From contig CP136069.1 in the NCBI GenBank assembly GCA_032622095.1, forward strand, positions 127,367,450 through 127,431,449: a stretch of 64,000 nucleotides of DNA, written 5' to 3'. A program made the position numbers and the translations under genes. The DNA is from Siphonodentalium dalli. Taxonomy: Eukaryota > Mollusca > Scaphopoda > Gadilida > Siphonodentaliidae. Below the pieces are notes generated by a model that did not search any database, was not told the origin of the DNA, and saw nothing but the letters and a program-made list of their open reading frames with translations. Shown in pieces: positions 1 through 64,000 of the stretch. The first letter of the stretch is position 1. Every line of letters begins with the position of its first letter.

Positions 1-327
1 TGTTTTTACGCCGTTTTGCGCTAATATATTTCAGTTCGGTGCTCACAAATCGATTCGATATAGCGCAAATAATAAATTGCCAGTCATATAATTTGCACGG
101 TTAGAATCTGTGGCGCTTCATCTTTCCAATGATGCATCACACGCCTGTGTACGTTTAACGTGTCTACCTTAATTATCGGGAAGAACGCAGGACCATGCTT
201 CGCTCATCGAAAATCATTGCGTAAATATATTACGCCATCAACATATCGTGACGTGATCGCGTTAACTCTTATCCGGCCGATGTCGCGTTAACTCATCAAA
301 GGTCGAGGTATCCGCAAATGACATTGG

Positions 328-654
328 GCTATATATCTCGGTAACGGGTGGAGCTATCGACTTGAAATTTGGTATGTGAATGTATCTTGCCCCGGATACG
401 AATTTTATCGGGTCGCCGAGCCCGTGTGACGCCAGCTTCGCGCATGCGCAGACGAGATATCGGAAACGGGTGGAGCTATCGAATTGAAATTTGGTATGTG
501 AATGTATCTTGTCCCGGATACGAATTTTATCGGGTCGCCGAGCCCGTGTGACGCCAGCTTCGCGCATGCGCAGACCAGATCTCGGAAACGGGTGCAGCAA
601 TCGACTTGAAATTTGGTTTTTGAATAGCCCGGACGAAGTCGGGTCACCTTCTAG
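328..654 (+). mobile_element. Non-autonomous Helitron fragment, 3' end
   Basis: About 2.5 copies of the 122-bp core repeat (key parts CGGAAACGGGTGGAGCTATC and CGCATGCGCAGAC) are followed by a short hairpin (CCCGGAC...GTCGGG) and CTAG at 651-654, with T as the next base. A hairpin a few bases before a terminal CTRR, inserted before T, is the known Helitron 3' signature. The 5' end typical of the other copies (TCTCATATAT plus a GTCT microsatellite) is missing, so this copy is truncated. Confidence 0.6.
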
Positions 655-874
655 TATATATATATATCAAATAATCATTGTTCGATTATTGACTCAAAAC
701 CGCTCTGTATATATGCCTCGATCCATATGCGACTTGTAATCCAGCGCGTGATTTTCCATGCAATATTAGTCGATATGAGTATATCTTAGTTTAGTGATAC
801 TACCACGGTTTAAAAATTTGCAAACGGACACAAACATAATATATGAGGAACTCACACAAAACATTTTGTCTGTT

Positions 875-1118
875 ACGAGCATATGCTAGTTTATTTTTAA
901 AACAAGTTCATACCTTATTTGTTCAGAAATACTCAGTAGTTTTCTGTAACATTCTAACCAAAGTTGCCAGTCGGAGGTTCGTGGAATACACAAGTTCATA
1001 CATATCGGAGAATCCTTTGAGTGACAACTTTGGTCAGAATGTTAGAGCAAACAACTGTGAGTTTGGACACAAATGAGGTATCCGATTGTTTAAAAAAAAT
1101 AGTATAGCATATGCTCGT
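875..1118. repeat. MITE-like inverted repeat
   Basis: ACGAGCATATGCTAGT at 875 recurs inverted as AGTATAGCATATGCTCGT near 1101-1118. A second inner pair (ATTCTAACCAAAGTTG and CAACTTTGGTCAGAATG) lies at about 951 and 1023. The whole 244-bp segment could fold into an interrupted hairpin. No target duplication is evident and no gene is inside, so the assignment to a MITE is tentative. Confidence 0.45.
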
Positions 1119-1914
1119 TGCTGCCAACACTATATAATATATCAGTATCATAGTTTATTACCATCTTTGTCGTTTCTACGCGACCACCTCGGCCATTTTG
1201 AGTGAGTGATGCTCATCGACTCGAAACCAAGTGATTCCCAGGCTGTATTGGCTAATACGCCTGTTTTTTACGGTTATATTTTGTGAATACACGCGTGTAT
1301 ATATCATAAATGTGCTGCCGGCACCTGTTCGTTGTAGTTATCACGACCGTTAAAGATACGAGTGGCGTTGGAAGTGGGTATGCTGTTAAAATATTCACCT
1401 CCGTCAAAACCGCCACAAACAGAAAGAGTTGTAAAATATAGACAGACTTTGTTCTTATACCAATCAGAAATATGGCATAAACAGTATGTTATTGTCAAAT
1501 GTTTTTCCCTTGTTATGTAAACAACAGCAAAAAACGTTAGAGAACCTGGCTTTTGTTTAGATCCGGATATGGTAAACATAAAGAGCGTTATTTGTTACTG
1601 CTTTCCTGATATGAAAATAATAAAGACCGTTTATATCATATGTGTGTGATTAACCAATAGAATTGCGCTGTGTTATGTAAACAGAAACAAAACTTCTGTA
1701 ACACGACCATGCTCTTGTTTACGTACACCATCGCAAGTCTTGTCGGCAATATCCTATTTGCGCGCTGATTACGTTTGGCATATGAACAAAACTATATATA
1801 TTTTAATATTCCTTCTGTTGATGGCGATTTGAACAAATATGAATATTTCTACAACGAACGCCGCCCTTGCCTTAAATGAATCCTGTAACATCACTGATCT
1901 GTGTGGGTTTTCAG

Positions 1915-2050
1915 GACGAACTGCATGTTAAACAGCGCGGCATATGGGAATGAGGCAGAGTGGAACTCCCGCGTCGATATTGTGCCGGGACAAGTAAAGA
2001 GTTTGGACCAACAGTGCGTTGAGCTTGAAGGGGCGGCCTCAAATCATTGT
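1915..2050 (+). CDS. ADAMTS-like protease exon, disintegrin-like part
   Basis: A 136-base exon lies between an acceptor (GGGTTTTCAG) and a donor (TGT|GTATGT). Read with one leading base (phase 2 start, phase 0 end) it gives 45 residues beginning TNCMLNSAAYGN and containing VPGQVKSLDQQCVE and ASNHC. ADAMTS disintegrin-like domains have the pattern LPGxxYsxdxQCxxxfG...C, which this matches. It joins in frame to the exon at 21602, whose product continues the cysteine-rich domain. The product should be a secreted extracellular-matrix metalloprotease; the zinc-binding catalytic exons are not in view. The 19.5-kb intron that follows holds the Helitrons and the Polinton. The call rests on motif memory, not a search. 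Confidence 0.72.
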
Positions 2051-2641
2051 GTATGTATATATCTTTTGTATATAACTATGCTGTGTGACTATCTCATATA
2101 TGTTTTGAAGACCTCTGTTTGTCTGTCTGTCTGTCTGTCTGTATGTCTGTCTGTATGTCATTTATACAAATCTACGATTCTCGACCGATCGGGACGAAAC
2201 TTGGTACGTGTGTGTAGTTTGACCAGGCGGTCGACGTTGTCGTATTGGCAAGCCCGTGCGGCGCCCGCTTCGCGCATGCGCAGACGAGATCTCGGAAACG
2301 GGTGGAGCTATCGACTTGAAATTTGGTATGTGAATGTATCTTGCCCCGGATACGAATTTTATCGGGTCGCCGAGCCCGTGCGACACCAGCTTCGCGCATG
2401 CGCAGACGAGATCTCGGAAACGGGTGGAGCTATCGACTTGAAATTTGGTATGTGAATGTATCTTGCCCCGGATACGAATTTTATCGGGTCGCCGAGCCCG
2501 TGCGACGCCAGCTTCGCGCATGCGCAGACCAGATCTCGGAAACGGTGGAGCTATCGACTTGAAATTTGGTATGTGAATGTATCTTGCTCCGGATACGAAT
2601 TTTATTGGGTCGCCGAGCCCGTGCGACGCCAGCTTCGCGCA

Positions 2642-2647
2642 TGCGCA
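2642..2647. repeat. Target site duplication of the Polinton, left (TGCGCA)
   Basis: TGCGCA directly precedes the first base of the left TIR. The same six bases follow the right TIR at 18832-18837. Uninterrupted core repeats nearby read ...CGCATGCGCAGACGAG..., which is the sequence expected for the empty site. Confidence 0.9.
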
Positions 2648-3772
2648 AGAAGAATAGGGGGCTCGTTGGTGTCACATCTAAAAATAGAATTTGTGGGTCT
2701 AAAATTGGTTGTACTAAAATATTCCCAAAATATCAAAAACCCAAAAATTATTTTTCCAAAAAAAAAAATTCAAAACTTCCAAAATTTATTTTTTCCAAAA
2801 AATCCCAAAACTTCCAAAAAATTTCAAAACCCCAAAATTTCAAAAGAAAAAATTTCAAAACCCTCAAAATTATTTCTCTAAAAAAAAAAGTTTAAATAAA
2901 AAATTTATAACGAGTTTTCGGTTTCTGATAATCTCGATATTAAAAAATGTCGAACGTTAAATTATTTGCGTGTAATATCTTTCGTTATTTTTTTTTGTTC
3001 AAATATTTTTCATGAATTTATTAATCGATGTTTAGAAAATAGCTTTATTGGACATTGTGACCATCGATATGAATGCATACATTCCAGTGTTTATCGGACG
3101 CAGTTCATATAATTGTCATACCTGAAAATAGACACCATTACTTTTACATAAATAATAAAGAGCGTTTATTCTTTACACTCTCTCTACCCCAGATGAAGTT
3201 ATTGAGTATATGACAGGTGTGTATTATCGTGAATTATTGGAAGTATTGAGATGTACTATGTTGAATCACTAACGGTCGAAAATTGTAATGTGAAATTACA
3301 ACCCTCCAGAATGAATTGTCATATTCGCTGGAACATATTTTCAAGTAATCACACGCGACATTGGTGGTAACAATGTGTCTTTCACACCTTTGCTTTACCA
3401 AATGAATTATATTATTTCCCCGGTCACAGTTATATGCTATTCAGAAAACATATCGATTTAATGTCTGAACAAACGGGTTAGTATCAATTAAGGTTGATAA
3501 ACTGTGTCATTGTTAGCATTAACACGATAATTAGTTATCCAAAACATGCATACATATTACGTCAGGTCGTGAGACACTCAATTATAGACATTGCTTTGAT
3601 GACATTGTTATAACAACATTACGTAATAACCACTTATCACTCCATTCACACTTACGATCATATACCGAAACTCCAGGTAGCACCGATGATGTAACATTAT
3701 ATCACTGCTATTGTACCAATGATAGGTTCAGACATGTTCGATGTTTAGAAAATACATAATGTGCAGGTGTTC
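2648..3772. repeat. Left TIR of the Polinton
   Basis: About 1.12 kb, nearly identical in reverse complement to 17711-18831. The outermost 250 bp is A/T homopolymer-rich (CCAAAA and TTTTTCC tracts). It contains AATAAAGAGCGTT at 3154-3166. The match ends near GTGCAGGTGTTC. No ORF in it looks like a gene. Confidence 0.92.
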
Positions 3773-4033
3773 ACTTGAAAAGAGATTTTGTACACTCAAT
3801 CACAGACCAACGTGATAATACCAGCCCACACCCAACCCCCAACATCCATCAAACACCTTCACATCACTTACCAAAACCAATGATGTTATAAGAACTGTAG
3901 GTTTTTATAATATTATAGCTTACAGTGTCATCCTGGTAATTCATTTACAACAGCCATAACAAATGTTTACTTATGATGTATATAAGAACTGTATAGCTAC
4001 TAATAAATAGGACACAGTGAACACAAAAAAAAA
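3773..4033 (+). promoter_or_regulatory. Promoter region of the plus-strand gene block, two TATA boxes
   Basis: The 13-base word TATAAGAACTGTA occurs twice, at 3887-3899 and 3981-3993, each preceded by TGATGT. The second is part of TATATAAG (3979-3986), 48 bases before the ATPase ATG. A duplicated TATA box directly upstream of the first gene fits an RNA polymerase II-type promoter. It could be served by host TBP or by the TBP-like protein of this element; the latter is inference. Confidence 0.55.
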
Positions 4034-4699
4034 ATGGGTCCAATTAACCATAGCTCCATACCATTTGAACCTTGTTCTAGTATTTGCATCACCGGACCAA
4101 CTGGTTCTGGTAAGACGAGATGGGTCTACAGATTCCTGCAAAATCTTAATGGAATGTATTCTAGAGATCCACCTAAGAAAATAATGTACTGTTACGGTAT
4201 TTATCAAAATTTCTATGATGAAATTGAATCATCAATCGAAAATTTGGTCATGCATCAAGGATTACCTACCCAAACAGAAATCGAAGAATTTGCTGACGGT
4301 AAACATAATATGTTAATATTAGACGACTTGATGCATCGCATTATTGACCAAAAAGAGATTGAAACACTATTTACGCAGCAAACTCATCATCGCTGTCTTT
4401 CGGTGCTGTTTATTTCACAAAATGTATACGCACAAGGCAAGGCTGCGAGAACTATAGCCTTAAACACAGGATATCTAAATTTATTCAAAAATTTGAGGGA
4501 TGGATCACAAATTTCCACATTGGGTAGACAATTGTATCCCGGTAAATCTAAAGTACTCATTGATGCATACAAGGATTGTATGAAGAAACCATTTGCGTAT
4601 CTTATAATAGATATGTCCCCTCACACTGAGGATAAATACAGGCTACGAACAGACGTGTTTCCTAACCAAGACCCTATAATTTACGTACCTACTAGGTAA
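4034..4699 (+). CDS. Polinton packaging ATPase (FtsK/HerA, A32-like)
   Basis: 221 residues. The Walker A motif GPTGSGKT is at residues 21-28, Walker B MLILDD at 93-98, and a sensor-like LFISQN at 125-130. This is the layout of the DNA-packaging ATPases of Polintons, adintoviruses and poxvirus A32, which pump the genome into the capsid. Its length is usual for the family. The ATG at 4034 is preceded by an A-run and by the TATATAAG box. It is the first of nine closely packed plus-strand ORFs ending with the protease at 9469; no splice sites are needed. Confidence 0.93.
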   Translation: MGPINHSSIPFEPCSSICITGPTGSGKTRWVYRFLQNLNGMYSRDPPKKIMYCYGIYQNFYDEIESSIENLVMHQGLPTQTEIEEFADGKHNMLILDDLMHRIIDQKEIETLFTQQTHHRCLSVLFISQNVYAQGKAARTIALNTGYLNLFKNLRDGSQISTLGRQLYPGKSKVLIDAYKDCMKKPFAYLIIDMSPHTEDKYRLRTDVFPNQDPIIYVPTR

Positions 4700-4739
4700 T
4701 AAGAAGGGGACAGTATCGGAGCTGAGTCGCGACGATAAA

Positions 4740-5063
4740 ATGAGTCGATTATTACGTAATGAGTTGAATTTTGTCAGACTATTGACATCAACCCAATCAA
4801 GATCTCAACGAAACGCATTATTGACATCGATAACTAATAATCAGTTGAAAGTTCTGGTTGAAATTACGATCAATTTACTACATGATAGTTTAACAGTTAC
4901 AGTTCAACAAAAAGCTAAATTACGACGATATAAATCATTTTATATATTCTTGGGTGATAAATCTGTGAGTTTGTTGAGGAAAAGAAAAAGTGTGAATAAT
5001 CACTCAACCGCCATTGCTTTGATGTTGAACATCGTTGAACCTAAATTGAAACAGTTTTTGTGA
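4740..5063 (+). CDS. Small helical Polinton protein upstream of integrase
   Basis: 107 residues, Leu- and Lys-rich and predicted helical. It has the order seen in a small protein common in animal Polintons: an N-terminal stretch with QRNALLTSI, a central EI-x-INLL, then KAKLRRYKSF, and a hydrophobic tail ending in a Leu/Pro-rich segment (EPKLKQFL). Its function is not established to my knowledge. The ORF follows the ATPase by 40 bases, and its TGA overlaps the ATG of the next gene as TGATG. Recognition is by pattern from memory and has not been searched. Confidence 0.65.
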   Translation: MSRLLRNELNFVRLLTSTQSRSQRNALLTSITNNQLKVLVEITINLLHDSLTVTVQQKAKLRRYKSFYIFLGDKSVSLLRKRKSVNNHSTAIALMLNIVEPKLKQFL

Positions 5064-5431
5064 TGGAGTCTGTGAAGAAAACTGTTTTGATCCCGTATGA
5101 AAGATATATGAGGTACACTGAAAAAAGTGAACACAAAAAAGTTTCATCGGAGTCTAACATTGAACACAGCAACATCTCGGCAAACAATAGTAGCCATTCC
5201 GATGAAATGGATAAAGAAAGGGACCCGATGAATAATCAGATTGTTAATACAGTTCAAACGACTGAACCTCAGGATGCAATCCAAAAATCAGAAGTTAACA
5301 CATCGAAAAAGACACATACCAAGCAAAGAAAAAAGAAAATAAGAGGGGTTAAGCGTGAAATATCTAGACCTCCGGGTATAATCGCCGGTAAACTGACCAA
5401 GATAAAGAACAAACGCTGGATATCACTGTGA
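5063..5431 (+). CDS. Small charged Polinton protein
   Basis: 122 residues from the ATG at 5063; a GTG three bases upstream is in frame but less likely. The N-terminus contains TVLIPYERYMRY, the middle is polar and low-complexity (Asn, Ser, Glu), and the C-terminus is basic (KQRKKKIRGVKRE) followed by SRPPGI and a KNKRWISL ending. Proteins with a similar N-terminal VLIPxERY and C-terminal PPGI...W ends sit before integrase in other animal Polintons, as I recall. The basic segment could bind DNA or be a nuclear localisation signal. The role is unknown. Confidence 0.6.
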   Translation: MESVKKTVLIPYERYMRYTEKSEHKKVSSESNIEHSNISANNSSHSDEMDKERDPMNNQIVNTVQTTEPQDAIQKSEVNTSKKTHTKQRKKKIRGVKREISRPPGIIAGKLTKIKNKRWISL

Positions 5432-5436
5432 ACAAT

Positions 5437-6546
5437 ATGGCCGATTGGAAAGATTATTTGAGTTCAATTTATTTTAATCCGGGTCACCCCGCATCGTACT
5501 CAGGAGCTACAAAGTTGCATCAGACTGTAAAATCTGAAAATAAGCACAACATTTCCAAGCGCGAGATTGTGGCGTGGCTACAAAATCATGAAAGTTATTC
5601 CCTGACAAAAAGTGTTAGACGAAAATTCCCGAGGTCTCGTGTTATTGTAAACGCTTCTGACAGTCAATGGGATGGAGACCTCATGGATATGAATGATGTT
5701 TCCAAAGACAACGACAATTACACCTACGTGTTAGTAATGATTGACATTTTTTCTAGGAAGTTATGGTGTGAAGCTATAAAGAGGAAAACTGCAATTAATG
5801 TGATCAATGCTATGAAACATATATTTGAAGGTGGAAGAACCCCGCGCATCCTCCGAACGGATCGCGGTTCGGAGTTCACAAACAAACGGGTCAAAAGTTA
5901 CCTTAAGGGTCTTCATATATCTCAAATTTTTACGCAAAACGAAATGAAAGCCAATTATTCGGAACGGGTCATAAAAACTATAAAGCAGAAGATTTCACGT
6001 TATATGATAAAGCATAATAATGCTAGATATATCGACATTCTACAAGATATTGTGAAAAGTTATAACCATACAATACATCGTTCGTTAGGCACCACCCCTG
6101 ACTCCATAACTGTTGAGAATGAAGATGAGTCTCGTCTCGATCAGTGGTTAATAAGACAGAAGGGAGGTGTTAAAAGTAAATTGAAGAAAAAGTTCAAATA
6201 CAATGTAAATGATATCGTTAGAATATCACACACCAAAGCAGTTTTTGACCGAGAATATTCTCAGAAATGGACTGGAGAGTTGTTCAAAGTGACTAAGAGG
6301 TTTTACAGGCAGAACATACCCTTGTATATATTGACAGATTTCTTGGATGAAAACATTGAGGGTGCTTTCTACGAGTCAGAACTTCAAGGGGTGCGCGTTG
6401 ATGACGAATCAGTTTACAGAATAGATAAAATTGTCAAAAAGAGGACACGAAAGGGTCAAACTGAAGTCCTGGTGCACTGGCATTCATGGCCTGACAAATT
6501 TAATTCATGGATTTTAGAGTCTGATGTCGACAGATATCAAAATTAA
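5437..6546 (+). CDS. Polinton retroviral-type integrase with chromodomain
   Basis: 369 residues from the ATG at 5437, six bases after the stop of the previous gene. The rve catalytic core has the DDE residues D81 (in WDGDLMDM), D142 (in RTDRGSEF) and E176 (in ANYSERVIKT), with a 34-residue D-E spacing. A C-terminal chromodomain (about residues 325-363) contains VLVHWHSWPDKFNSWI. It should catalyse joining of the AG-ended element to host DNA with 6-bp staggered cuts, as the TGCGCA duplication shows. The chromodomain may direct it to modified histones (family knowledge). The full length and intact triad suggest a functional gene. Confidence 0.95.
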   Translation: MADWKDYLSSIYFNPGHPASYSGATKLHQTVKSENKHNISKREIVAWLQNHESYSLTKSVRRKFPRSRVIVNASDSQWDGDLMDMNDVSKDNDNYTYVLVMIDIFSRKLWCEAIKRKTAINVINAMKHIFEGGRTPRILRTDRGSEFTNKRVKSYLKGLHISQIFTQNEMKANYSERVIKTIKQKISRYMIKHNNARYIDILQDIVKSYNHTIHRSLGTTPDSITVENEDESRLDQWLIRQKGGVKSKLKKKFKYNVNDIVRISHTKAVFDREYSQKWTGELFKVTKRFYRQNIPLYILTDFLDENIEGAFYESELQGVRVDDESVYRIDKIVKKRTRKGQTEVLVHWHSWPDKFNSWILESDVDRYQN

Positions 6547-7024
6547 TAAGAGCAAGCTATCCGAGGGGGAAACCATTACAATCATGAATAATAGAACAGA
6601 TACCTTGACGAATATGTTTCAAACAGAACGAGGTCGTCTACATATGAATCTCCTTAAATGGATAGGAATTACTATTATGGTAATAACTCTGTCACTACCG
6701 GTTATATTAGTTCCAAAGAAGATACCACGTCAGACGGGGGACTATGAATTACGTCATACGAATGAGTCACGCCCCCATGATTACGAACAACACCCCTGTG
6801 GGTTCGTGAAAAAGTGGACAATACGATCAAACATTACTGTTACATTATGTAATAATCAAGGGCGCATTTATACACGCATTAGGCGAGTTGTGAATAACAC
6901 TCCCGCGATTATAAGTATTCCGTATAACCAGTGGTCTGCCTTCAAGTATATATTCAGTGATGTTGATAAAACTATAAGAGAAGAGATGAACATTGATTCT
7001 CATTTGAAACAAAATAGAAACTAG
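6524..7024 (+). CDS. Membrane protein of unknown function
   Basis: 166 residues if the ATG at 6524 is used, which overlaps the integrase end by 23 bases. An in-frame ATG at 6584 would avoid the overlap. One clear hydrophobic segment (about residues 42-63, WIGITIMVITLSLPVILV) is followed by KK and a 100-residue polar domain with two Cys (HPCGFV and VTLCNN). This suggests a type II single-pass protein with the C-terminal domain outside the cytosol. I do not recognise the family. Its position between integrase and minor capsid makes a virion or egress role conceivable, but that is inference. Confidence 0.6.
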   Translation: MSTDIKINKSKLSEGETITIMNNRTDTLTNMFQTERGRLHMNLLKWIGITIMVITLSLPVILVPKKIPRQTGDYELRHTNESRPHDYEQHPCGFVKKWTIRSNITVTLCNNQGRIYTRIRRVVNNTPAIISIPYNQWSAFKYIFSDVDKTIREEMNIDSHLKQNRN

Positions 7025-7028
7025 TCAT

Positions 7029-7466
7029 ATGGATAATTATTATCTGTACCTGACTAGCGACGATTCCATAGATAAATATCCAGATAATCGTCCTCTCGAC
7101 TTCACAATAGAGTTACCTGGTGTATTAATATTGGAAGGAGCGTGGTTATGTTGTTTGAAAGACATAAACATAACTGACCATATAGACACGGATTTATTAT
7201 ATATTTGTTCGGACATATGTGGAGAATCAATAGCCTGCGACACATCATCCCCCATCCTCCGGGTTATAAAGAGAGACACACGGGATACGGGTCATTGGCG
7301 GAGTTTTGAGGACTCATTCTACATAAACGTAAGACAGGATAAACTTCAGCGTCTCAGGATTTTTATAAGAGGCGATAAACTTTCTAAAATAAATGCAGAA
7401 AAAAGAGTGACCTGTACACTACATCTGAAGAAACATGTCGATCACGTATATTCCAACCGATATTGA
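7029..7466 (+). CDS. Polinton minor capsid (penton-like) protein
   Basis: 145 residues. The N-terminus reads YYLYLTSDDSIDKYPDNRP, followed by a beta-rich stretch with ELPGVLILEGAWLCCL. Polinton and adintovirus penton homologues begin with a similar F/Y-L-TLPS...YPDN...L...L-G-WEV pattern, a single jelly roll that forms the capsid vertices. The length is at the short end of the family. It starts four bases after the previous stop, and its last 32 bases overlap the next ORF. Assignment rests on the N-terminal pattern and the gene order next to the major capsid gene. Confidence 0.7.
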   Translation: MDNYYLYLTSDDSIDKYPDNRPLDFTIELPGVLILEGAWLCCLKDINITDHIDTDLLYICSDICGESIACDTSSPILRVIKRDTRDTGHWRSFEDSFYINVRQDKLQRLRIFIRGDKLSKINAEKRVTCTLHLKKHVDHVYSNRY

Positions 7467-7764
7467 AAAGTGGAGAAAACATTTCAGGGACATGATTAAT
7501 GGGAAGTTAACGCCAGATAATGAGGGTCGCTACTTTATTGACAAAACTCAAAATAGCGATAGTGAAGAAGAAGACGTTCTAAAACCGCATATTAACGTAG
7601 TGACACCCATAGCGCAAGCGATTGAAATGGCCAAAGCCGAAGTTGCAGAAAATAAGTTGACACAAGCACGTAAGGCGTCCAAAAAACACAATAAGAGGGT
7701 GTTACCTAACGATTTGGCTCATAACCCTAAGAAAGTGAAAACCCCCTTTTTCGATAAACCATGA
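7435..7764 (+). CDS. Small basic protein, possible virion core component
   Basis: 109 residues starting MSITYIPTDIEKWRKHF. An acidic centre (DSEEEDV) is followed by a helix (AQAIEMAKAEVAE) and a basic tail (ARKASKKHNKRVLPN, NPKKVKTPF). Similar small proteins between the penton and major capsid genes of Polintons have been compared with adenovirus core or cement proteins. That comparison is from memory, and I cannot confirm it here. It overlaps the minor capsid gene by 32 bases, and its stop overlaps the capsid start as ATGA. Confidence 0.55.
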   Translation: MSITYIPTDIEKWRKHFRDMINGKLTPDNEGRYFIDKTQNSDSEEEDVLKPHINVVTPIAQAIEMAKAEVAENKLTQARKASKKHNKRVLPNDLAHNPKKVKTPFFDKP

Positions 7765-9023
7765 ATGAATACAGAGAGTACCATACCTCTAAATTGGCAT
7801 TATTTGAATCGCCCGCGGTTGACAGCGGAATACAAGCGACAGAATGGATAAACTACAGACCCGTGAATCAGCTGACAGACACTGCAGCTTTAGAGTTCAA
7901 TATTCCCGCCATGGCCACAACCTACATGGACCTCAAACGGACATTGCTACTTCTCAAACTCAAAATAACCAAGCAAGATGGTTCGGCTCTAACCGTTAAT
8001 GACGATGTGGGTCTGATAAATGCACCCCTACATTCAATATTTTCGCAGGTCGATTTGAATATACAGCAAGTTCCCGTGAGTCAAGTCGGGCCGAATTATC
8101 CATACAAAGCATATTTCGATGTACTCTTAGAAACTGAACGTAAGGAACAGCTACATGGACAAGCGTTCGAAAAGGACACGGCAGGTGGTATGGACCTGGC
8201 AGATTCGAAAAGCGGGAACTCTGGCCTGTATTACAGGTCCAAAACAACCCGTACTAGTCAAATAATGGATATTATGGGATCAATTCAGCTTGACTTCTTC
8301 CAACAGGACAAATTACTACTAAATGGTCTCCCGCTCACGTTAAAATTCTGGCAGACGAGAGATGTTTTTAGACTGATGTATGCGGGAACCACTGAGACAT
8401 ACAAGTTGAAAATACAGGAAGCTAATTTGAGACTAGCCACTGTGAAAGTTACCCCCGGTGTATTACTCAGTCATACTGAGTCACTCAAGAAAAAGAACGC
8501 GTGTTATCCTTTTTCAAAATCTATCATAAAGACGTATACAGTGTCAAAAGGTGCATTCAGTTTGGGAGAAGATAATCTATTTCAAGGAAACGTACCCAGT
8601 AGCTGTATTATTGGCTTAGTATCATCAAAGGCTGAAAGCGGTTCACGCGATAAGAACCCGTTCAACTTTGCGACTTTTGGATGCAACTTCGTCGGATTTT
8701 ACGTCAACGGGCAGTCTATGCCCGCCCAAGCACTCCAACCGAACTTTACCAGTAAGGAATATGTAGAAGCTTACAATACGATAATAAAAGATGCGAAACG
8801 AAAAGCCGTTCATATTACTTATGAGGATTATGCGAAAGGTTATTGCATATATCGGATAAACCCGCAAGGAATTAATCACGACAGGGTCATACCGCACAAA
8901 GGTCACACACGCCTCGAGATTAAATTCTCATCGGCTTTGAAAGACAATTGTACTGTAATCGTTTACGCAAAATTTCCTGCCTTTCTCAAAGTTGACGAGA
9001 GTCGTAAAGTTTGCATTGAATAA
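7761..9023 (+). CDS. Polinton major capsid protein (double jelly roll)
   Basis: 420 residues, beta-rich. The N-terminal part has IQATEWINYRPVNQL, then LINAPLHSIFSQVDLNIQQ, YPYKAYFDVLLET, a KDTAGGMD motif and FFQQDKLLLNG. These match the animal proteins often labelled uncharacterized protein F54H12.2-like, which are the Polinton hexon-like capsid proteins. It would form the icosahedral shell with the minor capsid protein, processed or matured by the protease downstream. The ATG overlaps the previous stop (ATGA) and the TAA overlaps the protease start (TAATG). Full-length and intact. Confidence 0.88.
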   Translation: MNEYREYHTSKLALFESPAVDSGIQATEWINYRPVNQLTDTAALEFNIPAMATTYMDLKRTLLLLKLKITKQDGSALTVNDDVGLINAPLHSIFSQVDLNIQQVPVSQVGPNYPYKAYFDVLLETERKEQLHGQAFEKDTAGGMDLADSKSGNSGLYYRSKTTRTSQIMDIMGSIQLDFFQQDKLLLNGLPLTLKFWQTRDVFRLMYAGTTETYKLKIQEANLRLATVKVTPGVLLSHTESLKKKNACYPFSKSIIKTYTVSKGAFSLGEDNLFQGNVPSSCIIGLVSSKAESGSRDKNPFNFATFGCNFVGFYVNGQSMPAQALQPNFTSKEYVEAYNTIIKDAKRKAVHITYEDYAKGYCIYRINPQGINHDRVIPHKGHTRLEIKFSSALKDNCTVIVYAKFPAFLKVDESRKVCIE

Positions 9024-9469
9024 TGAATACACGCGGACTCATGAGGGCGATAAATAGTTTCACAAACCATAATGAGATAGATGTTTGTCCCATAGACAAA
9101 TTACCTCTTTATATCCAATATCCCCGGATGTATATAGTTAACACAGACGAGAGTAGCCAACCTGGACGCCACTGGATATTGATGACATTCCAGGAACATA
9201 ACGCATCAGAGTTCTTCGACCCTATGGGATTAAAACCCGAGTGTTACAACGGACGATTTAAACACGTGTTGTTATTGAATGGACCCCGTTACGAGTGCAA
9301 TGCTTACAGATTACAGGGTTCTAATATATGCGGTCCCTATTGCATATACTTTGCATTCTATAAACTGTGCGGATACAGTCTAGAAAATATAATGAGACGT
9401 TTCAGTGCCAATAATTATATGTATAATGATTTAATTATTAAGGATTTTATGTTGAAATATATTCTGTAA
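9023..9469 (+). CDS. Polinton adenain-like cysteine protease
   Basis: 148 residues. The catalytic set of C5-type proteases is visible: H50 in GRHWILMTF, D66 in FFDPMGLKP, Q98 in RLQGSN and C103 in NICGPYC. Adenovirus protease matures capsid proteins; Polinton homologues are thought to do the same. It is about 50 residues shorter than adenain, as is usual for Polinton forms. It is the last gene of the plus-strand block, and the first clear polyadenylation signal follows at 9526. Confidence 0.92.
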   Translation: MNTRGLMRAINSFTNHNEIDVCPIDKLPLYIQYPRMYIVNTDESSQPGRHWILMTFQEHNASEFFDPMGLKPECYNGRFKHVLLLNGPRYECNAYRLQGSNICGPYCIYFAFYKLCGYSLENIMRRFSANNYMYNDLIIKDFMLKYIL

Positions 9470-9525
9470 ACGATCTTCATTAGCGACAACGAGAGAAACA
9501 CTCTTTAAATTATATTATGTATATA

Positions 9526-9531
9526 AATAAA
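9526..9531 (+). terminator. Polyadenylation signal AATAAA of the plus-strand block
   Basis: AATAAA occurs 57 bases after the protease stop. Within the nine-gene block I noticed only one other AATAAA, near 7388, so this is a candidate common 3' end for a long transcript. A (TA)n tract and a GGTGGGGTGGGGGG run follow at 9590-9640. Confidence 0.5.
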
Positions 9532-9795
9532 ATATTGTAAATACAATCATTTATCGTTCTTATATTATCATATGTATGACTGGGAAAATATATATATATA
9601 TATATATGTATATGACTGGGTTGAGAGGGTGGGGTGGGGGGTCTGTGGAGAGAGTCCGGTGAGGTGGTATTAGGTCTGTTGTCAAAACAAACAAAAAAAT
9701 CTATTGTTTTTGTTTGTTTCGTCAAAAGCCAAAAAACAAAGGTATGTGAGCCATCCCCCCAAATGAAAAAAATAGATAATCGATACATATATATA
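9532..9795. other. Gap between the convergent protease and TBP-like genes
   Basis: Low-complexity DNA: a (TA)n run at 9589-9608, a G-rich run at 9620-9660, and an inverted pair TTGTTTGTTTCGTC / CAAAACAAACAAA near 9680-9720 that can form a hairpin. I see no gene. Confidence 0.5.
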
Positions 9796-9801
9796 TTTAT
9801 T
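9796..9801 (-). terminator. Polyadenylation signal overlapping the TBP-like stop codon
   Basis: On the minus strand the last codons read GAATAAAT: the stop TAA lies inside AATAAA. This is a very compact 3' end for a minus-strand transcript that converges on the plus-strand block. Confidence 0.45.
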
Positions 9802-10321
9802 CTGAAAGTAATTCAAGTTCACATATGGTAGGATATACAATATTTAACATCTGCTTTTCACTTTTAATGCCCGTAATCACAATTTTTCCATTATGAAAGC
9901 ATGTAAAATGTATTTTCTCACGTCTGAACATTGCCGCAGGGAACAGCTCTAATTCGTAAGAACATTCCATAAGTTTCACTAAAACGTTTAAGTCAAGTTT
10001 TCCATTTAACTGACAAAATGCAGACATTGTCAAAATTTTTATGGAATTTAATCTCACTCGCCAACCACATTTTTGAATATGTCGAGCGTACCGACGCAAT
10101 CGAACTCGTGTCTGTTTGACACTATCAGAACGCCCGTTAACAACGATTTTACCCGTGTTAAACACGAGGCAACATCCACCGAATTTAGAATGTTTCCATA
10201 CAACTCCGCTAAACTTTTTGGAATTGTATTCAATGTTCGAACAGCCGAGTGTCAAATCCCTTAGATTAATAGAACAGTTCAAATCTGCAGAACATACGAC
10301 ATTAGTTATTCGTAGCATCAT
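9797..10321 (-). CDS. TATA-binding-protein homologue encoded by the Polinton
   Basis: 174 residues, the length of a TBP core, in two repeats. Repeat 1 (about 5-85) has LRDLTLGCSNIEYNSKKFSG and CLVFNTGKIVVNG; repeat 2 (about 93-170) has SYELELFPAAMFRR and FHNGKIVITG. These align with TBP segments around YNPKRF, F-x-SGK-x-V-x-TG, YEPELFPG and IFxSGKxVLTGAK. The four Phe that wedge into the TATA box in TBP all have counterparts here: F37, F54, F127 and F142. It should therefore bend DNA at a TATA-like site. It starts 11 bases after the stop of the PC4-like gene on the same strand. No N-terminal extension and no intron. It is much diverged from animal TBP, so recent capture of the host gene is unlikely; that is inference. 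Confidence 0.85.
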   Translation of the reverse strand: MMLRITNVVCSADLNCSINLRDLTLGCSNIEYNSKKFSGVVWKHSKFGGCCLVFNTGKIVVNGRSDSVKQTRVRLRRYARHIQKCGWRVRLNSIKILTMSAFCQLNGKLDLNVLVKLMECSYELELFPAAMFRREKIHFTCFHNGKIVITGIKSEKQMLNIVYPTICELELLSE

Positions 10322-10332
10322 AGGAGTAATGT

Positions 10333-10944
10333 TTAGATCAATGTCTGCATCCGGTTAATCAAACATGTTCTATCGCCGTTGGGGCAGCATTCCATACATC
10401 TTAAAGATCCTTCCTGGTTTTGGTGATCGTCGGTCAAATAGCACTGCACAGTCTGATCAATTTCAGGAATATTAGCACACAGGACGAATATAGCTCCAAC
10501 TAGTTCTTCAAATTGGTCGAATGTCAGAGATATTCCGTATTTGGTTGCACACAAATCATCTGAATGTTCAGGCAGCCAATACCTGCGAATGTCAACACGC
10601 GGGATGCCGCTCTTTATCGTAATGAAGAAATTCCCTCCGATATGACGTCTCATGAATACATCGTCTTCACCGGTACGATAACTGACCACTTCTTGATGTA
10701 TATCTGCTAAGTAAGATTTCAACTCTTTGAATCTCCTTAGATTTAATGTTATTCCAGATTTTGTCGGAAATTTTTGGCCCGCAGAACTTTCACCGCACTC
10801 TCGTATGTGTATATACAGATTTCCCTGGAATCGGCCGTCAAATAGGAAAATGTCATTTCCTAACGGGGCTAAGCATTGTGGATGGAACGCCCTCTCGTTG
10901 GTTTCAGTCCGTTGGTTTCCTTCAACATCGGGTTGATCAGTCAT
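10333..10944 (-). CDS. Protein with two PC4 (transcription coactivator p15)-like domains
   Basis: 203 residues. Repeat 1 (about 32-86) has GRFQGNLYIHIREC and PTKSGITLNLRRFKELKSYL. Repeat 2 (about 96-156) has IPRVDIRRYWLPE and ATKYGISLTFDQFEELV. The PC4 core pattern is vDIReyw...PtkkGIsLt-eqw-Lk, binding single-stranded or melted DNA at promoters; both repeats follow it. A C-terminal Cys cluster (C158, C173, C176, C177, C184) may bind zinc. Two PC4 units in one chain could form the dimer-like surface intramolecularly. It lies upstream of the TBP-like gene on the same strand with an 11-base gap, suggesting co-expression. An acceptor-like TTTTCCAG upstream of the ATG hints at a spliced leader exon. 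Confidence 0.75.
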   Translation of the reverse strand: MTDQPDVEGNQRTETNERAFHPQCLAPLGNDIFLFDGRFQGNLYIHIRECGESSAGQKFPTKSGITLNLRRFKELKSYLADIHQEVVSYRTGEDDVFMRRHIGGNFFITIKSGIPRVDIRRYWLPEHSDDLCATKYGISLTFDQFEELVGAIFVLCANIPEIDQTVQCYLTDDHQNQEGSLRCMECCPNGDRTCLINRMQTLI

Positions 10945-11284
10945 TGTTTTTTATTTTGAACCTGGAAAATAAGAAAACAAAACATTACTTATCAGTTACA
11001 CATCGAGAATACAAAAGTCCGAAAGGAGTCCGCTCATGTGTTTGGTGGATGTTGGGTGTGGGGGGAGGCCCGCCCGCCCGCCCCGTCCGCCCTGGGGAGG
11101 GGAGGCCCGCCCGCCCGCCCGCCCGCCCCGTCCGCCCTGGGGAGGGGAGGCCCGCCCGCCCCGCCCGCCCCCGCCCGCCCCCGTCCGCCCTGGGGAGGGG
11201 AGGCCCGCCCGCCCGCCCGCCGCCGCCCGCCCCGCCCGCATACTCTATAAGAATAAGAAAATTGAGTCATTGAGTCAGTTCATT
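10945..11284. promoter_or_regulatory. Divergent control region between PC4-like and F-box-like genes
   Basis: 340 bases between two head-to-head genes. It holds a GC-rich minisatellite (11056-11240). On the plus strand, TATAAGAATA at 11246-11255 lies 39 bases before the ATG at 11285. The same ten bases occur at 17591-17600 on the far side of polymerase B. The ORFs through the GC-rich part on both strands are repetitive Pro/Arg/Gly artefacts. Confidence 0.5.
11056..11240. repeat. GC-rich minisatellite with G-quadruplex potential
   Basis: About three to four units of roughly 46-50 bp built from CCCGCCCGCC and CGTCCGCCCTGGGGAGGGGA. The minus strand has many G-runs of three or more. It is a sharp GC island in an AT-rich element, exactly in the divergent promoter gap. 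Confidence 0.85.
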
Positions 11285-11917
11285 ATGGAGAGAATACTAC
11301 CCGCAGAAATACTGGAGAAAATATACAATCAGCTAATTGAAATGTCAACTATAAATCCAGAAATAAAAAAACAACTACTACACAATTGGTTTATAAGAGA
11401 AATTAAAATAATACTGAAGAATATAGATGAAGGATATTTTCCTGTACAACGATTGAAATCTTTGATTGCTAGGTCTGAATTTGAAACTGATTTCTTACAA
11501 GATATATTGAATCAAATGTTTTCAAATCGCTGGGTATTTAGAGGCGTTCCTAAAAACAAAATACATGACATTCGTGAACTTGTTGGAGATAACTTTGTGA
11601 GATTTGCAGAATACCGAGACTGGGTTTTCAATCAGAGAAGTTTTGAAGAAGTGACAATAATTCACGGATATATCATTCTCCGTGAACCGTGTACACTGTT
11701 CACGATTGAACAAATACTTAACAGCGGCGTGATTTTGGATTACATTTCTACAAGTAAATCGAAATATATTTCAGAATTAGAGAATGAATTAATCTGGTCA
11801 TTCGGAATAATCTGGAATTATGGTGACTCTTCGTTGAGAAAAAAAACAAAAAAAAACATAGTTGTTTTTGGTTTAAGTATAAACCAAAATGAGATTGTAC
11901 AGGAGGTAAAAATGTAA
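11285..11917 (+). CDS. F-box-like accessory protein of unknown function
   Basis: 210 residues from the ATG at 11285. An upstream in-frame extension through the GC repeat is rejected as low-complexity. The N-terminus LPAEILEKIYNQL resembles the first helix of F-box motifs (LPxEIxxxI), but the rest of an F-box is not clear. The centre is charged and helical (SLIARSEFETDFLQDIL) followed by IRELVGDNFVRFA and GYIILREPCTLFTIE. A homologue, about half identical by eye, is the only gene of element 2 (35684-36220). The basic C-terminus (RKKTKKN) is absent there. Presence in two Polinton-type elements suggests selected cargo, for example interference with a host ubiquitin or defence pathway, but no function can be stated. 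Confidence 0.7.
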   Translation: MERILPAEILEKIYNQLIEMSTINPEIKKQLLHNWFIREIKIILKNIDEGYFPVQRLKSLIARSEFETDFLQDILNQMFSNRWVFRGVPKNKIHDIRELVGDNFVRFAEYRDWVFNQRSFEEVTIIHGYIILREPCTLFTIEQILNSGVILDYISTSKSKYISELENELIWSFGIIWNYGDSSLRKKTKKNIVVFGLSINQNEIVQEVKM

Positions 11918-12226
11918 TGATAGAAAAAAAACAACTAATTCATAACTAACCTGTATAGAATATTTCACACGCACAGTATAGGACTACCGAATTTGTAATT
12001 GTGAACTGGATCGGGTAGCATTTTATAGATCGAAAAAATGGACACCTTGGATAAATTGACCAATGACGGCCATACGTTTATAGTAATACGTGTTCATACA
12101 CGCTCGATGTTATCTAACATCGAACGTGTTTGAACAAGTCTTAGTATAATCCGATAACTACCATCGATCGAATGTTTACACTCTCATTACAACCTTGATC
12201 AAATATAGATGATTAAATTATATATA
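11918..12226. other. Gap between F-box-like gene and polymerase B, possible last polymerase exon
   Basis: No ORF of note. On the minus strand the polymerase reading frame meets a strong donor GAG|GTACGT at about 12232-12233 just before its stop, and no AATAAA follows the stop. An acceptor-like TATACAG lies near 11955 on the minus strand. A short terminal exon here is possible. A 20-bp inverted pair around ACACGCTCGATGTTATCTAACATCGAACGTGT (12099-12130) forms a hairpin. Confidence 0.4.
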
Positions 12227-15067
12227 TTACGTACCTCGTTCAATATCCATATGGCAGTGTATCCATGTTATCCAATCGTCTGCGTTTGGTATAAACAACT
12301 CGGTACTGTTTGTCCTCAGATCTGTTATATATTTTCTTTTTCCTTTCGATCTGCATGTTTTCCTTGGATTGGTTGTGGTGATGGGCACTGTGCTTCCAGA
12401 TTCTAACAGCTCTTTAATCGTCTGGAAATTGATGAACTGTGAATTTTCAAAGTTCAAAGAGAACCCCCGAACTTTACACGTCTCTTTAGCTTTATTTGTT
12501 CGATAAGCGTAATTCTTGGGGCCTCCAGAAACAAATTCTTCGATGTATTCATCAGGATCTAGCTCGCTGGTCAGTTGTCCCAAATAGTCGCCCAGTGGGG
12601 GATTAATTTGATCCTCAGTGCTGCTAAATACACAACTATCCGTGTCGTAATATAATACTCTTCTGTCCAAGGAATGAATAACTTCATATAGCATTAATCG
12701 AGCGTGACACGTCGTGAATGTGGCCAAATATATGTTATTCGCTGCTCCACAAGGCACACAGTCTTTTCGATAGGTCCACTCCATTTGAAGAATGTCATCA
12801 GTTATGACATGAAAATTTTCCATTTGTTTCATTGGATTTGAAATGAGCTGGAATAGATTGTCTTGTTCCGATTCATGGAAATACTCGGTCTGTTTGAAAT
12901 TCTGGTTTTGGCCTAGCTTCCCCCAAAATGAGTTGAGCATGAGCTTACTGATTTGCCTCAGTCCTGGATTCTTTTCGATGCTTTCTCTGTCCAGTAATAT
13001 ACCTTCGTTGTCTTTATACGCTGTGATGTATTTATCCATGTCTTCGTTAGATTTTATCCAATCCGGAGGACCGCTAGCCTGCTGCTTGAACTTTAAGAAT
13101 GTGTTTATATATTCCGTGAATAATCCATTTTGTTGGCTATAGTCTGACGTTTCGGTCCAATGGTATATTTCATATATTTTGAGAATCTTGTATCCCACTT
13201 TGACAGCTGTCTCCAGTTCAGGAATACACCAAACACCGGTAATAGCTCTCTGTTGGCACGTACACGTGCAAGGTCGTTGATTTTCATTATCAGCACAAGT
13301 CCTGCACAGTGGAAACTTCAGTTTACCTTCGGATCGATACGGTAATACGGGGTGATAGAGTCCATTAGGTGGTAAAATCTTGACTTGCGCTATTCCGAAG
13401 TAATCCTTAAGCTCGGTAATGTCATCGCCCAAAATGATTTTCGGGTGTCCAATCGGGTAGCGAGAGTATTTGAGCACACTTGGATACAGCGACGTGAAGT
13501 CAAAATAGTGTATTTTCTCACCAACGGCAGTTTTGTAGTGTAATTTAGTTGCATTCGTTCTGCCGCCGAAGAAACTGTCTCTAGGCTCTAGCCGGTCAAC
13601 AATGTCTAAGCTAGCAATGAAGTCACGAAGCTCCGGATTAGTCTTTCGAGCAGCGACGAACTCGTGTTCCCAAATGCACACATATTTCATACCTCGACTT
13701 TCTATAAACTTCTTCTTTTTCTGTGTGAGTCCGTATAATTCATTAGGTGTCTGGTTGGTTATCGGATTCTTGACTACGTCTCTATCGTGACTCAGACAAA
13801 GTTCACATCCATGGAATTGGCATCCGTGAAATTCGAATGCCGTGTTTAATTCTTCGCAATAGCCATCCAATCTGTACTTTGCATCATCGAGTTTCTTTTC
13901 ACGGCCGTTCAATGCGTGAGTTATGTGAACTTTGTCTTTGAACATCATCCATTCCAGCCATTGAATCGAACTTTTGCTGTATTGATCTTTATATGATGTC
14001 TTGGGGATTCGAGCTATCTGGGATTTGAGAAATTCTTTCTCACGAATTTGGACGCCGCGTTCATCTTCAAGTTTTGTGTCTTGAACCCATTCACCTTTGT
14101 ATAAAATAGACAAAGTTCCATCTTTACATTTAGCAGGAAGCCACGTTTTCCCTTCGGTACTTAGACGCACTCTCCATTCCTCGTCGACGAATTTCGTTCT
14201 GAATATACCCATACATACCGATGCGATTGTAACGTATTGGAATGGATCAACAGCACCAACCAGTTTGAACTTCATATCGCCAGAAAACTCGTCAATTACG
14301 GGTTGTATATTTCCAGTCGCATTCATGATGTGGGTTCTGAATTTTATGCAAGCTTGTCTCAAAATATTGACATCACTACGACAATAATCCGATAATTCTT
14401 TCTTGAAGATGAAAACTGCATTTGTTTGAGCAGCGTGCCATTTCGTGAAGTCTTTTCGTTCAGCCACACTCATATAATCAGCGCCGTAATATTTGGCATC
14501 CGGATAGGGTCCTTCATAATTCTGGTTGGCTGATTTATTGAAAAAGTGCGGGAACCATCCTTTTTTCTCGCCATCCAGACCGAAAGTTTTCGGTAACAGT
14601 GCCAACTTCATTGGTAGAAAGCTGAGACTGTCCAGTACTTTGATATGAAGATCTTTTTCCACGTATAGGTACATCAATTTGGATCCATTATATATAACTT
14701 TGGGTCTCAATGATTGATCAATGAGATATTCCATGAGAAAATATCCATCGTAACCCTTGAAGTTGTGAGCCAGTGCTATGAATCCCTTGTGTTGTTCCGA
14801 GAATAACCATTTTCCAAACTTTTCACCGGTATCAGGACCGCTAAATATAACCTCTCGGAGTCCGCATGTATCCGAACATAAATTTCGGTCACTCTTCTTC
14901 TTCTTCTTCTTCGCATCGCTGTCGATACACGCATCACATAGAGGTCCGCAATTTCTACAGTTCGGTTTCACTTCCAACGATTCATGCATGCATTCGTAGC
15001 AAGCTGTTTGGGCGACGAGGAAGTTCGGTGTATGCTGGACTTTTCCGCACCATGTTTTAAAACAGTT
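12227..15067 (-). CDS. polB: Polinton DNA polymerase B, exon 2 (polymerase and distal exonuclease)
   Basis: Exon 2 of a two-exon gene; it begins after the acceptor TACTTTTCAG and adds 946 residues to the 581 of exon 1 (about 1527 in total). Proofreading motifs Exo II (AHNFKGYDG) and Exo III (DYCRSDVNIL) come first. Next is the endonuclease-like insert typical of Polinton polymerases (HALNGREKKLDD, DGYCEE, FEFHGCQFHGC, CIWEHEF). Then come polymerase motif A (DFTSLYPSV), motif B (KLMLNSFWGKLGQ) and motif C (YYDTDS). It is a family B polymerase of the protein-primed group and should copy the element from its TIR ends. Cys pairs at the start (CRNCGPLC) may bind zinc. The 3' end may be spliced further (donor GAG|GTACGT). 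Confidence 0.92.
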   Translation of the reverse strand, partial: NCFKTWCGKVQHTPNFLVAQTACYECMHESLEVKPNCRNCGPLCDACIDSDAKKKKKKSDRNLCSDTCGLREVIFSGPDTGEKFGKWLFSEQHKGFIALAHNFKGYDGYFLMEYLIDQSLRPKVIYNGSKLMYLYVEKDLHIKVLDSLSFLPMKLALLPKTFGLDGEKKGWFPHFFNKSANQNYEGPYPDAKYYGADYMSVAERKDFTKWHAAQTNAVFIFKKELSDYCRSDVNILRQACIKFRTHIMNATGNIQPVIDEFSGDMKFKLVGAVDPFQYVTIASVCMGIFRTKFVDEEWRVRLSTEGKTWLPAKCKDGTLSILYKGEWVQDTKLEDERGVQIREKEFLKSQIARIPKTSYKDQYSKSSIQWLEWMMFKDKVHITHALNGREKKLDDAKYRLDGYCEELNTAFEFHGCQFHGCELCLSHDRDVVKNPITNQTPNELYGLTQKKKKFIESRGMKYVCIWEHEFVAARKTNPELRDFIASLDIVDRLEPRDSFFGGRTNATKLHYKTAVGEKIHYFDFTSLYPSVLKYSRYPIGHPKIILGDDITELKDYFGIAQVKILPPNGLYHPVLPYRSEGKLKFPLCRTCADNENQRPCTCTCQQRAITGVWCIPELETAVKVGYKILKIYEIYHWTETSDYSQQNGLFTEYINTFLKFKQQASGPPDWIKSNEDMDKYITAYKDNEGILLDRESIEKNPGLRQISKLMLNSFWGKLGQNQNFKQTEYFHESEQDNLFQLISNPMKQMENFHVITDDILQMEWTYRKDCVPCGAANNIYLATFTTCHARLMLYEVIHSLDRRVLYYDTDSCVFSSTEDQINPPLGDYLGQLTSELDPDEYIEEFVSGGPKNYAYRTNKAKETCKVRGFSLNFENSQFINFQTIKELLESGSTVPITTTNPRKTCRSKGKRKYITDLRTNSTELFIPNADDWITWIHCHMDIERGT

Positions 15068-15723
15068 CTGAAAAGTAATAATTGAACGTTTTAACCTCTA
15101 GCTTTATCGATAATAAAAAAACCAAAATAAAACGTCTACACTTTGTTCAGATAATTATTTATAAAAAAAAAATGTTTTGGTATAGGTTCAACGTTAATAA
15201 AGAGCGTTGACGTATTACTATTGTTCGTTGGTTGATCCTAAAAATTACTCGTTCCAATCTACGTGTCAATATTAAAAATGTATATCATGATCCGACCATC
15301 GACATATAGCCTGTATAATTGTCGATTCAAGCACGCAGCTATCAAGTTCAATAAAGTTAAAACAATTATATATTACGTTAGTTTACTATATAACAATTAC
15401 AAATCTCTTTTCACAAAAAAATATGTTACACATTTTCAATGTGTCAAGAATTAAAAAAGTTAATTACTCGATTTAACATCTGTGACTCAGTTGAATTTTA
15501 ATATTGGGACCCCTTAACTTTGGTCGAATTCAAGTATGTTATTGTTATATGGTAACCGCACACGCGAGGTAACAGCTAAAGAGCGTTCAGCGATAATCTA
15601 ATATAATTTAAAAAAATGCAAGAGCGTCTCTACTTATGCGCGCCTTTAATAAAGAGCGTTACGTTATCGTGATTTCGACTGTAATGTGTTACATATATAT
15701 ACTACAATTAGGTTAAGACTCAC
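15068..15723 (-). other. 656-bp phase-0 intron of polymerase B
   Basis: On the minus strand the donor is CAG|GTGAGT (exon end at 15724) and the acceptor TTTTCAG|AAC (exon start at 15067). Joining them keeps the frame and removes stops: ...CAKCQ joined to NCFKTWCGK. The intron carries three copies of the dispersed word, at 15196-15208, 15576-15587 (CTAAAGAGCGTT) and 15648-15660, all in the plus orientation, i.e. antisense to the gene. Confidence 0.85.
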
Positions 15724-17466
15724 CTGACACTTAGCACATTTCTTGCATATATGATCCTCTTTACAGTCCTGGCAATCCTTTGTATGTAAGGGTGAATATC
15801 CTTCGGAACATTCCAATATATCGTGTTGAATGGTTTCGAAGTCGAAGAAACAGAATTTAGCTTTTTCATCATCAGTAACGGGAGGTATGGCCCTTACATA
15901 GCATTCGTGTGCTCCCATTGTGTATTTGTCACACGATCTACAAAATGTTTCTCCGCACACATGTTGATTCGGACGTCTTTTCCCTCTCTCCATGACTTTT
16001 GTACAGTCCAAGCATTTCCACCATTTTTGACAAGGAGCTGTCGTTTCTCCCGAAGCTTGATTAATAGGTTTTGCTTTATGACGCACGAAACATTGATGAG
16101 ACATACACGTCATATTACAATCTGAACAATGTTCTTTGTTTTCACTTTGTTCACATTTATCACTTTTACACACGAAACAGGTGTGTTCACAATAATGCTT
16201 TCCTTTGGTTGAATAATGTTTTAAACAATGCACACAGAAATATGCTGCGCTAAAGAATCCCGTTATGGATTGTATAGCGTGGAAATGTTCATTAGCAGTG
16301 AGATATAAATATATCACGGGTCTTTCTATACCGTCTGTAGGCGCACTGGTAATGAATTTATTACCCAGTCTAGCACTGACGACTAGTATTGTCAAATTCA
16401 GAGTTTCCTCGAATGCTTTTAGATCTGCTAAACTGGATGGTCTGTCTGTTGATACACCTGCGATGACACTAATTGCTTTGGCTAATTTTCCTTGTTCAGT
16501 ACGTTTTTTGTGCTGCACATTTTTGTAATAATTGATCGGTACTTTTCTGTATTCCATGATGAGTTGTAAATTATTTCTGGTTCCTCTATTCTGTGTTATT
16601 TCTAGCCATTCATCAGGACTGCAAATATTTAATTTACACCAACATGTGGCGATAGCCCGAGCCATACACATATTGTCGGTATTTTCAATCGTAACGATCG
16701 ATGTTTTATTTCTTAGATTGTCACTTTCATCATGTAAAGCCGTTATCTTCCTCCGTGCTCCGCCTTTAGGTAACTCGATGGTGCCTATATCTATGCGGAA
16801 ACTTTGATTAACAGTCAGTGTTTGGTTGCTGTTCAAAACGAGTTCGATTCTGTCAATCACAGTGTTAGCATTTAACGTTTGCAACGTTTGTAACGGAACT
16901 ACTATAGGGTTGTCCAAACTCTCATTGTGAATGATAACTCTGCCAAGATCATTGTCAGCCAAATTTCCACGAGCTCTTTGAATAGTGTCCTCGAACATTG
17001 AATGTAGATTCCTGTATATGTCGATTAACTTTTTCTCTTTGTAAATTTCATCTAATTTGATCTCATATGTTCTCTGTGTTGCCAAATTGTTTCCGAAGGT
17101 TCGTTCACTCCTTTTGCGAATGCTATATCCGGTTATTTGAATATCAGAACTGTCGGCTGTTTGATTGTCTGATTTTACGGCTTCATCTTGATGAGGTGTC
17201 TGTTCGTCTTCTCGGTTTTGTAATCCTGATGGTCCAGCTGTACCGGGTTGTGAGTTGTTAACATCATTTTTAGGCGCATCATGTTCTCCGTATCCGATTT
17301 GGTTCGGCCATGGGTCATCTCCTGAACAAAGCGTAGATGCTTCAATAATATCTTCATCCAGTTGATAAGCTACGATAGCCTTGTCGTATTCTTCGATGTC
17401 TTGCAGAATACATTCTATTTCATAAATTTCATCCACTGTCAGAGGTGTCATTATTTCTTCAGCCAT
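15724..17466 (-). CDS. polB: Polinton DNA polymerase B, exon 1 (N-terminal and Exo I)
   Basis: 581 residues from the ATG at 17466. The acidic, polar N-terminus (about 1-120) is low-complexity. Residues 120-400 are the conserved but uncharacterised N-terminal region of Polinton polymerases. A Cys/His-rich stretch (about 400-525, several CxxC pairs such as CVHCLKHY, CFVCKSDKC, CSDCNMTC) may form zinc fingers. Exo I (FFDFETIQHD, D542 and E544) is near the end. The exon ends in a further Cys cluster (CQDCKEDHICKKCAKC) that continues into exon 2. Reading past the donor gives a short false C-terminus. Confidence 0.9.
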
Positions 17467-17710
17467 TTTTCGAGAAGTCCTGAGTAGTGATTACAACGGC
17501 GTCTATTCACTATATGGAATACAGCTTAGTCATATATATTTTTATACCATAAAATCCCGAACATATGCAAGCACGGATGACGTAACATTATATAAGAATA
17601 TATATATGAACGTAATGTATGAATAGGCCGATAATTGGTTTTGTACGGACGAGGCAACATTAGTTGTTTAACTGGTTATTATTACGTAACCCTGTGTTCC
17701 CCCCCGCTGA
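17467..17710 (-). promoter_or_regulatory. Upstream region of polymerase B
   Basis: 244 bases between the polymerase ATG and the right TIR. On the minus strand a TATAAAAATATATA stretch lies at about 17536-17549, some 75 bases upstream of the ATG. TTATATAAGAATA at 17588-17600 contains the palindrome TTATATAA and the TATAAGAATA word shared with the promoter of the F-box-like gene, but in the opposite orientation to polymerase. Confidence 0.4.
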
Positions 17711-18831
17711 GAACACCTGCAGATTATCTATTTTTCTAAACATCGAACTTGTCTGAACCTATCATTGGTACAATAGCAGTGATATAATGTTACATCATCG
17801 GTGCTACCTGGAGTTTTCGGCATACAAAATGGTCGTAAGTGTGAATGGAGTGATAAGTGGTTATTACGTAATGTTGTTATAACAATGTCATCAAAGCAAT
17901 GTCTATAATTGAGTGTATCACGACCTGACGTAATATGTATGCATGTTTTGGATAACTAATTATCGTGTTAATGCTAACAATGACACAGTTTATCAACCTT
18001 AATTGATACTAACCCGTTTGTTCAGACATTAAATCGATATGTTTTCTGAATAGCATATAACTGTGACCGGGGAAATAATATAATTCATTTGGTAAAGCAA
18101 AGGTGTGAAAGACACATTGTTACCACCAATGTCGCGTGTGATTACTTGAAAATATGTTCCAGCGAATATGACAATTCATTCTGGAGGGTTGTAATTTCAC
18201 ATTACAATTTTCGACCGTTAGTGATTCAACATAGTACATCTCAATACTTCCAATAATTCACGATAATACACACCTGTCATATACTCAATCTGGGGTAGAG
18301 AGAGTGTAAAGAATAAACGCTCTTTATTATTTATGTAAAAGTAATGGTGTCTATTTTCAGGTATGACAATTATATGAACTGCGTCCGATAAACACTGGAA
18401 TGTATGCATTCATACCGATGGTCACAATGTCCAATAAAGCTATTTCTAAACATCGATTAATAATTTCATGAAAAATATTTGAACAAAAAAAAATAACGAA
18501 AGATATTACACGCAAATAATTTAACATTCGACATTTTTTAATATCGAGATTATCAGAAACCGAAAACTCGTTATAAATTTTTTATTTAAACTTTTTTTTT
18601 TAGAGAAATAATTTTGAGGGTTTTGAAATTTTTTCTTTTGAAATTTTGTGGTTTTAAAATTTTTGGAAGTTTTGAAATTTTTTGTAAAAAATAAATTTTG
18701 GAAGTTTTGAATTTTTTTTTTGGAAAAATAATTTTTGGGTTTTTGATATTTTGGGAATATTTTAGTACAACCAATTTTAGACCCACAAATTCTATTTTTA
18801 GATGTGACACCAACGAGCCCCCTATTCTTCT
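17711..18831. repeat. Right TIR of the Polinton
   Basis: Reverse complement of 2648-3772 with few differences, such as small indels in the homopolymer-rich outer part. It carries AACGCTCTTTATT at 18316-18328, the mirror of the left copy of the dispersed word. It ends ...CCCTATTCTTCT. Confidence 0.92.
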
Positions 18832-18837
18832 TGCGCA
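18832..18837. repeat. Target site duplication of the Polinton, right (TGCGCA)
   Basis: Identical to 2642-2647 and directly follows the last base of the right TIR. Helitron core repeat sequence (GACGAGAT) continues immediately. Confidence 0.9.
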
Positions 18838-19042
18838 GACGAGATATCGGAAACGGGTGGAGCTATCGACTTGAAATTTGGTATGTGAATGTATCTTGCC
18901 CCGGATACGAATTTTATCGGGTCGCCGAGTCCGTGCGACACCAGCTTCGCGCATGCGCAAACCAGATCTAGGAAACGGGTGGAGCTATCGACTTGAAATT
19001 TGGTTTTTGAATAGCCCGGACAACGTCGGGCTCATCGGCTAG

Positions 19043-19770
19043 TCTCATATATATTTTGAAGACCTCTGTCTGTCTGTCTGTATGTCCTTTATAGAATCGA
19101 AAACGGGTTGACCGATCGAGACCAAACTTCCTATCCAAAGGTAAAATCCACGGGAATCGTCGACGTCGCATTTTGGAGAAGCCCAGAGCACCCATTCTCC
19201 ACTCTCAGTCACAAAAAACGGCACTGCGGTGGTTAATCAAGTGATAATTTAATGAGCGTTTGTTTTTGACGCATCGCTATAAAGAGCGTTTGTTTACTAT
19301 TCAACGTTATTAGCATCTGCAGAGAGATATGCGGGAACAATACTTTTGAGTGGTTTCCTATGCGGGGAGATTTATTGGATGCCATAGTACTCTTACAACA
19401 TCATTGTTATAGTATGTATGACACTTAGGTCAGGGCTTAAGGGGGTAGTTAGTGTGGATATAGCAATAATGCTTCTCAGAAATCCCGGTTACAAACCAAC
19501 ACTCACAATTTCGTCTTTTGCATCAGATACCAACACCTCGACCGATCGGGACGAAACTTGGTACGTGTGTGTAGTTTGACCAGGTGGTCGTTGTTGTCGT
19601 ATTGGCGAGCCCGTGCGACGCCCATGCAGCGCATGCGCAGACGAGATCTCGGAAACGGGTGGAGCTATCGACTTGAAATTTGGTATGTGAATGTATCTTG
19701 CCCCGGATACGAATTTTATCGGGTCTCCGAGCCCGTGCGACGCCAGCTTCGCGCATGCGCAGACCATATA
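19043..19770 (+). mobile_element. Non-autonomous Helitron copy, 3' truncated
   Basis: It starts TCTCATATATATTTTGAAG at 19043, the very next base after the CTAG of the previous copy. It has the GTCT microsatellite, a different leader, TATAAAGAGCGTT at 19278-19290, and two core repeats (19620-19765). The terminal hairpin and CTAG are missing; the sequence changes after GCGCAGACC. Confidence 0.55.
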
Positions 19771-19879
19771 TGACGGGTACAAAATCACGTTAAACACGGG
19801 AGCGGTGATCACCTAAGCGCAAAATCGCATGGAGCGTATTGGACCCAGTGCTCACCGCATAAAGTGAAATACAAGATTA

Positions 19880-20263
19880 TCTCATATATATTTTGAAGAC
19901 CTCTGTTTGTATGTTTGTTTGTATGTTTGTATGTCATTAATACAAATCTACGATACTCGACCGATCGGGACGAAACTTGGTACGTGTGTGTAGTTTGACC
20001 AGGCGGTGGACGTTGTCGTATTGGCGAGCCCGTGCGGCGCCCGCTTCGCGCATGCGCAGACGAGATCTCGGAAACGGGTGGAGCTATCGACTTGAAATTT
20101 GCTATGTGAATGTATCTTGCCCCGGATACGTATTTTATCGGGTCGCCGAGCCCGTGCGACGCCAGATTCGCGCATGCGCAGACCAGATCTCGGAAACGGG
20201 TGGAGCTATCGACTTGAAATTTGGTTTTTGAATAGCCCGGACAACGTCGGGCTCATCGGCTAG
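19880..20263 (+). mobile_element. Non-autonomous Helitron copy, complete
   Basis: A|TCTCATATATATTTTG at 19880, a GTTT/GTAT microsatellite, the leader CGACCGATCGGGACG, about two core repeats, the hairpin AGCCCG...CGGGCT and CTAG at 20260-20263. At about 384 bp it is the shortest complete copy here. Confidence 0.65.
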
Positions 20264-20990
20264 TCTCTTATATATTTTGAAGACCTCTGTCTGTCTGTCT
20301 GTCTGTATGTCCTTTATAGAATTGAAAACGGCTGGCTCGATTGAGTTCAAACTTCATATCTAAGGGTAAAATCCCACGGACACCGTCGGCGTCGCGTTTT
20401 GGAGAAGCTCAGACCACCCGTTCTCCACTCTCAGTCACAAAAACGTTAATCAAGTGATAATTTAATGAGCGTTTGTTTTTGACGCATCGCTATAAAGAGC
20501 GTTTGTTTACCATTCAATCTCAGTCACAAAAAACGGCACTGCGGTGGTTAATCAAGTGATAATTTAATGAGCGTTTGTTTTTAACGCATCGCTATAAAGA
20601 GCGTTTGTTTACCATTCAACGTTATTAGCATCTGCAGAGAGATATACGGGAGCATCTAATATATAGAAACGGGTGGAGCTATCGACTTAAAATTTGGTTT
20701 GTGAATGTATCTTGCCCCGGATACGAATTTTATCGGGTCGCCGAGCCCGTGCGACGCCAGGTTCGCGCATGCGCAGACGAGATCTCGGAAACGGTCGGAA
20801 ACGGGTGGAGCTATCGACTTGAAATTTGGTATGTGAATGTATCTTGCCCCGGATACGAATTTTATCGGGTCGCCGAGCCCGTGCGACGCCAGCTTCGCGC
20901 ATGCGCAGACCAGATCTCGGAAACGGGTGGAGCTATCGACTTGAAATTTGGTTTTTGAATAGCCCGGACAACATCGGGCTCATCGGCTAG
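20264..20990 (+). mobile_element. Non-autonomous Helitron copy, head to tail with the previous one
   Basis: It begins TCTCTTATATATTTTGAAG directly after the CTAG of the previous copy and ends with the hairpin AGCCCG...CGGGCT and CTAG at 20987-20990, followed by T. It contains a tandem duplication with TATAAAGAGCGTT at 20491-20503 and 20593-20605, then two core repeats. Confidence 0.65.
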
Positions 20991-21601
20991 TTGTATATAA
21001 TTGTGTTTCCCAATATCCGTTATGTGTTGATTGATTTATTTCATTTAAACATATTTTATTGTATATGAATTATATTCATAGGAATTGGAGAAACAAGTTT
21101 TTTCAACTTAGTGACATCCCTCTCCCGCACTAAATGTGTAACATATCATTTTTTTAAACAAGATGAAAAGATGTGTTCAGTTGGATAGAGTATAAAGAAT
21201 ACGTGAGAGTGAGTTCACTATAGCTGAATAGCTTATTGTGTACTGTAAATATTCATATACCTACATATTATTACATGATTCAGGGACGTACATATATATG
21301 AATATTCATATCAGTAAGATTATTGAACACGTGACCAACCATATGACACGCCCGTGACTAATCTGTCTTCAAATTATATCATTTATCTAGATAGGAAAAG
21401 GTAAATGTTTCTATATATGATTTCAGCTATTTTCTATTACTCTATGGGCACCTTCCAAATGGTGATAAATTGTAGTATTTTAATCATATTTTAGGTCATA
21501 GATTGCTATTAAAACCGTATATCAAGGCACTATAAAAAATAATCGTGCACTTGAAAATTAAATGGGCATTTAAACACTGACAATCATTCAATTTTTTTCA
21601 G

Positions 21602-21715
21602 AGCATTACGATTGCTGAGGCAGACATTTGCTATAAAATGTATTGCCAGAAGGCTAATAGTCAATCATGTTCACAGAACTACGCCGCTCCCGGAACACCT
21701 TGTGGTACAAATCGC
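21602..21715 (+). CDS. ADAMTS-like protease exon, cysteine-rich domain
   Basis: A 114-base exon (38 codons, phase 0-0) between TTTTTTTCAG and CGC|GTACGT. It reads SITIAEADICYKMYCQ... with a later APGTPCGTNR. ADAMTS cysteine-rich domains have the pattern C-x-x-x-W/Y-C...C...AxxGTxCG, as here. It continues the exon at 1915 (ends ASNHC) and joins the 22-base exon at 22760 (MCHVGDC), completing GTPCG...C-x-x-GxC. Extracellular, disulphide-rich; presumably part of substrate recognition. Confidence 0.75.
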
Positions 21716-22759
21716 GTACGTACATATATACAATTTAACCATGTAGTATATTCTCCCACTCAGTTATAAAGTATACATTGTAATGGTCAACTATTCATTT
21801 GGAGGGATGTTCCGTAACAAAAGCAGACGACAGACAGACGAATAGCTAACACAAGTGCAAAATGATTCAAATTTGGTGGGAAATGTGTTCAGATAATAAG
21901 TTCAACAATCGATTTATGGACATTTTATCTGAAATTTCCTAAGAGAACTACTCATAGATTAATATATATTTAGTAAAGAAAGGGTCCAATAGACAAATGT
22001 GTACACCAACTTGCATAAAGTTTGTCATGGAAAAACCACATTCGACAGATAAACAATGCTAATCCCTAAAATAACTCTTGTTTACACTGACATATTGTTT
22101 GTATATTAAGCAATTCCATGTCATTCGGATTAGCGGAGGGAATATTCTATTGCACTAAATTCAAATAAGCCACCAAAATGAGCGCCGAAAAAATGAAAAA
22201 TTGTCGTTTTGGCCATAGCAACCATTAAACGTTTCTATTCGCAAAGTATTGGCGCAGTGTGATGACACGCACCCGGAGCATAAACTAGATTCTTGATGAT
22301 TTGAGTGTCATATTGAGTGTAGATATTTTATCGAACCATGGAAATTAATTGGTACCGGAGATATGGGGCTAACAATACAGCGACGAAGTCACAGTTGGGC
22401 TTGCTGACCTCTTGGATAAACAAGATATAATTATGTTGATAGACAAATCAGTTGCACTGTTACTGTCGTGTTCCCCTAATAATTTTCTTGTTTAAATAAA
22501 AGGGTGGAAAATATTCACCGTTGTCATGATAACCATTTTGGTGAAAAAACTTTTCTCTCAAGCCTATCCATACTGCACTAGACGATTGACAAAACATCGG
22601 ATTATATCAGAAAAAAAGGTGCTCAGACTTCGTGATGGAGTAATGGTGATGATGCCATTCATACATATAAATTATCTGTTATTTGATCGGCAAAATTTCA
22701 ATAAAACATTGACATTCTGACGCATTGTGGGCATTTATTGTGATCTTATATTCTTTCAG
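21716..22759 (+). other. Host intron
   Basis: Bounded by GTACGT and TTCTTTCAG. Positions 21740-21880 are a copy of an intronic segment that also follows three other exons of this gene (an ACTCAGTTATAAA...TCATTTGGAGG...CAGACGACAGACAGACG pattern). The rest shows nothing recognisable. Confidence 0.6.
21740..21880 (+). repeat. Intronic duplicated segment, copy 1
   Basis: It shares order and wording with 26100-26230, 41690-41830 and 42895-43045. All have CCATTCA or CCACTCAGTTATAAA, then a TGTTC run after TGGAGG, then CAGACGACAGACAGA. The copies lie downstream of host-gene exons, so they record duplication of exon-plus-intron blocks. Confidence 0.6.
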
Positions 22760-22781
22760 ATGTGTCATGTTGGTGATTGTG
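22760..22781 (+). CDS. 22-base micro-exon of the ADAMTS-like gene
   Basis: ATG TGT CAT GTT GGT GAT TGT G between TTCTTTCAG and GTGAGT, encoding MCHVGDC and one extra base (phase 0 in, phase 1 out). It supplies the C-x-x-G-x-C end of the cysteine-rich domain begun at 21602. The leftover G joins TG of the next exon to give Val, so the frame into the Thr-rich exon is kept. The two flanking phases fit exactly, which is the main support. Confidence 0.65.
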
Positions 22782-24954
22782 GTGAGTTTTCAGTAATTTA
22801 TGCCACAATTGTCTATGATATTGTGTGTAAAACACTTATTTTGACAATGTTAGCTTTACATCCTACTTTGAGTATATCCATTTATAACGTGGACGTAAAT
22901 GTTTCAATGACAATTTATGGGTTACATGTAAATGTGTATATCCATAGTTGAACTACATCGTGGTTAACATCTGTTGACTTCGCTGTAGTTTCTATCTTAA
23001 ATTCACCTATAGTTGAAAGCTGTTGCATGTAATCAATTGAATATAAGAAAACATACTGGTCACTGAGTGGCCAAAATTATTGATCACCACACGTGTCCAA
23101 AATTCACCAGGGCTTCGAATAGTTGAGTCGCTCGGTGATGGTTACACATTGAAGGTAAGTAGTAGACTACCAATAATTTACGCAACAAATAAAATATAAT
23201 TATGGTTTAGATATAGTACACCTAGATTAACACAGAGTAACAATTTTCGCCACTCGTGGTATTGCGGTTTTAACCACTCACAACGATGGGTGTAAATCAT
23301 GCTGTAATAATTTATATATATTTTCTCCCAAGAAGGAGGTAATAAAGAATATAAATCATATTCAGGTATAAATTGCCACAGTGGAACACCGAACAAGCAG
23401 CGTAAGATGTTTGGAGAGCATATTCGACGAACATTGATGTCAATGAGTCTAGGAGAAACATGTGACTATTTATTAGAGAGTACTCAGTTACTAATAAACG
23501 GAGTATGGCGACAATTAGCTAATATGCGAATTACAAGTTCCCCCGATCAAACGGCTAACGCCAAGTGGTAAATTGTGTGCACACGTCAATACATTCATGG
23601 TTCAGTGACTTGCTGTTCGCGTTGCAACGAAGTTACGGGTAATTGTGTTACATGGAACGACATGTGTGATATAAATGTAAATGGCCGGCATGTCATGTCC
23701 GATCGATTGGTCTTCGTATTTGTAAATTTGTTTGACGAAGAGAGTACTTCTTTACATGCTTAGAGACGAAGATATGCTGTGTCTCTTTTGGTGTATACAA
23801 AAACTGCTATTATATGTTTGCAATGAAAGAACAAATCTAAACAATTCGATCTTCGATATATTTTCATGCGCGACGATCGCAATAGAATCGCATCCACAAT
23901 CATGATTGTACGTGTCAATAAACACCACATGGGCGGGCTAATTAGACACATTTCGCATAATGAACGACGACAGATAATTATTACGAATAGGGTACTACGC
24001 CACTAGACTGTGTGTGCGATTGTTTCACAAACGGACTCGTTGTCATCTACTGCAAATACGTATTCGTCATAATTATCTGTTGTCGTTCATTGCTGTGCGA
24101 AAGTTGTGTAATGTTACGTTGACCAAATGCTCTTGGATCCTGTTGCTGTCTCGAGACATGTAGTTGTAAATGTAAAAAGAATGGAGATGTATTGGACTAT
24201 ATCGATGATAAAACGTGTAAGATAGTCATGGCCATATAACACGTCGTTACGACCAGATCTGATCACAAAACCTGAACAAAACCCGTTCTGGAATGAAGTA
24301 ATGTCGCGTCTGCCTATACTTAACAGTTGTGGATGCACGAAAAACGGTTTTGCATCAATACTTACAACATTTGTATTACTTTCATTCTGTTCCAATGTTG
24401 TTTCGTCGTTCAAAAGTATTACACGTATACATGTAACATGTTATCAACGTCTAGTTCCATTCATATTGTATACGCAGGGATAGATGTACACATTACACAT
24501 TTACATACATACGTAGAAACCCTATACTCCGTACAACCGATAGAAGTGGAATCTCTCTTGTAACTAACTGGAAGGTTCCAGTGGTCGACCAAAGAACGCG
24601 TCAGTGTCAACCGTGCATAATTCACAATGTTCCCACACGAGCAACATCAGTCAGACACATTGTTGTATACATTTAGTAGATTCACTCTCTTTGTGAAATG
24701 AAAAGAAAAAAACTCACGGGCGCATGCATGGCATATAACTTGCATCTTCAACCTCGCACTGCAAGTTAGTCAGTAACGATAAACATGGCTTTGAACAACC
24801 ATCGTAGTCCAGCTATCAGCACTGCATGATCAGAGCGTCAGGATATGGCTTTTGGTCTGCCCAGTACAGAATATACACAGTTAGCGCAAATAGTGTGAGG
24901 TAACAGTTCCCCAAATGCGGTGTTACTTCAAAATTCATACATATCACTTTTCAG
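22782..24954 (+). other. Host intron, nothing recognised
   Basis: 2.2 kb bounded by GTGAGT and CACTTTTCAG. Only short open frames without recognisable content lie on either strand. An inverted pair with AATTATCTGTCGTCGTTCATT-like ends (about 23958-24091) surrounds a short loop, suggesting a small MITE. Confidence 0.5.
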
Positions 24955-24973
24955 TGGAAATAACGACGACAAC

Positions 24974-25021
<48 letters not shown>

Positions 25022-25255
25022 AACAACAACAACAACAACAACGACGACAACAACAACAACTACCACGACAACAACACCGACAACTACCACAACAACACCG
25101 ACGACGACAACAACAACACCGACGACGACGACTACAACAACAACAACAACATCTACGACTACAATGACGACGACAACACCGACAACAACAACAACAACAA
25201 CAACGACGACAACATCTACGACTACAATGACGACGACAACACCGACGACGACAAG

Positions 25256-25300
<45 letters not shown>

Positions 25301-25449
25301 GACTACGACAACAACGACCACAACAACGACCACCACGCCCATTATCCCGGATGAGTATTGCGTTGATACGGGAATATGGTGTTCGACGTATTATGGCCTG
25401 ATTGACATGGCTTCCTTATGTCCATTCTGCTGCTGGACGTGTAGGTATG
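24955..25449 (+). CDS. Host exon: long Thr-rich linker plus six-Cys module
   Basis: A 495-base exon, phase 1-1. After VEI it encodes about 125 residues, nearly all Thr with a few Pro, Ser and Met, from an ACG/ACA/ACT repeat. The module starting DEYCVDTGIWC and ending LCPFCCWTC follows: spacing C-x6-C-x12-C-x2-CC-x2-C. The Thr run should be heavily O-glycosylated, as in mucins. The six-Cys module resembles a ShK-like layout without certainty. The donor is TATG|GTAAGT, and its surroundings have been amplified into the minisatellite that follows. Other frames of the repeat give poly-Asp/Asn or poly-Val and are artefacts. Confidence 0.75.
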
Positions 25450-26100
25450 GTAAGTGATTGTCTAACCATTCTGATGCTGGACGTGTAGGTATGGTAAGTG
25501 ATAGTCTAACCATTCTGCTGCTGGACGTGTAGGTATGGTAAGTGATAGTCTAACCATTCTGCTGCTGGACGTGTAGGCATGGTAAGTGATAGTTTAACCA
25601 TTCTGCTGCTGGACGTGTATGTATGGTAAGTGATTGTCTAACCATTCTGTTGCTGGACGTGTAGGTATGGTAAGTGATAGTTTAACCATTCTGCTGCTGG
25701 ACGTGTAGGTATGGTAAGTGATAGTCGAACCATTCTGCTGCTGGACGTGTAGGTATGGTAAGTGATTGTCTAACCATTCTATTGCTGGACGTGTAGGTAT
25801 GGTAAGTGATAGTCTTACCATTGGTATGCTGCTGGACGTGTAGGTATGGTAAGTGATAGTTTAACCATTGGTATGCTACTGGACGTGTAGGTATGGTAAG
25901 TGATAGTTTAACCATTGGTATGCTGCTGGACGTGTTGGTATGGTAAGTGATAGTTTAACGATTGGTATGCTGCTGGACGTGTTGGTATGGTAAGTGATAG
26001 TTTAACCATTCTGCTGCTGGACGTGTAGGTATGGTAAGTGATTGTCTAACCATTCTGCTGCTGGACGTGTAGGTATGGCAAGTGATAGTCTAACAATTTC
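25450..26100 (+). repeat. Minisatellite made from the exon end and its splice donor
   Basis: About 15 tandem units of roughly 43-46 bp read CTGCTGCTGGACGTGTAGG then TATGGTAAGTGATAGTCTAACCATT. The unit is the last 20-odd coding bases of exon 24955-25449 plus its donor GTAAGT and 15 intron bases. Most copies keep a perfect donor. Minus-strand ORFs through it (HLPYLHVQQ repeats) are not genes. Confidence 0.9.
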
Positions 26101-27099
26101 TATTCTGAATGGATTCTCCCATTCACTTATAAAAGTGAACATTGGAATTGTCTTTATTCATTTGGAGGAATGTTCAGATAATAACATCAGACGACAGACA
26201 CACAAAAAGATAACACAAGTAATGATGAGTTTCTATTGGGGGGGGGGTATGGTTTTTTTTTATCATCTGAACATTTCCGGATGGAACAGATTGTATACTG
26301 CATTCGAACAGATATATTCATTCGGCCATCTGTATAATAATAATTACTGTCCCCCGACATTCTATAGTAATGACCCTCGTCCGTGTATGCGTCCGGAACA
26401 TTTTCCGAGCCTGTATTCTGTCATTTTCTGGTAATTTGTTTTGAACATGACACATAAATATATGTCAACCATCATTGGGAACCTGCGCACCTGCGATTTT
26501 GAGATCAGTCTGGCCTCGCGATAGCATGTGACGTCAGCGGGAATATAGCCCGGGAAATAGTTCTATTATCGGGCATTGGTCAAAATTACTCCATGCACGT
26601 GATGGCGCTTCATCTAATCAAAAGGCAGAATGGCCCTCTGTGAATTCAATATTGACGTTTTCTACATCATGTAACAATGAAACGTGTATGTTGAATATGT
26701 ATATAATAATAAATGAAAAGCGTTTGTACAGATAGCTGAAAACTGATAAAGAGTTTCTATCACTTCGGCACGTCTTCTAAGAGTACATATAGTTTTTATA
26801 TAACCTAACACCTCATACGGTTGGAACTGATGACCATTTCAGTGTAAACATAAAAATACCGAAAGTACAATAATATCCGAATTTTGGTCTAAAACAACAA
26901 AATTAACACTAAATGTAAACACAGGTTGGAAAGTCTAACTATCAGAATAATTTCAACCTATTTATTTTTGGTCTGGAATTTCTAACTAATTATGGCAGGT
27001 ATGACCTTTCCAACAGTTGATCCTTTTGGTCAAATTAAATTTGTGAGTGGCGCTGTCACCATTTGGCCGCATTGTAGTAATATTCAAAAACAATTCCAG
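26100..27099 (+). other. Host intron segment, no gene seen
   Basis: 26100-26230 is copy 2 of the duplicated intronic segment (ATTCTGAATGG...CCCATTCACTTATAAA...CAGACGACAGACAC). A G9 run lies at about 26239. The remaining 850 bases show no feature I can name. Confidence 0.5.
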
Positions 27100-28496
27100 G
27101 CGTTTAGTTTGGTTTAAACATATTTTAATAGTATATTCATATACAGATACTAGGGGATTGGAGGACAAGTTCTTACAACTTAGATGGACCTCCGCTCCCC
27201 ACAATACAGAATAAGTATGACAACAAATATAAATGGTATATTTAAACAGAATAGGTTTGGCATGGCGGGTGTAAGTATACAATAACAATTGAATTTGAAT
27301 AACTATACTATTAAGTATTACTGGTGAGTGATAGTGTGGTGGTGGTGGCGGGGGGGGGGGGGGGGGTATGGGGTGCGAGTTAAATATAAAAATAATGTGG
27401 TTCGTTAATGGATGTTAATGGAGGTACATTTGTTAGGGGTGGCTAACTATATAGCCGACAGGGGAGTTTATACATGAACGTTATACTTAATGGTTTTTAT
27501 GCTGACTGAATTCAATCAGTATATGCACGTATATATACGCTTATGTATACATAGATATACAGGTATACACAAGGATACATAGATAATAAATTTAGTTTAT
27601 TAATTAATCACGAGGATCTGCCGGACGATTTAATAAATTTTAAGGTTGCATCAAGGAGAATGAAATTATCGCTGTCTTTGAGCGTGATGTCGCCAATCAA
27701 AAGAGCTTTGTGGGAAAATACTTGAAGTGAATTCATTGTATCAATCAGATCAGTTCTTTGGGTTGAGTACAAAGGCCAGTTTATCAGAAAGTGTTCAGTA
27801 TCTTCCTTCGGGAATCCACAGGCACAGGATCTGTCATCGACAATGAAGTTGCTCACTTTGTCGTGATTTAAATCGCTACATCCATTTCTCAACCGGCAAT
27901 GCAAAATGTTTGTTGAACGATCACCTATGAGAAGGATAGGATAGGATAATTTTATTTACAATACACATACATGGAAGGTACAATTACAAATAAATATAAT
28001 ATTAATAGACTATACATGTATATTGCTAGGGGTGATATAGTCATGGCTGACTGTCTTCCTATCACCCCTATCAAATGTAAGCGGGGATCTTTTTTAGGGA
28101 GAACAGATGACTTAAAAGAATCGTATGATTTATTTTGAATATCCTTTGCCAAAGAATTCCAAACTTTTATAGTACTAGGAATCAATGATTGTTTGAATGT
28201 CTCGAGTATAGGCAAAAGTAGTTTACGAAATCACTCGAGTTTCGCAGAAAGTATCGGCTGGTGTCACCAACCTTAGGTAACGGCAGGTCTGTTAAGAATG
28301 GCGGGGCTTTTCCGTTAAATATTTTGTGCATTAAACTTAACTTTTGTGCATCGCGTCGACGTTGAAAAGGTTGCCAACCTAACTCTGATAGTAAGGTGGA
28401 GTTCGAGGCAGATCTATTAAGTCCGGAAACGACTCGAGCTCCATCGTGATATACCTTGTCTAGAATGAATTTTTCGATATTAGGCGCATGATCCCA
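27100..28496 (-). pseudogene. 3' part of a CR1-like LINE, interrupted by element 2
   Basis: On the minus strand 28496-27602 encodes the end of a LINE reverse transcriptase protein with frame breaks. Its segments include WDHAPNIEK, LGWQPFQRRRDAQKLSLMHKIF, FKQSLIPSTIKVWNSLAKDI and a C-terminal RLRNGCSDLNHD...CACGFPKEDTEHFLINWPLY zinc-knuckle-like tail. 27100-27600 looks like its 3' untranslated part, sharing a GGAC...AAGTT...GAACTT-like block with 47170-47230 and 21080. The 5'-ward part continues at 41240-41470, beyond element 2. Confidence 0.7.
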
Positions 28497-28502
28497 AACG
28501 CA
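28497..28502. repeat. Target site duplication of element 2, left (AACGCA)
   Basis: AACGCA directly precedes AGTAGTATACGGG. The same six bases follow the right end at 41234-41239. Removing the element and one copy restores the LINE frame (...GSCVWDHAP). Confidence 0.85.
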
Positions 28503-28676
28503 AGTAGTATACGGGACGCTATCTGGTCAATTCTATCGATTTTTGCCCCCCCTTTGTTTCACCATTTTGAGGGGCCAATGGTAGGGGTTTATTAGGGGTC
28601 CTTATTGTATGAAAGCCCCTCCTTTTCCTTCTCACTTATATGATAAGTAGAATTAATTAATGAAGCCACTCCTTTT
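28503..28676 (+). repeat. Terminal stub of the left TIR of element 2
   Basis: About 174 bp that match the ends at 29794 and (inverted) 41233, including GGGGCCAATGGTAGGGGTTT. The match stops inside CTCCTTTTCCT, where an inverted copy of host intron DNA begins. The true left TIR start and its target duplication are kept here. Confidence 0.75.
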
Positions 28677-29400
28677 CCTCTCAAACACTCACATGTTACC
28701 ATAATTCTTTCCCGGACACTTGCTATCACCAATATTTGTATTAAAGGTGCTCGATCACTTTCCGGCCACCAATTAGTTTTCAACCAATACTCAAATCGAT
28801 GATTCTGATATAGCAAATTTATATAATATACAATCGAGTAGTTGGCGAATAATAGCAACTTACCAGTTGATGTGTCAATTTGAATTGAATGGAGCAAAGA
28901 AACCTCAAAACCACGAGTGGACTAAATAATTAACCAAGAAATGCCACCATGGTGTGCATGACTGTTGTGTAACGTTCCATGATAGCTGTAAGACAGGTTT
29001 TCACTTTCAATCTGGAAGCTGTAATTCTTCCAATTATTGACATATAATATGGGGGGTATATTGGATTTGTTATAGCCATCATTCCGTTTGTCCGCCTTAT
29101 CGGATTCCATTTAATTGTTTTTATATGAAATACTCATTGATGAGTAGTACCCTTCTAAATGTTAGATAAAGATAATAAGTCCAACAAACGACCAACAACA
29201 CATTTCCCATCAATATGAATACTTCTGTACTTGTATCTTATTTTCGTCTGTCTGTTTCGATTATCTGCACAAGCCTCCAGTGGAACACTAGACCAATCCA
29301 ATGTATACATTTATAACTGAATGGGATAACCCATTCAGTATAGAAAGGGTTAAGTTTGGTATGTACTGCACCCGGAATGAAAGTCCAATTCGAATTTTAC

Positions 29401-29529
29401 ATTTAACTGTAGTTGAAGATGGTGCGACTGTTGAAGTTGTGATAGTCGACGACTCTGTAACTTGTGATACTGTAGTTGAGGATGGCGTGGCAGTTGAAGT
29501 GGTGATAGTCGAAGACGTTGTGAGAACGC
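29401..29529 (-). pseudogene. Inverted copy of the decayed Thr-rich exon
   Basis: Minus-strand counterpart of 41498-41656, 129 bases with acceptor CGTTCCAG before 29529. It encodes Thr/Ser/Val repeats (TSSTITTSTATPSS). It lies antisense to the host gene, so it cannot be spliced into it. Confidence 0.6.
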
Positions 29530-29567
29530 CTGGAACGCACACAATCATCAGGCAACCGCACCGCGGA

Positions 29568-29793
29568 CCTCACATTTGGCCCTGATAAACTCGAAATTGT
29601 TGAATCTCATCGGCATCTGGGAGTCATTCTCCAACCAAACCTTGACTGGGGTCTCTCTATTGACCACAATTACAAGAACGCATGTGCAAAACTATCTCAA
29701 ATTCGTAGATTAAAATATATATTACCAAGAAAATCCCTTGACACAATGTTTAAAGCTCATGTCTTACCAATTGTAGAGTATGGAAGCTGCGTT
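29568..29793 (+). pseudogene. Copied CR1-like LINE fragment
   Basis: Plus-strand reading LTFGPDKLEIVESHRHLGV, then LRRLKY-type residues and LPIVEYGS, the thumb region of a CR1-like reverse transcriptase. It is the inverted copy of 41240-41470 and ends at TGCGTT before a second AGTAGTATACGGG end at 29794. Confidence 0.65.
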
Positions 29794-31879
29794 AGTAGTA
29801 TACGGGACGCTATCGGGTCAATTCTATCGATTTTTGCCCCCCCTTTGTTTCACCCTATGGAGGGGCCAATGGTAGGGGTTTATTAGGGTCCTTATTGTAT
29901 GAAAGCCCTCCTTTTCCTTCTCACTTATATGATAGGTAGACTGAATTAATGAAGCCACTCCTTTTCCTTCTTAATTATTTGATAGGTTTTAATTAATTAA
30001 AGTCGCTCATTCTTAATTATATGATAGGGTGACGAAACTCCTCCTTATTCGAGCCAACAATGGCCACCGTAATTATTTAGCGTCACCAAGCCTCGTACAC
30101 CAGGCAGGACCGTTTGAAAACAATGGAAGTGTGCAGCTGTTTGGACCACGTGCCGACGCCTGGTTAATGTTAATCATCCCGCCACAATTATTTAGCGTCA
30201 CCAAGCCTCGTGCACCTGGTTGGAACTTTTGAAACAATGGAATCGTACATCCTCCTTATTCGATCCAACAATGGCCACCAGCATTATATAGCGTCACCAT
30301 GCTTCTCGTGCACCTGTTTTAGACCACGTGTACACGCCATTCTATGGTTCTATAGTTCGACTGTTGTTCTTTTGTATACATATGGCCTTTTGTTCTAATT
30401 GGGAAACCTCGGAATATTTCTAGGGCTATATAGTTTGATTTTGGGGTTATTTTGTATACATATTTCTAAGAACCTAGTCTGATGATTTTTTGTCCAGGCC
30501 TCATGGATTGTGAGTCAGGGTCAACACCACTGTATAACTTATCCAAAAAAAAAACCAAGACATCAGTGGATAACTTTATTTGGAATGTTCTGGAAGCCAG
30601 TAACAAGGTCCCCACAAAATGAGCTGTATATACTATTACATTGGATTTTTCCCCCATTCAAAATATAACTTTGTCTAGTCCTATAGTCTTATGATGGCCC
30701 CATTGTATGGTCTTAGTCGGGGGTCTTCTGTATACCTATTTTCCCAGGCCCTGAAAAAGCGGATGTTTTGATGGCCCACAAGGGCCATTTTTATATATCA
30801 GTAAACTGAAATCACTGGGTTCAATGTTAACTACATTTACTCGTTGACTATTAGCTTTATTTGATGGTTGAATATTAACTGCTATGTCTGGTTGAATATA
30901 TGAAGAAGGGCCGTTTTGATGGTCATTTTGGAGCTTATTAATTATATTTCAGTAAACGTTCGTACCCGTAATCGCTGTTAAATGTTAGCTGTGTTTGCTG
31001 GTTGAATGTTCTCCGCTGCATGCTTGGAATGTTCTGGAAGTCAGTATACAAGGTCCTCACAACACGAGCGATGTAAAATACTATTAAATTGGATCTTTCC
31101 CCATTCAAAATATAACTTTGTCTAGCCCTATAGTCTTACGATGGGCCCATTTTATGGTCTTATTCGGGGGTCTTATGTATACCTATTTCTCAGGCCCTGA
31201 AAAAGAGGATGTTTTGATGGCCCAAGTGCCGTTTTTATGGAGTTTATTAATCATATTTCAGTAAACTTTCGTACCCGTAATCGCTGGTTGAATGCTAGCT
31301 ACATTTGCTGGTTGACCATTAGCTGCGTTCGATGGTTGAATATTAGCAGTTTTGTCTGGTTGAATGTTAGCTATATAATGTAACTGCTATAAATATTGAA
31401 ATTCTCTTAAATCTCGTTTGCTTTCCAAAATGTCAATTAACAAACATAATCATACATGGGTTGTGTGTATATATGACCATTTCACTCCCGTCTAACAGTA
31501 TGTTTAAACATCATATAAAATTCGAGCCTTCCAGAGGTTAAATGAATCACAAATCGCGCGTTCTTAGAATATGAAAACCGAGCATTCTGGAAATAATTAT
31601 ATTCAAAAGTTTATCTGTTTTATCAGACAACATGTCCTTTGGCAAACATCTAGCGTATATTCAATAGATGCTATTATATACAGTTGCATTTACTATATAA
31701 AGTTTATCACAAAGAAACAGCGTGAACAGTTGGAAAATCTTGCTTGCATCTAATTCATCTGAAATTTTTACTCAATGCGCGTTAATCAATTGGACAATCG
31801 ATAATATATTTGACATATGCATTCTGTGTAAACAAATTGAAGTTATCTCCACCTGCCCCGTCTGACATTGTACATTCGA

Positions 31880-32900
31880 TGCAACAATGTATGAATGAAG
31901 GTATTTATTTGTTATTTACTTCATAAATGGTTCATATAGCGTACTATTATACTTGTGGACACGTACCTTAAAGGTACACGCCACTTTAACCTAATTCAGC
32001 GTATCCATCGATATAAACGCTCTTTATTTTCAAAATGTGTCTGAATCTCTATCGTTTACTAAAGTTATGTTTAAAATTAAGCATTTAAACCTAATGTAAC
32101 TATAAATAATAAATAAACAACGCTCTTTATTTTCCAAATTGTCTTAATTTTGATATTGATTTTAGCAATATGCATGCTTTCATTCATATGAAATTGCCAT
32201 AATGGACGTTAAATGACAACATCTCTTAACATATTAGCCTTAATGTTATACGTCACGCGAACATTCGATGTACAAGTTAACACATTACATATATGGTTGA
32301 ACATATCAACCATAGTAAGCTCATTTAATCAAACTCGTATTCAATTTAAACGCAGGTTCATTCGATATAGCAATGTATGAATGTAGGGTTTTGCTTTGTC
32401 ATTACTCCAGAAATGGTTCAGACGATACACTACATTTGGTTCACATACCTTAAAGGTACCCGCCATTTAAACCTAATTATTCATTAATAAAACGCTCTTT
32501 ATTTTCAAAATTATCTGAAGGTCCCATCGTTTTGTAAGTTATACGTAGCGTGTTCATTCGAGGTAATCCTGTACGAAATGAAGGTAATCGTTGTGTTATT
32601 CACTTCATAAATGCGTCATACGATGGACCACATTTGGGTCACGTGCCTTAAAGGTACACGTCACTTTCGGAAATTATATAATCAGATAATACATTACATA
32701 TCCGGTTGGACGTATCAACCATATAAAGTTCATTTAATTCATTGGGTCTTTCAAATTACACGTCACGCCTTCATTCGAGGTACTCATGTAGGAAATGAAG
32801 GTATTGATTGTTATTCACTTCATAAATGGCTCCCATTTCCTATAATAGCGGACTATTATACCTTAAAGGTACACCTCATTTAAATCTAATGCAGCGTGTC
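31880..32900. repeat. Degenerate repeat units with a palindrome and the dispersed word
   Basis: Four related blocks each carry TTCATTCGA...ATGAATGAAGGTA...TTCACTTCATAAATGG then a palindrome (GTACCTTAAAGGTAC at 31963-31977; variants near 32446, 32643 and 32859). In two of them AACGCTCTTTATT follows 35-40 bases later (32016-32028 and 32491-32503), with another copy at 32119-32131. The blocks recur inverted in the right TIR at about 38090-39080. Confidence 0.7.
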
Positions 32901-33289
32901 CATCAAAACAGACGCTCGTAGTATTGTAACCCGCGGTCGATTGTTTCGTTTCTGTTAATGATACGGTGTTATTTACTTTAGAAAATGCGCCCTCACTCTT
33001 CACTTTGACTAATATGCAAGCATTTGTATCATTTAGAATGTCAAAAGCTGGTCTAAAGCAGTCGTATTTGTTATATATAAGGCAAATTTCCTTTCAAATT
33101 ATAACATTAAAACTATGCATAAATGTTATGTACTTGGAATATGATAGGTCTCCATGGCCTTATTTGGACATATAATCTAACCGAGCGATGTTCATTCTCT
33201 AATCGATTACGTGTCTATAGGATATTGAGGGTAGATAAAGCCAACTAAGCATACTAAGATCCAGGTAGACAGTCTATATTGCGGCCTCA

Positions 33290-33890
33290 TTTTATGGGGC
33301 CTTTGTCTCTATGAACATATAGTCTTAATTTTGGGGCCCTTTGTCGTATTTCTATGGATCTATTGTCTGTGTAATTCTATGGACCTATTGTCTGAAATAC
33401 GGGGCCTTTGTCTGTGTAATTCTATGGACCTATTGTCTGAAAAACGAGGCCTTTGTCTGTAATTCTATGGACCTATTGTCTGAAATACGGGCCTTTGTCT
33501 GTGTAATTCTATGGACCTATTGTCTGAAATACGGGGCCTTTGTCTGTAATTCTATGGATCTATTGTCTGAAATACGGGGCCTTTGTCTGTCTAATTCTAT
33601 GGATCTATTGTCTTAATTATGGGACCCTTTGTCAGTGTAATTATATGGACCTGTTGTCTTAAATACGGGACCTTTCGTCTGTATATTTCTATGGATCTAT
33701 TGTCTGAAATATGGAGCCTTTGTGTATTTCTATGGACCTATTGTCTGAAATACGGGGCCTCTGTCTGTGTAATTCTATGGATCTATTGTCTTAATTCTGG
33801 GACCCTTTGTCATTGTAATTCTATGGATCTGTTGTCTTAAATACAGGGTCTTTGTCTGTGTAATTATATGAACCTATAGTCTTACAAAAC
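33290..33890. repeat. 45-bp tandem repeat in the left TIR
   Basis: About 13 units of roughly 45 bp (TTCTATGGACCTATTGTCTG then AAATACGGGGCCTTTGTCTGTGTAA). The longest open frames here arise only from the repeat. The mirror array lies at 36905-37680. Confidence 0.85.
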
Positions 33891-34523
33891 CTTTTGTTCT
33901 GTTCATAAACCACACGGTAAGCTATTTATAGATATGGGATAACAAGCGATTTTATGCCTAAAGAAGTAGGAACTGAGGTTCTGTATTCTTGTCACCAAGT
34001 ATATGTAGTTTAAATCCTCTAAATATCGTCTGTTATACAGAAGAACCATTGACCATGTGACAGTCTCGTGTCACAAAAGACCTATTATGGGGACACATTT
34101 CATTCCCCCAAAACGGTATATATAGGTGGGTATCAAACATTGGTCTGGAAAAGACATGGTATATGGACGTGTGTATTTACTAGATGTATTTTTTAAACAT
34201 TCATTTCATATACATGAACTCTTTATTGTTGTTCAACTTTTTAATTGGTAACCAATTATCGTATATACTTTTGTTTGGAGTGTTCATATACATCACTATA
34301 CGAAACACAGCTTCTAATAAATTAGTCGATGGTTAAATCACCACAGCCAATATCCCCAATGGTAAGCTATTTTTTAGCACATGGGGTACATTCATGACTA
34401 GAGAAGAAGGAAATGAGGTAAATTATACTTTATTATTTGATCACTTAACACACAGAACAGGTTTTGCTGACTCGCCCTGTGTAACCTATTTCTAGTATGT
34501 AGCAGTATGTTCAGCAAACACAG

Positions 34524-35683
34524 GCTATATTTCTACCAATATTACTACTAAAATGAACGAAAATAATAGAGAAATGACTTATTAAAGAATACATCGAATA
34601 AATGTGTATATACCTTTTGCGAGACCGTCACGTGGTACACGGTTCATCTGTATAACAGACTATTTATAGGAGTTAAAATACATATAATTTATGAAAAGAA
34701 TACATCGTATAAGCTCTTTATTTCGCTCCATGTAATGGAGATTTTAGAGTAATACTATGAATGAACCAGTATACATCAAGCAAATACACGCGTCCACATA
34801 GTAGGTCTTTTCCACACCAATGTTTTGACGCCTCTGTATTAACAGAGAGATTGGATTATATACGAATGAATTGCAAAAAAATATGTGATATACACATGCT
34901 TTCACGTAGTAGGCCTATCGTGAGACTGTCACGTTGTACATGGTTAATCTGTATAACAGACTATATTTATGGGAGTTACAATACATATAATTGATGGAAA
35001 GAAATCACTAAGTATTTATACACTAGTCTACGTCATACACGCTCTTTATTTTGCTCCATGTAATGGAAATTTTAGTGTAATAATATGAATGAACTAGTAT
35101 ACATCAAGTAAATACACGCATTCACATAGTAGGTCTTTTTCCACACCAATGTTTTGATGCCTGTGTATTAACAGAGAGGCTGGATTACATACGAATGAAC
35201 GGTAAAAAGAATATGTTATGCACATGTTTTCACATAGTAGGCCTATCTTGAGACTGTCACGTGGTACATGGTTACTCTGTATAACAGACTATATTTATAG
35301 GAGTTACAATACATATAATTTTTGAAAAGAAATAACTAAGTATTATACACCAGTCTACATCATATACGCTCTTTATTTCGCTTCATGTAATGGAGATTTT
35401 AGAGTAATAATATGAAATATGATTAGTATACATCAAGTTGTTGTACGGTTGTTATCATACCGCTTGTCCGTGTATAGTTAAATTGAACGACGGGTTTTGA
35501 TTGGTTGTTATAAATAGTATAATAAGAAATAAATACTTTTCCGAGCGTCTTTAGAGTGTGAACGCTATGTATAGTATGAGCACCGATTGTATAACACTGG
35601 TGCTAATTTGGTGAGAAACTCACGATCAATACCCCGTGTTGTAGTGGATTACCTCGAATAAACAGAGTGTTTCGTAAGGACTT
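34524..35683. repeat. Central unique region of element 2 with long tandem repeats
   Basis: Three degenerate repeats of about 300 bp (about 34590-34745, 34745-35080, 35080-35420) share CACATAGTAGG, GAGACTGTCACGTGG, CTGTATAACAGACTAT and CTCTTTATTTCGCTCCATG. Each unit contains a variant of the dispersed word (AAGCTCTTTATT at 34711, ACACGCTCTTTATT at 35037-35050, ACGCTCTTTATT at 35367-35378). A TATAAATA at 35509-35516 may be the promoter of the gene at 35684. Confidence 0.6.
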
Positions 35684-36220
35684 ATGGAGGTAATTGATAT
35701 GCTACCAGCAGAAATGCGTCAGAAAGTGTACAAAGCTTTAGTTAACTCATCAACACTATGTGAAGAAATCAAGAATGAATTACAGCAAACTTGGTTTCGA
35801 AGAGAAGAGAAGCTAATAATAAAGTTAATTTTGGAAGGACATTTTGTTGATGGTAGAGAGAGATTGGAATCTTTGTTGGAGAGAACAGAATTTGAAACAG
35901 ATTTCTTACTAGATATTGTGGATCAACTGTTCTCTGACTGTTGGCTAATTAGAGGTATTGCTAAAAATAACGATATACGTGGGATTCGTGAACTCGTTGG
36001 AGATAACTTTGTTCGAATTTCTGTTTACAAGGACGTGTTTTTCAATGAAAGAAGTCGGATATTCGAAGAAGAAACATCAATATGCGGTTACATCATTCTC
36101 CCAGAACCTTGTGAAATTTTCACGATTGAAAAGATGTTTAATGAACAACTAGTATTGGATTACATTGTAAACACAACTAAAACTATTTCAGAACTAGATA
36201 GTGAACTCATTTGGACCTAA
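35684..36220 (+). CDS. F-box-like protein, only gene of element 2
   Basis: 178 residues, homologous along its length to residues 1-175 of the Polinton protein at 11285-11917. Shared stretches are LPAEM/LPAEI near the N-terminus, EFETDFL, IRELVGDNFVR, GYIIL-x-EPC and FTIE. An ATG 15 bases downstream (MLPAEM) is an alternative start. The ORF stops at ELIWT, where the Polinton version continues 35 residues with a basic tail. Its survival as an open frame in an element that lost all core genes suggests selection for it. The function is unknown; the N-terminus resembles an F-box helix. Confidence 0.7.
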   Translation: MEVIDMLPAEMRQKVYKALVNSSTLCEEIKNELQQTWFRREEKLIIKLILEGHFVDGRERLESLLERTEFETDFLLDIVDQLFSDCWLIRGIAKNNDIRGIRELVGDNFVRISVYKDVFFNERSRIFEEETSICGYIILPEPCEIFTIEKMFNEQLVLDYIVNTTKTISELDSELIWT

Positions 36221-36267
36221 CTCAGTGATCACTGACGAGTACCACTTACAACCGTAGGCATCGCTTA
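36221..36267. other. Short spacer after the F-box-like gene
   Basis: 47 bases between the stop codon and the start of the right TIR match. No AATAAA is in it; the first AATAAA-like signal (AATAATAAAG) comes about 135 bases after the stop, inside the TIR. Confidence 0.4.
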
Positions 36268-39200
36268 CCTGTGTTTGCTGAACATACTGCTACATACTAG
36301 AAATAGGTTACACAGAGCGAGTCAGCAAAACCTGTTCTGTGTGTTAAGTGATCAAATAATAAAGTATAATTTACCTCATTTCCTTCTTCTTTAGTCATGA
36401 ATGTACCCCATGTGCTAAAAAATAGCTTACCATTGGAGATATTGGCTGTGGTGATTTAACCATCGACTAGTTTATTAGAAGCTGTGTTTCGTATAGTGAT
36501 GTATATGAACACTCCAAACAAAAGTATATACGATAATTGGTTACCAATTAAAAAGTTGAACAACAATAAAGAGTTCATGTATATGAAATGAACGTTTAAA
36601 AATACATCTAGTAAATACACACGTCCATATACCATGTCTTTTCCAGACCAATGTTTGATACCCACATATATATACCGTTTTTGGAGAATGAAATGTGTCC
36701 CCATAATATGTCTTTTGTGACATGAGACTGTCACATGGTCAATGGTTATTCTGTATAACAGACGATATTTAGAGGATTTAAATTACATATACTTGGTGAC
36801 AAGAATACAGAACCTCAGTTCCTACTTCTTTAGGCATAAAATCGCTTGTTATCCCATATCTATAAATAGCTTACCGTGTGGTTTATGAACAGAACAAAAG
36901 GTTTTGTAAGACTATGGGTTCATAGAATTACAGACAAAGACCCTGTATTTCAGACAATAGATCCATAGAAATATACAGACACATGGTCCCGTATTTAAGA
37001 CAACAGATCCATAGAATTACACTGACAAAAGGTCCCATAATTAAGACAATAGATCCATAGAAATACACAGGCAGAGGCTCCGTATTTCAGACAATAGGTC
37101 CATAGAAATACACAAAGGCTCCGTATTTAAGACAATAGATCCATAGAAATATACAGACGAAAGGTCCCGTATTTAAGACAACAGATCCATAGAATTACAC
37201 TGACAAAAGGTTCCAGAATTAAGACAGTAGATCCATAGAATTACACAGACAGAGGCCCCGTATTTCAGACAATAGGTCCATAGAAATACACAAAGGCTCC
37301 GTATTTCAGACAATATATCCATAGAAATATACAGACGAAAAGTCCCGTATTTAAGACAACAGATCCATAGAATTACACTGACAAAGGGTCCCATAATTAA
37401 GACAATAGATCCATAGAATTACACAGACAAAGGCCCCGTATTTCAGACAATATGTCCATATAATTACAGACAAAGGCCCCGTATTTCAAACAATAGGTCC
37501 ATAGAATTACAGACAAAGGCTCCGTATTTCAGACAATAGGTCCATATAATTACACAGACAAAGGGCCCGTATTTCAGACAATAGGTCCATAGAATTACAC
37601 AGACAATAGATCCATAAAAATACGACAAAGGGCCCCAAAATTAAGACTATATGTTCATAGAGACAAAGGCCCCATAAAATGAGGCCGCAATATAGACTGT
37701 CTACCTGGATCTTAGTATGCTTAGTTGGCTTTATCTACTCTCAATATCCTATAGACACGTAATCGATTAGAGAATGAACATCGCTCGGTTAGATTATATG
37801 TCCAAATAAGGCCATGGAGACCTATCATATTCCAAGTACATAACATTTATGCATAGTTTTAATATGTTATAATTTGAAAGGAAATTTGCCTTATATATAA
37901 CAAATACGACTGCTTTAGACCAGATTTTGACATTCTAAATGATACAAATGCTTGCATATTAGTCAAAGTGAAGAGTGAGGGCGCATTTTCTAAAGTAAAT
38001 AACACCGTATCATTAACAGAAACGAAACAATCTACCGCGGGTTACAATACTACGAGCGTCTGTTTTGATGGACACGCTGCATTATATTTAAATGAGGTGT
38101 ACCTTTAAGGTATAATAGTCCGCTATTATAGGAAATGGGAGCCATTTATGAAGTGAATAACAATCAATACCTTCATTTCCTACATGAGTACCTCGAATGA
38201 ATACGTGACGTATAATTTGAAAGACCCAATGAATTAAATGAACTTTATATGGTTGATACGTCCAACCAGATATGTAATGTATTATCTGATTATATAATTT
38301 CCGAAAGTGACGTGTACCTTTAAGGCACGTGACCCAAATGTGGTCCATCGTATGACGCATTTATGAAGTGAATAACACAACGATTACCTCCATTACGTAC
38401 AGGATTACCTCGAATGAACACACTACGTATAACTTACAAAACGATGGGACCTTCAGATAATTTTGAAAATAAAGAGCGTTTTATTAAGGAATAATTAGGT
38501 TTAAATGACGGGTACCTTTAAGGTATGTGAACCAAATGTAGTGTATCGTCTGAACCATTTCTGGAGTAATGACAAAGCAAAACCCTACACTCATACATTG
38601 CTGCATCGAATGAACCTGCGTTTAAATTGAATACCAGTTTGATTAAATTAGCTTACTATGGTTGATATGTTCAACCATATATGTAATGTGTTAACTTGTA
38701 CATCGAATGTTCGCGTGACGTATAACATTAAGGCTAATATGTTAAGAGATGTTGTCATTTAACGTCCATTATGGCAATTTCATATGAATGAAAGCATGCA
38801 TATTGCTAAAATCAATATCAATATTAAGACAATTTTGAAAATAAAGAGCGTTGTTTATTTATTATTTATAGTTACATTAGGTTTAATGCTTAATTTTAAA
38901 CATAACTTTAGTAAACGATAGAGATTCAGACACATTTTGAAAATAAAGAGCGTTTATATCGATGGATACGCTGAATTAGGTTAAAGTGGCGTGTACATTT
39001 AAGGTACGTGTCCACAAGTATAATAGTACGCTATATGAACCATTTATGAAGTGAATAACAAATAAATACCTTCATTCATACATTGTTGCATCGAATGTAC
39101 AATGTCAGACGGGGCAGGTGGAGATAACTTCAATTTGTTTACACAGAGTGCATATGTCAAATATATTATCGATTGTCCAATTGATTAACGCGCATTGAGT

Positions 39201-41233
39201 AAAAATTTCAAACGAATTAGATGCAAGCAGATTTTCCAACTGTTCACGCTGTTTCTTTGTGATAAACTTTATATAGTAAATGCAACTGTATATAATAGCA
39301 GCTATTGAATATACGCTAGATGTTTGCCAAAGGACATGTTGTCTGATAAAACAGATAAACTTTTGAATATAATTATTTCCAGAATGCTCGGTTTTCATAT
39401 TATAAGAACGCGCGATTTGTAATTCATTTAACCTCTGGAAGGCTCGAATTTTATATGATTTTTAAGCATACTGTTGGACGGGAGTGAAATGGTCATATAT
39501 ACACACAACCCATGTATGATTATGTTTGTTAATTGACATTTTGGAAAGCAAACGAGATTTAAGAGAATTTCAATAATTATAGCAGTTGCACATTCATCAT
39601 ATACATGTGTTGCTCATGTGTGAGGGTGTGTGAGGGGAACATTCAACCAGAAAACGCAGCTAACATTCAACCAGACAAAACTGCTAATATTCAACCATCG
39701 AACGTAGCTAATGGTCAACCAGCAAATGTAGCTAGCATTCAACCAGCGACTACGGGTACGAAAGTTTACTGAAATATGATTACTAAACTCCATAAAAACG
39801 GCACTTGGGCCATCAAAACATCCTCTTTTTCAGGGCCTGAGAAATAGGTATACATAAGACCCCCGAAAAAGACCATAAAATGGGCCCATCGTAAGACTAT
39901 AGGGCTAGACAAAGTTATATTTTGAATGGGGAAAAATCCAATTTAATAGTATTTTACATCGCTCGTGTTGTGAGGACCTTGTATACTGACTTCCAGAACA
40001 TTCCAAGCATGCAGCGGAGAACATTCAACCAGCAAACACAGCTAACATTCAACAGCGATTTCGGGTACGAACGTTTACTGAAATATAATTAATAATCTCC
40101 AAAATGACCATCAAAACGGCCCTTCTTCACATATTCAACCAGACATAGCAGTTAATATTCAACCATCAAATGCAGATAATAGTCAACGAGCAAATGTAGT
40201 TAACATTGAACCCAGTGATTTCAGTTTACTGATATATAAAAATGGCCCTTGTGGGCCATCAAAACATCCGCTTTTTCAGGGCCTGGGAAAATAGGTATAC
40301 AGAAGACCCCTGACTAAGACCATACAATGGGGCCATCATAAGACTATAGGACTAGACAAAGTTATATTTTGAATGGGGGAAAAATCCAATTTAATAGTAT
40401 TGTATACAGCTCATTTTGTGGGGACCTTGTTACTGGCTTCCAGAACATTCCAAATAAAGTTATCCACTGATGTCTTGGTTTTTTGTGTTGATACAGTGGT
40501 GTGGACCCTGACTCACAATCCATGAGGCCTGGTCAAAAAAATCATCAGACTAGGTTCTTAGAAATATGTATACAAAATAACCCCAAAATCAAACTATATA
40601 GCCCTAGAAATATTCCGAGGTTTCCCAATTAGAACATAAGGCCATATTTATACAAAAGAACCACAGTCGAACTATAGAACCATAGAATGGCGTGTACACG
40701 TGGTCTAAAACAGGTGCACGAGAATCATGGTGACGCTATATAATGCTGGTGGCCATTGTTGGATCGAATAAGGAGGATGTACGATTCCATTGTTTCAAAA
40801 GGTCCAACGAGGTGCACGAGGCTTGGTGACGCTAAATAGTTGTGGCGGGATGATTAACATTAACCAGGCGCCGGCACGTGGTCCAAACAGCTGCACACTT
40901 CCATTGTTTTCAAAAGGTCCTGCCTGGTGTACGAGGCTTGGTGACGCTAAATAATTACGGTGGCCATTGTTGGCTCGAATAAGGAGGAGTTTCGTCACCC
41001 TATCATATAATTAAGAATGAGCGACTTTAATTAATTAAAACCTATCAAATAATTAAGAAGGAAAAGGAGTGGCTTCATTAATTCATTCTACCTATCATAT
41101 AAGTGAGAAGGAAAAGGATGGGCTTTCATACAATAAGGACCCCTAATAAACCCCTACCATTACCCCCTCAATAGGGTGAAACAAAGGGGGCAAAAATCGA
41201 TAGAATTGACCCGATAGCGTCCCGTATACTACT
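36268..41233. repeat. Right long TIR of element 2
   Basis: 5.0 kb, the reverse complement of 29794-34523. It contains the mirror 45-bp array (36905-37680), AATAAAGAGCGTT at 38468-38480, 38840-38852 and 38941-38953, and repeats with TTCAACCAG (39640-40220). It ends CCCGTATACTACT before AACGCA. Confidence 0.88.
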
Positions 41234-41239
41234 AACGCA
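41234..41239. repeat. Target site duplication of element 2, right (AACGCA)
   Basis: Same orientation and sequence as 28497-28502, directly after the last base of the right TIR. Confidence 0.85.
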
Positions 41240-41470
41240 GCTTCCATACTCTAAAATTGGTAAGGCATGAGCTTTAAACATTGTGTCAAGGGATTTACTT
41301 GGTAATATATATTTTAATCTACGAATTTGAGATAGTTTTGCACATGCGATCTTGTAATTGTGGTCAATAGAGAGACCCCAGTCAAGGTTTGGTTGGAGAA
41401 TGACTCCCAGATGCCGATGAGATTCAACAATTTCGAGTTTATCAGGGCCAAATGTGAGGTCCGTGGTGCG
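41240..41470 (-). pseudogene. 5'-ward fragment of the CR1-like LINE
   Basis: On the minus strand it reads DLTFGPDKLEIVESHRHLGV...AKLSQIRRLKYILPSKSLD...LPILEYGSCV, continuous with 28496-27602 once element 2 is removed. The LINE is 5'-truncated near 41470, where it abuts the decayed exon. Confidence 0.7.
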
Positions 41471-41497
41471 GTTGCCTGATGATTGTGTGCGTTCCAG

Positions 41498-41656
41498 GCG
41501 TTCCAATAACAGATCTCACAACGTCTTCGACTATCACCACTTCAACTGCCACGCCATCCTCAACTACAACGCCATCCTCAACTACAGTATCACAAGTTAT
41601 AGAGTCGTCGACTATCACAACTTCAACAGTCGCACCATCTTCAACTACAGTTAAAT
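41498..41656 (+). pseudogene. Decayed host exon: Thr-rich linker without its Cys module
   Basis: 159 bases, open in phase 1-1 (VPITDLTTSSTITTSTATPSS...). It matches exon 42471-42737 through the words CCGCACCATCCTCAACTACAGT. It then jumps directly to sequence (TTAAAT...AATTCG...ATTGGACTTTCAT) that lies about 110 bases after the donor of that exon. The Cys module and the original donor are therefore deleted. A weak donor AAAT|GTAAAA could still allow its use. Confidence 0.55.
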
Positions 41657-41689
41657 GTAAAATTCGAATTGGACTTTCATTCCGGGTGC

Positions 41690-41830
41690 AGTACATACCA
41701 AACTTAACCCTTTCTATACTGAATGGGTTATCCCATTCAGTTATAAATGTATACATTGGATTGGTCTAGTGTTCCACTGGAGGCTTGTGCAGATAATCGA
41801 AACAGACAGACGAAAATAAGATACAAGTAC
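41690..41830 (+). repeat. Intronic duplicated segment, copy 3
   Basis: CTTTCTATACTGAATGG, CCCATTCAGTTATAAA and GAAACAGACAGACG, as in copies at 21740, 26100 and 42895. An inverted copy lies in element 2 at about 29220-29350. Confidence 0.65.
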
Positions 41831-42470
41831 AGAAGTGTGTTGTTGGTCGTTTGTTGAACTTATTATCTTTATTTAACATTTAGAAGGATACTACTCGTCA
41901 ATGAGTATTTCATATAGAAACAATTAAATGGAATCCGATAAGGCGGACAAACGGAATTATGGCTAGAACAAATACAATATACCCCCATATTATATGTCAA
42001 TAATTGGAAGAATTACAGCTTCCAGATTGAAAGTGAAAACCTGTCTTACAGCTATCATGGAACGTTACACAACAGTCATGCACACCATGGTGGCATTTCT
42101 TGGTTAATGATTTAGTCCACTCGTGGTTTTGTGGTTACTTTGCTCCATTCAATTCAAATTGACACATCAACTGGTAAGTTGCTATTATTCGCCAACTACT
42201 CGATTGTATATTATATAAATTTGCTATATCAGAATCATCGATTTGAGTATTGGTTGAAAACTAATTGGAGGCCGGAAAGTGATCGAGCACCTTTAATACA
42301 AATATTGGTGATAGCAAGTGTCCGGGAAAGAATTATGGTAACATGTCAGTGTTTGAGAGGGAAATCTTTAATCTGTAATTTTCATATGAGATACAATAAC
42401 CAAATTGCCAAGAAATTCTCTCAATGCATTTCATCTGAGATGTGGTGTTAAAATCTGGTCTCCCTTTCAG

Positions 42471-42737
42471 TCGGATTAGTGAGCACAACTAGCTCCTCTG
42501 CTACCACGACCACGTCCACAACCACAGCAATGGCTACAACAACAACAACAACAACAACACAGAAGACGACAACAACATCAACAGCCGCACCATCCTCAAC
42601 TACAGTACCACCCACATCAACGTCAACAACATCTACGACACCACCATGTGACGATTATACAACACAATGTCCAACTTACAACTATGAAAAATTTCCATGG
42701 TTATGTGATCAGTACTGTTGCTCCTACTGTGTCAAAG
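42471..42737 (+). CDS. Host exon: Thr-rich linker plus six-Cys module
   Basis: 267 bases, phase 1-1, acceptor TCCCTTTCAG. It encodes VGLVSTTSSSATTTT..., a Thr/Ser/Pro stretch of about 50 residues, then PPCDDYTTQC...WLCDQYCCSYCVKG. Cys spacing is C-x6-C-x11-C-x3-CC-x2-C, matching the exons at 24955 and 43612. The donor reads AAAG|GCAAGT, a GC-AG type donor with otherwise perfect consensus. It is a tandem duplicate of the next exon: upstream intron and acceptor sequences are also alike. Confidence 0.75.
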
Positions 42738-43611
42738 GCAAGTTGCTAATATGACAGCACGTGGAATGCACATAATGGGCAACCGCACCATTATCTGATG
42801 GTTATTATAACATTTTCCAAGATATAACCTTGTTGTCCAATTAAATTATGTTGAATTCGCATTGGACTTTCATATTAAAGGATGCTGGTTGTTTTACAAC
42901 CGAGCTTAATCCTTTCTATACTGAATGGACTATCACATTCAGTTATAAAGGTAAACATCTACTATTCAATTGGAGGGGTGTTCAGATAATACAAGCAGAC
43001 GACAGACTGTCACAGACGAACATATAATACAAGTACAGAAGGATTCATATTCAAGCCTTGAAATGGTGTGCCTGTAATTTGCAGAATGAGGTCACCAGAG
43101 GGTGAATTTAGTGATGCTACCCCGCATAGTGGGCTAGCATCACCAAATTCACCCTCTGGGAACCTCATTCTGCTGAGTTGTAAGCAGAATGAGGTTCCCA
43201 GAGGGTGAATTTGGTGATGCTAGCCCGATATGCGGGGTAGCATCACTAAATTCACCCTCTGGGGACGTCATTCTGCAAATGACAGGCACACTATTTCACG
43301 GCTCGTTCATATTCATTGATGGAAATGTTCAGATTGTCGTTTGTTGAACTTGTTACCTGAACATTTTCTAGGGGAGCTACTCGTCAATGAGTATTTCGTA
43401 TAGAAACAATTAATTGGAATCCGATAAAGCGGACAGACGGAATAAAATATGGTAAAATGTCAGTGTTTGAGAGGGAATCCTTTACACTGTCATTTTCAAA
43501 TGAGATACAATAACCAATGAATTATCTCAAGACATATCATCTGAGATGTAAGTCTTTAGTCAATGAGTGAAGCACTTCTCATGTGGTGTTAATATCTGGT
43601 CTCCCTTTCAG
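42738..43611 (+). other. Host intron with a palindromic MITE
   Basis: Begins with GC (GCAAGT) and ends CCCTTTCAG. It contains copy 4 of the duplicated intronic segment (42895-43045) and a palindrome at 43061-43299. Its last 250 bases resemble 41880-42470 (TACTCGTCAATGAGTATTTC, GGAATCCGATAA), so the block upstream of each exon was duplicated too. Confidence 0.65.
43061..43299. repeat. Palindromic MITE-like element
   Basis: Arms of about 115 bp: GTGTGCCTGTAATTTGCAGA...CACCAAATTCACCCTCTGGG pairs with its reverse complement up to GACAGGCACAC. The sub-unit CCAGAGGGTGAATTT occurs four times, alternately inverted. No target duplication is obvious. Confidence 0.75.
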
Positions 43612-43701
43612 TTGGTTTAGTGAGCACAACATCTCGTACAACTTCAATTACCACTCAGCCAACAAGCAACAGCCCCTCTGATACCACGACCACAACAGTA
43701 G

Positions 43702-43733
<32 letters not shown>

Positions 43734-43923
43734 AAGACAACAACAACAACAACAACAACAACAACGACGACGACATCCACCACAACGACGCCGACGACAT
43801 CAACTGAGACCACGTCAGGGCAGACGGACCAATGTCAGGACGTGTGGTACGACTGCTCATGGATTAACCTTGAGACGAACTGGAATTTTTGCACAGATTT
43901 CTGCTGTGCCTACTGTCGATCGC
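43612..43923 (+). CDS. Host exon: Thr-rich linker plus six-Cys module
   Basis: 312 bases, phase 1-1, acceptor CTCCCTTTCAG, donor TCGC|GTGAGT. It encodes VGLVSTTSRTTSITTQPTSN..., a Thr run, then DQCQDVWYDC...NFCTDFCCAYCRS. Cys spacing is C-x6-C-x11-C-x3-CC-x2-C. The start VGLVSTTS and the acceptor are shared with 42471. The linker is again an ACA/ACG repeat, a secreted mucin-like spacer. The open frame past the donor is intron. Confidence 0.75.
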
Positions 43924-45712
43924 GTGAGTCTATAAAAAAAACAACCTTCTGCTTTAAATTTTGTTGTTATTTATGCTTGGAGATAAGGAGCTCCATGTCA
44001 TGTTGGTTGCTGTGATCTAAACACATACAGGGTACAGAAATTCATAACAAAGACCAAACGGTTCAAATCAATCAATTCAAACAATAAATAATTCTATTTT
44101 AACAATGTATTACAAATGACAATAATATCCCGAAAGGTACATTAGTTTTCAAACACTGATAAATATACATTTTTCGAAGAACATGCCCATCGATAGAGGT
44201 ATACATAGGGAGGGGTGTCTCATGCTACAACGCACCACAGTCCAAATTTATACATTCACTGTCGGTTGATTGTTGTCAACCATCACACTACTATGGATAT
44301 TTCAGTTGAAGGGGGGTGGCCACAATAAGCCATTGGCTTACTGCCAAATCCCTTTCCAATTGTATCTTTCTTATACTCAATGTTGTCTATTTTTAATGTA
44401 TATAATATATTGTGAATGTAGATGTTTAGATAGTTTATAAATAATATAGATAATATATGACATGTAGTATTGATCTTATCTGTTCTATATGCTCTAATAT
44501 AGATAATATATGACATGTAGTATTTATCTTATCTGTTCTATATGCTCTAATATAGATAATATATGACATGTAGTATTTATCTTATCTGTTCTATATGCTC
44601 TGCTAATAGCGTCCAGTAAGTGCAACGTTGTTTGCAGATGTTTAGATAGTTTAAATATATCTCAAACAACGTTGCACTTACTGGACGCTATTAGCAGAGC
44701 ATATAGAACAGATAAGATAAATACTACATGTCATATATTATCCACCAAGAACAACGCGATTTAAAAAAACACACAATACATAATCTGTAATTTCATAAGA
44801 TCGTCCCAGTAAATCGGAATCCAAATATTATCAAATTAATTACATAAAGATTCTTTTCACGCAGTGAATACTTGATTGATATATCGCTTCACCCATAAAT
44901 TAACCCTTCTGTAAAATGAGTTCATTCCGCGTTTCTGATTGGAAATGATCCAGGTGAGAAATATCGGTTCAGTTATATTTTGTTTCCACGCTTGGAACTG
45001 TAAATGGTGGCTCGAAATTCGGCGTACACGTCGTCTGTGTAAATCTTATTTTGAGTCACGTTTCATGTACAAATAACACGTCACGATTGTTGACATTTTG
45101 CGTGAACTTTCTAATTAATGAACATCTATTATGCAACGTAAATACATTTCAAAAGGATCCAAATCGAGAAAAAATAACAGATTTCTTTTAGAGAAAGATG
45201 GACAAAACAAAAAGAAGAAATTGTTCCAACTCCTTAGAGTAGTTATACACGCACAAGAAATTTACAATACACTTTAGGGCAACATAAGGTACAGACAGCA
45301 CATATACATATGTATATAGCCAAATAGATGAATAGAGCCAAACATCTATTTTACAGTTAACTTCACCTGTCAAACATAAATGATTTTGTAAACTTAAATG
45401 TCGTGTATCGTTTAATTTATAATTTATTTGTATATTGTTCTGATATGAACTGTGACCTGAATAAAACATATTAGTAATAAACAAATCATATATCGAGCTA
45501 TTAATATGTATGTTAATAATCACTTCATCGGAATTAAAATTTAAATCAAATACTCTCACATTATTTGAAAGAAAAAAAATTCGTTATGTTACCAGATCAG
45601 TATACATATCACTGACGACCATTTTGACTTAACTTAACGAAAAATACATTGCATACAATGTTACGGAACACCGTTGATTTGTGTTATAGTTTAATGTCAT
45701 GTGTATCTTCAG
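43924..45712 (+). other. Host intron with tandem repeat and palindrome
   Basis: GTGAGT to TATCTTCAG. 44437-44600 has three units of about 52 bp (TAGATAATATATGACATGTAG...TATCTTATCTGTTC). 44556-44743 forms a palindrome with arms ending CTGCTAATAGCGTCCAGTAAG...AACGTTG. No coding exon seen otherwise. Confidence 0.6.
44437..44743. repeat. Tandem repeat running into a palindrome
   Basis: The last tandem unit (44556-44632) is repeated inverted at 44664-44743, including AGTGCAACGTTGTTT / AAACAACGTTGCACT. The loop is about 30 bases. Confidence 0.75.
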
Positions 45713-45838
45713 AAGGTATAGAGGTGACTACGACTTCACCAACAACGACTTCACCGACGACCACGACGACGACAACGACGACTACAACCACAACAACCAC
45801 AACCACAACAACAACAACAACAACCACGATACATTTAG
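45713..45838 (+). CDS. Host exon: Thr-rich linker only
   Basis: 126 bases, phase 1-1, acceptor TATCTTCAG, donor TTAG|GTGCGT. It encodes about 42 residues: EGIEVTTTSPTTTSPTTT, a Thr run and TIHL. It has no Cys module and joins in phase to the TSP1 exon at 48940 (linking Val). Its ACG/ACA/ACC repeat is of the same kind as in the other linkers. Confidence 0.6.
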
Positions 45839-46289
45839 GTGCGTGAATAGATCCTAGCTGGACTCCTTAGTCACTCCGACAATGAAAAACGTTCCCTTCA
45901 TACACATTGGTTCAATCGATACCGAAATATTCTTTTCCACCAACTTAATATCGGTATCATTGATATAGCTATTGGATATTACGGAATTCTAATAGACAAC
46001 TTTGTCTCGTTTGGGCCCAATAAATATGATACTCGTCACACATTAAGATACACTGCCCCCGACAGTGGGAAATCAACATTTGACAATCGTTACAATACGA
46101 TGCAACGAGATCTTCGTCAAACGCGATAGTGTTAAAGGAACTTGGATGACAGCCCCTGCATCGACGTAGGGATGCGCATACATTATGTCTAATGCATATC
46201 ATTTTTAACAACAAAGCTCCCCCATGTTTTGACTGGACTCCTATAGTTATATATACACACCCCGTGTCATAGATATCAACCGTTATTTT

Positions 46290-47230
46290 CAACGCAATTC
46301 AGATGCTTCAGAAAACAGTTTTGTTATCTCGAAGCTTTCAAGAAAACATTCTTCCCGATCACGATTGATGTCTGGAATGTGTTGTCAAATGAAATAAAAA
46401 GTAAAGCATATGACGCTTTTAAATCTATATATACAGTTGTTCCAAAGACCAAGATTCCGTTACGCGTTCATCTCGGCCACCGTAGGATATCACATATTGT
46501 CAGAAGCATTTGTAGCGACCTGAACTGTGACAAACTTAATAACGACATGTTTGCCTGTGAAAGCCCTGTTGAAGATGCTGAACACTTGTTTATGCATGCC
46601 CATTTATATATCAGCGCATGGAATTGATACAAACCATGACATCGTTTTGGGTATTATCGTCATATTAAGCTTTTATCAAAGGAGATATTACCCTATAACG
46701 CATAACGAGAACAGTATTATTAGAGAAGCAGCTCTAATGTTCATCAAATTTTCTGGTAGGTTTGGGACTTGTTGCGAATGACCTCCTGTGAATCCACCAA
46801 AATGTTTGACCCCCCCCTTGTCGTGACCCCATACACCGCCTATTATCGCCAACCCATCGTAACCCGATCGACCCCTCCCATATATAGTTGTCCACCTAAC
46901 GTAAAAACACTCCCATAATTTCGTCCGAATACTAACTTATCAGTTTCACGAACCCGAATAAGCACATAATATGTATTTAATAACCCCCAGCCCCTCCTAT
47001 AGTTATGTCCGATCCGATTTCCTAATATGTATAAACATGCACCGCTTTTTAAAAATCTTGTACCACATCACATTCAACCAAGTTCGAATTATTATACATA
47101 TTTGACAGCTCATGCCCATCGTACCAAAAACCTGTTATGTTACTTTGTACATGTGCGTTTGAATATATATTTGTTGTAGGGAGCGGAGGTCCGCCTAAGT
47201 TTCTCAGAACTTGTCATCCTAGCCCTTATA
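46290..47230 (+). pseudogene. CR1-like LINE 3' fragment, plus strand
   Basis: It reads WNVLSNEIKSKAYDAFKS, then SICSDLNCDKLNND...CESPVEDAEHLFMH and, after a frameshift, REAALMFIKFSGRF. This is the same C-terminal tail type as the minus-strand LINE at 27602. The 3' part includes TTGTTGTAGGGAGCGGAGGTCCGCCTAAG, shared in inverse with 27170-27210. Broken by frameshifts and not functional. Confidence 0.65.
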
Positions 47231-47559
47231 TTTATGTATTAATACACACATAATACATGACAATATATATGATTGAATCAATTAAGATACACGTGTACTT
47301 AGCGTCATGCATGTATAGCTATATTATCATATCTTAGGTCGAGTGACCTTTTTTTTTAGCATTGGCATATTTAGATTCAAGATGGTAGCTGCTGATTATA
47401 GGTGACGCTTTACATTCTGCATGAGTTAAACTTTAAGAAGAAATCAGAAGAGCATTATCAATGCCAGATAGGGAAGTTAAACTTAATTGTTACCCAATAG
47501 TAGAGTTTTACTTCGTAAATCATTGGTATTTAGAATTAACTGGTTAACCCCAAATTTGC

Positions 47560-47740
47560 GTTCGTAACGCCACAACGAACTGTTGCCCGCCCTGAATGAA
47601 CTGTTGCCCGGTTTGCAATCACGGTCAGCTTTCGTGACGTCACGAGTGAACTGTTGCCCGACCCGAGCGAACTGTTGACTGGCTCCGAGCGAACTGTTGA
47701 CTGGCCCGAACGAACTGTTACATGGTTTGCAATTTCCGTG
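47560..47740. repeat. Direct repeats of GAACTGTTG
   Basis: Seven or so spaced copies of CGAACTGTTG / TGAACTGTTGCCCG, interspersed with GACGTCACGA-like bases. The same word appears inside the hairpin at 47929-48102, so both probably belong to one repeat family. Confidence 0.6.
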
Positions 47741-47928
47741 ACGTTTCGGCTATTTCCGGAAATTTCCGATTTCGTTTTTTAATTATACCGGATTTCCGCA
47801 TTGTCACTGTCACGCGGTATATACCAATACCAGTTAGTTCTAAAAAAATAATCTAAATAACACTATTAAAGAGTGTAATTAATTAGCAATGACCTGATTA
47901 TATACAAGTAAATGTATTGGGTAACAAA

Positions 47929-48102
47929 GAAATTATTGCATGTGTCTTTTGGGAACAGGCAAAATTGTTGTCCCTCGGTATCAGGAATGACTATCGAACT
48001 GTTGCCCTCGGCCTTCGGCCTTGGGCAACAGTTCGATAGTCATTCCTGATACCTCGGGACAACAATTTTGTCTGTTCCCAAAAGACACATGAAATAATTG
48101 CT
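47929..48102. repeat. Near-perfect long hairpin
   Basis: Arms of about 80 bp around the centre TCGGCCTTCGGCC (near 48016): AATTATTGCATGTGTCTTTT...CTATCGAACTGTTGCCC pairs with GGGCAACAGTTCGATAG...AAAAGACACATGAAATAATT. A few mismatches only, which suggests a recent MITE or fold-back. Confidence 0.8.
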
Positions 48103-48358
48103 TAATATAGCAAGCTAAGTATACCCATGCAGTTCAGGTATACTATTCCCTTTTTATCCCGAAAAACAATGTCGCTGTTATAGTAGCCAATCACACTATA
48201 TAATTACAAATTGACAAATGCAACCAATAAATATCTGGGCTTTACCCCCTCCCATGGCACCTGACGCACGAAGAATACTATAGACGAGCATCATTACTAA
48301 TACGCAATAAATCAACTCAACTATTGAAAACTACCCCCTCTCCCAGCATCTCATCCCT

Positions 48359-48360
48359 TT

Positions 48361-48391
<31 letters not shown>

Positions 48392-48430
48392 TTCTCTCTA
48401 TCTCTCTCGTCCTCTCTATCTCTTTCTCGT
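48359..48430. repeat. TC-rich microsatellite
   Basis: (ATCTCTCTCT)n-type tract, imperfect. Confidence 0.85.
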
Positions 48431-48939
48431 TCACAATCTCTCTCCCTGCTTCTAACGACATCATCATTACTATAATTATGATATGTTCATTCCTTCCGTC
48501 CGACCTCCTCTCTACACTTAATGAAGACACTTAATGAAGAGCGGGCGCGAAACAAAAGGGGAGCACTTAATAAAAGCCCTTGGGCTTGTTGTTTAATCCC
48601 CTTTCCAATCAATCGAATTTATATTATTCTATACTCCTGTAAAATGTCTGTTAAATGTTTATATATGTTATTATTTTGATTGGAATAAAATATGTTTACA
48701 CTAATTCAGATTCAAATAACGCCTATGGGCGTATTTGGGTTTTAGAAATACGTTCAATATGAACCTATTTGCCTGAGGATATGTTGAACATTTAACACAA
48801 CAGTGCATGTAGTATTGGTACTGAGAACGATTACAAATAGCTGACTGCTGGTGCAGATTATAGTAACATTTTGTTGTGTAATTTCTAATAATGACACCGG
48901 ATGCATGTTAGTACAATTGCTGCGTAAATGTCGTTCTAG

Positions 48940-49104
48940 TTACACAAGCCGGTGTTTGGACGCCATGGGGACAATGGAGTATGTGTGACGCCAGTTGTGG
49001 TGGTGGGCAGAAACAACGACAGAGGGTGTGTCCGGGGGATGAGCCTCTTGCATGTGGATCTTATCACACATGGTATCAACACTGCAATACAGAGTCGTGC
49101 CCAG
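48940..49104 (+). CDS. Host exon: thrombospondin type 1 repeat
   Basis: 165 bases, phase 1-1, acceptor GTCGTTCTAG, donor CCAG|GTAAGA. It encodes about 55 residues: GVWTPWGQWSMCDASCGGG, then KQRQRVCPG and a C-terminal HCNTESCPG. The WxxW, CSxSCGGG-like and six-Cys layout is that of a TSP1 domain, which in ADAMTS proteins follows the cysteine-rich region and binds matrix. Symmetric phases fit modular exon shuffling. Further TSP1 exons may lie to the right of the window; I find none before 64000. Confidence 0.88.
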
Positions 49105-49355
49105 GTAAGAAATAGAGAATACATACCACTGGTCAAGTGGTCCTGCTAATATGCTATGATGCTGGTAGGGAAAACTGATGCCGTTACGAATTTTATTTTT
49201 TCTAATGTTGTCATTTTTGCGGTGTTTGGCTAATCCGAGCGATTTGAGAAAAACAGTTTGTGTATGAAACATTCAAGAACATATATATTTTTGAAAAATA
49301 TAATAATTCCTGCGCTGGTGTTTTAAAACGACGTAAGTAACATCTTGATTATATA
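49105..49355 (+). other. Start of the intron after the TSP1 exon
   Basis: GTAAGA then AT-rich sequence up to the fold-back element. No feature seen. Confidence 0.5.
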
Positions 49356-51364
49356 GACCGGCCCCCAGATGAGGGTAGTGTCACACGAAAGGGTAAAAAT
49401 TTTGACGCTGTCTCCAATTATCCTTGCCCCATGAAAAACACTGAGGTATCCAGGGCGGAGCAGGTGGAAAAAATATATTTTTTGACCTTTTTGGTGTTTT
49501 TGACCTGCAAATTTCAGTATAATCAGGAAAACCAATAAAATAAGACAAATGTTGAATACAATATACTTGAATATCAGTTATATTATCCAACAATTATTGT
49601 GAAAAATTCACGAAAATGCCAAAAAAATGCATAAATTGCAGTGCTTTTTCAAAAATGTTTTCCAGAAGATTTTATATAAAATTTTAATTTTTTGGTATAA
49701 AGCTCTCAGTGGTGCAACAATTTTTTTTAGCATTATATACCTGATTTATTAATATCAACATCACAAGCAATGATATCCAACAAGCCGAGATATTTCCAAA
49801 AACTTAACCCCCCCCCCCTAAATTGATTTTCTATCTGAAAATACCTGTGAAGTCAGAATAGCCCGTTTTCGTTCCGTTTTGTTAACCAATTCAGAGTCTT
49901 CTCATATATCATGGAATTAGGATGTATCTGAGGAGGTTTATATTATGGTAGAGTCTATTTTTGTTTAAATATTTTTTTGGGTGAATTAGCTAAAATTTTG
50001 ATTATTTTTAAGTGAAAAATTTCTGAAAAATTCCCATGACTTTGTCAGTTTTATGGATACAGCTGCACAACATGCACCACAGTAAGCATATATTGATCCC
50101 CAATACCAGACATGAAATGCTATAATCATGTACCAGACCAGAATTAAGAATAAAGTAAAACTTAACCCTACCCCAAGATAGTGTCCTCAATGCTTTCTAT
50201 TGTATGCTATACAAAACTCGAAAGGTCGTTCGTACTAGTTAATAAAATTCATATAATAAATTGCAATAGTTCTGCCACGGATTATGCAATCTCATCTGTG
50301 GTCGAGTTGGCAACTGTTGCAAGTCTCCACTGTTTTGCTATCATGTTGGCTCGTTTTGAGTGTAGAATTCAAGATTCCGCACATTGTGGAAGTGCAGAAA
50401 GATCAAGTACCTTCTGCTGATTCTCGAACATCTGCTGGAACATTATCCGCCTAGCTTTATTCACTTTTCTCGAACGTTGAACATATAAGGCACATGCTAA
50501 CTCCTCGAGTGTAGTAATGTTGTCACTGTCCAAAACCAAATTCGTTCCTAAATATGCCATGACTTCCATATATTTTGATCGTCTTCCCAGCAACTTCAAG
50601 ACTAGTTTTGTTTTCCTTTTTGGAAGGTAATCATTACCCCCAGTCAATAGAATTTCTGTGCAACATCTTACGGGAAGAATGGTTCAAACAACTCAGACTG
50701 CCTATCGGCCGTCCATCCACGAAGTGCTACACCGGGAGTGGTTGATTTGGCAACGGTTGCAAGTCTCCACTGTTTTGCTATCATGTTGGCTCGTTTTGAG
50801 TGTAGAATTAAAGATTCATCACATGGTGGAAGTGCAGAAAGGAATCTTTAATTCTACACTTAAAACGAGCCAACATGATAGCAAAACAGTGGAGACTTGC
50901 AACCGTTGCCAAATCAACCACTGTCGGTGTAGCACTTCATGGATGGACGGCCGATAGGCAGCCTGAGTTGTTTGAACCATTATAGCATTTCATGTCTGAT
51001 ATTGCACTGGATATTGGGGAAGAATTTATGCTTATTGTGGTCCATGTTGTGCAGCTGTATCCATAAAACTGACAAATTTTAGACAATTTATCCCAAAATA
51101 AAATCAAATATTTAAACAAAATAGACTCTACCATAACATAAACCTCATCAGATACATGCTAATTCCATGATATATGATAAGACTCTGAATAGGTTAACAA
51201 AACGGAATGAAAACGGGCTATTCTGACTTGACAGGTATTTTCAGATAGAAAATCAGTTTTTTGGTAAGATCAAGAGCCAAATGGATTGAACAAGGTGAAA
51301 AACCAACAAAATATTTCCTCAATCTAGAAAAACGCAATTCTATATCGAAAACTCTATGCAACCT

Positions 51365-52953
51365 CAGACCCGTTCCAAACGACGGATTTTTGTCGACTCG
51401 AATCTAATTGTATTAAATCCGTCGGTGGTGCGTCTGCGGTCAATTTTGTTTCAGACGGACGCATCTTTGTCGCGTCGAATCTAATACATCGGTCGATTTA
51501 TTTAAAGGTGCACCCCATGTTACCTTCACAAAATGGTCACGCGTAGATATAGAGGCCTATATATACCGGTATAGTATACATATATATACTAAAATACAGT
51601 ATAAATTATGTATAAATATATGCGCGATTGCAGCGCGAATATATGTGCATATGTATATGAGGATGTATATAGTACATATAGTTATATAATATAATATAAT
51701 AGGCGCTACAAATAAATGTTAGATCGTGCAACCAATTGCCATATATGTGTATACCATGCATGTAAATACAGGTATACAAGAATTATTATAAATCAGAGAA
51801 TACCACCCCTACCCTTATAATAATGAAACCCGGAATATATTAATTATTATAAATAAGAGGTTACCACCCCTATACCCCTCATAATAAGTAATGCCGGTAT
51901 ATATGAATTAGTATAAATAAGATCAGTGGTACCACCCTACCCCTTATAATGAGGAATACCGGAATATATTAATTATATATTATAAATCATAGGCTACCAC
52001 CTATATATCCTTTATAATAAGGAATACCGGTATCTATGAATTATTATAAATCATAGGCTACCATCCCTACCCCTCATAATAAGTAATACCGGTTTATATG
52101 AATTATTATAAATCTGAGGCTACCACCCCTACCCCTTATAATAAGGAATACCGGTATATGTAAATTATTATAAATCATAGGCTACCACTCTGCCCCTTAT
52201 AACAAGTAATACCTGAATATATGAATTATTATAAATAAGAGGTTACCACCCCTTTACCCCTCATAATAAGTAATATCGGTATATATGCATGATTATAAAT
52301 CAGTAGTACCACCTCTGCCCCTTATAATAAGTAATACCGGTAAATATTAATTATTATACATCAGAGACTACCACCCCTATTCCTTACAATAAGGAATATC
52401 GGTCTATATGAATTATTATAAATCGGTTGCTACAACCCCTACCCCTTATACCGGTATATATGGATTATTCTAAAACATTGATACTATATCCATTATAAGA
52501 TGTGAGTCAGTGACATGCCATGTTCGTTGAGGAATCAAACTACCAAAACAATTACAATTTGCACATTGTTACCTAAGCAATGCTTATAGATATATATTTC
52601 TTTATGACAAAGAGAGCGTGCGACAAATGACGTCGTGTGGGTATTTCCTCAGATAAGGGGAGCCCCCTCATTATTATACCATTATCATATCATTTGCATT
52701 TGTTCTTCGGCAACTTTCGGCTCTTCTCGTCACATGTATTAGATTCGAGTCGTCAAAAATCCGTCGTTTGAAACCAAGACGGATTTCAGACGCATCACCG
52801 ACGAAGATTCGTCTGAATTGGACGGAGATTCGTCTGTGATGCGTCTGACACGGATCTAATTGTTTCAAACGTCGCATTTTTGACGCATTTAATACAATTG
52901 TGGGTCTGGTATTAGATTCGAGTCGACAAAAATCCGTCGTTTGGAACGGGCCT
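51365..52953. mobile_element. 1.6-kb TIR element inserted in the LINE
   Basis: About 43-bp TIRs: GACCCGTTCCAAACGACGGA...ACTCGAATCTAAT on the left and its reverse complement ending CGTTTGGAACGGGCC on the right. CCT occurs on both sides (51362-51364 and 52951-52953) and may be a 3-bp target duplication; removal restores the LINE frame (CNLTDS). Subterminal repeats of CGTCTGA and ATTAGATTCGAGTCG lie inside both ends. It has no transposase; the centre is a minisatellite. Confidence 0.75.
51775..52470. repeat. 60-bp minisatellite inside the TIR element
   Basis: About 11 units of roughly 60 bp: TACCACCCCTACCCCTTATA then ATAAGGAATACCGGTATATATGAATTATTATAAATC. Units differ by substitutions and small indels. 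Confidence 0.9.
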
Positions 52954-55510
52954 TACCGACTCCACTGGTAAAAACATTGACAATCAATCAGACATAATGC
53001 AAGAAGCTAGACATTTTTACGAAAATTTATATGCATCGAAAAACATAAACAATCTTGATATTCATACTATTCTTGAAAAAGACCATACAATATTGTCCCA
53101 CGACACTGCCAACAGTATAGAAGGACCAATAACTCTAATTGAACTAACTTGTGCGTTGAAGCGATCGCAAAATGATAAATGCAGCGGACTAGATGGATAC
53201 CCATATGAGTTTTGGAAAATTTTCTGGCTTGACTTAGGCCCAATTCTATATGAATCACTCAATGAAGCTTATGATAAAGGGGAACTCTCAATCACCCAGA
53301 AACAAGGATTAATTACTCTGATCCCCAAAAAGGATAAAGAAAGACATCATTTGAAAAATTGGCGACCAATTTCACTGTTGAATATATCTTACAAATTAGC
53401 TTCTTCATGCATAGCTGAAAGATTAAAACGTGTTCTACCATATATAATAAGTGATGATCAAACGGGATTCTTAAAAAATCGCTACATCGGGGATAATACT
53501 AGACTTATCTATGACCTTATTCACGAGACGAAATTGGCCGGTAAACCTGGGTTACTGCTCCTCCTAGACTTCGAAAAGGCTTTTGATTCAGTATCATGGA
53601 AATTTATACATAAATGCCTTAACTTTTTTAATTTTGGAGATGCCATGAAGAGGTGGATTTCCATATTTTATACGAATATCAACTCATCTATTTTAATAAA
53701 TGGGCATATATCTCAGAGTTTCAAACTATATCGTGGCTGTCGACAGGGTGACCCAGTCTCGCCGTATATTTTTTTGATATGCGCGGAAATCTTAGCTATT
53801 ATGATTAAGTCCAATGGCCGCATTAAAGGTATCAACCTCGGCAATTTAGAATACAAAATTACACAGTATGCAGACGACACGACTCTCATCTTGGACGGTA
53901 ACGAAGAAAGCCTCAGGGAAGTATATACTGTTTTAAACTCATTTGCAGATTATTCAGGCCTGAAAATTAACAATAGCAAATGTCAGGCGTCGTGGATTGG
54001 CTCTTATACGGAGCGTACGGATATTATATGCCCAGATCTTGGACTAAAATTTGATAGTACTTTCAATCTCCTTGTAATATACTTTGACACCAACCTTGAC
54101 AAAATGGATATCAATTATGATAGAAAACTTACTGAAGTCAAACGTTTGATAGCAACATGGAAACACCGGTTACTTACACCCATTGGTCGAATAACGGTGA
54201 TAAAATCACTAATACTCCCAAAATTAACGCACCTTTTTGTAGCTCTACCAAATCCCAGTAATATTTTTTATGAAAAATCTTGACACAACGCTCTTTAATT
54301 TTCTCTGGAACTCGAATCGATCACACGCAAAGTGATTTGTCAAGATTATAAGAACGGCGGATTAAAAATGGTTGATGTAAACAAATTTATGCTGTCCATG
54401 AAAATAACATGGGTGAGGCGCCTCGTAACCAAAAGTGCCAAATGGATCCCCTTAACAGATATACCTTTACGCGATGACCCTATGTTCCTTACTTATGACT
54501 ATTCCTACATAGAAAAACAGGCACAAAAATTAACCAATCCTTTTTGGCATGATGTCCTGATGGCATTCACAAAATTTCTAGAGAAAGACAGAAACAATCG
54601 CAAAATATCAGGATGTACGTTATGGAATAACCCAAACATAAAGCAGTACGGAAAAGTAATAAATTTCACCTCCTGGCGAGAAAAAGGGATTATATTTTTA
54701 AATAATATGCTGGACGATAATGACCGCTTTCTTACACGAGACGATTTACTAAAGATTTATAACATACGCACAAACTTCATCACTCTTAATAACATTCAAC
54801 ATCAAATAAAACTACTCACAAAAAAACTTGACCAGCCTATAACTCGAACTTGCAGCCCCTTTTTACCAAATAATTTCATTAAACTGCTTAAAAACAGTCG
54901 AGGAGGACAGGACTTTTATAACATCTTAGTCGATATTCCAACTTCTACAGTAGCACACAGAAAATGGCAAGCGTTTTTTCCTGACAACACAATTCAATGG
55001 TGTAAACTAGATAAACTACCCTTTCTCACGACGCCTGACACAAAGCTACAATTCCGAATAAACTCACGAATATTATCAACTAACAAGTTTCTTAAAATGT
55101 CCAATCTACGAGAAGATGATAAATGCGATAGATGTAAAAGCGAGACAGAAGACATCTCCCACATATTTTGGAACTGTGTTCACGTTCAGAAATTCATTAA
55201 GGAACTCAGCGATTGGGGTAAAATTAACAGCATTGATCTCTGTCCCCAGCAGATGACAATGATTCTCGGTTCATCACCAACGAATCCGAACTTTCTAACG
55301 AACATGCTGTGGCTTCTAATTAAACAATACATTTATAGGACCAAATTCAAGCCAATTAACTTATCGCTAAATGTTTTCCTCAAAGAATTGAATTATAGAT
55401 ACCAATGTGAGAAGTATACCGCACGATGCCAATCGAAACAACAAGAATTTTCGAAAAACTGGTCCCTTTTAGAAAAGGCCATAAATATACGCACGAGTCA
55501 ACACAAATAA

Positions 55511-56925
55511 ACTTGTCCTGAAAATTTTCTCTTCACCAGTTCAAAAACTCACTTAATTACTATACCCAAGAAATACTATTATCGCCCCAATACCACAACG
55601 CCGTCTATAGTTAGATGTCGTACCCGGGGATGTGGCGTGTGGGGGGGGGGTTGTCTCCCCCCCAGCAGAGAGCTATATTTTCAATAGTTGGAAATTTCAT
55701 ACCTGCCACAACGAAATTTCACACCAACAATAGGTTGAACATGTTCTTGTAGTTTGATTATAAAACAATTTATTGGGGGAATTTATTGTTTTTCGACCAA
55801 TATTTGCATATGTTCCTATTTTTGGTCAAATTTTTTGACAGAAATGGTCATCAGTTGGAAATTTTCCAACCTTAGGGGGGTGACAGGTTGGAATTTCCAA
55901 CACTTGGAAAGCTTGTGTCCTGGTCTCTCCCCCGTGGCCAGTCAAAAACTTCTAGTTAATTTAAGAAAACAATATTGTCATACAATTGGTCAACATTGTC
56001 ATTGGAATTGTCATCAGTTGGAAAAATTTCCAACCTAAGTGGGGGTGTAGGGTTTGAAATTTCGAACAGTAGGAAGGCTTGAGGCTAGTCTAGATGTTAG
56101 GATTTTGCGATTTTCTTGTTCAGATTTCAAAATTTTCGCACACCGGGCCGAACCATGGTCGGCCCGGTGTGTCATTGCCCCATTCACATGGCCAATACAA
56201 AACTGCTAATTAGTTTAGCAAAACAATATTTTTCTACATTTGGTCAAACTTGTAGACATAAATGGTCATCAGTTGAAGAATTTTCCAACCTGAGGGGGAG
56301 TATGAGGTTTGAAATTTCCAACACTAGGAAAGCTTCAGTTGAGGCCAGTCTTGATGCTAGGATTTGCGATTTTCTTGTATAGTTTTCCAAATTTTCTCAC
56401 ACCGGGCCGAACAACCATGGTCGGCCCGGTGTTTCCTGGTCTGTTGTCGGTAGCTGTGTGCATTTGTCTGGAATTAGATCACTAGTTGTTTTTTTTGGGG
56501 GGCAATTTTCAGGTTAAAAATCTTAATGTTCTCATACTGGGAAAATAGAAGCATGGCTTATGAATATATAGGAAATTAGGCCTGAGCATGAGGTACAAGG
56601 GGGGGGGTGCAAATGGAAATATGCAAAAAGTTGTGTTGGTACGATTCCGACTCAAGGGGGGGGGGGGGGTGCAAATGGAATTATGCAAAAGTATTGTCGG
56701 TGTGATTCCGACTCAAGGGGGGGGGGTGCAAATGGAATTATGCAAAAAGTTGTGTTGGTGTGATTGCGACTCAAGGGGGTGGGGTGCAGTTGGAAATTCC
56801 CAAGGTGGACACCCCCCAGCGGAGACCCTCTAGCTACATCCCTGGTCGTACCGATGCGCCGTACACAGGAACAAAGTTCAAAAGATTTAAAATCTGGATT
56901 ACTATATCAAATGAACACATTATTC
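55511..56925. other. LINE 3' region or separate insertion, repeat-rich
   Basis: No gene seen. Three degenerate repeats of about 200-400 bp share GGTCATCAGTTGGAA and TTTCCAACCT...GGGGG (55835, 56000, 56265). Two hairpins CACACCGGGCCGAAC...CATGGTCGGCCCGGTGTG lie at about 56137-56172 and 56398-56432. A 65-bp tandem repeat with G-runs (GGTGCAAATGGAATTATGCA) occupies 56590-56800. Confidence 0.5.
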
Positions 56926-57424
56926 GATTTAGGAGGGTGGGTTAATTTTTTGGAAATATCTCGGCTTGTTGGATATCATTGCTTGTGATGTTGATATTAT
57001 AAATCAGGTATATAATGCTGAAAATTTTGATGCACCACTGAGAGCTTTATACCAAAAAATGAAAACATTTATAGGAAATCTTTTGGAAAACCTTTTTGAA
57101 AAAGCACTGCAATTTATGCATTTTATTGAATTTTTCACAAAAATTGTTGGATAATATAACGTTTTGCACATCATAAATGTTAAGCAACCCAGATAGAATA
57201 AATATCTGATATTCAAGTATATTTTATTCAACATCTGTCTTATTTTATTGGTTATACTGAAATTTGCAGGTCAAAAACACCAAAAAGGTCAAACAAATAT
57301 ATTTTCCACCTGCTCCGCCCTGGATACCTCAGTGTTTTGGAACCCCCATGAGGCAAGGATAATTGGAGATAGCGTCAAAATTTATACCCTTTCGTGTAAC
57401 ACTACATTCATCTGGGGGCCGGTC

Positions 57425-59256
57425 TAATAGTCAATTTTCAATAATTAATACAACCCGTATAAAAAATATTTCGCAATAAATATGTTTTTGAATTGTTCAT
57501 ATGCATAATGGCTTTAACTGGATATATTTAGATTATCGGAACACCGCGAAAAAGACCCTAACATCAGTACAGCAATTAAATTAACATGGCGGTTTGCGGT
57601 CCAAAATACACATATTATTCGCTTTTGAATTTTTCTCAGTATCGAAATAGGTCGATAAATATCTGAACTACCTCTCTACGAGCATTGTGTAACTCAAAAA
57701 GAAGCATTGAAGTAATGACAAATACAACTGTATATATGGTGGTTGGGTCCCAAACAAGTGGTTATTATTGTTAATAGTAACCACTTGATTTTCGAGTTAT
57801 CCATCGTACACCCGCAATTTGTCTGTTTGAGCACGAGGACGTGGCCCACATCTCCAAAAATTGACAAACTTAAAAAATCGATATCTGATCACTCTGAGCT
57901 TTGATGGGTGGGTTCCTCGACTCGAATCAAATATTTTTACCACCAAAGCCAAAGAAATGGTAATTTAGGAGCGTCTAATCGGATTGAATACCTTTAAGTT
58001 TACCATGCAAAAGAAGAACGACAGATGCTTTAAATCAACATCAGTCGTATTGCAGAGAAATCAACACAATCATCAATAATTAAAAATGATAAACATGAGA
58101 ACGCTCTTTATTAACTACCGTTTTGGGCGATGGAAGAATTGATGCTCTTTATAGTGGACGATAATTGTAAATTGTGCAAGGCTGAAAATTTCCTCTTCAT
58201 GAACTCGATATCAGGACATCGAAATCTCCTATTAAAGGGCCCATATGCACGATCTAATTATAATCTTGTATTTATAACGTATAAATAGTGATACAATAGC
58301 TGAATTGGTCACTTTCACCGGGTTTTTGTGCTACAGTTTTTACCCAGTTTCCCGAAATTGTGATAAAGTTACCCAGCGCAATACATTCCATTAAAGCAAC
58401 CAACGATGCATTCTTCGCGATCAAAATGACCATCTCCACTAATATTTCTTAATTTATAATCAGTTGAGGAAACTGAACAGTATTTCCTGAGAGGTTATGC
58501 TAAATACAATGTAAATGGATAACTAATTATGAGGCTCCGAACTTAGATAAAGTCCAAATTTTGAGGCACATAACTCGAACAATTGGAAACGAATCTGGCA
58601 AAGGTTTTCCGTTCTGTAATCTACAAAATTGGTATAACAAGGAAGGAACATTTGAAATGGAATTTCCTTGAAATTCCATAAATTGAGTATTTACCAACTT
58701 TTCACAAAATTCACCAATATCCTGTTTCTTGATTCTTTTTTATTTCTAGTATGTTATAAATAATGGGTTAGTGTACTTATTCCTGCTAATTACTGCTAAG
58801 AGAAATTGACACAATGTGTAAGTTGTGTTGCGATAAGATATGAGGTTTGGCACTTTTTTCTCACAAATGCCACCAAATGCACTGGATAAAAAATACTCTC
58901 GGGGATGTAACTCTAAAATATTTTCTTATCAATGGCTGGTCATTAAAAGTTACATATATTTCTCATAGATTTACAGGGAGAAGAAAGAAATGGATATGCT
59001 GATATTAATTAAGTTATACTTATATGTAGATTCAGCGTCTCCAGTAAATTTATATAGAGCCTAAACTTTCTTTATTCAATCAACATAGATATTTGTTATT
59101 AATAACACCTTCATTGTTCCTTTTAATAAATATACAACATAGTTGGACGCAAGCGTGGTTTTGTTTGAAAAGAGATCACATGACGTGATCGCTATTTTTT
59201 ATTCCTGCTGGTCGGGATAATTTTATAAAAACAGTTAGTTCCCGTGCACCGCATTA
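57425..59256. other. AT-rich DNA, no gene seen
   Basis: 1.8 kb without a convincing ORF or exon. It contains GAACGCTCTTTATT at 58099-58112 and a variant GATGCTCTTTATA at 58141-58153, the dispersed word outside any mobile element I can define. Confidence 0.5.
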
Positions 59257-59269
59257 ATAAAGGAAAAGG

Positions 59270-59893
59270 ATCGCTTTTCGGCCTTTTGGCTAAGATCAAA
59301 GTGTAGGGTCTGTTCCCAGCTGGCGGTGAACAGGGTCGCTATGCTTTGATCGAGCCCATACGGTGAGATACGTCCCCGATGGTGGTTTCCCCACACGAAG
59401 GGACTTCCACTGAATGGGTTCGCAGCTGAGGAGGACGAGTGGTCCCGACTTACTGACTGACTGTCCGCTTCTTGCGGGGACTGACGCCCGACGGGCACTT
59501 TGACCATCTCGTAAGGGTGGGCCACCTCTGTCAGGGGGTGCTCAGCCGATAAGAGTGGTCCGCAATGGTTTAAAAAAATAAATAAATAAAGGAAAAGGAT
59601 CGCTTCTCGGCCTTTTGGCTGATATCAAAGTGTTGTATCTGTTTCCTGTTGGCGGTGAACAGGGTCGCTATGCTTTGATCGAGCCCATACGGTGAGATAC
59701 GTCCCCGACGCTGGTCCCTCCAGACGAGACTTCCGCTGTATGGGTTCGCAGACTGACTGACTGACTAACTGTCCGCTTCTCGCGGGGACTGACGTCCGAC
59801 GGGCACTTTGACCATCTCGTAAGGCTGGGTCATCTCTGACGGGATACTCAGCCGACAAGAGTGGTCCACAATTACCCCGGGCTGTTAAAAACT
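59270..59893 (+). mobile_element. Two tandem U2-snRNA-derived retroposon-like units
   Basis: Each unit (59270-59578 and 59599-59893) begins with the 5' end of U2 snRNA (ATCGCTTCTCGGCCTTTTGG, then CT-AGATCAA-like bases) and keeps a later GAGATACGTCCCC resembling the U2 TGATACGTCC segment. The rest (GGTGAACAGGGTCGCTATGC, TTTGATCGAGCCCATACGG, GACTGACTGACTG, GGGCACTTTGACCATCTCGT) is not U2. An AATAAAGGAAA word occurs before, between and after the units, as target-duplication-like borders, and AAATAAAT tails precede it. The U2 branch-point pairing bases are altered, so these are not working U2 genes. U-RNA-derived SINEs are known in other animals. Confidence 0.7.
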
Positions 59894-59936
59894 AAATTAA
59901 TAAATAAAGGAAAGTTTACCTTTCCATGACTGGAGC

Positions 59937-60130
59937 TTCCTGACATTTTGCGAAAACCCTGTGCGAATGCATTCTCTTATATATGCGAGTCTCCCATATG
60001 GAGCCTCATATTTTTATGAGAATACATTGGCCTAAAACTATTTATATTGTCAGCCAGTGCATTCTCGTAGATATATGCGAGGCTCCTTATGGGAGACTCA
60101 TGCATAACATAATGCATTGGCACAGGATCT
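59937..60130. repeat. Duplicated short inverted repeats
   Basis: GCATTCTC...TATATATGCGAG, then CTCCCATATGGAGCCTCAT at 59960-60010 recurs in changed form at 60054-60100 (GCATTCTCGTAGATATATGC, CTCCTTATGGGAGACTCAT). Each has a small internal palindrome. Confidence 0.5.
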
Positions 60131-63100
60131 TTAATGCTGCACCAGCGCAGATCCCGTCATGAAATATTACCCTTGTTTTGAACAGATTCCAAAACCATTA
60201 AATCGCTGCATTATACCAAGAGATAACCAAACTGTTAGTCATCTACTTTCTTGATATATTCGATATATAGAGGATGCCGCATTATTTTAACATGTATGGG
60301 CAATGTACTAGAGTAGCTCATGGTGGTTTTGTATGCACTTGTATGTCCAGAGCAAAACTCTTCATGAATCCACTAATTGAAGGTACACGAACAATATTTG
60401 GTTGGTAACACATTTCCCATTGACGGCGAAATGGGTCAAATGGCCACGCCCCTTTTTGCGCGAAGTACTACCACCCGTCGTGACTATATCTGCAGAACCG
60501 TTGGACATAGGGGGTCGTGTGACCACTCAAAATGTGCGGAATGGCCACATTATGGGGGGTCAGTAATACATTTTCATATCCAAAAGTCAATGCTATTTAA
60601 GATAATTGCCAAAAACCAAAAGAAAATCCATTTTTGAGGGCCTGAACCCCAATTTTGGGATTCAGCACTTTTATCTCAAAGTTGAGCCCCCAATTATAAT
60701 TTTATTGACCTATATCCATCGGTGCCACATACAGGTATCATTTCTGATATTTTCTGTACCATTATCGGATGGGATTGACCTTCAGGGAGCTCTTGACCCT
60801 GCAAATAAGGTTTTTGGATGGAATATATTGGTCGTAGAATGAAAAACATATATTTTCCCAATAACAAAGATGTTGAGGAAATCATCAATTGCAGGGTATT
60901 TGATCAGTAACCTAAAACTCCTACAAAAAGGTTACCTGGTGATATAATTTGAATGTAGTTCATCTTTTGTTATCTAGATTTCATGGCCTTTGATGTGAGA
61001 TGGTTGCCAATATGGTTATACATGGAATGACATATACATGTATCACATTAGCAATATACATGTAAATGAGTTCAATGTGTTATTTTCTTTAAACTTATGG
61101 GAGAACAGGGTGTTTTTATGGTATTCTAATGTTGAATTGAATTATACTCAGCCCACAAGCAGGTTTAGTGATGTTGAGTTACTACAATTTTATCAATCAG
61201 TATGATTCGGTAGTCGAGCAGGTTGTGTCTTTATCAGTCCCACATCAATTTTGATTGGCTGCATCACCATTTTGTATAAAGGTTCTACAATTTCCCTAAC
61301 ACGTACATTATTTTAGAACAAATAATGGCTAGCCTGACATGATCGCCTATATTTATATCCTGATATATGTATATGTATATGTACACGTAGATGTATATTT
61401 GCCCTAAATTATTTCTGGTTCAAATTTGGGAGTTTGTAAGAAAATAAGTCATAAGAAAGATGCAGTTGCAGTAATATTAAAATATATTGTCCTGTTCAAA
61501 ACTAACAAATACATGTCTATTGATTATTGGTGTGCTATCCAGTAATAAAGACTAAAATAATCTTCAGATTATTTTATCAGTCCAGTTATAATAAATCCAC
61601 ACATTAAAAATATAGGGCTTCCATACATACAGAATATTTTCCAACTTGACAATCGTTCCTTGTGTTCAACTGAGTGAGGTTCATGGAAATTTATTTGGCA
61701 AGCTTGATTCTAAAGTGTCTAGCTTTATGGGCTTGAAATTCCGAATGCAATCCTGTTGCGTTGTGATCTCAGAGTGAGTTGGAAGAAAAATACAAGCATC
61801 AGTTGATATGCAGATATAAATACATACAAATCTACATTCTGCAGATAGCCATGCATGCTATGCAATCCTCCCTCATATTTCAACTTATCAAGGAAAAATG
61901 ATCACATTACCAATGACTATGATAGTCAGATGTTTTTGTAGATTTTGTAGATTTGTGGATGTTGTGGATGTTGTAGATTTTGTAGATTTGTGGATGTTGT
62001 AATGCAATATAGATCTCCATTATAGTTGCACAAATTAGTTTTCATTTCGTCCCTTTAAATTGACTTTTATTTTTTATGTATGTATGCCACTCTAAAAATA
62101 TCAGAAAAAGTACTGTAAACCGTTTGGTTTGATGTTATAGGCACAGGAGATATATATATATATATTTTACATGTCAAATATTGTGAACCCTGCAGATACG
62201 TGTATGTGTGTGAGTCGCCTTATGTGTGTGATGTACATGCAATAACTACATGTATATTCTAGTGAAATTTATGGTCTGCACTCTGCAGTATTTCAAAAAC
62301 ACGCTATGGCCATGCCTACATATACATATGTACACTGATTCTAACACAATGATTGTCAGGTTATAATCTATGTTTGAGGAAAGTTACTATGTATTTTTCA
62401 TCTGTGTTGCATTTGTCAATATTAATGGGTCCCAGGAGCCCAGATATTACCAGTGCAGAGCCCATTTAATTTTCATGAGACTGGTGGACTTTATGTCTAT
62501 ACTCCTAAATAAACATGACTCTGAGTCTTATCAGACCAAGACGGTATTGTGTAGGTTTTACTATAATTATATTTTGAAAAGACTCAACCATTATTTTTCC
62601 ACTACCCTATATATTACAATATATTCATTTGGCAGTATTCATCCCAAGTTTAGTGGTGATGCTAATAAATTTGGTATGATAGTCAGGTAGAGCAAAGCGA
62701 TCTGAACAAATCGAGGATAAGCCACTATGTGTAGTGTACATTAAAAAACATGTATATTGTGAAATATTTTAATAATGGGTGCTGGTTTTTACAAACTGGC
62801 CATAATTGAGATGACTATTCCTGTTGTTTACCAAACATCAGCGTACGCATTAAATATTTTGAAGTATATGTGTTCTTGAATGTTTCATACAGACACTGAC
62901 TTTTGCCCAAATTGCTCGGATTAGCCAAACAATGGAAAAAGAACCAACTTTAGGTAAAATGATTGTACTATTTCTTAACAGAATCGCCTTGACCTACAAA
63001 CATCGATCATAGCAATCCAGCAGTACCCATCAGCAAAATATAAAATTAGCAGGACCACTTAACCTGCAGTGGTATTGAAAATGAAAATAAATAAGTTATG

Positions 63101-63672
63101 AGGGCTATTAGCTATTATGAAGAATTATGTTAGTGAAATTATAGACCCTCATCTTCTCCAACCTGCAACTATCATGGCCAACCAAAACTAATGTGGGACT
63201 GACAAAGGCTCATTCTACTATTGATTGAATAGTGATTATTCCATCATTTCCTAAAACTTTTTGTAAGATGAGGTGTCCTTTTGGAAGAATTGATTACTTC
63301 TGAAATATATACTGGTAGATATGGTCATCTCTCATCTGATTACAACATGTTTTTACTATGCCCAGATGCAATACCCATTTTAAGATCGCAACATGTGGCT
63401 GCTGCATGAGGCAAACAGCTGGTCATTCCATTTAGTAAAAGTGTTTAGCATGTTTCATAGCTTAGTCACTTAAATCAGATCAGCTGTTAAATGTTGATAA
63501 AAAATTTTGAAAACCTGTTTTGTTCAATCTGTACATTTCTGTTGATTAGAGCACAATTGTTACCTGATTTTTGATAAAGCATACCAGTTTCCAAGGCATG
63601 TTCAGTCGGGAAGAGCTCATGTTGTGTGTCGGGGCCAACACATCCTCAGCAGTAATTTGCAATTTGCAATTT
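60131..63672. other. AT-rich DNA, no gene seen
   Basis: 3.5 kb with only short ORFs lacking recognisable motifs or codon-like structure. Minor features: GTAGATTTTGTAGATTTGTGG repeats at 61935-62000 and a (TA)n tract at 62150. Undetected small exons of the host gene are possible, but I see no TSP1-like CSxxCGGG pattern. Confidence 0.45.
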
Positions 63673-63752
63673 GCTATTTGCTTCACCCGTGGTAGTACAG
63701 TCTCACGCCATATACATGGCGTGAGACTGTACGACCACGGGTGAGGCAAATA
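63673..63752. repeat. Short perfect hairpin
   Basis: Arms of about 35 bases around ATATACAT: CTATTTGC...CACCCGTGGT.GTACAGTCTCACGCC pairs with GGCGTGAGACTGTAC.ACCACGGGTGAGGCAAATAG. The following 200 bases are degenerate repeats (GTATACA...GTGACTGTATGG). Confidence 0.75.
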
Positions 63753-64000
63753 GGTATACAAGAAGTGATGTATGATCATGGATGTAACGAACATGATTAC
63801 CAGGAGTGACTGTATGGTCATCGGTGTGGTGTATATGTATATCTTTAGTGGTTATATAGCTATGCATGTGGCAAATAAATATACATGGAGTGACTGTATG
63901 GCCTATGGTGAGGCGAATAGGTATACAAGAGGTTACTTTGTGTTCATGTATGTAGAATATGTATACAGGTCGTGTGAGGTGTAGGAGTATACCTGATGTG

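Follow-up and report, generated by a model that had tools for sequence, protein, structure and literature searches.

A Polinton carrying a TATA-binding protein homologue and a tandem PC4 protein, possibly part of its own transcription-start machinery

The window analyzed here, a 64-kb stretch of DNA, contains a complete Polinton at positions 2648-18831 (16,184 bp), which begins with AG and ends with CT. The element lies between exact copies of a 6-bp target-site duplication, and its terminal inverted repeats (TIRs; 1105 bp on the left and 1100 bp on the right) are 97.4% identical. Its features are as follows:

2642..2647, left target-site duplication TGCGCA
2648..3752, left TIR, about 1.1 kb
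3979..3986, plus strand, TATA box TATATAAG, 55 bp ahead of the start codon of the first plus-strand gene
4034..4699, plus strand, P-loop ATPase, assigned to the packaging type from its position (Pfam matches weak and below cut-off)
5428..6546, plus strand, integrase, rve core and chromodomain (Pfam)
7761..9023, plus strand, candidate capsid, 420 aa (by size and place only)
9023..9469, plus strand, adenovirus-type protease (PF00770, just below cut-off)
9797..10321, minus strand, TATA-binding protein (TBP), two lobes, four intercalating Phe (Pfam, PDB phmmer, alignment, structure model)
10333..10944, minus strand, tandem PC4 protein, 203 aa (Pfam, PDB)
10945..11291, minus strand, upstream region of PC4-TBP, no TATAWAWR, GC boxes in tandem repeats
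11036..11917, plus strand, ORF without assigned function
12227..17466, minus strand, PolB region, two open stretches at 12227-14989 and 15664-17466 (Pfam PF03175)
17539..17546, minus strand, TATA box TATAAAAA, 80 bp ahead of the PolB start codon
17732..18831, right TIR
18832..18837, right target-site duplication TGCGCA

The integrase (rve PF00665 and chromodomain PF00385) and PolB (PF03175, protein-primed type) scored above the Pfam cut-offs, while the protease fell just below (20.4 bits versus 21.3, E 4.4e-4). Together with the long TIRs and the 6-bp duplication, the integrase and PolB identify the element as a Polinton. The two open stretches of the PolB gene are separated by canonical GT-AG sites (15723..15068). 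The 420-aa ORF had no Pfam, NCBIfam, or PDB match and a single PHROG match at E 0.2. The ORF at 11036-11917 probably starts later than annotated because its first part crosses the GC repeats. The plus-strand genes between 4034 and 9469 are tightly packed, overlapping or separated by no more than 40 bp, which is unusual for a spliced animal host. The insertion target is a satellite (338-625, 2251-2647, and 20666-20926) whose units are about 122-132 bp long. When the flanks were joined minus one duplication, the resulting empty site aligned gaplessly over 130 bp to four of the satellite units in the window flanks (94.6-96.9% identity); other units matched with gaps or in part.

The minus-strand ORF at 9797-10321 runs from ATG to stop and encodes 174 amino acids. 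The initial annotation had proposed that it is a TBP homologue with a two-repeat layout that keeps counterparts of all four DNA-intercalating phenylalanines, and our results bear this out. In a profile search, Pfam TBP (PF00352) matched the ORF with E 2.9e-32 in two stretches that correspond to both repeats. With phmmer against PDB sequences, the best match was Encephalitozoon TBP (E 1.1e-24), followed closely by human TBP (about 1e-23), while archaeal TBPs matched more weakly (E 1e-16 to 1e-13, best 8e-17). The four canonical intercalating phenylalanines, which are invariant in a 34-row TBP alignment, correspond to F37, F54, F127, and F142 of the encoded protein. That alignment, consisting of the Polinton protein together with archaeal and viral-contig TBPs, also served as input for a structure model, which adopts the saddle fold with a pLDDT of 93.8. 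The 44 PDB chains ranked best against this model are all TBPs or TBP fusions, with a TM score of 0.92 to human 1cdw and up to 0.93 overall. Since the model was built on an alignment of TBPs, the fold does not provide evidence separate from the homology; a model from the single sequence had a pLDDT of 29. Together, these sequence comparisons confirm the ORF as the gene for a predicted two-lobe TBP, with homology far beyond chance.

Directly upstream, on the same strand and 11 bp from the TBP gene, lies a 203-aa ORF that matches PC4 in Pfam (PF02229, E 4.5e-15) and has PC4 as its best PDB match (E 0.0021). Scored singly, both halves exceed the Pfam cut-off of 25 bits, the first with 32.9 bits and the second, by a margin of 0.3 bit, with 25.3 bits. 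PC4 is known as a dimer, and thus the tandem protein may be a single-chain dimer.

The TBP gene is present in at least 150 copies in the 2.23-Gb genome (9 contigs), which are 97-100% identical and include the window copy. Because the best 150 of 453 candidates were scored, the copy number is a minimum and the share of intact copies a maximum; all of the best 150 cover residues 1-174, and 148 of them are free of stop codons. We fetched 53 loci, corresponding to 48 distinct copies, one of which has a stop in TBP. The four intercalating phenylalanines as well as R76, R80, K84, and E125 are unchanged in all 48 copies, E123 is kept in 47 and replaced by aspartate once, and R77Q occurs once. T98 is likewise found in all 48 copies and N62 in 47, with a serine in the remaining one. 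Pairwise comparison of distinct haplotypes gave a pN/pS for TBP of 0.278 over all pairs and 0.224 for pairs at least 3% apart. Thus, TBP is under constraint across many copies.

The linkage between the two genes is also maintained, as each of the 48 distinct copies has PC4 or its remains next to TBP. A gapless placement of PC4 was possible in 41 of them, where it always lies 9-11 bp upstream of TBP in the same orientation; in the other seven it is frameshifted, partial, or broken. Stops interrupt PC4 in 4 of the 41 gaplessly placed copies, so that PC4 is less well kept than TBP, in copies that were themselves chosen through an intact TBP. The pN/pS of PC4, calculated in the same way, is 0.252. 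At one locus (L112, G000:C7:21496372), the open frame over TBP extends to 383 aa, as compared to 185, with PC4 residues 1-200 upstream in the same frame, which amounts to a naturally occurring fusion frame of PC4 and TBP.

Alternatively, the element might have picked up a recent, functionless retrocopy of the host TBP, which would account for the lack of introns in the Polinton gene and for the eukaryotic TBPs being its closest neighbors in the tree. The host TBP is a spliced gene on C6, whose exons, located singly, are 61-89% identical to yeast TBP, while the Polinton TBP shares 31% identity with the host protein. Judging by this TBP, the host is probably an animal. In a 31-row tree, the Polinton pair grouped with eukaryotic TBPs, TBPL1, and three viral-contig TBPs with a support of 89/94, which is not decisive; its branch is 1.9 changes per column long. 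In AU tests with 30 rows, the p values were 0.036 for grouping with host TBP, 0.058 with the three viral-contig TBPs, 0.129 for a position inside the TBP group, and 0.225 with TBPL1, the TBPL1 row in tree and tests being a provisional sequence. The 31% identity to a spliced host gene and the AU result thus disfavor a recent host copy, an outcome that the initial annotation had named as refuting its proposal, and the pN/pS of 0.22-0.28 also speaks against a functionless gene. We regard this origin as very improbable. An archaeal-type TBP is disfavored as well: the archaeal proteins carry E.EQF in 79 of 80 cases where the Polinton TBP has ELELF, and none of the 80 contains [RK]YAR. Scans of viral contigs by TBP, the 420-aa ORF, PolB, a PolB motif, and integrase yielded no relative recognized as a Polinton, and the one contig examined in full among 11 TBP-bearing viral contigs (L008) reads as haloarchaeal. 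The sequence comparisons favor an old capture of a eukaryote-type TBP.

We next consider the promoter regions, for which 20 copies, mostly picked for divergence, were inspected. The TATA box TATATAAG before the capsid cluster is identical in all 14 readable copies; it lies inside the longest invariant run (46 bp) of an upstream region in which 14% of columns vary. Upstream of PolB, 30% of columns vary, and the box is located outside any long invariant run. Among 13 readable copies, four have TATAAAAA, five TATATAAA, three TATACAAA, and one TATCAAAA, so that the box is canonical in nine and not canonical in four. The region before PC4-TBP differs, as in the window copy it has no TATAWAWR and holds 23 GGGCGG boxes (counted with overlaps). 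In the 35 of 48 copies that could be scored, 9-47 GC boxes precede PC4, and TATAWAWR is present within the last 200 bp in none. Because TATA-like words also occur elsewhere in the AT-rich Polinton, the presence of a TATA box alone is weak evidence, and it is place and conservation that carry the argument. The conserved boxes thus give circumstantial support to the earlier suggestion that an element-encoded TBP defines its own promoters. A second candidate motif, the 13-bp AACGCTCTTTATT, was found with up to two mismatches at 24 places versus 2.5 expected (for example, 3154-3166, 15648-15660, 32016-32028, and 58100-58112). Its sites fall in the Polinton TIRs, the PolB gap, a palindrome, and the host flanks, and it was rejected as an element-specific promoter motif because of its presence in host flanks.

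We compared the protein with the viral TBPs of PMC7221094. According to that article, viral TBPs keep the DNA-binding positions and have lost two TFIIB-contacting acidic residues as well as the basic patch found on the N lobe of eukaryotic TBPs; almost all such viruses carry a TFIIB-like gene. The Polinton TBP keeps the acidic pair, E123 and E125 (within YELELF). In its RRYARHIQK stretch, R76, R80, and K84 correspond to three of the four basic positions in our own matching by spacing. The motif [RK]YAR was found in none of 80 archaeal and none of 11 viral-contig TBPs (a looser form in one of the 11), and E.ELF in none of the archaeal and one of the viral-contig proteins. Furthermore, no TFIIB match was detected by Pfam among the 14 Polinton ORFs scanned (at least 100 aa). 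The retained acidic pair and basic residues and the lack of a TFIIB match thus point to the use of host TFIIB by the Polinton TBP.

The same surfaces would also suit a decoy, that is, a TBP that, rather than driving element promoters, sequesters TFIIB, TFIIA, Mot1, or TAF1 of the host and weakens or redirects the host's transcription or silencing. What is kept, E123/E125 and the three basic helix-2 residues, are host-facing surfaces as described in PMC7221094. However, a pure decoy would have no need for the four intercalating phenylalanines found in 48 of 48 copies, and a conserved TATA box precedes the capsid cluster. We therefore consider a decoy unlikely.

On the DNA-binding side, the Polinton protein has T98 in place of a near-invariant asparagine of TBPs and N62 in place of a common threonine, two positions that we take to be DNA-contacting. 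Thus, its DNA preference may differ from that of the host TBP, which argues against a plain copy of host specificity.

We think it reasonably probable that the TBP/PC4 pair brings host TFIIB and Pol II to promoters of the element itself. Host Pol II and host factors would first transcribe the PC4-TBP pair from its TATA-less GC-box promoter. The element TBP would then bind and bend the TATA boxes of the plus-strand capsid cluster and PolB, E123 and E125 of its C lobe would recruit host TFIIB and Pol II, and PC4 might help to assemble or open the transcription complex. In its full form, the proposal is of a transposon-encoded general-transcription-factor module, in which a TBP with the host-docking surfaces that most viral TBPs have lost and a single-chain PC4 dimer are made first from the GC-box promoter and then activate the element's TATA promoters; we put this forward as a tentative model. 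From the binding of PC4 to single-stranded DNA and the participation of TBP in transcription by each of the three RNA polymerases, one could instead propose that the two proteins serve element replication, integration-site choice, or Pol III transcription. The location of the window copy in a satellite leaves target choice at least open. The TATA boxes upstream of the capsid cluster and PolB, however, are spaced from these genes as is typical of promoters, and we judge a role away from Pol II promoters to be quite unlikely.

Elsewhere in the window, a giant palindrome spans about 28000-43000, with arms at 30000-34524 and 36268-41027 that are mostly 94-99% complementary and a 1.7-kb center; similar ORFs suggest that it extends further outward. 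An ORF in its center (35678-36220, plus strand) is at the DNA level 69% identical to part of the Polinton ORF at 11036-11917. The palindrome may be real or an assembly fault. Long ORFs at 52916-55510 resemble, by eye, a LINE-type reverse transcriptase.

Polintons are commonly placed close to the origin of several groups of eukaryotic DNA viruses. The element described here may bring part of its own transcription-start machinery, and a Polinton equipped with these two genes would demonstrate that a small mobile element is able to supply its own promoter-recognition factor. If the model is true, a 16-kb Polinton would contain a programme of gene expression in two stages that resembles the one in large DNA viruses. 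The protein would also represent a natural TBP that, at 31% identity to its host counterpart, apparently still fits host TFIIB. How the element keeps its promoters apart from those of the host, and a possible passage of large-virus transcription factors through such elements, thereby become testable.

The element shares TIRs, the 6-bp duplication, integrase, PolB, and, by matches below the Pfam cut-offs, a candidate protease and ATPase with Polinton/Maverick elements and differs from them in the addition of TBP and a tandem PC4. To our knowledge, both genes are absent from known Polinton gene lists. In the open-access papers searched, we found no report of a Polinton/Maverick TBP, nor of a Polinton with PC4. 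The main text of a study on integrated viruses of protists (PMC10120064) contains none of the terms TATA, TBP, PC4, or transcription factor. A Polinton TBP is thus likely to be new to the literature.

In common with eukaryotic TBP and TBPL1 (TRF2), the Polinton protein has the two-lobe saddle, the four phenylalanines (as in TBP), the YE-x-ELF motif, and the helix-2 RYAR..QK motif. In contrast to them, it is encoded by a mobile element, is 31-35% identical, and lacks an N-terminal extension; most TBPs, moreover, carry asparagine and threonine where it has T98 and N62. A virus-encoded TBP is also known from giant viruses, mirusviruses, and archaeal viruses. TBP is reported in 59% of mirusvirus genomes (PMC10132985), CpV-BQ1 has a TBP and two TFIIBs and uses the host polymerase (PMC12085832), and Megavirus encodes its own TBP (PMC11464507). 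Haloarcula virus HJTV-2 likewise encodes a TBP. The best structural match among the viral models reached a TM score of 0.81 at 23% identity to the Polinton TBP. KSHV ORF24 is another viral TBP-like protein, which, according to PMC12529657, steers host Pol II to viral late promoters. ORF24 is large, with one additional domain, and its model is described in a section heading of the article as incompatible with direct TFIIB binding, whereas the Polinton protein is a bare TBP core in which the TFIIB residues are kept. Similarly, the viral TBPs in PMC7221094 mostly come with a viral TFIIB and have lost both the acidic pair and the basic patch, while the Polinton TBP, with no TFIIB found beside it, keeps the acidic pair and the basic residues of helix 2.
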